DNA from: Thermoguttaceae bacterium
Lineage (GTDB): Bacteria; Planctomycetota; Planctomycetia; Pirellulales; Thermoguttaceae
Assembly (NCBI GenBank): GCA_017937685.1
Contig: JAGBDD010000170.1
Location: 1 to 33,261, forward strand
Length of the DNA: 33,261 bases
Reading direction: 5' to 3'
A program made the translations under genes and the position numbers. This document shows, one piece after another, positions 1 to 33,261 of the stretch (positions are counted from its first letter, which is position 1; every line of letters starts with the position of its first letter). A model generated the notes under the pieces. That model searched no databases and was not told the DNA's origin. It saw only the letters and a program-made list of their open reading frames with translations.

Positions 1-221
1 GAAAATGGATTGTTTCGCAACCGGCGGAAACGCGCCCGTCGACCGCCGGAAAGCCGCCGAGCGTCCCGGTAAACGCGTTTGCGTATTAGTAATTTCTTTG
101 AATTTGAGCCGTTTCAGCTCTTTCAGACGTAATCGAGACGCAAACGCGTTTACCGGGACGCTCGGCGGCTTTCCGGCGGTCGACGGGCGCGTTTCCGCCG
201 GTTGCGAAACAATCCATTTTC
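1..221. repeat. Perfect 84-bp inverted repeat with 53-bp spacer
   Basis: Bases 1-84 are the exact reverse complement of 138-221, with no mismatch in the arms; the spacer is 85-137. The left arm begins at the first base of the window, so the repeat may extend further left. No transposase or IS end was recognised in it. It lies directly upstream of the gene at 291. Perfect arms of this length mean a recent insertion (MITE-like or other foldback element), a structured leader, or a foldback assembly artefact if this is a contig end. Confidence 0.9.
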
Positions 222-260
222 CATCTCGATTAAACCGTTTCGCGACTCCGGTTTTTCCGT

Positions 261-281
261 TACAATGCGAGCGTTAGGAGG
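261..281 (+). promoter_or_regulatory. Possible -10 box and Shine-Dalgarno of the 291 gene
   Basis: TACAAT at 261-266 resembles a -10 box, but no convincing -35 lies 16-18 bp upstream. A strong purine-rich Shine-Dalgarno (AGGAGG-like, about 276-282) precedes the ATG at 291 with normal spacing, and this decides the start. A near copy of the same TACAATGCGA string occurs at 1444-1453. Confidence 0.4.
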
Positions 282-290
282 AGCCGCAAA

Positions 291-1007
291 ATGAAAACCG
301 CTTGCAATTATCAAAACTTCAACCGAGGTCGGCTCGTCGCCGCGTGGATTTGGAACGTCGTCTCGGCGCGACCCGACGGCTTGGAACGCGGACGCAAAAC
401 GAGCGTCAACCCGGCGGCGCTCTACCGTCGCGCTTCCGACTTGGGGCTCGACTCCGGTTTTATCAACCGAACCGCGCGTTGGAACTTTCCCGACCTCGAC
501 CTCCGCGACAACGTCTGGAAGATTCCACGCCAACCTGAGTTTCATCTTTACGAAAAGGAGGCGGACGGCGAACTCGGGCGCGATTTCAACGATTGGGCGT
601 ATTTTCTGTTCGCCAAAGAAGGACGCGTTCCCGTTTCGGTTTTCAAAGATTACGCGAAGCAAATCGGCGTCGACTTCCGAACGCTTCGGCAAGCGGCGCG
701 AGCGTTGCGCCTCGACACGATCCAAGGCGACGACGGCAAGTATTACTGGGTAAGACGGGACAAGTTCGCGTTCTCGGACGTCGTCGAAATCGTCGCCGGA
801 AAGCTGTACGAAAGATACTTTGAAAACAACCCGAACAAATTTTTGTTCACGCCGCCAAAAATCGTTAGAATCGAGGAGCTGCCGGACGTCCCGTCGACGC
901 GGTTGATTGTCGACGCGGCGCTGAACCGCTTGCTCGCCGAAGGCTTGGCGAAGACGCATATCTTTTTCGACGCGAACGCCAACGAAGACCGCGAAGGATT
1001 TTATTAA
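291..1007 (+). CDS. Hypothetical protein with a winged-helix-like C-terminal half
   Basis: This 238-residue protein has a good Shine-Dalgarno and I do not recognise it as a named family. Residues about 105-150 (starting at GRVPVSVFKDYAKQIG, then RTLRQAARAL and a GKYYWV strand) read like the small winged-helix module found at the C-terminus of some plasmid or phage primase/RepA-type proteins, which suggests DNA binding. The N-terminal third (RGRLVAAWIWNVV, then PDLDLRDNVW) has no recognisable motif, and there is no signal peptide or membrane segment. It starts 70 bp after the perfect inverted repeat and ends 1 nt before the ORF at 1009. It is probably an element-borne regulator or replication accessory, but that is inference. 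Confidence 0.6.
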   Translation: MKTACNYQNFNRGRLVAAWIWNVVSARPDGLERGRKTSVNPAALYRRASDLGLDSGFINRTARWNFPDLDLRDNVWKIPRQPEFHLYEKEADGELGRDFNDWAYFLFAKEGRVPVSVFKDYAKQIGVDFRTLRQAARALRLDTIQGDDGKYYWVRRDKFAFSDVVEIVAGKLYERYFENNPNKFLFTPPKIVRIEELPDVPSTRLIVDAALNRLLAEGLAKTHIFFDANANEDREGFY

Positions 1008-1008
1008 A

Positions 1009-1251
1009 ATGAAAAAACAAGAAACGCCCGCTCAACCGCAAGTCGTTCCCACCGCCGTCGCCGACGTCTTAACGCGTCCGCTCAAAACCGCCGCGCACTC
1101 GAAAGCAAACGGGTTCGGAGCGACGCTTTTCTCCGCGTTCGCTCGGAACCGGCTCCCCGCGCAACCGAAAGCGGACGGGCGCGAAGCGGCGCTTTTCCCG
1201 ACGATGAAACGCGCTTGCCTTTGCCGCGTCGCCCCATCGCCGCCCAATTAA
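1009..1251 (+). CDS. Small hypothetical protein, possibly truncated
   Basis: This 80-residue ORF starts 1 nt after the previous stop, which suggests translational coupling. The first 25 residues (MKKQETPAQPQVVPTAVADV and on) look like a normal soluble N-terminus. From about residue 30 the composition becomes Ala/Arg-rich, and the DNA contains two imperfect copies of a ~32-bp unit (about 1100-1132 and 1168-1200). That pattern suggests a gene truncated and fused to intergenic repeat DNA. No domain was recognised. Existence as a real protein is uncertain. Confidence 0.35.
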   Translation: MKKQETPAQPQVVPTAVADVLTRPLKTAAHSKANGFGATLFSAFARNRLPAQPKADGREAALFPTMKRACLCRVAPSPPN

Positions 1252-1777
1252 CCCGGTTTCACGCTCGATTAAATCTTGCGCATTCCCGAACGACGGCGCG
1301 GCAAAGCGACTGAAAAGCCGGAGCTTTTCGGGCGACGGCTAGAAACGAGCGATAAACGCCTTTACCCCAACGCCTCGACGTTCTACGCGCCCAACGCAAT
1401 CTTCTTTCCGCTCCGATCCCCCCTTGCGTTCCAACCTCTCGTTTACAATGCGAACGCGAGGGACGCCGCCGTTCTTTAAACTCCGCTTATGTTTTCGAAT
1501 TACTAGCCTAACGATGTTTAATTTTAACGCTGTAATTTGAGGAGGACGAGGTGAGACGTTGCGATAAAGGTTCTACCTGGCGTCAACCTTACAAGATCGT
1601 TGAAATATTTTGTTTATATAAAAATGTCGTCGAAACACGACGACGAAGCAATACGACTTAAAAAATTTTTGTCGTTTTAAGGTTAATGAATCACGTAATT
1701 TTAAAACAATTGCGCAATGTTTATACAGCAGGTAAGTATAAAGGCGGCGCGTTATGATAAACTGTTAAAAGCCGTAG
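1252..1777. other. 526-bp intergenic region, AT-rich in its second half
   Basis: The first part (to about 1480) has the base composition of the neighbours and a TACAAT at 1444-1449. From 1490 it becomes distinctly AT-rich. It contains one small ORF with a strong Shine-Dalgarno (1551-1661) and an A/T-rich imperfect hairpin (1653-1675). No larger gene is supported. Confidence 0.6.
1551..1661 (+). CDS. Possible 36-residue small ORF (GTG start)
   Basis: A GTG codon at 1551 is preceded by a strong GAGGAGG Shine-Dalgarno (about 1539-1546) and opens a 36-codon frame ending in TAA at 1659-1661. The predicted peptide starts VRRCDKGSTWRQPYKIVEIF; it is basic and has no obvious membrane segment. The only support is the ribosome-binding site in an otherwise AT-rich gap beside the Gabija genes. 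It could be a leader peptide, a small toxin or chance. Confidence 0.3.
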   Translation: MRRCDKGSTWRQPYKIVEIFCLYKNVVETRRRSNTT

Positions 1778-3568
1778 TTAAAAATCGCTCGATTCTTTTT
1801 CGCTCGGTATTATTTTCTTCAAGAAACTTGACGGGGCGCGTAGTTTTCCGTTGAGAATGCGCGAATAAAGGAAAACGCACGTTTTCCGCGCTCGACTTAT
1901 CGAAACGAAACATACGCGACATTCGGCGGCAAGATCCTCCGGCGTTTTAGCGTGAAAATCGGGCAAAGAGCCCTCCTCCATATTGAGCATAATCACCGCG
2001 TCAAATTCAAGGCCTTTCGAGCTGTGGCGCGTCGTTACGACTAGGCGATCGCCGACGTCGCCCAAATTCAAGATCGACGAAAGCGGAGCGACGGAATACT
2101 CCTCGCGAATATTGTTTTCGAGCTTTTGGAGGTTTTCTCGTTCGCTTTCGTCGAAAATCTCGAAGAGCGAAAATGCCTTCTCCATATATTCGAACCAATT
2201 TAAAAGCGATTCCTTGTATCTCGCGCTTTCAATGAGACGGCGGTAAATCGACTTGCGAAGAGGCAAAAGTTCAACCTCGGAAATCGCGCCGCGTTGAGAA
2301 CAACGGAGAAACGCCGTCCAAGTCGCGCAAATTTCGTCAAACGACGCTTGAAATTTATCCAACGTCCATTGAGCGCACGATTGAAGCCAAAAGAAGAGTT
2401 CGGTACGCCGAAATTTCGGGCGCGCCAGGTAAACGGAAATCCCTCGTTGGGCGCATCGTCGACGCAGATTTCGAGCGTCTTCCTGGTATTTCGTTAAGAC
2501 GGCGATTTTTCCGAGCGAAACGCCTTCGTTGCGGAAGCGTTCGACGAAATCTAGCGCCGCGTCGTACTGCGTTTCCATACCTCCGGCGCATTCGAGAGTT
2601 ATGAATTCTGCTTCGAGTTCTTTGGCGGCGCCGACGGCTGCGTATCGCGAACGCTGCGTCGCGTTTGTGGACGATAAAACGCGCTCGCTCGCGTCGATAA
2701 TCGCTTGCGGACTACGGTAATTCTTAGTTAAGCGGAAAGTTTCGACGCCGGGAAGTCGAGCGAGTTCGTTTAAGTACTCCGGCGACGCGCCTTGGAAACC
2801 GTAAATCGATTGATCCGGGTCGCCGACAGCAAAAATCTTTACGTTGGTTCGCGTAAGAAGCGTTAATATAATTTCGTGCGAAACGAGTCCAAAATCTTGG
2901 TATTCGTCAACAAGGATCCAAGGGAACTTTGCTTCGACCGCGCGGCGAACGTATTCCTCCTCGCGAAGTAAAACCGCCGAGTATTTTAAGAGATGAAGGA
3001 AGTCGAGATAAGAACGATTATGTAAAAACTTTGCAAACTCCACCGTCGCTTCGTGAAGCAACAAATTCTTGGAAACCTTTAAATCTACGCAACTTATACG
3101 GTTTTTAAAGAGATTAACGCGTTCAGCGTCAACGCTCTTGCGATTAAAACAAGCGAAACGTTGATTTTCCCGGATAAAATCATTAAAAAGACAATCAAGT
3201 TTCTTTTCGGAAATAACGTCTAACGCTTGCGGAACCCCATACTTCGGATACAACGGAGCGAACGGCGCGAGTATTTCCGCCCAGCAAAAGGAGTGAAACG
3301 TGCCTAAGAAAATATTCTTACGTTTCTTGCAGCCTAAGTCGCGTAGACGATTCTTAAATTCGCGCGCCGCTTCAACGTTGTACGTCAAACACGCCAACCC
3401 TCGACGCGGATTGGACGTTTCGCTCAAAATTTGCGCGACTTTCGACGTTAAAACGCGCGTTTTGCCACTGCCGGGACCCGCGAGCACGACGGCGGAACCT
3501 TGCGCGGCCAACGCGCGACGTTGGTCTTCGTCGAGCGAAATGGAAACGATGGAGCGACGTTCGGTCAA
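1778..3568 (-). CDS. gajB: Gabija GajB-like UvrD/Rep-family helicase
   Basis: This 596-residue superfamily 1A DNA helicase has all its motifs: Q-motif-like SLDEDQRRAL, Walker A GPGSGKT (31-37), TYNVEAAREF (Ia), GTFHSF, Walker B VDEYQDF, GDPDQSIYGFQGA (III), NYRSPQAI (IV), TRHSSKGLEFD (V) and SISRAR (VI). It is therefore probably an active ATPase. In Gabija, GajB works with the GajA nuclease against phage DNA, and an OLD-TOPRIM gene followed by a UvrD-like gene is the defining arrangement. The start is a TTG overlapping the upstream gajA stop (TTGA, 3565-3568), which points to coupled translation; a GAGG Shine-Dalgarno lies just upstream. At 596 residues it is somewhat longer than the ~500 usual for GajB. 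Without gajA it could pass for a generic UvrD helicase. Confidence 0.87.
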   Translation of the reverse strand: MTERRSIVSISLDEDQRRALAAQGSAVVLAGPGSGKTRVLTSKVAQILSETSNPRRGLACLTYNVEAAREFKNRLRDLGCKKRKNIFLGTFHSFCWAEILAPFAPLYPKYGVPQALDVISEKKLDCLFNDFIRENQRFACFNRKSVDAERVNLFKNRISCVDLKVSKNLLLHEATVEFAKFLHNRSYLDFLHLLKYSAVLLREEEYVRRAVEAKFPWILVDEYQDFGLVSHEIILTLLTRTNVKIFAVGDPDQSIYGFQGASPEYLNELARLPGVETFRLTKNYRSPQAIIDASERVLSSTNATQRSRYAAVGAAKELEAEFITLECAGGMETQYDAALDFVERFRNEGVSLGKIAVLTKYQEDARNLRRRCAQRGISVYLARPKFRRTELFFWLQSCAQWTLDKFQASFDEICATWTAFLRCSQRGAISEVELLPLRKSIYRRLIESARYKESLLNWFEYMEKAFSLFEIFDESERENLQKLENNIREEYSVAPLSSILNLGDVGDRLVVTTRHSSKGLEFDAVIMLNMEEGSLPDFHAKTPEDLAAECRVCFVSISRARKTCVFLYSRILNGKLRAPSSFLKKIIPSEKESSDF

Positions 3569-5505
3569 CGTTGAACCTCGACTTTCGTTTTAGCGACTTT
3601 AGCTTTAATTTGCAGGAGCGCTTGCCGGATATATTCGGGCGGCGTTAATTGGCGCGCATAGGTCGCTAAGCGTTGCGCAAACCGCCCTTTGCCAATTTCT
3701 TTAATTTTGGAAAGACAAGCCTTATATTGTCCCGAGGTTAATTCGGTAGCGAAATGTTCTTTCTGTTTCTCGCCGCCTTCGGTTAGTTCGTTGAAAACTT
3801 GAATGATCGTTTGGCGTTTTTGTTCCGCTACGTTTGCTGCGAAAATATCGGTTTCTAGCGTTGTTTCGCCAACGAAGAAGTCGTATTGGGCTAACAACGC
3901 GCGTTGTTTGCTGGTTGAAATTGAAAACGTATAAGCTTCCCATTCTTCGTCTTGAAAAGAGGACTCGCATAACTTGAACGCGCGAATAAGACCGAGAAAC
4001 GCTTGCGGAAAACCCGGATCGGGATTGCCGTCGGTAATCGCGACGCAAGGAAGGCCCAACGCTTGCGCAAAACGCCAATAAGGCTTGAAATTCGTCGACG
4101 CGATATTGCAAACGACGACGCCGAATCGATCGAGTTCGAAACCAAGGCCTTCGGCAAAACGCGGAAGCAGGTACTCCTCCGCGTAACCTTCGACAAAAAC
4201 AACGCCTTTGGCCATATAGATTTCCCCTCGGTTGACGTCGATATAACGCGCAAGATCGTCAAGTTCCCGAGGTTCAAGGTTTAAATCCGCCGTCGTTTTC
4301 ACGTCGGTTCCGCTCGACGTCTCAAGCAAGCGAACGATCGACTTAACGTCCGCGACGGCCGATATATGCGTCGAATGCGTCGTCGTAATTACCGGCGCCT
4401 TGCAGTCTTTGATGAAGTGTTTGTAAAGCAAACGTTGATAAATCGGATGCAAATGCGCTTCCGGCTCCTCGACCGCGAGAATCGTAACGCCGTTCGAGCC
4501 GAATATTTCCGACATAACGCGATATAGATCGGGATAACCGTCGCTCATTTCATCCCCTTGCAATTCGTAATCGTTTGCCGCCGTTTTTCGATAAAATCGC
4601 GTCGCCAACTCTTGGTTTTTCCGGGCGAGACGTTCGTATTTGTCGACGTCCAAAAAGGGGGGAACCGTCGAATCTTGGAGTTGCAATAGAACGAGCGCGA
4701 CGTAAAGAACGTTGTCGACGCCCAAACTTGCGTCGTAAGTTTCGCGTCCGTCGATCAACGGGCGCAACGCGTAAAGAAGTTTGCTCGCGTCGGCGTTCGT
4801 CGTTCTTAGCGACACGTCGAAACCGTTGCGATCGGAGGCGAGAATCACGTTGATTCGCTCCTTTAAACAGTTTTCTAGACTTTGAATTTGAGCGACTTGC
4901 AATACGCTTCGCCCGGTCGAATCCAATCTTTGCGCAATATCTGTTAGGGCTTCTTTACTTGGCGCGTATTTTTGTTTAAGAACTTGCGTTAACGGCGACG
5001 TTCGCGGCGAGCGCATTTCGGCCTCGACGTCGCGGATTGCTTTAATGACTTTGATATTAAGAACTTTGCGATCTTCGTAAGTAAAAGGGCGCGTTTCGTC
5101 GTCGCCTTTAAAGACGATAAAGCGGTAATCGCCGTTTTCGTCGGGATAAAAGCGATAGGTCAATTTTAGCGTTTCTTGACCGGAGTCGAGTATAACCGTC
5201 GCGTCGACCAACTGCGCCAAGAGGTCGAGATTATCCTCGTAATCGCTCAAATAAATCGAGATTTCAATTTCTTCGCCGTTTTCCATCGGCGCGTCGAGCC
5301 CGGCCCAAAAGTCGGATTCTTCGAGCGTCCGGTTTTTTTCGGAGAGCGTCGGGTCAAGGATTAACTACAACGCGCGCAATAAATTGCTCTTGCCGACGCC
5401 GTTTTCGCCGATAACGACTTGCCGCTTGTTTAAGCGAAAATCGACGGAACGAAAGTTGCGAAAGTTTTTAATTTGCACGCGACAAATATACGGTTGCGTT
5501 TTCAT
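3565..5505 (-). pseudogene. gajA: Gabija GajA-like OLD-family ATPase/TOPRIM nuclease, interrupted by an in-frame TAG
   Basis: The complete frame runs from ATG at 5505 and would encode 646 residues, but codon 47 is TAG (5365-5367). The first 46 codons carry the AAA/ABC N-terminal strand IKNFRNFRSVDF and Walker A GENGVGKS (33-40), and end at NLLRAL. Downstream, in the same frame, lie the ABC-like signature around LGVDN, Walker B AVEEPEAHLHP, H-loop TTTHSTHIS, and TOPRIM motifs FVEGYAEEYLLP and AITDG. A restart at ATG 5286 would give 573 residues without Walker A, so probably no ATPase. One base change (CAG to TAG) explains the lesion, and the rest of the gene shows no decay. It may be a recent inactivation, a readthrough site or a sequencing error. 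In Gabija, GajA is the ATP-regulated DNA-nicking subunit, followed directly by gajB as here. Confidence 0.85.
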
Positions 5506-5665
5506 TGGGCAAAGGTCGTATTTGTAAAAGGTGCGACGCGCAGTATTAAAACGTGTTATCGAAAATAAATTTAAGACCGGCGGCGGATGTTGGAAGAAAT
5601 TGTCTTACTTTTAGGTAAGCGCGTAAACATTGCGCCGACTTCTAATCCAAACGCACCTAAAATTT

Positions 5666-6859
5666 TTAATATTCGTAATAACCGCATTGGCTTCGTATTT
5701 CCGCTTCGTATTGGGCAACGTCGTATAGTATACTGTTGCAACCTTCAAAAAAATTAATTAGGGAAAACATATGTTCGTATGCATTTTTCAGATCGATAGT
5801 AACGTTAACGATTAAATATTCCAAACTATACGACGTAGGATAGCGGAAAGCGTCGCCGTTTGGATCGATTTGCGCGACTTCGCGCAAGTTTTTTTCCACA
5901 ATTTCTAAATAACTTAAATCCTGAGAAGTATCTTGGGCGTAACGAGAAAGGAACGGTTTCACGTTTTTCCAAAGATCGCGGAATAATCGATGGCTTCCTT
6001 GCTTTGCTCGGCAACTTGCGAAATATTCCACGCGAATAGAAAAAAGTTGTTTTATCGAAAGTTCGAGAGCGTTTCTTAATAAAAAAAGAACGGGAAACAT
6101 TCTATTTTTTAATAAAATACTATTGCAACGATGGAAAAGAAAATCGGCGGCGCCAAGACAACCGGCAAGTTTAGGATAAAACCCTGGATCGCCCCAAGGT
6201 TGCCATAAATAACAATTACCCCAACCATTTTTACCAAAGACAAAGAATTGAGGAACAAGACGATCGTCAAATTTGCTTTTGGCGTCGTCCGCGCCGCAAT
6301 TTAGACATTTTTCGATTAGGGCAACCGCTTGAAACATATTTTGAACAACGCCGAAATTATTTAAAAATTTATTTCTAAATTGGTTAAGAAACGCGGCGTT
6401 GAAAGGAAACCGAAACGTATCCGATTTAGGATCGACGCTTTCAAGCGAAGTTAAAAAAGCGGCTAACCACTCTTGCTCGTCTAAAGTAAGATAAGGTTCT
6501 TGACCGGCGACATATGCGTCGAAAAGTGAAGTCAAATTATGACCGCATTCTTCAAAAATTTTTTGAACATTGCGTTTTGAGGGTTGAACTCGACAATGAA
6601 GAGCTTTTAAGCCGAGTTCTAAACTATGCCTTGTTAAGTAGATAGCGGCAAAAAACCAACAATCTTGTTTTACGTTGTCGCTTTGTTCGTTTAATATTTC
6701 TTTCAATAAGACATAACCGCAACAAGCGTAATCGAAAGCCAACGACTTATAATCTTCAAACGGCTTTTTACTCCATTGAATCGCAACCTCGTATTCCGGA
6801 TAACGTAGAGCGAGAAAAGAATGTTCTTTTTCCGGTAACAACATATTTGAGTTTCTCAT
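5666..6859 (-). CDS. Two-repeat HEPN-like protein of unknown function
   Basis: This 397-residue protein is made of two related halves. Repeat 1 (about 72-152) has LTRHSLELGLKAL, GHNLTSLF and DPKSDTFRFP. Repeat 2 (about 257-341) has LLRNALELSIKQLF, SHRLFRDLW and DPNGDAFRYP. The R-x3-E-L-x-x-K helix followed by a (G/S)H-x-L helix and a D-P-x-x-D-x-F-R-(F/Y)-P segment resembles HEPN-fold proteins common in defence loci, many of which are RNases or toxin-like. I recognise the style, not a named family. The strict R-x4-6-H catalytic spacing is not obvious, so it may be a non-catalytic sensor. The gene is clearly more AT-rich than Mod/Res. It lies 102 nt after res and 160 nt before gajA. AGGAG lies about 15 nt before the ATG, rather far. 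Confidence 0.65.
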   Translation of the reverse strand: MRNSNMLLPEKEHSFLALRYPEYEVAIQWSKKPFEDYKSLAFDYACCGYVLLKEILNEQSDNVKQDCWFFAAIYLTRHSLELGLKALHCRVQPSKRNVQKIFEECGHNLTSLFDAYVAGQEPYLTLDEQEWLAAFLTSLESVDPKSDTFRFPFNAAFLNQFRNKFLNNFGVVQNMFQAVALIEKCLNCGADDAKSKFDDRLVPQFFVFGKNGWGNCYLWQPWGDPGFYPKLAGCLGAADFLFHRCNSILLKNRMFPVLFLLRNALELSIKQLFSIRVEYFASCRAKQGSHRLFRDLWKNVKPFLSRYAQDTSQDLSYLEIVEKNLREVAQIDPNGDAFRYPTSYSLEYLIVNVTIDLKNAYEHMFSLINFFEGCNSILYDVAQYEAEIRSQCGYYEY

Positions 6860-6961
6860 TGTGAAGTTTTAAATCTCCTATTCGAAATATGCTGCGTAAC
6901 ATGAGATTGCGTCGTCGCGATTTACCGCTCCGCGTCGACGCAACTCAAACATTAAAAAGCG

Positions 6962-9646
6962 TTACCGTTGTTCGAACTTTGCCGCCAAACCGGCGAGCGT
7001 CATATTGGGAAGCGTTTGATCGTGCGGTATTAGCAGATATTTCCAAGGTTTATCGTCGTTTTCGCTTGCAAGCCGAGCCCATTTGACGGCGGCGTCGCGC
7101 TTGGCCGTTACTTCTTTAGCGTCGAGTTCGGAAGCGCGTTTTGTTTCGCAAAGGTATTTCGCATCGGCGGTTTCGACGATAAAGTCCGGCAAGTAACGCG
7201 ACTCTTGAGCGTAAAAAATGCGAATTTCGCGCAACGTCGGTTTTAGCCATTTCAGGACGGCGGGGTCGTCCTCCAAAATGCGAGCGAATTCAAGTTCGGT
7301 TTGGGAGTCGAACTTTTGAACGTCGTAAATACATTTGCGAAAGCCGCCGAAAGCCGTCGACTTGATTCGGCTCGTTTCGCCTTTTCCTAAGGGCGCTCGA
7401 AAATTCCTTGGACGTTCGTTCGCGGCGACGGTCGAATTCTGCGGTTCAAATTTCGTAAAGCCGCCCGTTACCGTAACTTCGTATTCCGTTTTCGGTTCAT
7501 AACGCCGCTCCGACATTTGCGCGTGAATAAATTCGATCAACGTTTTACGGTGAAACTGCAACACGTTGAGAACTTCCGCTTCGTCGGCTAAGTATTCTCG
7601 CAATCGCGCGACGGCTTGGCCGGCGAGTTTTTGCAAGAGATCGGCGCAGTCGTCGTAACACACGTCGTTATAATCGATTAACCCCGCGACTAAATAATCT
7701 TCGAAACGCGTTTCGGGCGACGCGGCGTTTTTGTCGCTCAACTTGCGCGATTCCTGATCGCCGCGCAAATATTTGATTAAAATATCTTGCGCGACCGGCT
7801 GCAAATTGATTGGGGCGACGTCGAGGTCAAAATCCTCGAACGCGTAACTCGCGCCGTCTTTAGGCGTTACGACGATGCGCGGAATATCGATCGCGTTTTC
7901 CCGAATCGTTTCAAGCGTCTTTTTCACCGTCGTTTCTATTTCTGCGTCGCTCAACGATTCTCCAAGAAGCGCCGTTTGCTTTTTGACGTCGGCGACAATT
8001 TGCGGGAGAATTTTCGGCGACGTTAAATCGCGGCTCGTTTTGACTTGCCGCGCGTAAGTTGTCGCGCCGATAAGAGCGTAAGTTTGGCGAGCGACGGCGA
8101 CTTCGGCGGGCGTTTCGAACAACAAACGCGGCGGTTCGGCGGCGATTTCCGACGCGTCGGTCCGCGTCTCGGACGGCGCAAGTCCCAACAGCGTCTCAAT
8201 TTTCGGCGCGGCGACAAGAACCTTACGTTCCTCGTCCGGAATGTCGCGACCAATAACGACGCCGCGTCGAATAACCGAGTTCGGGTCGTTGGCGTAATCG
8301 ACGATTTCCTTAAAACGGTCGTGCGAAACGATGGTCAGTCGGTCGACCGCGTCGACGCCGGTTCGCCGTCCGTAAGGCAAGCGCAAACCGCGCCCGATCG
8401 ATTGTTCGACGAGCGTTTTTGAGTTCGCGGCGCGGAGCGGAACGATCGTGTAAAGGTTCGAAACGTCCCAACCTTCCTTCAACATATTGACGTGAATCAC
8501 GATTTCGGTCGGTTCGGCGGGATTCTCGACCTGCAAAAGCCGCGCGACGACTTCCTCGCGTTCGCTTCCTTTCAAATTCGAGTGAACTTGAATCGTTTTG
8601 CCGCGATAACGTCCGTTGAAAAAGTCGTCCGATTCGATTTTCGCCTGCAGCTCGTTCGCGTGTTCGACGTCGGCGGCGACGACCAGCATAAACGGCTTGA
8701 CGCGTCGCTCGTTTCGCTCGAGAGCGTAAGTTTGGAGATCGATTTTAACGTTTTCGTGAACGCGGACGCCGTCCTCCAACTTGATTTTTTCCAACTCTTG
8801 CGGCGAATAAGCGCTCGGATCGAAGTTTTCGCGCGTCGCGACGGCGGGCTCCTTCACGAACCCGTCTTCGATAGCGGTCGCCAACGGGTATTCGTAAACG
8901 ACGTTTTTAAACGGAATCGACTTCGAACCTTTTTCAACTTGCGGCGTCGCGGTCAGTTCGAGACCAAGGAGCGGACGGAGTTCTTCGATCGCTTGGACGC
9001 CCGCCGACGCGCGGTAGTGGTGCGACTCGTCCATCAACACGACCAAGTCGTCCAACTTGGCGAGATATTCGCTATAACTTTCCCCGATATATTCGCTCAA
9101 CCGTTTGAAACGCGGGACTTTCGTTTGCGAATCCTTGTCGCCGTTGATTTTCGAGATATTGAAAACGTTGATAAAGCAAGCGTCGTTAAAAAGCCGTTCC
9201 TTGGCGCCGCGACCGTCGTCGTAGTTGTCGCCGGTAACGAGGACGGGATTCTCCGCGCCGAACTCGCCGATTCCGCGAAAAACGTACTTCGGCGTTCCCG
9301 GCGTGAAGTCGGCGCTCAACTTTTCGTAAACCGTTAAGTTCGGCGCGATAACGAAGAAATGGCGGCTGATTCCGGCTTGGTAAAGGAACGCGATAAAGGC
9401 GCCCATTAGCCGCGTTTTCCCGACGCCGGTCGCCAACGCGAAACAGAGCGAAGGAAAAGCGCGTTCGAAACTCTCGACCGCCGGAAATTCGCGCCGGAGG
9501 GTTTCGAGGTTTTGCGCGACGTCGGCATCTTTCGACAAGTTAAGCGTTTCGCAAACTCGCTTGAGAATTTCCAACGCTTCCCGTTGCGGCGAGCGGAGAC
9601 TCAACCGGGCGCTAATCGTTTTAATAAGTCGCTCGAAATCGTTCAT
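6962..9646 (-). CDS. res: Type III restriction enzyme, Res subunit (helicase/endonuclease)
   Basis: This 894-residue SF2 translocase-endonuclease of type III R-M (EcoP15I Res-like) shows Walker A ATGVGKT (72-78), DESH box (206-209), LTATPQ (231-236), HVNMLKEGWDVSNL and QSIGRGLRLPYG (motif VI, about 415-427). Near the C-terminus a PD-(D/E)xK nuclease is visible: LPDFIVE followed by CETKRA, both strands of the catalytic core. It follows Mod with 1 nt between stop and start, so translation is coupled. Res needs Mod for target recognition and cuts DNA after ATP-driven communication between two sites. Length and motifs are complete, so it is probably functional. Confidence 0.95.
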   Translation of the reverse strand: MNDFERLIKTISARLSLRSPQREALEILKRVCETLNLSKDADVAQNLETLRREFPAVESFERAFPSLCFALATGVGKTRLMGAFIAFLYQAGISRHFFVIAPNLTVYEKLSADFTPGTPKYVFRGIGEFGAENPVLVTGDNYDDGRGAKERLFNDACFINVFNISKINGDKDSQTKVPRFKRLSEYIGESYSEYLAKLDDLVVLMDESHHYRASAGVQAIEELRPLLGLELTATPQVEKGSKSIPFKNVVYEYPLATAIEDGFVKEPAVATRENFDPSAYSPQELEKIKLEDGVRVHENVKIDLQTYALERNERRVKPFMLVVAADVEHANELQAKIESDDFFNGRYRGKTIQVHSNLKGSEREEVVARLLQVENPAEPTEIVIHVNMLKEGWDVSNLYTIVPLRAANSKTLVEQSIGRGLRLPYGRRTGVDAVDRLTIVSHDRFKEIVDYANDPNSVIRRGVVIGRDIPDEERKVLVAAPKIETLLGLAPSETRTDASEIAAEPPRLLFETPAEVAVARQTYALIGATTYARQVKTSRDLTSPKILPQIVADVKKQTALLGESLSDAEIETTVKKTLETIRENAIDIPRIVVTPKDGASYAFEDFDLDVAPINLQPVAQDILIKYLRGDQESRKLSDKNAASPETRFEDYLVAGLIDYNDVCYDDCADLLQKLAGQAVARLREYLADEAEVLNVLQFHRKTLIEFIHAQMSERRYEPKTEYEVTVTGGFTKFEPQNSTVAANERPRNFRAPLGKGETSRIKSTAFGGFRKCIYDVQKFDSQTELEFARILEDDPAVLKWLKPTLREIRIFYAQESRYLPDFIVETADAKYLCETKRASELDAKEVTAKRDAAVKWARLASENDDKPWKYLLIPHDQTLPNMTLAGLAAKFEQR

Positions 9647-9647
9647 C

Positions 9648-11345
9648 TTACGCGTCTCCGTTCTCGTCCGTTCCGTCGACGGCGAACAGCGTCGGTTGGT
9701 TGGCGTTCGTCTTTTTGCGTCCTCTTTTCGCCGTTGTTTTCTTGGGCGGCGCCGGTTCCTCTTGCGCGAGCGGGAGGTTTTCGACGGCCAGCGAGTAATC
9801 GTCGCGTCCCCATTCGCATTTTTTGAGGAGCGTTTGCGGAATCTTTTTGACCGTGAGGTTGTCGAACTCGTCGCCGGTTCCGAGGAACGCGGAACAGTAA
9901 ATCGCGAGGGTGCGGTTCGGCCCGACGTCGTCGGAAATCTTGGCGAGGTAATCGAGCGTCAGACTTTGCGTGGTAACGTAAATGAAGTCGGTTTCGGAAC
10001 TTTGCCCGTGCCGCCAATACTCCTCCGGGTTCTCGCTCGGCGCGTAGGTAAAACCTTCGATTTTGCAAACGGCTTCGGCGAGCGCTTCGGGGTTGAACTT
10101 CTCCTTATCGATGATCGGTCTTCCCCATTTGTCGAGGGCGATCAAGGACGGCCCGAGTTTGAAATATCGGAACCCGCCGCCCCCTTTCCAACCGACCGCT
10201 TTCGTGATTCCGCCTTGGTCGGTTCCGTCGACGACGCTCCGCAAGCGCGGAATGCAGTGCGTGTGGCAATGTTCGCCGAGTTCGATTCCGATCCAGCGCC
10301 GCCCCATTTTGTGCGCGACCGCCGCCGTCGTCCCGCTGCCTAAAAAGGAGTCTAGAACGAGATCGCCGGGTTGGGTCGCCAACGTTAAAATTCGTTCGAT
10401 AAGACGTTCCGGTTTGGGCGTCGCGAAAACGCTCTCGGAATTAAACGCTTTCACTTCGCGTTTTGCGTCTTGGTTGTCGCCGACGTCGGCGCGGAACCAA
10501 ATAGTTTTAGAAACCGTGCCGCCTTTAACTTCGGAAAGAAAGCGTTTGATACGCGGCACGTTATTTCCGTCTTTGCCAAACGTGATACGGTTGTCCGCGA
10601 CCATCTCCTCGAATTTTTCTTTCGAAACGCGCCAACAAGACCCGGCGGGGGGATTGATAATACGACCGCTTGGCGTTTGAATTGGGTAGTCGGCGGACGC
10701 GGAATAGGATTTCACGGAAAGATTATCCGACATCCAAGGTCCGCGCGGATCGTTATCCTTGTTCGTGTAGCGACTATTCATTTCTTCTGTTCTCGGTAAC
10801 AGATTAGGTCGCCAAGCCGTTTTGTTTTTAGCGTAAACTAAAATGAAATCGTGGCTGTCCGAAAGCCAGGTCGCGTCGTTTTGGGGCGCATACTTTTTTT
10901 CCCAAATAACGGTGGCGACAAAATTAGCGCGCCCGAATATTTCGTCGCACATCACTTTCAAATACGCTTGTTCGTCGTCGTCGATAGAAATCCAAATCGA
11001 CCCGTCGTTGGCCAACAAGCGATAAAGCAGTTCGAGGCGTTCTCGCAAAAGCCCGAGCCAAATAGAATGTTCGAGTCCGTCGTTGTACTGCTCGAACGCG
11101 TTGCCGGTGTTATACGGCGGGTCGATGTAAACGCATTTCACCTTGCCGGTAAACTCTTGTTCTAGCGCCTTTAACGCCAAGAGGTTGTCTCCGAAGATCA
11201 GGCGATTGTCGAAAATATCGGCGTCGCTCGTTCGCGTCGGCGCGCAATACGACTTTTCCGCGTCTTCGATAAGAATACGCGGCTCGAGCTTCGGGCGGAC
11301 GTCCTTGCCAATCCAGGTAAGCTCCAATTTTTGTTTCTTCGACAT
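9648..11345 (-). CDS. mod: Type III DNA adenine-N6 methyltransferase, Mod subunit
   Basis: This 565-residue site-specific methyltransferase has the beta-group order: catalytic IDPPYNTGN (DPPY at 75-78) first, AdoMet motif DSFLGSGTTAAV near residue 340. The middle part, between about residue 130 and 300, is where type III Mod proteins carry the target-recognition domain, so the site specificity cannot be read from sequence. The C-terminus is Lys/Pro-rich. Mod both methylates one strand of its asymmetric site and gives Res its specificity. It begins 23 nt after the RloC-like gene and ends 1 nt before res. AAAGG lies about 10 nt before the ATG. Confidence 0.96.
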   Translation of the reverse strand: MSKKQKLELTWIGKDVRPKLEPRILIEDAEKSYCAPTRTSDADIFDNRLIFGDNLLALKALEQEFTGKVKCVYIDPPYNTGNAFEQYNDGLEHSIWLGLLRERLELLYRLLANDGSIWISIDDDEQAYLKVMCDEIFGRANFVATVIWEKKYAPQNDATWLSDSHDFILVYAKNKTAWRPNLLPRTEEMNSRYTNKDNDPRGPWMSDNLSVKSYSASADYPIQTPSGRIINPPAGSCWRVSKEKFEEMVADNRITFGKDGNNVPRIKRFLSEVKGGTVSKTIWFRADVGDNQDAKREVKAFNSESVFATPKPERLIERILTLATQPGDLVLDSFLGSGTTAAVAHKMGRRWIGIELGEHCHTHCIPRLRSVVDGTDQGGITKAVGWKGGGGFRYFKLGPSLIALDKWGRPIIDKEKFNPEALAEAVCKIEGFTYAPSENPEEYWRHGQSSETDFIYVTTQSLTLDYLAKISDDVGPNRTLAIYCSAFLGTGDEFDNLTVKKIPQTLLKKCEWGRDDYSLAVENLPLAQEEPAPPKKTTAKRGRKKTNANQPTLFAVDGTDENGDA

Positions 11346-11368
11346 TGCGGTTTCGCCTTTTATTTAAT

Positions 11369-13675
11369 TTACAACGGTTCTTTCGGTCGATAGCCGACAA
11401 AGTTTAAAACGCGTTTCACCAGACCGCGAAGTTCGCCGGCGTTGACGTTATCGGTAAAATCAATGTGGAAGTGGTGGAATGGGTTTGTATCGTCTCGAAG
11501 AATATCAAGTTCATCGAGTTTTTCAAGTTCATCGAGTTGATCTACGCCAATACGAATTTGCGACGTTCCTGTTTCTTGACGTTTCCGCTCCGTGTTAAGA
11601 AAATGATGTAACGACTCATTTTGCGGAAATTCCGGTTGAAAAGCAACGCGACAATATCCCTCCAAAGTATGACGCAACACGGCGCCGACTAGAATAACGT
11701 CGCCTTCGTTTTTTTCGTAAAAGTTACGTAATATCTCAATATATCGGTCGTAATCGTTCTTCTCCCATTCCTTCTTACTTTCGATTTGCAATATATTTTG
11801 AGAACCAAATCGCGAAAGCCCCAAACAGACAATTTCTTTGTTTTTGAGTTTCCCGCACATTTCTTTCAAAAAACGTTTTGAATGCGACGCGACGATAAGT
11901 TGGCGGCATTGGCTTTGCAGTCGGGCGATATGCTCCGCCGTCGCGCTCCTGCGATGTTCGTCCAAGCTCGTAAACGGGTCGTCGAAAACGACGATCGCGT
12001 TTTCCAAATTCGGATTGTTTTCCAACGACGCGAAAAAATACGCCAACGCCAACGTTCGGCGGTCGCCCGCGCTCAACACGTACTTGAATTCGTTTTCCAA
12101 CTTTTTCGTTTTTACGTTGTTTATCGTCAATTTATACTCGACGCTTAAGCCGGAATACCCGAGTTTATTTTGGCGAAAGTCGGCGACGGTAAAGTCGGCG
12201 CGCAACTTGCCGAGATAACGGTTCGTCGCGTCGAGGTAATCGCGAAAAACGGTCGCCTCGCAACGTTTAAGTTCGGCTTCCTCTTCTTTGATCGACGTTT
12301 GGAGTTCGTCGAGTTCGTTTCGAAGCGTATGTATTTTATAATAGACTTCCTGTACGTTGCGGTCGAGGTAGCGCGTCCGCGTCAATTCCAACGTTTGCTT
12401 TCGTTTCAGCAGTTCCGACTTGCTTACGCGGGCGACGCGCTCTTGAACGCGCCGAATCGTTGCGTTCGCGTCGAGAAAATCTTGATACGCGTTCAAAAAC
12501 GAAGCGCGCGCTTCGGCGTAAAGTTCGAGCGCCGCCGTCAACTCGTCCGGAAGCGCGAGCGGTTCCAGCGGCAAACTTTTTTTGTCTTGCGCGACCGCTT
12601 GGAAACGCTTGCCCAACGCGGCGACCGTTTCGAGAATCGACTTAAAATCGGGCGATTCCGGCAAGTCGGGGACGTATTGTCGCCAGTAATCGCGTTTTGG
12701 CGGCAAACTCGATTTTAAGGTGTTTAATCGACTCCAAACGTCGCGCAACTCGGCAAGCGTCGCGTCAAGGTCGCTTCGTAACTCCGTGACGAAACGCTTA
12801 TACTCGTCGTTAAAATATTGCCGATAAACGGTTAGAAGTCGGTCGTCGCGGATTTTTTGGCCGCAGAACGGACAAACGTCGTCGGACGAAGCGAGCGCAA
12901 GTCCCGTTGCCGCCCAGTTTTCGCCGTCGGCGCCTAACGAAGCGAAGTGAGCGCGCGCCCGGTTTAGCGTTGTTTCTTCGACGTCGCTTAACGACCGCTC
13001 GAGTAACGCCGAAACTTGCGTCGAGTCGAACGCGGGAAGGGAAAACGGCTCGAAAGCCGCCGCGTTTTTAATCGTTTCGGCTTGCTCCGCTTGCTTGATT
13101 TCCGCGTCGACTTCGGCGATTTTCTCGTCGAGGGCTTCTTGCCAAGGCAACGCGTCGAATTGGTCGACCGTCAGCGGCCCGGCGTATTTTTGAAGCTCGG
13201 CGTTTTGCCATTTCGGAAGTTCTCTTTGCAATTCGCCGCGGCGCCGTTTTAAAGCGCCCAGTCGTTGAATACGTTCGACGCTCTCCGCGCCCAAAACGAT
13301 TTGGCAGAGGTTGTCGCGTTGCTCTTTCTCGACGCTAAGGCCCGAATAGACGTTTTCGTCGACGTAAAAATCGTTAAAAACGACGACCGGCGCCGCGAAC
13401 GCCGAACGTTCCCAACGCCCGTTTTGAAAACGCAATTCTTCTTCGTCGATTTCGAGGCAGATTTCTAACGGCGACGGCGTCGGCGTCGCGCTTTTCCGCC
13501 GTCGCGCCAAAATCTCGTCGGAATCGTCGCGAGCGAAGGAGCGCAAAACTTGCGACAACGTCGTTTTTCCCGCCGCGTTTTCGCCGTAAATAAGCGTCGT
13601 TTGCTTTAATTCTTCGTCGCAAGTTAATTGATTAAAGCAACCGACGTTGCGAATAAGTTTAATTTTCGTCAGCAT
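11369..13675 (-). CDS. AAA_13-family zinc-hook ATPase, RloC/PrrC-like
   Basis: This 768-residue SMC/Rad50-like ATPase is of the AAA_13 type that includes the anticodon nucleases PrrC and RloC. It has Walker A GENAAGKT (31-38), a CPFCGQ zinc-hook-like pair (C268, C271) inside long charged helices (about 130-480), signature YVLSAGDRRTLALAYF (532-547), Walker B VVFDDP with D-loop SLDEH (562-574) and H-loop VASHS (595-599). The C-terminal 110 residues hold LRHTLEGY (R668, E672), HH at 690-691 and NPFHHFHIDF. An Arg-x3-Glu followed by distant His resembles the catalytic triad of PrrC-type nucleases, but the spacing differs, so nuclease activity is inference. Such proteins are often linked to R-M systems as a second, abortive line of defence. 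Start is adjacent to the SNF2 stop. Confidence 0.85.
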   Translation of the reverse strand: MLTKIKLIRNVGCFNQLTCDEELKQTTLIYGENAAGKTTLSQVLRSFARDDSDEILARRRKSATPTPSPLEICLEIDEEELRFQNGRWERSAFAAPVVVFNDFYVDENVYSGLSVEKEQRDNLCQIVLGAESVERIQRLGALKRRRGELQRELPKWQNAELQKYAGPLTVDQFDALPWQEALDEKIAEVDAEIKQAEQAETIKNAAAFEPFSLPAFDSTQVSALLERSLSDVEETTLNRARAHFASLGADGENWAATGLALASSDDVCPFCGQKIRDDRLLTVYRQYFNDEYKRFVTELRSDLDATLAELRDVWSRLNTLKSSLPPKRDYWRQYVPDLPESPDFKSILETVAALGKRFQAVAQDKKSLPLEPLALPDELTAALELYAEARASFLNAYQDFLDANATIRRVQERVARVSKSELLKRKQTLELTRTRYLDRNVQEVYYKIHTLRNELDELQTSIKEEEAELKRCEATVFRDYLDATNRYLGKLRADFTVADFRQNKLGYSGLSVEYKLTINNVKTKKLENEFKYVLSAGDRRTLALAYFFASLENNPNLENAIVVFDDPFTSLDEHRRSATAEHIARLQSQCRQLIVASHSKRFLKEMCGKLKNKEIVCLGLSRFGSQNILQIESKKEWEKNDYDRYIEILRNFYEKNEGDVILVGAVLRHTLEGYCRVAFQPEFPQNESLHHFLNTERKRQETGTSQIRIGVDQLDELEKLDELDILRDDTNPFHHFHIDFTDNVNAGELRGLVKRVLNFVGYRPKEPL

Positions 13676-16543
13676 TTAAACAACGCTCCACCGAATCGTA
13701 AAGAGGCGTTTTTCCTCGATTTTTTCTTTCGTTTGCTCTTCGAGTCGCTCGATCAACTCGTCCCGCTTTTGTTCGACGGCGTCTTGCGCGGCGAAGAGAT
13801 CGCGGCGCTTTTGGTTGCGGCGGCGTTCGAGTTCGCGAACCTGCTTTTGAACGGCGATCTTTTCTTGCAAACCGCGCGTCGCCGTCGCTTCGCGGCGTTT
13901 TTCGGCGATCAATTTATCTAACTCTTTTAATTCTTGCTCTAACGAAAGTTTTAAGTCGTCGCTCCAACGGTCGAGTTTGGACGATTCCTCTTCTAAGAAA
14001 CGGAGATTGCGCTCGCCGACTCCCTCGACGCGACGAGCGATTTCGGCTTGGCGGATCTCGCTCAAATCGGCGGGAGGTTCCGCGTCGAGTTGCGCGTCTT
14101 GCGTCGCGGGAAGCCAAAAGAGCTTTTGGCAAATTTCGTCGTCCAACGTTTGACCGTCGTCCGTTCGCGCGGCGAAAATAAGAAATTCGTCTTTTGAGAC
14201 GGAACGAATCGTCAACAACGACGCCTCCAACCAACCGGAGCGTCCGCGAAACGGTTCGATAAGACTTAACTTCGCCCGATAATTCGAAAGCGAGAAAGTC
14301 AACGAGGCGAGCGGCAACTTACGTTCAAGCGCCGAAGCGATGAGTTTTCGCGCCAACGAACAGTCGCTCCGATAGAAGAACTCGTTATTTTCGTCCGCTT
14401 TCTTCCAGTCGAAGTCGTACCAACCGCGAGGCGCGTCGGAGCCAAGATACTCAAAGCGCGGAAGATCGGGATCAAATCGCGCGTCGTCGCCAAGTTCCGC
14501 TTTCGTCAAATTTAAGAGCGTCTTTTCTTGCCGCGAAAGGCAGTCGTTCGTCTTCTCTTGACTGAGTCGCAACCGCAAGCGCACTTCTTCGTCGAAGTTT
14601 TCCATTAACTGTCGACGCGTCGACTTTAAGCGCGCTTGAATTTTGTCGTCGAGTTCCTTTTGGAGTTCGTCGAAAGCCCGTTCGATTTCTTCCGGCGCGC
14701 GACAGTTTTGGTAAACGAAGGCGATGCGCTTTTCAATATCGACGCCCGATTCGAGCGCGCCGAGAATCTCGTCGGAAGCGCCTAAAACGCCGTCGAACAA
14801 GCGGAATTTTTGACTCAATAGTTCGTAAACGCGTCGATCTGCTTCGTTGCGACGATTGATAAAGTTGACGACGACCACGTCGTGTTTTTGACCGTATCGA
14901 TGGCAACGTCCGATTCGTTGTTCGATGCGTTGCGGATTCCAAGGCAAGTCGTAATTAACGATCAAACTGCAAAATTGCAAGTTGACGCCTTCGGCCGCCG
15001 CTTCCGTCGCGACTAAAATAGTCGCCGATTCGCGAAAATAATCGACGAGAGCCGCTTTCATATCGACGGCTTTCGAACCGGCGACGCGATCGTCGTCGGC
15101 GTGTTTTTCGAGCCAGCGTTCGTAAATCTTTTGTTGACCGGGCGCGTCGTTCGAACCGCTAATCGAGACGACTTGACCGTCGTAACCGTTGGCCGAAAGG
15201 AGTTTAACAAGGTAGTTTTGAGTTTGGCGCGATTCGGTGAAGATTACCGCTTTACGCGCCGCTCCAATTTCGTCCGTTTTGTTGAAAGCCGTTTGCAACG
15301 CTTCAATGAGCGCGTCGCCTTTTGCGTTGCGCGCGACGCTTGCCGCAAGTTCGGCGAAACTTTGAAGATCGTTTAATTCTTGTTTAAACGCTTCGGGATC
15401 GTATTGCGCGTTTAATTTCCCGGCGTTCGATTCGTCGTCGGCGCCAAATTCGTCCTCAAACGAATCGAACCCGTCGAGGTCTTCGTCGTCGAAAAGTTGT
15501 AATTCGCGCCCGACGTTCTCTAAACGTTCCGCTAGATTTTTTAACGTTCGCGCGATCGCAAAAGTCGACGACGCAAGCAACTTGCGAAGAACGATCGTGA
15601 TGAGTTGACGTTGACTCGCCGGAAGCGCGTAGAGAGTTTCTCGCTGTAAATATTCGGTGATCTTGTCGTATAACTCTTGTTCCTTTTCCGTGGGGAAGAA
15701 GTCTTGCGTGATCGGCGCGCGCCTAGTAAAAGGAACGTATTCCGCGACTTGCTTTCTCAACGTTCGCGAACAAACGCCGGCAATACGCTCTTTAAGGAGA
15801 ACGTTGCGCCGCGTTTCGTCTTGCGCGTTGGCAAATTGCGCGCGAAACGAATTGAGATCGCCGAAAATATGAGGGTCGACGACGCTAATTAAACTGTAAA
15901 GTTCCAACAACGAGTTTTGCAACGGCGTCGCCGTGAGAAGCAATTTGGGAGCCGCGCTCGTCGCCTCGACAATGCGACGCGCGATCGATTTTTTCGCGGA
16001 CGCCGATTTTTTGCTACGCTCGAAACTTTGATAGAGGTTGCGTAGGCGATGCGCTTCGTCGAAAACGACTAAATCCCAAGGAATTTGGGCAATTTCCGCT
16101 TCCTTGGCGGCGGCGAAATTATACGAACAGACGGCGACTTCGTCGCGCAAATCGAAGGGATTCAACGCGCCGTCTTTTTTTAACCGGTTGAAAACTTTAG
16201 AGTCTAAAATTACGGAAGAGATGAAAAATTTATCGAGCAATTCTTGACGCCATTGATTCCGTAACATAGCGGGCACGACAATTAAAACGCGACGTTTGCG
16301 TTCGGCCCATTTTTGCGTGATTACGAGTCCCGCTTCGATCGTTTTACCGAGTCCGACCTCGTCCGCAAGAATAACGCCGTTGGCGAACGGACTACGCAAC
16401 GAGAAGAGCGCGGCGTCGACTTGGTGCGGATTAAGATCGACGCGAGCGTTCGAAATGGAACGAGACAAAGCCGAGACGTCGCCGCCCGAACCGCGAAGAT
16501 AAAGTTGATACGCCCAAATTTGAGATTGGTAATAAGCGTTCAT
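13676..16543 (-). CDS. SNF2-family helicase/translocase of a defence operon
   Basis: This 955-residue SF2 ATPase of the SNF2/RapA type has Walker A ADEVGLGKT (60-68), DEAH box (162-165), LLTATPLQN, then the C-terminal helicase lobe with VIFTESRQTQ, VATEAAAEGVNLQ and QRIGRCHRYGQ. The N-terminus has the PHQVDAALFSLRSP type of start seen in defence SNF2 proteins such as DISARM DrmD. The last ~100 residues are a highly charged coiled coil. It is first in the operon, directly followed by the zinc-hook ATPase (stop and start abut at 13675/13676). Likely role: ATP-driven translocation or remodelling on DNA in support of the type III R-M pair. The start at ATG 16543 has only a poor Shine-Dalgarno. 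Confidence 0.92.
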   Translation of the reverse strand: MNAYYQSQIWAYQLYLRGSGGDVSALSRSISNARVDLNPHQVDAALFSLRSPFANGVILADEVGLGKTIEAGLVITQKWAERKRRVLIVVPAMLRNQWRQELLDKFFISSVILDSKVFNRLKKDGALNPFDLRDEVAVCSYNFAAAKEAEIAQIPWDLVVFDEAHRLRNLYQSFERSKKSASAKKSIARRIVEATSAAPKLLLTATPLQNSLLELYSLISVVDPHIFGDLNSFRAQFANAQDETRRNVLLKERIAGVCSRTLRKQVAEYVPFTRRAPITQDFFPTEKEQELYDKITEYLQRETLYALPASQRQLITIVLRKLLASSTFAIARTLKNLAERLENVGRELQLFDDEDLDGFDSFEDEFGADDESNAGKLNAQYDPEAFKQELNDLQSFAELAASVARNAKGDALIEALQTAFNKTDEIGAARKAVIFTESRQTQNYLVKLLSANGYDGQVVSISGSNDAPGQQKIYERWLEKHADDDRVAGSKAVDMKAALVDYFRESATILVATEAAAEGVNLQFCSLIVNYDLPWNPQRIEQRIGRCHRYGQKHDVVVVNFINRRNEADRRVYELLSQKFRLFDGVLGASDEILGALESGVDIEKRIAFVYQNCRAPEEIERAFDELQKELDDKIQARLKSTRRQLMENFDEEVRLRLRLSQEKTNDCLSRQEKTLLNLTKAELGDDARFDPDLPRFEYLGSDAPRGWYDFDWKKADENNEFFYRSDCSLARKLIASALERKLPLASLTFSLSNYRAKLSLIEPFRGRSGWLEASLLTIRSVSKDEFLIFAARTDDGQTLDDEICQKLFWLPATQDAQLDAEPPADLSEIRQAEIARRVEGVGERNLRFLEEESSKLDRWSDDLKLSLEQELKELDKLIAEKRREATATRGLQEKIAVQKQVRELERRRNQKRRDLFAAQDAVEQKRDELIERLEEQTKEKIEEKRLFTIRWSVV

Positions 16544-16657
16544 TAAATAGCGTAAAAATTGAGGCTTTAGGGAGGCGGGGGCGTGAATTTTCCCTTTGAA
16601 ACTTGCAAAACGCGCGACGTTACGCGAACTTTTAAACGAAAAAACGCCCCTAAATTT

Positions 16658-16685
16658 ATTATAGGCGCGTTTGCCAACTTTTCAA
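16658..16685 (-). promoter_or_regulatory. Sigma70-type promoter of the SNF2-RloC-Mod-Res operon
   Basis: On the minus strand TTGAAA (16685-16680), 16 bp, then TATAAT (16663-16658). The -10 is a perfect consensus and the -35 matches five of six positions. The predicted transcript starts near 16651 and leaves a leader of ~108 nt before the SNF2 ATG. No other equally good promoter was noticed inside the operon. Confidence 0.7.
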
Positions 16686-17033
16686 GACTTTTCTTTATTA
16701 GTTTTGCCATCCCGCCGCAGCTCGCTTTTACCTGTTTGGCAACAATAACGATTAAATTGTTGTTTCAGTTCGGAAATGGTTATACGGAGAAAAACAGCCC
16801 CAAAGAGCGTTTCTTTTAAATCTTAACAAGAGGGGGCGGAAAAAAGCCAAGGTATCCGCTAAGAAGACGCGCAGGCAACTAATAAGAAAAGTTGATTTTC
16901 GGTAATTGAGCCCGCGACGTAAAACAAAGCGGCGCCGTTTACCAACGTTAGTGAAAACTCGCGGTTCATTATTCAAAGCCAGGAAACAAGGTGGACTCAA
17001 CGCGTTACAACGCGACAAACAATTTCGGTTTCC

Positions 17034-17061
17034 TTGGCAATTCTAGCAATTCGTATACAAT
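17034..17061 (+). promoter_or_regulatory. Promoter-like pair facing an ORF-poor region
   Basis: TTGGCA (17034-17039), 16 bp, TACAAT (17056-17061) on the plus strand. No convincing coding sequence follows for several hundred bases. It may be the promoter of a lost gene or of a small RNA. Confidence 0.4.
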
Positions 17062-17403
17062 ACGATATTAGAATTTAGCGGTCGCGCGACGATCGCCGAT
17101 TAAACGAAAACGGCGCTTACAACGAACGAAGTAGATGTTCCGCGCTCGAAGTCAAATGAAAAATACGTCGACGGCGTAAAAAAACGTCGTATCGTTCGTC
17201 AATACCAACGACGAGCTTGGGCGAATCGCGCGACGCCGGAACAAACGGCGGCGCAAGCGTCGGCGAAGAATTGCGTTGCGTCGTCGCGTTATCGTTAAAC
17301 CGAACGTCGCGCCGTTTGGTTTTCGCAGGATTTCGCCGGGAAACGCAACGTCCTGCGGCGGCTCGACGGCGGAGAAACGCGACCAGAGCGCGGCGTTTGA
17401 ACT

Positions 17404-17436
17404 AAAGCGCGTAAATAAAGAAAGTTAGCGCGCTTT
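17404..17436 (+). terminator. Possible weak terminator hairpin
   Basis: AAAGCGCG (17404-17411) pairs with CGCGCTTT (17429-17436), with a 17-nt AT-rich loop and a short T run at the 3' side. It lies ~340 bp after the promoter-like pair at 17034. The loop is long for an intrinsic terminator, so confidence is low. Confidence 0.25.
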
Positions 17437-17711
17437 TGCGACGCTTCCGCCTTAACGCGTCGGTTGTTTTGCGTCGCCGAGGACCCAAAATTTTTCGACG
17501 CGTCGCAAGACGCCTAGTTGGCGAAGAGGGGCGACGACGCGAACGGAACCGAACGTCGCGCTTGCGACGGCGAAACGTCGACGCTTGGCGAACCGCGAGG
17601 CCGGAACGCTTTCTAGGATGGGGGACGGCGGAAAATCGGGCCCTCCAAAATCGCCGCCGGGAAACGACAAAATTTTTTTGGACTTTTCCAACGCGGAAAC
17701 GGCGACGCGGC

Positions 17712-17853
17712 TCGGACGTTTCGCTTCGGCCTCAAAGAAGAGTCCGGACTTCCGCTTGCAACAAACGGAAACAACGAGCAAACGACGGCGGTTCGGACGC
17801 TTCGCTTCGGTCTCAAAGAAGAGGTCGGACTTCCGCTTGCGGCGAACGTAAAC
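17712..17853. repeat. Direct repeat, two 61-bp copies 81 bp apart
   Basis: Copy 1 is 17712-17772 and copy 2 is 17793-17853. They share TCGGACG, CTCAAAGAAGAG and CGGACTTCCGCTTGC blocks and differ at roughly eight to nine positions. Neither copy lies in a supported gene. This may be a genome-wide dispersed intergenic repeat or the remains of a tandem duplication. Confidence 0.75.
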
Positions 17854-18204
17854 GGCGGTAAAGCCGAAAGAAACTCAACGGTTCTCGTCGAAAAAGAACC
17901 GACGGCGGCGCGAGTTTAACGGTCGTTTCGGCGAATCGGCTCGGTTCGACGGTTCGATTAACGTCCCAATAAAGTCTTCGAGAAGCGAGCTAAAACTGAT
18001 CGCGCTCGACTTAAATACGAAACGCTCGAAAACGCGAACTCGGCTTCGCCTCGCGTCGCTAACGCTAGCTTACTCGAATCGGGGGACCGAACGTCGAGTC
18101 TTGAACGCGGCGGTCGACCCGTCGCTTAACTTTATCTTGGCGACGTCGACGAGTCTAGCGAGCGCAGGCGAACGCTTCTTGGCGTTTACGGCGAAGCGTC
18201 GACA

Positions 18205-18441
18205 ATGGCGCGCGTTCCGTATCCCCGCGTTAGCGGTTTGTATTTCGCCGAACGCTACGTCGGTTCCCCGAGCCAAGGGCAATATTTAGGCGACAACGAA
18301 AACGAAATAACCGCCGACACACACGGCCTAACGGCAATTTTTTTAGGAAACGCGAATGCCTATGGTTTTGATGTGCGCCACGAAACGCACTTCGTCGATT
18401 TTGAAAAATTTGAACAACAAGCGAAAGGACAAAAACCTTGA
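18205..18441 (+). CDS. Small hypothetical protein, first of a coupled three-gene cassette
   Basis: This 78-residue protein (from ATG 18205) is not a family I recognise. Its stop overlaps the next start (TTGA, 18438-18441), which argues that the frame is really translated. It has GLYFAERYVGS, QGQYLGDNENEI and a C-terminal HETHFVDFEKFEQQ. There is no membrane segment and the fold looks small and aromatic-rich. The frame stays open upstream to a TAA at 18127 and reads plausibly there (LGVYGEAST before the Met), with no good Shine-Dalgarno at 18205. The true start may be elsewhere, or this may be the C-terminal remnant of a longer protein, for example the tail of a toxin; the latter is speculation. 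Confidence 0.55.
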   Translation: MARVPYPRVSGLYFAERYVGSPSQGQYLGDNENEITADTHGLTAIFLGNANAYGFDVRHETHFVDFEKFEQQAKGQKP

Positions 18442-18986
18442 AATTTGAGTTTACATCAAATAAAAAGCCGCGCGCCGTTTGCCGCGACGTTGGGGAAATC
18501 GCCAACCTTCGCGTCGTTGGGAGTTACGACGGGCCGTCGCTCGATTTTGAGACGGGCGGTCGAACGTACTCGGCGTGGCTTAAGGTAACGGCGGCGCGTC
18601 TATACGGCTTTTTGAATTTTGCAGGCGGCTACCAAGACGGCGACGAATTGAATTTGCCCGAACCGCCGGAAAGCGGAATATTAGACGATTGGCGAACGCC
18701 TGACGTTGACGGGCGAACGGCGATTTGCGCCGACCCGCGAATCGTTCGCGCGTTTATTTTGTATTCGGCATTGCGTTTTACCGACAAAACGGAGGCCGAA
18801 ATTAACGCGATTCTCGCCGACGTTCCGACGCGGGCCGAGGCGCTCGAATGGTTGAAGGCGAACCGATTCCCAACGGAGCCGCTCGACGACGAAGCGGCTT
18901 GGAAGCGCGTTCGGGAAGCGGAGGACGCGCGGGAATTTGAGGATTATATTTTCGACCCGCGACAACTTTTAACGGAGGATTTTTAA
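18438..18986 (+). CDS. Hypothetical acidic protein, second of the cassette
   Basis: This 182-residue protein starts at TTG 18438, overlapping the previous stop by 4 nt, with AAAGGA at about 18424-18429 as Shine-Dalgarno. It begins MKFEFTSNKKPRAV, then DYDG-like strands (VVGSYDGPSLDFETGGRTY), a segment with WLKVTAARLYGFLNF, and a strongly acidic C-terminal half ending in FEDYIFDPRQLLTEDF. No catalytic motif, signal or membrane segment is visible. A compact acidic protein next to a small partner would fit an immunity or antitoxin role, but nothing proves it. It ends 2 nt before the next gene. Confidence 0.65.
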   Translation: MKFEFTSNKKPRAVCRDVGEIANLRVVGSYDGPSLDFETGGRTYSAWLKVTAARLYGFLNFAGGYQDGDELNLPEPPESGILDDWRTPDVDGRTAICADPRIVRAFILYSALRFTDKTEAEINAILADVPTRAEALEWLKANRFPTEPLDDEAAWKRVREAEDAREFEDYIFDPRQLLTEDF

Positions 18987-18988
18987 CG

Positions 18989-19318
18989 ATGTGGATTTTC
19001 ACGAAAAGCGGTTTTTTCTCGGCGGTCGAACACTTTGACGACTCCAATTTGATTCATGTGCGCGCCCGTTTTCGCGGCGACTTGGAGCGACTTTGCGCCG
19101 CCCATAACGTCGCGCCGAACGTCGTCGAAACGCCGTCGAACGACTACCCGTTCCGAATGGACTTCGAGCGGAGCGTTTGGCGCGAGATCGTCGCCGACGA
19201 AGCCGCCGGAATCGATTATTCCAACTTCAAAAGCGCCGTTCACGACGGCACGACGCGCGACCGGGCTTATATGGACGTTTGGGCCGCGCTCCGCCGCGCC
19301 GAAGAGCCTCGACGTTGA
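18989..19318 (+). CDS. Small conserved MWIFTK-type protein of unknown function
   Basis: This 109-residue protein starts at ATG 18989 with a GGAGG Shine-Dalgarno. The arrangement MWIFTKSGFFSAV, then VRARFRGDLERL, then DYPFRM, then IDYSNFKSAV and a final YMDVWAALRR matches, as far as I recall, a small uncharacterised protein family widespread in bacteria, usually 85-110 residues. Its function is unknown to me. It is third in the cassette, 2 nt after the previous stop. The conserved pattern makes it the best-supported coding sequence of the three. Confidence 0.8.
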   Translation: MWIFTKSGFFSAVEHFDDSNLIHVRARFRGDLERLCAAHNVAPNVVETPSNDYPFRMDFERSVWREIVADEAAGIDYSNFKSAVHDGTTRDRAYMDVWAALRRAEEPRR

Positions 19319-19484
19319 CGGTCGCCGAAATTTGCTCGCGCGCTTTACCGGACGGCGCGTTCGCCCGTTTCGCAAGTTCTCGCCTAAGTCCGACGAAGAA
19401 TATTGTCCGTTTGACGAGAAGCGACGCGTCGCGCAAGCGTCGACGTCGGGGTTAACGCTCGAACGGGCGCGACGTCGGCGGCGT

Positions 19485-20524
19485 TCACTCGTCGTCTTTT
19501 TGGCGTTTGCGGCGCGTCGGGCGGTTTTGCGCGGCGAGGCGCTTTTCGAAGTCGGAGTCGATTTTTTGCGTTTTGTTGAACGCGTCGTACTCCGCGACGG
19601 CTTTTTCATCCGCTTGACGCTTCGAGATTCGGCCTTTGTCGGGCAGAATCTTGTATTCGCGGAAAGCGAGGAACTTGTCGACGCTCGCGGCGAAGGCTTC
19701 CATCGTGAAGGCGTTTTCGCGTTCGATCAGGTCTTCGATATAATCGAAAAAGCTCGAAACCAAGCGTTCGAGCCGCCGAATTTCCGCCTCCGTCAAGTAG
19801 TTTTTCGCGACCGTAACGTCCGATTTCAGAATGCGACCGTTCGGCGAGTTCTTCCACGTCGTCAGCCCCATATGCTCCTTGTCGCGGTCGGCGTTCGCGT
19901 AAACGATTTCGGCGGCGGTCGCTCCGACGATCGCATAGTGGAACTTGTTTCATCAAGTCATCGCGTAAAAGTCGTTGGTAATCGGCGATTTAGGGGCGTA
20001 GTCGACGCAGCGCTCGGCGAAAATATCGGTGATCTGCAACCAGATACGACGCTCGCCGGCGCGAATCGAGCGAACGCGTTCGAGTAATTCGCGGAAAAAG
20101 TCTTTGCCGAACGCCCGCCCGTTTTCAAGTTGGTTCGTCGTCGGGCGCGAAACCTTTCATCGTCAACACTTTAAGAAAGCCGGTTACGCCAATGCGAAAG
20201 CGCGTCGCTCGGCGCGAGTCGATACCGATAACCGACGGATATGATCGCGTCGAGGTTGTAAAATTGCGTCGGAATCTTTTGCGTTTTCCCTTCGATGGCG
20301 CCGTGTTGAGCGGTTGTTGCAAAAACTGCAACAACCACTTCTTCGTTAAGTTCTCCTTCGGCAAAAATATTTTTCAAATGCCTACTGATTGAAGATTTAT
20401 CGACGCCGAACAGCTCGACCGTCGCTTTTTGCGTTAACCAAATAGTATCGTCTTTAACGACGGCGTTTACCGACAAATCCTCTTCGGCGGAGCGGTAAAT
20501 CAAAAACCGGAAATCGTCTTTCAT
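19485..20524 (-). pseudogene. rhuM: Broken rhuM (virulence RhuM family)
   Basis: The RhuM order is visible from 20524 (ATG, with GAGGAAG Shine-Dalgarno) to 19485, but in three frames. Frame 1 gives the N-terminus with IWLTQKATVELFGVDKSSIS and NLDAIISVGYR. After about 20230 the homology moves to a second frame (DSRRATRFRIGVTGFLKV, MKGFAPDDE). After about 20130 it moves to a third (LENGRAFGKDFFRELLERV, then KFHYAIVGATAAEIVYANAD, then MGLTTWKNSPNGRILKSDVT). Two adjacent TGA codons (19950-19955) interrupt the last frame. So there are at least two frameshifts and two stops over ~345 codons. RhuM-family proteins have an N-terminal DNA-binding-like region and are common in mobile islands; function is poorly defined. 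Here it is a relic. Confidence 0.9.
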
Positions 20525-21032
20525 CGCGCTTCCTCGTTTCGTTGCGTTGGGGGCGGACCGGAACCGTCGCGACGGCGGCGGACGACGTTATTATATCGAA
20601 CGGCGCGACTCGAAACAAGGGAGACAAACGCGACCGACGGCCCAAGCGGAGAAAATTTTGCGGCGTTTTGGGCGTTCGTGAAAAACGAGCCGGGGTCGGG
20701 GGCGGCTAATCGACCGCCGACGCGTTCTTTGTCGTTGAGTTTCCAATCAAGGGCGAACGCCCAACGCTTCTCGCGCCGTCGCCCGTCCGTTCAAACGACG
20801 CAAGCCGCAAAGTCTTCGCCGTTCTTTAACGCGTCCGATAATCTTCCGACTCAATCGCGTTTCCCGCGCGTTTCAATCTTTCGGCTTTTAAGTCGCGCTC
20901 ACTATTGGTCGACGTCGGAACCGCTCGAATCGACGACGCGGCCCTTCAACTTTTTTTAGCTTGATCGGATATGCCGCGACCGCAACCTTGGAAACCGCGT
21001 TCATTTGCGACTCGGGCTCCAATACGGCGAGT
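20525..21032. other. 508-bp region between two pseudogenes
   Basis: Holds the rhuM promoter (20590-20618). An ORF of 93 codons (20678-20959) has no recognisable features or ribosome-binding site and is probably chance. Nothing else was seen. Confidence 0.5.
20590..20618 (-). promoter_or_regulatory. Promoter of the rhuM pseudogene
   Basis: On the minus strand TTGTTT (20618-20613), 17 bp, TATAAT (20595-20590). The -10 is perfect and the -35 weak. It lies 66 nt before the rhuM ATG. Confidence 0.5.
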
Positions 21033-22137
21033 TTGCAAGAAAGAAAAAGAAAGAACGGGAAGATCGCTTACGCGATCCAGTTTTCGCTTGGCGGCGTTCG
21101 GCGTTCCGTTTTTCTCAACGCGAAATAAACGAAGCGCGTCGCGAAAGAGACGAGCCTTTACGTCGACGAGTTGGCGGCGGCTCGCGAATTCGACGCTCCG
21201 CTCGACCGACGCGTTTTGGCTTGGCTCGAAAATATCGACGACGGACTCCGCGAGCGGCTCGGTCGCGCCGGTTTGATCGCAACCAATAAAAACGTTTCGA
21301 TCGGCGAGTTGGTCGAGTTGTATATGGAAGCGGAAAGTCCGTCGATGAAACCGAACGCGATCGACGGCAAGCGCGTTCGATTTCGGCGCTCGGCGCAACG
21401 TCTCGACTTTGCCCAACGGGCGTCGCGGCTCGAAGTCGCCGACGTCGTTCGGTTCAAAGCGAAGCTCGACGCCGACTTTTCGGAAGCGACGCGCGCCGGA
21501 ATTTTGAAAGCGACGGCGCGCGTTGACTCGCGGGGCGAGTCGCTCGGTTACGTTTCGAACAACCCGTTTTCGCAGGTTCCGAAGGGCTCGTTTTCGAACA
21601 AAAAGAAGGAAACGTTCGTCTCGATGGAGACGTATCGCCGTTTAATCGACGGTTGCGACGACGCGGAGCTTCGCGTTTTGTCGGCGTTCTATCGAATCGG
21701 CGGTTTGCGACTCGGCGAGGCGTTCGAAGCGCGTTGGGAAGACGTCGACTGGCGCGCCGAGCGTTTTACCGTTCGGTCGCCGAAGACGGAGCGCGGCGGC
21801 AAGGATCGCCGAATTATCCCGTTGTTTCCGGAACTCCGGCGAGAATTAAAGACGTCGCGTTCGGAAAGCCGCGTCGACGATTTTATCGTCGGCCAACGCC
21901 GCGACAAGCAAAGCGTTTACAACGCGATTGAAACGCTAAAGTCTTTGCGTCGCTTTCGGAATACCGGTTTGGGCGCGTTTGGTTCAAAATTTGCGAGCGA
22001 GCCGGTCGAACGAAATTTACCGCGAGTTCAACGAAGTCGCGGAATCGGAGTGGATCGGGCACACGGCTACGACGGCGCGGCGCCACTACTTACATTTGCT
22101 CGACGACGATTTTGCCAAGGCCTTGTCGAAGCCGTAA
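21033..22137 (+). pseudogene. Decayed tyrosine recombinase (phage-type integrase)
   Basis: The original frame can be read from about TTG 21033 (LQERKRKNGKIAYAIQFSLG, then GVRRSVFLN). An in-frame TAA follows at 21126-21128. It resumes with TKRVAKETSLYVDELAAARE, PLDRRVLAWL, and the catalytic domain GGLRLGEAFEARWEDVDW (first catalytic Arg) and SPKTERGGKDRRIIPLFPEL (beta-hairpin Lys). Between about 21940 and 21955 the homology jumps one frame, to FGIPVWARLVQNLRASRSNE and EWIGHTATTARRHYLHLLDD, which hold the second Arg, the His and the nucleophile Tyr, ending at TAA 22135-22137. The family order is complete, so this was an intact integrase of the kind common in planctomycetes. With one stop and one frameshift it is inactive. 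It marks the right edge of the accessory island. Confidence 0.92.
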
Positions 22138-22144
22138 AAAGGTT

Positions 22145-22229
22145 GCGAAAACGGTTGCGTCGCCTACCGGAACGCGTCGGAATCAAGCGAAACCGACCGG
22201 AACGCGGCAGGACGCGCAACCGTTTTCGC
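22145..22229. repeat. 15-bp inverted repeat downstream of integrase
   Basis: GCGAAAACGGTTGCG (22145-22159) is the exact reverse complement of 22215-22229, spacer 55 bp. It starts 8 bp after the integrase stop. It may be a recombinase arm/core site or a structured 3' end of the transcript. Confidence 0.6.
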
Positions 22230-22317
22230 GTCAACAATTTAAGCCGTAATTGCTTAAACGGCGACGCTTGCGTCAACCCCCGAAAAACGCCGTTTAAACG
22301 CCCAACGGGAGCGGAAG

Positions 22318-22510
22318 CCGAGTTCGCGCGTTAGCGCGGGTAAAACCGCCTTCGGCGGCGCCGAGTTAACGACGAACGCTTGCAACGTTCGAAAGAAACG
22401 TCGTTTAGGCGTCGGTTCCTCCGCTCTTGTCGGGCGAAAAAGTCAAGCGACGTCGGAGCGAGGAAACCGAGTTCGCGCGACGGCGCGGGTAAAACCACCT
22501 TCGGAGGGCG
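22318..22510. repeat. Direct repeat of a terminator-like hairpin
   Basis: Copy 1 (22318-22360) and copy 2 (22467-22510) share CCGAGTTCGCGCG, GCGCGGGTAAAACC and the GCCTTCGG/ACCTTCGG hairpin core. Read on the minus strand both form a short GC stem followed by TTTT: CCGCC-GAA-GGCGG-TTTT in copy 1 and a wobble version in copy 2. Copy 2 lies 4 nt after the stop of the membrane-protein gene and is probably its terminator. Copy 1 lies 149 bp further on, towards the integrase. Confidence 0.7.
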
Positions 22511-22514
22511 GCGA

Positions 22515-23783
22515 TTAGGCGTCTTCGTCCGAATCGGCTTCGTCGGCTTCCGCGTCCTCTTCCTCTTCGGCGCGTCGTCGGACGTCGTCTTCGATGATCC
22601 AAGCCAAACGCCCCAAAAAGCGGAGGTAAAGCGCCGGGATAAAGCTAAATATTAGCGAAATAACCGCCGCCGCGAAGGCCGCTCGAGACGCCGAACCCTT
22701 CGCCGAAACGACCGCGCCAATCGCCGCCAACGAGAGCCCGACCGTTCCGAAAAGGAACGCAAACGCGATAAAATAAAAGTTTAGCCAGCTCTTGCCGACG
22801 CGCTTCAAACTTTGAACCGTCTCCTTCGTCGCCAAGTAAAAAAGCGCGTCTTTCTGCATGCAGCCGAGGAAAAAGAACGGCGTCAAAATCGTTCCGGAGA
22901 ACGCGAACCCGACGAGCGGATTCAAGCCCAACACGCCGAACAGGAACGCGCCCGGCGTCCCGCCGATGAACGTAAGCGCCGTCAACCAAAGGAATTGGCC
23001 GAGTCCGCCGACGAAGTTGTACTCCGGCCATTCGTCGATATCGTCCGCGCCCGCCGCCGTTTCAGTGAAGATATGAAACGAGTGCGGGATCGAAAAAACG
23101 GCCCAACCGAAGCAAAAGAGCGAAAAAATCACCTTGTCGCCCCAAACGCAACGGAAGAACGCCGTCAGCGCGCCGAGTTCCTCGTTTTTCGTCAGCATCT
23201 CCGCGACGACGCTCGAAAAATGCCGCGAGAAGAGCCAAGTCGCCAAAAACAACGGGATAAAAGCCAACCCGGAAATCACCGCCAAGCGCAAAAGGAACGA
23301 CGGCGAGCAAAACGGCTTCATCAAACGGTCGACGAAGGGGCGCTCCGGAAGCGGAATCCGTTCGCCGCGGACGTATTCGTCGTCGCCGTTTTCCTCGCGT
23401 TCGCGGCGCTTCCGTTCGTAAATCTCTTCGAGCGAGTACTCGGCGTCGCGCTCGGAGTCAGAATCGGTTTGGGACGGCGCTTTTTTCTTTTTCGGCTTCG
23501 ACGCGTCGACTTGCGGCGCGACGGGCGACGGTTGCGGCGGCGTCGGAAGCGGCTCCACGACGCCGTAAATATCCGGTTCGCTCGACGCGTCGTTTTGCGG
23601 CGGCGCGACGGTCGGGCCGTCGTTCGGGTTCGGCGTCGACGGAGCGGGGGGGAGCGCGTCGTCGGAGCGAATCGCGAAGGCGTCGTCCGGCGTTGTTTTC
23701 GAGACGAATTTCAAACCGAATTGCGCGTCGGCTTGCAGGCGCGAGTCGTCGTTCGGGGCGTTCGAGCGGTCGGAGTCGGACAT
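22515..23783 (-). CDS. Proline-rich multi-pass membrane protein
   Basis: Start taken at ATG 23783 (422 residues), because a promoter-like pair at 23895-23923 lies inside the longer possible frame from 24023. The N-terminal ~165 residues are cytoplasmic-looking, Pro/Asp/Ser-rich and low in complexity (PPAPSTPNPNDGP, KPKKKK). Then come about six hydrophobic segments, starting with LLRLAVISGLAFIPLFLATW and ending before a very acidic tail (Glu/Asp/Ala, about 25 residues). It resembles the many uncharacterised planctomycete membrane proteins with a disordered N-terminus; I cannot name a function. The neighbour cysE is transcribed divergently. Confidence 0.8.
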   Translation of the reverse strand: MSDSDRSNAPNDDSRLQADAQFGLKFVSKTTPDDAFAIRSDDALPPAPSTPNPNDGPTVAPPQNDASSEPDIYGVVEPLPTPPQPSPVAPQVDASKPKKKKAPSQTDSDSERDAEYSLEEIYERKRREREENGDDEYVRGERIPLPERPFVDRLMKPFCSPSFLLRLAVISGLAFIPLFLATWLFSRHFSSVVAEMLTKNEELGALTAFFRCVWGDKVIFSLFCFGWAVFSIPHSFHIFTETAAGADDIDEWPEYNFVGGLGQFLWLTALTFIGGTPGAFLFGVLGLNPLVGFAFSGTILTPFFFLGCMQKDALFYLATKETVQSLKRVGKSWLNFYFIAFAFLFGTVGLSLAAIGAVVSAKGSASRAAFAAAVISLIFSFIPALYLRFLGRLAWIIEDDVRRRAEEEEDAEADEADSDEDA

Positions 23784-23894
23784 AAGGCGGCTTTCTATCG
23801 GCGAAAAGAAGGAAGAAGGAGCGACCGGCGCTAAGGTTCCGGCGAAAAACGAAACGAGCGGAACTTGTCGGGCGACCGTAAAACGTTCGTCTTT

Positions 23895-23923
23895 AGGATA
23901 CCGGATTCGAACCGTTTTGGCAA
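23895..23923 (-). promoter_or_regulatory. Promoter of the membrane-protein gene
   Basis: On the minus strand TTGCCA (23923-23918), 17 bp, TATCCT (23900-23895). Transcription would start near 23888, about 105 nt before the chosen ATG. This argues against the upstream start at 24023. The 341-bp gap 23784-24124 holds this and the divergent cysE promoter, nothing else seen. Confidence 0.45.
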
Positions 23924-24016
23924 GGGGCGGCGCGAAAACCGGCGGCGATTTTTCGGCGGTTTCGTCGATTTTTTCGTCGCGTCGACGGAGAAACGGAAAA
24001 AAGCGGGCGCGTCGGC

Positions 24017-24045
24017 TTGACAAGTCGGCGTCGAGCGGGCAAAAT
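24017..24045 (+). promoter_or_regulatory. Promoter of cysE
   Basis: TTGACA (24017-24022, perfect consensus), 17 bp, CAAAAT (24040-24045). It leaves a leader of ~73 nt before the ATG at 24125, which has a GGAG Shine-Dalgarno. Confidence 0.5.
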
Positions 24046-24124
24046 AAAGAGAAAGCGGGCGTTGGCCGTCGCGGCGAGCAGACGTTAAATTGTTGAAAAA
24101 GGGCAAGAAAGGAAAGACGGAGAA

Positions 24125-25078
24125 ATGGAAGAGATTCGGTTGACGAGCGCGGAGAAAGGGAGTCGCGACGCGCTCCCGGAATTGACGGAAAATATCGTCG
24201 CGTCGTATTCGCGAACTCGGGCGACGTGTCGGCTCGACCGCTGCTCGCTCCCGAATAAGGAGATCGTCGCCGAGATTTTGAGCGATTTGAACGAAGTTCT
24301 CTTTCCCGGTTTCCGTCGGCGCGACCGCTTGACGTCGAGCAACGTCGTTTATTACGTCGGGAACCTCGTCGATAAAATTTACGACGCGTTGCGAGCGCAG
24401 ATTTCGCGAGCGTTTTGCGGCGAAACGGCGAACGGAACCGCGCTCGAGCCCTGTCGACCGGAGAAGCGCGCCGACTTCGACCGGCTCGGCGACGAAAAAG
24501 CGGCGGCGTTTTTGGCGCGGATTCCGGAGATTCGCGAGAAGCTCGAAAAAGACGTCGAAGCGGCGATGAAGGGCGATCCGGCGTGCAAGTCGACGGCGGA
24601 AGTCGTCTTTTGCTATCCCGGTTTCGAGGCGATTACGACGCACCGAATCGCGCGGGCGCTTTGGGAGCTGGGCGTTCCGTTGCTTCCGCGGATTATGTCG
24701 GAGCTGGCGCACTCGCGAACCGGCGTCGATATTCACCCGGGCGCGAAAATCGGCGAGTATTTCTTCATCGACCACGGGACCGGCGTCGTGATCGGCGAGA
24801 CGTGCGAAATCGGCGATTGGGTCAAGATTTATCAAGGCGTTACGCTCGGCGCGCTGAGTTTTCCCCGCGACGAAAACGGCGAGTTGGTGCGCGGAACGAA
24901 GCGGCACCCGACGCTTGAAGACGGCGTCGTCGCCTACGCGAACGCGACGATTTTGGGCGGCGACGTCGTGGTCGGTCGGGACTCCGTGATCGGTTCGAAC
25001 GTTTGGTTGACGAAGTCGGTCGACCCGCGTTCGACGATCGTTATCGAGAAACCGCGCCTCGTCGTTCGGGAAAACTGA
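24125..25078 (+). CDS. cysE: Serine O-acetyltransferase
   Basis: This 317-residue enzyme makes O-acetyl-L-serine from acetyl-CoA and L-serine, the first step of cysteine synthesis, in the cytoplasm. The N-terminal ~150 residues are helical, as in the long SAT form. The left-handed beta-helix then starts: [40 protein letters not shown] and [20 protein letters not shown]. By comparison with E. coli CysE, catalytic Asp and His correspond to D202 (DIHPGA) and H217 (DHGTG). The loop with [20 protein letters not shown] and the hexapeptide coils to the end are intact. The C-terminus lacks an obvious terminal Ile for cysteine-synthase binding. No cysK is in the window. Confidence 0.93.
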
Positions 25079-25104
25079 CGCGACGCAAACCGGCAAGAAA
25101 CGAG

Positions 25105-25146
25105 AAAACGACGGGCCCGCGAGAAGCGGTTAAGCCCGTCGTTTTT
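25105..25146. terminator. Bidirectional terminator between cysE and the lipoprotein gene
   Basis: AAAACGACGGGC (25105-25116) pairs perfectly with GCCCGTCGTTTT (25134-25145), loop 17 nt. T runs on both strands make it work for the two convergent genes, 27 nt after cysE and 37 nt after the lipoprotein stop. Confidence 0.85.
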
Positions 25147-25182
25147 CGTTTTACGTTAGTCGCGAAAGCGGCTAAACGCGGC

Positions 25183-25644
25183 TCACTCTTCCGACGTCAG
25201 GTCGAAGTTGAACGTGTTCGAGCCCTTGACGACCGTCGCGGTCAAACCGGACGTTTCGGCGTTCAGGTAACGAGCCGGAGCGCGTTGCACTTCTTCCATT
25301 TCCGGAACTTCTTTGCCGTCGTCGTCCGTCGTCATGTTACCGGTTTCGACTTCGTCGATGCAGTCGATCGTAACGACGTAGTCGCCCGGGGTCGTGCCGG
25401 CGTCGGCGGCGCCGAGGAGCGTTTGCAGTTTGTATTCGCCGGCTTCGTTCGTGCGACCGACGCTTTGTTGCGCGCCGGACGTCTTGTCGACCGGAGTAAA
25501 GTAAACGGTCGCGTTCGGGAGCGGTTCGCCGTCGAGCGTAACGACGCCGGTAACGCCTTCGGTTTTGATCGCGCCGCCGCCGCAAGCCGGGATCGTCGCC
25601 AAAAGACCGATAAGCGCAAAGAACAACAGGAATTTATTTTTCAT
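25183..25644 (-). CDS. Small lipoprotein with carboxypeptidase-regulatory-like domain
   Basis: This 153-residue exported protein has a signal peptide MKNKFLLFFALIGLLATIPA and lipobox ending at C21, followed by GGG. The rest is a single beta-sandwich of the carboxypeptidase-regulatory-like/transthyretin-like type: VTGVVTLDGEPLPNATVYFT, then NEAGEYKLQTL and GDYVVTID. Such small lipoproteins are very abundant in Planctomycetes and often sit next to DUF1559 genes, as here (154 nt downstream of the first one, same strand). The role is probably structural or cell-surface; no enzyme function is visible. Confidence 0.88.
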   Translation of the reverse strand: MKNKFLLFFALIGLLATIPACGGGAIKTEGVTGVVTLDGEPLPNATVYFTPVDKTSGAQQSVGRTNEAGEYKLQTLLGAADAGTTPGDYVVTIDCIDEVETGNMTTDDDGKEVPEMEEVQRAPARYLNAETSGLTATVVKGSNTFNFDLTSEE

Positions 25645-25743
25645 CGCGGGTTCCTATTACAAACGTTGCGTCGCCGCGTCCCGTCGATTTTACCGAGTCG
25701 ACGCCGAACGCGAAAACGGGAAGTTAAAGTTAAAGGGGGAAGG

Positions 25744-25774
25744 AAAAAAACGACGCGTCCGACGCAAACGGACG
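25744..25774 (-). terminator. Terminator of the DUF1559 gene at 25799
   Basis: On the minus strand CGTCCG, loop TTTGCGT, CGGACG (25774-25756), then CGTCG and seven T (25750-25744). It would separate the DUF1559 gene from the lipoprotein gene, whose own promoter was not clearly found. Confidence 0.6.
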
Positions 25775-25798
25775 AACGCGCCGCGTTAAGTTTTGCGA

Positions 25799-26956
25799 TT
25801 AAAGCGTTTCGGTTTCGCCTTTGTTCGGAGTCGCCATCGCGCCCCAAACGCCGTGCCAAGATTTGCCGGTCCACTTGTTGTCTTGGCCTTCCGCGTTCGC
25901 CGCGCCGCCCATAATTTCGGTGATGTTGCCGCAGTCGACCGTTTCGCTAACGAAGCGGACGGAACCGTCGCACATCACGACGTTGACGCCGCCGCTGTGG
26001 TTCGACGAAGCCGAAATGCAGCCGTAGTCGGACGATTCGCCGCCGCCGGAACCGCAGCAGCTCGGGGAGTTCGGCGGAAGCGCCGCTTGGAATTGCGTGC
26101 AGGCGCTGCGCGCGTCGATCCAACGACGCCCCTTGATCGTGTAAACGGTCGTGCCTTCGGTGATTTGGCCGTTTTCGCCGCGGAACGCCAAGCAGGCCGA
26201 CGACGGTTTCGATTTCGCGCCGGTCAGGTACGCGACCGCCGATTTGATACTGCGGTCGTTATCGACTTCGGTAACGTTGATTTCGCTGAACGCCATCGTG
26301 TTGCTAAGACCGTCGGTGATCGTCGCGAACGTCGTGTTCGGGCAGTAGTAGCCGCTCATAAAAACGCCGCGACGGTTTTGGTTCCCGGACGAGTCGTTCG
26401 ACATAATCGCGTCGCCGTTGTTCGTGGCGTAGCTGCAGCGACCGATGTGGTTGTCTTGGCCCTTCGAGCCGACGGCGCGACCTTCCGACGGGCAGAGGAA
26501 TGCGTCGATGGCGGCGGTCGCCGGGTTTTCGGTCATATCGGTCGGGATATTGCTCCCGTCGGTCGGGCTGAACGAGTACGCGCTGTTGCCGGTCGACTGC
26601 GCTTTTTTGAGCGCGGCGGTCATCGTGTCGAAGAGCGCGGTTTGTTCGATGTACGGGAGGAGCAACGCTTGCGCGGAGTAGCGTTGGAGGCGGCTTAAGG
26701 TCGCTTCGTGATAAAAGCCGTCTTCCCAAAACTTGTCGCGGAATTGGTTCGGGAGGCGGTTGTGCGCGTCGTGGAAGTTTTGGATCGCGAGGCCGAGTTG
26801 CTTCATATTGTTGGTGCATTGCATACGTCGGGCCGCTTCGCGCGCCGCTTGGACGGCGGGGAGGAGCAACCCGATGAGAATGCCGATGATCGCGATGACG
26901 ACCAACAATTCGACGAGGGTGAAGCCGCGGCGCGACTTCGAGGAGGCGAACGTCAT
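25799..26956 (-). CDS. DUF1559 prepilin-type protein, paralog 1
   Basis: This 385-residue protein has a type IV prepilin-like N-terminus, [20 protein letters not shown], with the cleavage site after Gly and one hydrophobic helix, then the [20 protein letters not shown] block typical of DUF1559 (SBP_bac_10). Near the end is the H-X9-DG motif: [17 protein letters not shown]. It is probably processed by a prepilin peptidase and displayed at the cell surface; the biological role of this large planctomycete family is unknown. It is less similar to the next two paralogs than they are to each other. TAAAGGAAA before the ATG is a common ribosome-binding site of all three. Confidence 0.95.
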
Positions 26957-27165
26957 TGATGTTTCCTTTAAGGCGGTTGAAACGATAAAATGGAAAATAT
27001 CGACGCGTCAAACAAAAGAACGCGCCCAACGACAGGTTGCAAAGGAAACGGTCAACGGGACCCCGTTCCGCGTCGGACGGAAACGCTTTCGAAGAAAAAA
27101 ACGATCGAAGCGGTTAACATACAAGCGCAAAACCGAAGAGACGGCAAAAACGAGTCGTTCACGCA

Positions 27166-27194
27166 ATTATACCGAAGAGCGGCGATTCTGTCAA
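27166..27194 (-). promoter_or_regulatory. Sigma70-type promoter of DUF1559 paralog 1
   Basis: On the minus strand TTGACA (27194-27189), 17 bp, TATAAT (27171-27166): perfect consensus at both boxes. The leader would be about 204 nt. The 401-bp gap 26957-27357 holds this promoter and the terminator of the next paralog. Confidence 0.85.
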
Positions 27195-27270
27195 CGCCGA
27201 GTCGAACGGGCGCGGCGAAAACGTCCCCTAAAAACGCGAAATTAACCGTTTTTTTCGGAACGAAACGCAA

Positions 27271-27317
27271 AACCGCCGCCGACGTTCGAGCGGAAACCCC
27301 GAAACGTCGACGGCGGT
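27271..27317 (-). terminator. Terminator of DUF1559 paralog 2
   Basis: Minus-strand stem: ACCGCCG-T-CGACGTT (27317-27303) with AACGTCGGCGGCGGTT (27286-27271), about 14 pairs with one imperfection, followed by a short T run. It lies 41 nt after the stop. Confidence 0.65.
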
Positions 27318-27357
27318 CGAGAAAACGACTTAAACGTCGCAAGTTAACGAACGGCGA

Positions 27358-28548
27358 TTAGAGCGATTCGGTTTCGCCCTTGCCCGGGGTCGCCATCGCG
27401 CCCCAGACGCCGTGTCCGGATTTGCCGGCCCAGGTGTAGTCGCAACCGTCGGTATTCGCCGCGCCGCCCATAATGTTGGTAATGTCGCCGCAGTCGACCG
27501 TTTCGCTAACGAAGCGGACGGAGCCGTCGCACATGACGACGTTGACGCCGCCGCTGTGGTTGCTCGACGGAGTGGAAATCGTGAAGTCGTCTTTCGACCC
27601 GCCGCCGGAGCCGCAGCAGCTCGGCGCGTTCGGCGGAAGCGCCGCGGTGAAGTTCGAGCAGGCGCTGCGAGCGTCGCAGAAACGACGGCCCTTGATCGGG
27701 TAAGTCGTGTCGACGTTCGTCATGCCGCCTTCGCCGCGCGTCGCCAAGCAGGCCGCCGGAGCTTTCGACTTCAAGCTGGTGAGGTAAGCGACGATATTCT
27801 TCGACATCACGCCGCCGTTTTGGTCGGAGACGGTCGTTTCGCTGAACGCCATCGTGTTGCTCGTGCCGTCGGTGATCGACGCGAGAACGGTTTGGCCGCC
27901 TTTATCCGGGGCGCCGTTGACGAAGACGCCGCGACGGTATTGGTTGCCGCGCCCGGACGTGTTTTGGTACGCCGCGTCGCCGACGTTGCAGAGGTAGCTC
28001 GTGCGGCCCATATGGCCTTCTTCGCCTTTCGAACCGGCGGCCAACCCGTCGGACGGGCAGAGGAGCGGGTCGATCTTCGCGGTCAGCGGGTTGCGCGTCG
28101 CGCCGGTCGGAACCGTTCCGCCGTCGGTCGGGCTCGGCATATAGTTCGCGTCGCCGGTCGACTTCGCTTTTTCGCAGAGACCGGTGATTTCGGAGTAAAG
28201 CGCGGTTTGTTCGACGTAGGGAAGCAAGAGCATTTGCGTCGTGTAACGTTGCGGACGGCTGCAGATCGACGCGGTGTTGGTGTAAATGTCGGCGGTTCCG
28301 TTCGGGACGAAGCTCATCCAGATTTTGTCGTTGTATTGGTTCGGAATCCGGTTGTGCGCGTCGGCGAAGTTGTGGAGCGCGAGCCCCAGTTGCTTCATAT
28401 TGTTGGTGCATTGCATACGACGGGCCGCTTCGCGCGCCGCTTGGACGGCGGGGAGAAGCAAACCGATGAGAATACCGATGATCGCGATAACGACCAGCAG
28501 TTCGACGAGGGTGAAACCGCGGCGCGACTTCAAAAACGGGGTGGTCAT
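27358..28548 (-). CDS. DUF1559 prepilin-type protein, paralog 2
   Basis: This 396-residue protein has the same plan as paralog 1: [20 protein letters not shown] at the N-terminus, [20 protein letters not shown], and [20 protein letters not shown] at the end. Many blocks are identical to paralog 3 (for example [20 protein letters not shown]), so these two come from a recent duplication. Eight or more Cys residues, including CSRPQRY and SCCGSGGG, suggest disulfides outside the cytoplasm. It has its own promoter and terminator, so it is not co-transcribed with its neighbours. Confidence 0.95.
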
Positions 28549-28785
28549 GTCGTGTTCCTTTATGACGCAATGTAGTGATTAAAAGTAGTTCGCCGCTTAG
28601 TCGACGTCGGCAAAACCGATAATGTCGACAAAACGTAACGAACTTCGTTCGCAAAACAAATAAAACGACAAAGCGAACGATCGAAAAACGAGCAACGGGA
28701 ACACGTTTCAAGACGTTGGCGACGCGCCGCGATAAACGACAAGCTCGGCGCGAAAATTAGGATAAGATAAAGTCGTTTGTCGACA

Positions 28786-28813
28786 ATTATACGGGAAAAT
28801 GAAATATTGTCAA
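28786..28813 (-). promoter_or_regulatory. Sigma70-type promoter of DUF1559 paralog 2
   Basis: On the minus strand TTGACA (28813-28808), 16 bp, TATAAT (28791-28786): perfect boxes. The leader would be ~230 nt. The 441-bp gap 28549-28989 holds this and the hairpin at 28890. Confidence 0.85.
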
Positions 28814-28889
28814 GAGGCGCGACCGCTTTGTTTCGGAATTTAGACGCTTCGAAAGGAGAATATTATTAAAGTTAGCGTCGTCGAACTGT

Positions 28890-28917
28890 GTCGGAACCGT
28901 CGCGAAACGGCTCCGAC
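28890..28917 (-). terminator. Hairpin after DUF1559 paralog 3
   Basis: GTCGGAACCGT (28890-28900) pairs with ACGGCTCCGAC (28907-28917), one mismatch in 11 bp, loop 6 nt. There is no T tract on the minus strand, so it may be a factor-dependent or weak terminator; it lies ~73 nt after the stop. Confidence 0.45.
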
Positions 28918-28989
28918 GCGAGGAGCGGCGCGGCTCGAACCCGGAGAAGCGTCCGAGTTCGAGTTCGCTAACTAACAAGAAGGGGGGGA

Positions 28990-30162
28990 TTAGAGCGATT
29001 CGGTTTCGCCCTTGCCCGGGGTCGCCATCGCGCCCCAGACGCCGCGGCCGGATTTGCCGGTCCAAATGTAGTCGCTCGTTTGACCGCCCATAATGTTGTT
29101 GATATCGCCGCAGTCGATCGTTTCGCTAACGAAGCGGACGGAACCGTCGCACATAACGACGTTGACGCCGCCGCTGTGGTTGCTCGACGGAGTGGAAATC
29201 GTGAAGTCGTCTTTCGACCCTCCGCCGGAGCCGCAGCAGCTCGGCGCGTTCGGCGGAAGACACGCGGTGAAGTTCGAGCAGGCGCTGCGCGCGTCGCACC
29301 AACGACGGCCCTTGATCGGGTACGTCTTGTCGACGTTCGTCATCCCGCCTTCGCCGCGCGTCGCCAAGCAGGCCGCCGGGGCTTTGGTTTTCAAGCTCGT
29401 AACGTAAGCGACGATGTTGCTCGACTTAACGCCGCCCGCTTGGTCGGAGACGGTCGTTTCGGAGAACGCCATCGTGTTGCTGGTGCCGTCGGTGATCGTC
29501 GCGAGGGTCGTTTTGCCGGCTTTCGCGAAGTTGACGAAGACGCCGCGACGGTGCGTGTTGCCGCGCCCGGAGGTGTTTTGGTACGCCGCGTCGCCGACGT
29601 TGCAGAGATAGCTGGTGCGCCCCATATGACCGGTTTCGCCCTTGGAACCGGCGGCCAAGCCGTCGGACGGGCAGAGGAGCGGGTCGATTTTCGCGGTCAG
29701 CGGGTTGCGCGACATACCGGTCGGGATCGTGGAACCGTCGGTCGGGCTCGGCATATAACTCGCGTCGCCGGTCGACTTCGCTTTTTCGCAGAGGCCGGTG
29801 ATTTCGGAGTAAAGCGCGTTTTGCTCGACGTAGGGGAGGAGCAACGCTTGCGCCGTGTAGCGTTGCGGACGGCTGCAGATCGAGGCGGTGTTGTTGTAAG
29901 GATCGGAAGTTCCGGCCGGAACGAAGCTCATCCAGATTTCGTCGCAGTATTGGTTCGGAATGCGACCGTGCGCGTCGGCGAAGTTGTGGAGGGCCAAGCC
30001 GAGTTGCTTCATGTTGTTGGTGCATTGCATACGGCGGGCCGCTTCGCGCGCCGCTTGGACGGCGGGGAGGAGCAAACCGATCAAAATGCCGATGATCGCG
30101 ATTACGACCAACAGCTCGACAAGGGTGAAGCCGCGTCGCGACTTCGAAACGGTAATCGTCAT
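28990..30162 (-). CDS. DUF1559 prepilin-type protein, paralog 3
   Basis: This 390-residue protein is a close sister of paralog 2 with the same N-terminal [20 protein letters not shown], the block [40 protein letters not shown] and the terminal [20 protein letters not shown]. Differences between the two are concentrated in the variable segment after the [15 protein letters not shown] block. It is probably surface-exposed after prepilin processing. Function unknown. It has its own promoter. Confidence 0.95.
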
Positions 30163-30304
30163 GTCGTTTTTCCTTTAGGACTTAACGGGGAGGATAAAGG
30201 GTAACGACGCCGCGTCAACGTTAACGGGGGCGTCGACTTTAGGCGATTAACGTGAAAAGATTCGGTGAAAAGGCGCGGCGAAGCAAACGCCGCCGCTTCC
30301 CCTC

Positions 30305-30333
30305 ATTCTAACGCAAGCGCGCGTTTTCGTCAA
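30305..30333 (-). promoter_or_regulatory. Sigma70-type promoter of DUF1559 paralog 3
   Basis: On the minus strand TTGACG (30333-30328), 17 bp, TAGAAT (30310-30305). Five of six matches in each box; leader ~136 nt. Nothing else was seen in the 355-bp gap 30163-30517. Confidence 0.7.
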
Positions 30334-30517
30334 GGAAAAAGCGGAAAAAACGTCGCCGTTCGCGGAATTTTTTGCGCGTCGAGACGGCGAAACCGGAGAA
30401 TCGGAAGAAAGGGAACCGGCGAATCGGCGAAAAAAACGCGTTTCGACGGCGAAACGAGGAAACGCGGGGAAACTCGGGAACGGGAAAACGTCGGAACCGA
30501 CGAACGCGGCGTTTCGA

Positions 30518-31399
30518 TCAAACGAGAACGAGGCGACCGTCGAGCATATCCGGAATCTTTTTGCGAACCTCCGCTTCGATCTCGCGCTGCGGATACCGAA
30601 CGCTAAAGTGCGACGCGATAATCTTTTGGTTCTTGAACTTTTCGCGGCGGTCGACGTAATCCTCGACGCGCATATGCCCGCCCTTTTTGAGCCCGTCGTT
30701 GCGGCGCGACGAAAGGCGCGTCATCTCGGCGATTAAAACGTCGGCTTCGTACATCGCCGGGTTCTCGTCGAGCCCGCGAGCGGAGCTGTCCCCCAAAAAC
30801 GCGACGCGCGGGAAACGCAGCTCGTAAGAAATTTCGACGCCGGAGAGGTTGAGGTCGCGGATTTCGTCGCCGCTCAACTCCAAAAACTCCGGCTTCAGCT
30901 TTTTGCGACGCTCCCAAACGACGTACCCGACCGACGGCGTCGAGTGGTAAGTCTTGTGAACGCTGACGATAAGTTCGCGCGACAAATCGATTTCGTCGCC
31001 CGGTTTGACGCCGATCAACTCGCAGGGGAGCGCGCCTTGGTCTAAGCGGCAAAAGACGCCGAGAAGCTGGCGAACCTCCGCGACCTTTTCCGCCGGGAGG
31101 TAAATCGTCGGCGGCTCCATCTTCATCATTCGGCGGCGAGCGACGTAAGCCGGAAGCGCCAAAATATGATCCATATGGGTGTGCGACACAAAGTAGCGCG
31201 GCGTTCCCATAAACTCCCAAGGCTGCCAACCGAGGTCGAACCCGAGTTTGAACTCCGGAACGCGCCAAAACGTCTTCACCGGAGCGCGGGAAAACCCTTC
31301 GACGGTGAAGAGTTCGCACTTGATTTGACGGTAGGAAGCGCGTTCCGCGTAATTGTCGAGCGCCGGGTTAAATTTCGGTTTCTTGGGCGATTCGGGCAT
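30518..31399 (-). CDS. RNase Z-like metallo-beta-lactamase-fold hydrolase
   Basis: Start taken at ATG 31399 (293 residues); the frame is open to 31489, but a TAAAAT -10-like box just upstream (about 31499-31504) would leave the extra part untranscribed. Metal-binding motif SHTHMDH (H73, H75, D77, H78), a further YHSTPSVGYVVWERR block reminiscent of RNase Z, FLGDSSARGL (bridging Asp) and ASHFSVRYP (last His) are all present. It is therefore a di-zinc MBL hydrolase, probably active. RNase Z matures tRNA 3' ends, but this divergent form could act on another phosphoester. Confidence 0.85.
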   Translation of the reverse strand: MPESPKKPKFNPALDNYAERASYRQIKCELFTVEGFSRAPVKTFWRVPEFKLGFDLGWQPWEFMGTPRYFVSHTHMDHILALPAYVARRRMMKMEPPTIYLPAEKVAEVRQLLGVFCRLDQGALPCELIGVKPGDEIDLSRELIVSVHKTYHSTPSVGYVVWERRKKLKPEFLELSGDEIRDLNLSGVEISYELRFPRVAFLGDSSARGLDENPAMYEADVLIAEMTRLSSRRNDGLKKGGHMRVEDYVDRREKFKNQKIIASHFSVRYPQREIEAEVRKKIPDMLDGRLVLV

Positions 31400-31657
31400 T
31401 TTGGGGGCTTCTTTCGGTCGACGCGTCGCCGGGGGGCGCGTTCGTTCGTTTCGCGTCGGGTCGGGCGACTCCGAAAGAACGCGGAACAAACCGACCTCTA
31501 TTTTACCCGATTTTTCCGATTCCGGAAGGGGGGCGTTCGCAACCGTTTCGCGACCTCCTCGGCTCGACGCGGTCTTCGACGCCGAGCGAGTCGCGCCGCG
31601 CCGGAAACGTCGGCGGAACCCGGCGCGGCGGCGAACGTCGCGTTTTAAGGGGGAAGA

Positions 31658-32779
31658 TTAAGCGTCGGCTTCCGCTTCCGCCGCTTCTTCGAGCTTGCGT
31701 TCGTACTCGGCGCGGTCGACGTCCGGGAGGGCGCGCCGCGTTCGGGCGCCGGACGGGTTCGCGGCGATATCCGTATAGATATTAATGTCGTCGACGATTT
31801 GGAAGTCGTACATTCCGACGCAAAGGAAGTCGGCGCCGCCGTCGAGCGCGAAGCGGAACCCCTGTTGCGGCGAAACGGCGCCGGCGGCGAGCGTCTTGAA
31901 CGCGACCCAAGGTTCCGGGCGCGCTTCCATAAACGCTTTAGTGTCGTCCGGGCGGCGGCAGTAGACGTTGTCGTGTTCATGCGGGTGTTGCGCCGACCAA
32001 TACGTCAGCGGGTGGTACGTCTTCATCCAAAAGTCCGGGACGATTCCGAAGTCGAGCGCCGCTTGGAGCGTTTCGACGCGGTGCGCGCCGAGGCCCGCCG
32101 GGAGACCCGCGTCGCGAATCGTTTCGACGATCTCGGCCAAACGGTCGAGTTTTCCTTCGCGGACGAGACGGTCGCAAGTTTCGCCTTGCGGGTAAACCGC
32201 CGCCGAGCCGCAGTCGATAGTGCGCTTGACGACGTCCGGGTCGTCGGTGCATTGCGAAATCAGCTTCATTTTGCCGTCGGTCCACTTCCAATAGTTGGAC
32301 ATCATTTGGCCTTGGTTCCAGTCGCCGAGGAAGGCGTTGATCCCGCATTCTTCCGCGAGCATAAACGTTTCGACGCACTTTTGCTCGGTGTGATACGCTT
32401 TAATCAAATCGGAGACGTAAATCAAATCGCGAGCGTGCGCGTATCCGCCGATTAAGTTGCCGCCCAAAATGACGCGGCTGACGACGAGGTCTTTGCCGAG
32501 CCGCGCGAGCGGAACTTTCGCGTTCAACTTGGCGCGCGGTTTGACGTTGAACGACGTGCGCGTCGCGCCGGAGCGACCGTCGACTTGCGCCGCTTGACCG
32601 TTTTGCGGATTTTGCGCGGCGTTTTGCGCTTCTTGCGCGACAAGGTTGCGTTCTTCGTAACTGCGCAGTCCGGCGACGCTCGCGGTCGAGGCGAGCGCGG
32701 CGGCGACGGTCGTTTTCAACGCGTCGCGGCGGGTAACGTGTTGCGGGGAACGCGAGTTTTCGGACGATTTCGGTTTCAT
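31658..32779 (-). CDS. Tat-exported TIM-barrel-like (aldo-keto-reductase-like) protein
   Basis: This 373-residue protein has a twin-arginine signal: TRRDALKTTVAAALASTASV (R17, R18), then a low-complexity Gln/Ala/Asn linker and a folded domain from about residue 90. The start LGKDLVVSRVILGGNLIGGY and the internal FMLAEECGINAFLGD, GLPAGLGAHRVETLQAALDF and WVAFKTLAAGAVSPQQGFRF resemble aldo-keto-reductase-like barrels found in Planctomycetes and Verrucomicrobia. No clear Asp-Tyr-Lys-His tetrad is seen, so the enzyme activity is uncertain. It ends in an acidic Glu/Ala tail. GAAGGAG lies before the ATG. Confidence 0.8.
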   Translation of the reverse strand: MKPKSSENSRSPQHVTRRDALKTTVAAALASTASVAGLRSYEERNLVAQEAQNAAQNPQNGQAAQVDGRSGATRTSFNVKPRAKLNAKVPLARLGKDLVVSRVILGGNLIGGYAHARDLIYVSDLIKAYHTEQKCVETFMLAEECGINAFLGDWNQGQMMSNYWKWTDGKMKLISQCTDDPDVVKRTIDCGSAAVYPQGETCDRLVREGKLDRLAEIVETIRDAGLPAGLGAHRVETLQAALDFGIVPDFWMKTYHPLTYWSAQHPHEHDNVYCRRPDDTKAFMEARPEPWVAFKTLAAGAVSPQQGFRFALDGGADFLCVGMYDFQIVDDINIYTDIAANPSGARTRRALPDVDRAEYERKLEEAAEAEADA

Positions 32780-33261
32780 CGGAGGCTCCTTCGGCGAAGT
32801 AAAACGTTGAAAAGAAAGGGAAACGGGAGGACGCGGCGTCGGCGGCGAACGTAAGCGGCGACGCGTCGAAAACGATTATACCCGATTTGGCGTCGAATTG
32901 CGAGCGTTTGGGAGCGCGACGCCGAGAATTTTTCGAATTTTTTTGCGGTCGCTTTTTGCGCGCTCGCGAAACGTCTTGTTTGATTTTTTGAAAATTGTTG
33001 CGATTGCAGGCCGGCGAACGACGGCGCGCGTTTGAGGCTAAGACGTTTTTGAAAACATTGAATTTTGCCGCGGTTATTTGTCGGTTGGAAAGGAATTTAA
33101 GGGGAAATAGGAGGAATAGGGAGAACGAGGGGTTGGGAGAGGCGGTGATTTTGGGATTTTGGATTGGGGTTGTTGTAAATGGGCGACAAATCAGTCGGTC
33201 TGTTTCAAAGGTTTTTGTACCTGTGTGGAACATACTTCATTTCCTCCATATTATCCTCAAC
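32780..33261. other. Upstream region of the Tat-protein gene and window edge
   Basis: A minus-strand TATAAT (32880-32875) about 95 nt before the ATG is a likely -10 box, with only a weak -35 upstream. The final 200 bases are purine-rich (GGGGAAATAGGAGGAATAGG around 33100) and differ in composition from the rest of the window. No gene was supported there. Confidence 0.5.

Follow-up and report, generated by a model that had tools for sequence, protein, structure and literature searches.

MITEs and foldback transposons carry long inverted arms around a short centre. The foldback described here, which lies at the edge of a contig from a Thermoguttaceae genome, also has long inverted arms and a short centre, but it differs from such elements in that it is single copy, its loop and right arm are present in relatives, and the contig edge falls inside an arm. 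Foldback artefacts in long reads are reportedly the subject of a paper from 2026 (PMC12870357).

Two artefacts described from short-read libraries come from different kinds of material. In the part of the work of Star et al. (2014, PMC3946424) that we draw on, interrupted palindromes in Illumina libraries are attributed to single-strand hairpins whose 3' ends are extended on the same strand. As at our locus, reverse-complement ends surround an endogenous inner section, and one end is artificial, as is probably the case here; that artefact was described in reads from historic and ancient DNA, whereas ours is at a contig edge in a metagenome-assembled genome and is known from the assembly alone. 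The portion of Chen et al. (2024, PMC10908179) cited here describes PDSM, in which libraries cut by sonication or by enzymes yield chimeric reads at inverted repeats and palindromes. Like the foldback analysed here, PDSM reads join a sequence to its own reverse complement, and do so where the genome has inverted repeats or palindromes, but they are described as false variants of low frequency from human tumour libraries, and the pairing word at our locus is only 5 bases long. Our data indicate that this foldback is very probably the product of one or more chimeric reads at the contig edge and not a real genetic element.

A perfect foldback at the edge of a contig

The window, meaning the whole stretch of DNA that was analysed, is contig C133 (33,261 bases) of genome G000, which comprises 4.08 Mb in 266 contigs. 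A preliminary description of the sequence had reported arms at 1-84 and 138-221 as exact reverse complements with a 53-base spacer, followed by a Shine-Dalgarno sequence and a gene. Both statements hold. A repeat search of the window and a script recovered arms of 84 nt that are 100% complementary around a loop of 53 nt, in which the inner bases 85 (A) and 137 (G) are unpaired, and AGGAGG at 276-281 precedes a 238-aa open reading frame at 291-1007 that starts 70 bases past the right arm. The left arm begins at the contig's first base, so that the contig edge sets the outer limit and the arms are at least 84 bases long. The features discussed below are as follows.

1..84, + strand: left arm, the reverse complement of 138-221, running up to the contig edge; probably an artificial copy; other sequence stands here in L024, L022 and L019
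80..84, + strand: TGCGT, left half of a 5-base inverted word and the point of divergence, where the window reads ...TTTGCGT and relatives read ...ATATGCGT
85..137, + strand: 53-base loop, genuine gene-upstream sequence; L024 and L022 carry a collinear, nearly identical loop, and in L019 and L020 it has diverged
138..221, + strand: right arm, genuine chromosomal sequence and presumed template of the foldback, collinear in G017:C74 (L011/L024) and contiguous with the gene
138..142, + strand: ACGCA, right half of the inverted word and putative annealing site of a folded 3' end, kept in L024 and L022
276..281, + strand: AGGAGG, Shine-Dalgarno sequence read from the sequence and conserved in four aligned relatives
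291..1007, + strand: gene for a 238-aa protein, family unassigned, found in a single genus among the genomes searched

We surveyed contig ends and inverted repeats in the same genome. From 141 contigs taken, five that were all N were dropped, leaving 136 contigs with 237 ends examined; 35 of the 136 were covered for their first 20,000 bases only. A terminal foldback with arms of at least 15 bases occurs at one of the 237 ends, that of C133, and no similar foldback was found at any other of these ends of assembled contigs. Among perfect inverted repeats that span up to about 700 bases, the next longest has arms of 20 bases (136 of the 266 contigs, 1,648,157 bases). A perfect 84-base foldback is far beyond chance. 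The RNA fold of positions 1-230 has a z-score of -25.

The gene downstream of the foldback was found in six of 60 genomes (own included), all six belonging to one genus, and a genome can hold as many as three loci. Its protein gave no Pfam match at E values up to 1, one weak PHROGs match (E 0.43), five PDB matches of which none was significant (best E 0.33) and no PADLOC match at E 0.001. One scan of viral contigs turned up no relative, and the AlphaFold model is useless at a mean pLDDT of 43. The gene ends in a 37-base unit (window 969-1005) that relatives repeat in a tandem array of about 6-7 copies, which continues beyond the stop codon (L018:2255-2478 and L021:1206-1462), and a repeat search of window positions 1-3000 found no such array. 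Further along, on the minus strand, adjacent open reading frames at 1778-5286 match the models for GajB (E 6e-162) and GajA (E 3e-154), which belong to the Gabija anti-phage system, and 6962-16543, also on the minus strand, holds defence-type matches to a type III restriction enzyme and methyltransferase, a PDC-S06-type protein and a DrmD-like helicase.

The left arm is foreign to the locus in relatives

The named relatives of the gene are Thermoguttaceae genomes from ruminant gut metagenomes (seven loci, L018-L024, in five genomes), and these loci lie mostly near contig ends. Recognisably the same upstream region is present in L024 and L022 (both G017), L019 (G009) and L020 (G010). In L024 the right arm is present and collinear, with 93% identity over window positions 74-688 (G017:C74), while in L022 the outer right arm is swapped for the version found in L019 and L020. 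To the left of the loop, L024, L022 and L019 all read ...ATATGCGTA with a G run ahead of it; in L024 and L019, C runs and AT-rich sequence come before it as well. The left arm is thus absent beside the loop in all three informative loci, which come from two genomes; the contig carrying L020 begins inside the loop and is uninformative for the left side. Across 40 genomes, own included, the only match of window bases 1-73 to a relative is to the right arm in G017:C74, on its reverse strand, and none of L010, L011 and L013-L017 contains an inverted self-match at E 1e-3. By this comparison the right arm is native, and the left arm is an additional copy in reverse complement that is missing from the reference, which is a relative and not the same strain.

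Window positions 154-224 exist in two upstream versions, one shared by the window and L024 and the other by L022, L019 and L020. Both versions occur within G017, which may reflect recombination between copies.

The comparison bears on whether a mobile foldback or MITE-like element was inserted upstream of the gene, as the preliminary description had suggested. Long perfect inverted arms around a short centre and a position near the defence-gene island would suit such an element. However, a search for further copies of the arm, which the same description had proposed as a check, returned only C133:1-221 and its own opposite strand in an assembly of 88% completeness, and relatives already have the loop and the right-arm side next to the gene, leaving the left arm as the sole extra piece. 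An empty site was looked for in these relatives and not found, as the loop and the right-arm side stand beside the gene there. Taken together, we regard a mobile insertion as extremely improbable.

The contig stops beside a segment missing from the assembly

We next consider what should lie to the left of the loop. A search of the window's own genome with L024:2600-5003 found C122 and C133, and for the roughly 200 bases between their counterparts it found nothing in the G000 assembly. Base 1 of C122 aligns on the reverse strand to position 4579 of L024 (84% over 471 columns), although the tandem repeats of C122 also give other, overlapping alignments to L024, and the C133 loop corresponds to L024 from about position 4795. 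By this synteny C122 is the expected left neighbour of C133, and a segment of about 200 bases separates the ends of the two contigs. In L024 the segment (4580-4790) consists of an AT-rich stretch followed by C and G runs and lies between divergent genes; it was not found in the G000 assembly.

Assemblies of the relatives are also broken at this place. A contig ends in or directly beside the AT-rich, C/G-run segment in four of the five loci of this upstream type (the window, L022, L019 and L020): the contig with L022 starts in the G run, that with L019 in the AT-rich part and that with L020 inside the loop, and only G017:C74 (L024) spans the segment. More broadly, seven of the nine gene loci in six genomes have a contig end at most 600 bases upstream of the gene, a count that includes G019:C580, where the upstream sequence is different, and two G011 contigs that end 10 bases before the gene and are uninformative for the upstream type.

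Divergent from the gene, L024:3430-4446 and positions 1-1400 of C122 (L029) hold an array of 174-base (58-codon) tandem repeats, which reads partly as a repeat protein (a 350-aa open reading frame at L024:3411-4463, minus strand). A second array, of units of about 34 bases, lies further out.

A functional RNA or DNA stem, whether an attenuator, a terminator, an origin or a hairpin telomere, was also weighed, since a regulatory stem had been raised in the preliminary description. The fold is very stable, it sits in the 5' region of a gene, and relatives have AT-rich sequence and C and G runs nearby. However, the structure is not conserved, as the pairing left arm is missing in L024, L022 and L019, and no Rfam family reached its gathering score in the window. 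We consider a functional stem very unlikely. A hairpin telomere has little or no asymmetric loop. This candidate was rejected in view of the 53-base asymmetric loop and of G017:C74, which continues beyond the point in question and has its counterpart in G000 in C122.

A five-base inverted word at the junction

The window departs from its relatives at TGCGT (80-84), and the reverse complement of this word, ACGCA, stands at 138-142. A short inverted word that permits priming from a 3' end is present at the junction; its length of five bases is judged by the left flank of the relatives, which stands in for the strain's own flank, absent from the assembly and presumed to resemble theirs. With uniform bases, the probability that at least five bases are shared at a random junction is about 0.005. 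In L024 the switch word overlaps a 10-base palindrome, CGCATATGCG.

We asked how an assembler would treat such a junction. Words shared between contig ends are exactly 141 bases long in 15 of the 21 cases of at least 20 bases, and the remaining six measure 119, 99, 88, 62, 36 and 24 bases; the assembler apparently used k = 141. The values 141, 119 and 99 are among the default k values of MEGAHIT, whose smallest default is 21. Since the five-base word is shorter than this smallest k, an error in the graph alone is an unlikely source of the foldback and a chimeric molecule would be needed. We modelled two real structures in a toy graph with k set to 99, 119 and 141, although such a graph is not the real assembler. 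A long inverted duplication produced a unitig that ended with arms of k-1 bases on both sides and a loop cut from the gene; at k = 141 the arms thus measure 140 bases and the loop is isolated. A repeat with arms of 84 bases was assembled straight through. Neither outcome is seen in C133, where the arm stops at 84 bases and the loop is still joined to 33 kb. This pattern fits a low-coverage dead end arising from chimeric reads.

The RGIG-named relatives appear to belong to a ruminant gut study in which, in the part of the paper cited here, assembly was by MEGAHIT (with IDBA-UD also used, for the gene catalogue) from 150-base reads of a PCR-free library (PMC8199421). As a numerical remark only, 84 + 53 + 13 = 150. 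If G000 comes from the same study, its library was PCR-free and no library PCR would have amplified a chimera, which counts against an artefact.

Discussion

A chimeric foldback read at the contig end, one of the possibilities offered in the preliminary description, is supported by the position at the contig edge, the different left flank of the relatives, the five-base word and the missing segment between C122 and C133. We propose the following origin. A strand running leftwards from the gene, whether synthesised or trimmed to that point, would have ended at ...TAATACGCA, just before the AT-rich, C/G-run segment. Its 3' end may then have folded back onto TGCGT, which lies 53 bases away in that strand, forming five base pairs; extension of this end with its own strand as template would have yielded perfect arms. 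One chimeric read, or a handful derived from a single such molecule, could then have become the last piece of C133: with the true leftward sequence unassembled, the assembler would have kept the chimera as the only extension available and stopped at its end.

Several points count against an artefact. Assemblers usually want more than one supporting read. The terminal foldback is isolated (one of 237 ends), which indicates no general habit of the library, although similar foldbacks elsewhere are expected only if the library makes them often and are not a strict requirement. In addition, the published short-read cases come from historic and ancient DNA and from human tumour libraries, and they provide a mechanism, not a rate for material such as ours.

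The most likely alternative is a real inverted duplication. It would have arisen in the cell near the AT-rich, C/G-run segment, through template switching or foldback priming, and a drop in coverage would have ended the contig within the second arm. A template switch in the cell could use the same five-base word, polymerases might stall in the neighbouring segment, where contigs do end, and the rarity of terminal foldbacks gives no sign of a sloppy library. However, a long duplication with normal coverage should give 140-base arms and a detached loop at k = 141, arms free of substitutions demand a very recent event, and the duplication is absent from all three informative loci of relatives. 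We therefore hold a real duplication to be unlikely, with a small chance of being correct.

A perfect long inverted repeat that begins at the first base of a contig should be compared with relatives before it is called an element. At this locus the same comparison allows the missing segment to be placed by synteny, with C122 and C133 flanking the same gap of about 200 bases. If the left arm were real, it would represent a fresh case of foldback duplication inside the cell, and it would lie upstream of a gene that has up to three loci per genome in its genus.

Follow-up and report, generated by a model that had tools for sequence, protein, structure and literature searches.

An ABC-type ATPase gene lodged inside a type III restriction-modification (R-M) operon of a Thermoguttaceae bacterium raises two questions: whether its product is an RNA-cutting effector, and whether that effector is held in check by the R-M enzymes encoded around it. 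The window analysed here, the whole stretch of 33,261 nucleotides, comes from a genome that shares its genus with Thermoguttaceae gut MAGs. The operon comprises four genes, all on the minus strand, in this order:

13676..16543, minus strand: DrmD_b-like SNF2 helicase, first operon gene, its stop codon abutting the AAA_13 start (TAA-ATG)
11369..13675, minus strand: AAA_13 ABC ATPase with a C-terminal HEPN-like domain, 768 aa (open reading frame, profile matches and model)
9648..11345, minus strand: type III Mod methyltransferase (PADLOC MTase_III, E 2.7e-211)
6962..9646, minus strand: type III Res (PADLOC REase_III, E 1.3e-221)

Mod and Res both match type III models. The helicase scores 680.7 bits against the NCBIfam DrmD_b model (NF038318), below its cut-off of 950 bits, and is therefore termed DrmD-like only. 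The AAA_13 stop lies 23 nt from the Mod start, and the coordinates leave 1 nt between Mod and Res; because of the zero-gap junction with DrmD and the short distance to Mod, the AAA_13 gene is probably co-expressed with the operon. Res is followed by a 397-aa ORF (5666-6859, minus strand) that has no Pfam or PADLOC match and in which two segments, YLTRHSLELGLKAL and LLRNALELSIKQL, resemble HEPN helices by eye. A Gabija GajA/GajB pair (1778-5286, minus strand) lies further downstream; the GajA ORF as called aligns with its best PADLOC model from position 70 only, and its N-terminus, with the Walker A motif, seems to be missing or miscalled. Elsewhere in the window, three tandem ORFs (25799-30162, minus strand) have near-identical prepilin-like N-termini, which are frequent in planctomycetes.

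The AAA_13 reading frame, running from 13675 to 11369, is real, and the zinc hook and complete ATPase motifs noted in the preliminary description are all present:

13562..13585, minus strand: Walker A GENAAGKT, residues 31-38 (K37 in 43 of 43 proteins)
12857..12874, minus strand: zinc-hook CPFCGQ, residues 268-273 (both Cys in 43 of 43)
12062..12076, minus strand: ABC signature LSAGD, residues 534-538 (S535 and G537 invariant in a 25-sequence alignment)
11975..11998, minus strand: Walker B AIVVFDDP, residues 560-567 (D565, D566 and P567 invariant in the same alignment)
11882..11884, minus strand: H-loop H598 (invariant in the same alignment)

The D-loop reads SLDE. The protein matches Pfam AAA_13 (E 4.3e-48) and, over residues 1-760, the PADLOC model PDLC04895 of the candidate system PDC-S06 (E 4.9e-79); the PADLOC PrrC model matches its ATPase part only (E 7.7e-10). 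A sequence search of the PDB returned weak matches, to ABC transporter ATPases only. No match was found in phage genome records, and an initial viral scan, whose query was an alignment of three rows, gave none either. Modelled at full length (pLDDT 80.6), the protein shows a head of the Rad50/SMC/RecF type, with Z values of 17-20.

The residues that could make this protein a nuclease lie in its C-terminal region:

11672..11674, minus strand: R668, presumed catalytic (43 of 43)
11660..11662, minus strand: E672, presumed catalytic (42 of 43, with one Asp)
11648..11650, minus strand: R676, completing E-x3-[KR] (R in most clade members, otherwise K, H or W)
11471..11473, minus strand: H735, presumed catalytic (43 of 43)

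These counts refer to a set of 43 diverse AAA_13 proteins. The 25-sequence alignment, which took in distant planctomycete and viral-contig relatives, has a mean column identity of 27% and only nine invariant columns: seven lie in the ATPase core, and R668 and H735 make up the rest; E672 is nearly invariant. The R668-x3-E672 pair of the preliminary description thus stands, as more than a coincidence. The histidines that it had listed, 690, 691, 734, 735 and 737, are likewise all present, but H735 is the only conserved one: two orthologs, 81-82% identical, keep R668, E672, R676 and H735, and do not keep H690, H691, H734 or H737. H690 and H691 were dropped as catalytic candidates since they are unconserved. 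The residue preceding the presumed catalytic His is His or Lys in the window protein and its orthologs. The Glu-to-His gap, 62 residues in the window protein and 53 and 56 in its orthologs, is unusual because the whole clade has a longer gap (50-62) and because the window protein carries a few extra residues, LDELEKLDEL, that are missing from the orthologs. In Geobacillus kaustophilus RloC, changing R692, E696 or H737 abolishes activity (PMC2610378), and judging by sequence the conserved Arg, Glu and His of the AAA_13 protein appear to match this triad.

The modelled fold of this region agrees with such a role. It forms a separate domain:

11396..11776, minus strand: HEPN-like helical domain, residues 634-760 (separate fold; top VIA-align matches HEPN)

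Folded alone, residues 626-768 give a helical bundle with pLDDT 84.1 and pTM 0.79. Foldseek with this domain alone gave a best E of 0.24 and nothing significant in the PDB or among viral models. When the Foldseek candidates were realigned, HEPN proteins made up most of the top 28 rows, led by 2hsb (Z 8.2, rmsd 3.5, 114 residues aligned) and including the HEPN domain of sacsin (Z 7.9), a HepT toxin (7.7) and Csm6 (7.6), values near 8 being modest for a helical bundle. PrrC and RloC structures do not figure in the fold-match lists, but this absence does not indicate a different fold. RloC and PrrC nucleases have themselves been assigned to the HEPN superfamily (PMC3710099), and this placement, together with the consistent match list and the triad, makes a HEPN-type fold likely.

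The effector domain also appears to have a history different from that of the rest of the protein:

11450..11863, minus strand: segment of apparently different ancestry, residues 605-742 (third-position identity and likelihood scan)

Third-position identity between the window gene and its orthologs is 54% within residues 603-743 and 83% outside (P 1e-11), whereas no comparable drop separates the two orthologs from each other. In a likelihood scan the best edges fall at 605 and 742 (score 24.3; the highest of 100 permutations scored 10.7). The segment starts just past the H-loop and spans the effector domain. The most economical interpretation is that residues 605-742 have been replaced by a divergent allele that kept the catalytic residues; alternatively, the rate of change may have shifted strongly in this stretch. 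A smaller third-position dip is seen at residues 420-460, in the coiled coil.

Phylogeny places the protein beside RloC. The published RloC motif is R-x3-E-x36-52-H, with Ser often preceding the His (PMC2610378). A tree of the 43 proteins separates 15 that have SH, with a gap of 37-51, from 28 that have HH, KH or YH, with a gap of 50-62 (support 100/99), and the window protein falls in this second, 'HH' group; RloC is represented in this comparison by the SH proteins from viral contigs, not by characterised RloC or PrrC sequences. The new subtype that had been suspected from the His spacing is thus borne out as a distinct clade. It defines a broad sister group of RloC-type ABC-HEPN proteins, whose members come from plasmids, from contigs of phage origin and from planctomycete chromosomes; a literature search found no report of a tested member.

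The position of the gene within the operon is a variable one. A DrmD-like helicase was found at E < 1e-100 in 43 of 392 sampled Planctomycetota genomes, the survey using longest-ORF gene calls only. In DrmD/Mod/Res loci the gap between DrmD and Mod is empty in two cases (L117, L118) and is elsewhere occupied by Gabija (L113), SIR2-HerA (L035, L114), YhcG with AIPR/AbiU (L033) or with an OLD-type ATPase (L126), Lamassu-B-like ATPases (L112, L119), or Schlafen with YhcG (L128), usually co-directional and with small gaps. As a variable defence-module slot, this position corresponds to 11345-13676 of the window and to loci L033, L035 and L112-L130. A distant planctomycete of another family (L042) has a degraded DrmD/AAA_13/Mod/YhcG/Res locus with an AAA_13 remnant in the slot; its DrmD lacks approximately residues 230-827 and its AAA_13 is reduced to the C-terminal part. 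In one further genome a DrmD/Mod/Res operon is closely followed by another AAA_13-like ATPase, larger and of a different kind (L124:9440-12079). Nothing was found in the literature on the DrmD-like/type III/DUF1016 arrangement or on cargo nested in R-M operons, and the slot offers a place to seek new defence modules. It is conceivable, though we consider it improbable, that DrmD-like, Mod and Res form a platform with a plug-in second-line slot, in which DrmD and the type III complex would detect incoming foreign DNA and activate the module that occupies the slot: an ABC-HEPN RNase here, and Gabija, SIR2-HerA, YhcG-AIPR, a Lamassu-like ATPase or Schlafen elsewhere.

Members of the 'HH' clade also occur in other surroundings. 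They are found in type I operons, as HsdM-HsdS-AAA_13-HsdR (L046) and M-S-R-AAA_13 (L100), after a type III Res (L047), in a methylase-PaeR7I-AAA_13 array (L099), convergent with a BsuBI/PstI pair (L098), and alone near resolvases and plasmid genes. Two of the genes (L047, L051) lie beside genes that by eye resemble P2-type phage tail genes, the former also beside the type III Res.

Three relatives of the same genus (L001, L002 and L003) retain the AAA_13 gene, that of L003 ending at a contig edge after 248 residues. The three have no Mod match at E < 1e-60 and no DrmD match at E < 1e-100, and Res is absent from their AAA_13 loci. What remains is a fossil of the helicase gene:

13676..13751, minus strand: DrmD 3' end with the conserved LFTIRW motif, surviving as a fossil in L001, L002 and L003

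The remains of the DrmD C-terminus stand directly before the AAA_13 start; in L001, for example, they read KEKIEEKHFFTIRRSVV-stop where the window has KEKIEEKRLFTIRWSVV-stop, and the LFTIRW motif that they carry is seen in most DrmD relatives. In L001 the DNA similarity runs beyond the AAA_13 stop into approximately the first 111 nt of Mod, and sequence from upstream of DrmD is also found in L001 and L002. Since DrmD fossils precede the AAA_13 gene in all three, and a Mod fossil follows it in L001, the relatives descend from the same operon and have lost the rest of it; they are incomplete MAGs, and the fossil evidence is independent of completeness. An ancestrally standalone AAA_13 gene around which the operon was assembled was rejected, given the in-frame DrmD remains and, in L001, the trace of the start of Mod beyond the AAA_13 stop. 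As L001 and L002 share the arrangement, the differences between them arose after the loss. Their AAA_13 dN/dS is 0.30 (bootstrap 0.21-0.42), close to that of a neighbouring cysteine desulfurase gene, 0.22; AAA_13 stayed under purifying selection following the loss of R-M.

These observations bear on the suggestion that the protein guards the type III pair. In a guard of the PrrC type, the Mod/Res complex would bind and silence the protein, and a phage anti-restriction factor would release it to cut tRNA. The prrC gene of EcoprrI lies between hsdS and hsdR. An equivalent place is taken by the gene in L046, and the tight junctions with DrmD and Mod in the window would also suit such a guard. Survival without R-M, however, would not be expected of a gene that needs R-M for its silencing. 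The three relatives, with purifying selection between L001 and L002, speak against it, as does a Paracoccus plasmid (L102:7090-7908) in which a type III Res is truncated to its last third and an intact 'HH' AAA_13 gene persists approximately 90 nt after it; furthermore, members of the clade have type I, type II or type III systems, unrelated in composition, as neighbours, or stand alone. The variable slot, the orthologs that outlive DrmD and Mod and the varied contexts of the clade make a PrrC-like dependence on R-M silencing unlikely. What stands of the suggestion is that the gene lies inside the operon, and the protein may sense R-M failure. The fossil operons serve as a natural experiment: they ask whether a nuclease of this kind depends on its R-M partner, and the answer that they suggest is no.

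We favour the view that the AAA_13 protein is probably a self-gated, RloC-related ABC-HEPN abortive-infection RNase, carried as exchangeable cargo of the DrmD-like/type III R-M operon. RloC is an anticodon nuclease that cuts tRNA in the anticodon loop and removes the wobble nucleotide. By analogy with it, two Rad50/RecF-like heads, with coiled coils and a zinc hook joining them, would keep the HEPN domain inactive. The heads would read a DNA-derived signal, a break or a restriction failure, and release the HEPN domain, whereupon R668, E672 and H735 would cleave RNA, tRNA being the likeliest substrate, so that translation would stop and the infected cell shut down. Gating would thus lie with the protein's own ATPase and hook and not with the R-M enzymes. 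The RNase activity, the RNA target, the trigger and the control by ATP and zinc are what we infer from this likeness. An RNase of the HEPN type directed at mRNA, rRNA or phage RNA, and not at anticodons, is possible, if somewhat doubtful. RNAs of many kinds serve as substrates of HEPN domains (PMC3710099), tested RloC and the 'HH' clade are unlike at the residue before the His and in the inter-helix stretch, where specificity could lie, and the domain looks exchanged between alleles; yet the Arg-Glu-His arrangement and the ATPase/hook architecture equal those of tested tRNA cutters. The least probable is a non-catalytic DNA repair or sensing ATPase like Rad50 or RecN, with a C-terminal bundle that simply binds RNA or protein. 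The head does resemble Rad50, SMC and RecF, and certain HEPN domains are non-catalytic (PMC3710099), but exactly the three putative catalytic residues are invariant in a domain that otherwise changes fast.

Among known systems, the Rad50/SbcC and RecF proteins share the head fold, and Rad50/SbcC also the hook, but these have no HEPN domain, and no Mre11/SbcD-like gene occurs among the annotated neighbours of the AAA_13 gene. The PADLOC candidate PDC-S06 is matched over the full length; it is a candidate defence model for which a literature search gave no tested mechanism. With PrrC of the E. coli EcoprrI system the protein shares an ABC ATPase, an R-x3-E...H nuclease and linkage to R-M. PrrC, however, is hookless and approximately half as long (341-416 aa, against 768 aa with a hook here), and is silenced by a type I R-M enzyme, whereas the AAA_13 gene survives in relatives that have lost R-M. 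With the HEPN superfamily the C-terminal model shares the four- to five-helix fold and E-x3-[KR], as E672-x3-R676. The canonical Rx4-6H is not found, there being no conserved Arg 4-6 residues ahead of H735; the presumed catalytic Arg, R668, instead sits on the E helix, as in PrrC and RloC.

The closest likeness is to RloC of G. kaustophilus (PMC2610378), in which a coiled coil bearing a CxxC zinc hook divides the ABC ATPase, and a C-terminal R-x3-E and a conserved His follow (here R668, E672 and H735); the length of the protein lies inside the RloC range of 658-897 aa. This domain plan, with its Arg-Glu-His set, had been proposed from the outset and is upheld by the motif conservation and by the HEPN-type fold (PMC3710099). 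The differences are HH, KH or YH in place of SH, a Glu-to-His gap of 62 here and 50-62 in the clade against the published 36-52, a clade separate from the SH proteins, and a place in a type III operon. Because its His spacing lies outside the published range, we do not file the protein as RloC proper. We conclude from sequence and model that it is most likely RloC-like in its parts, its fold and its probable action, with the tree placing it in a sister clade.
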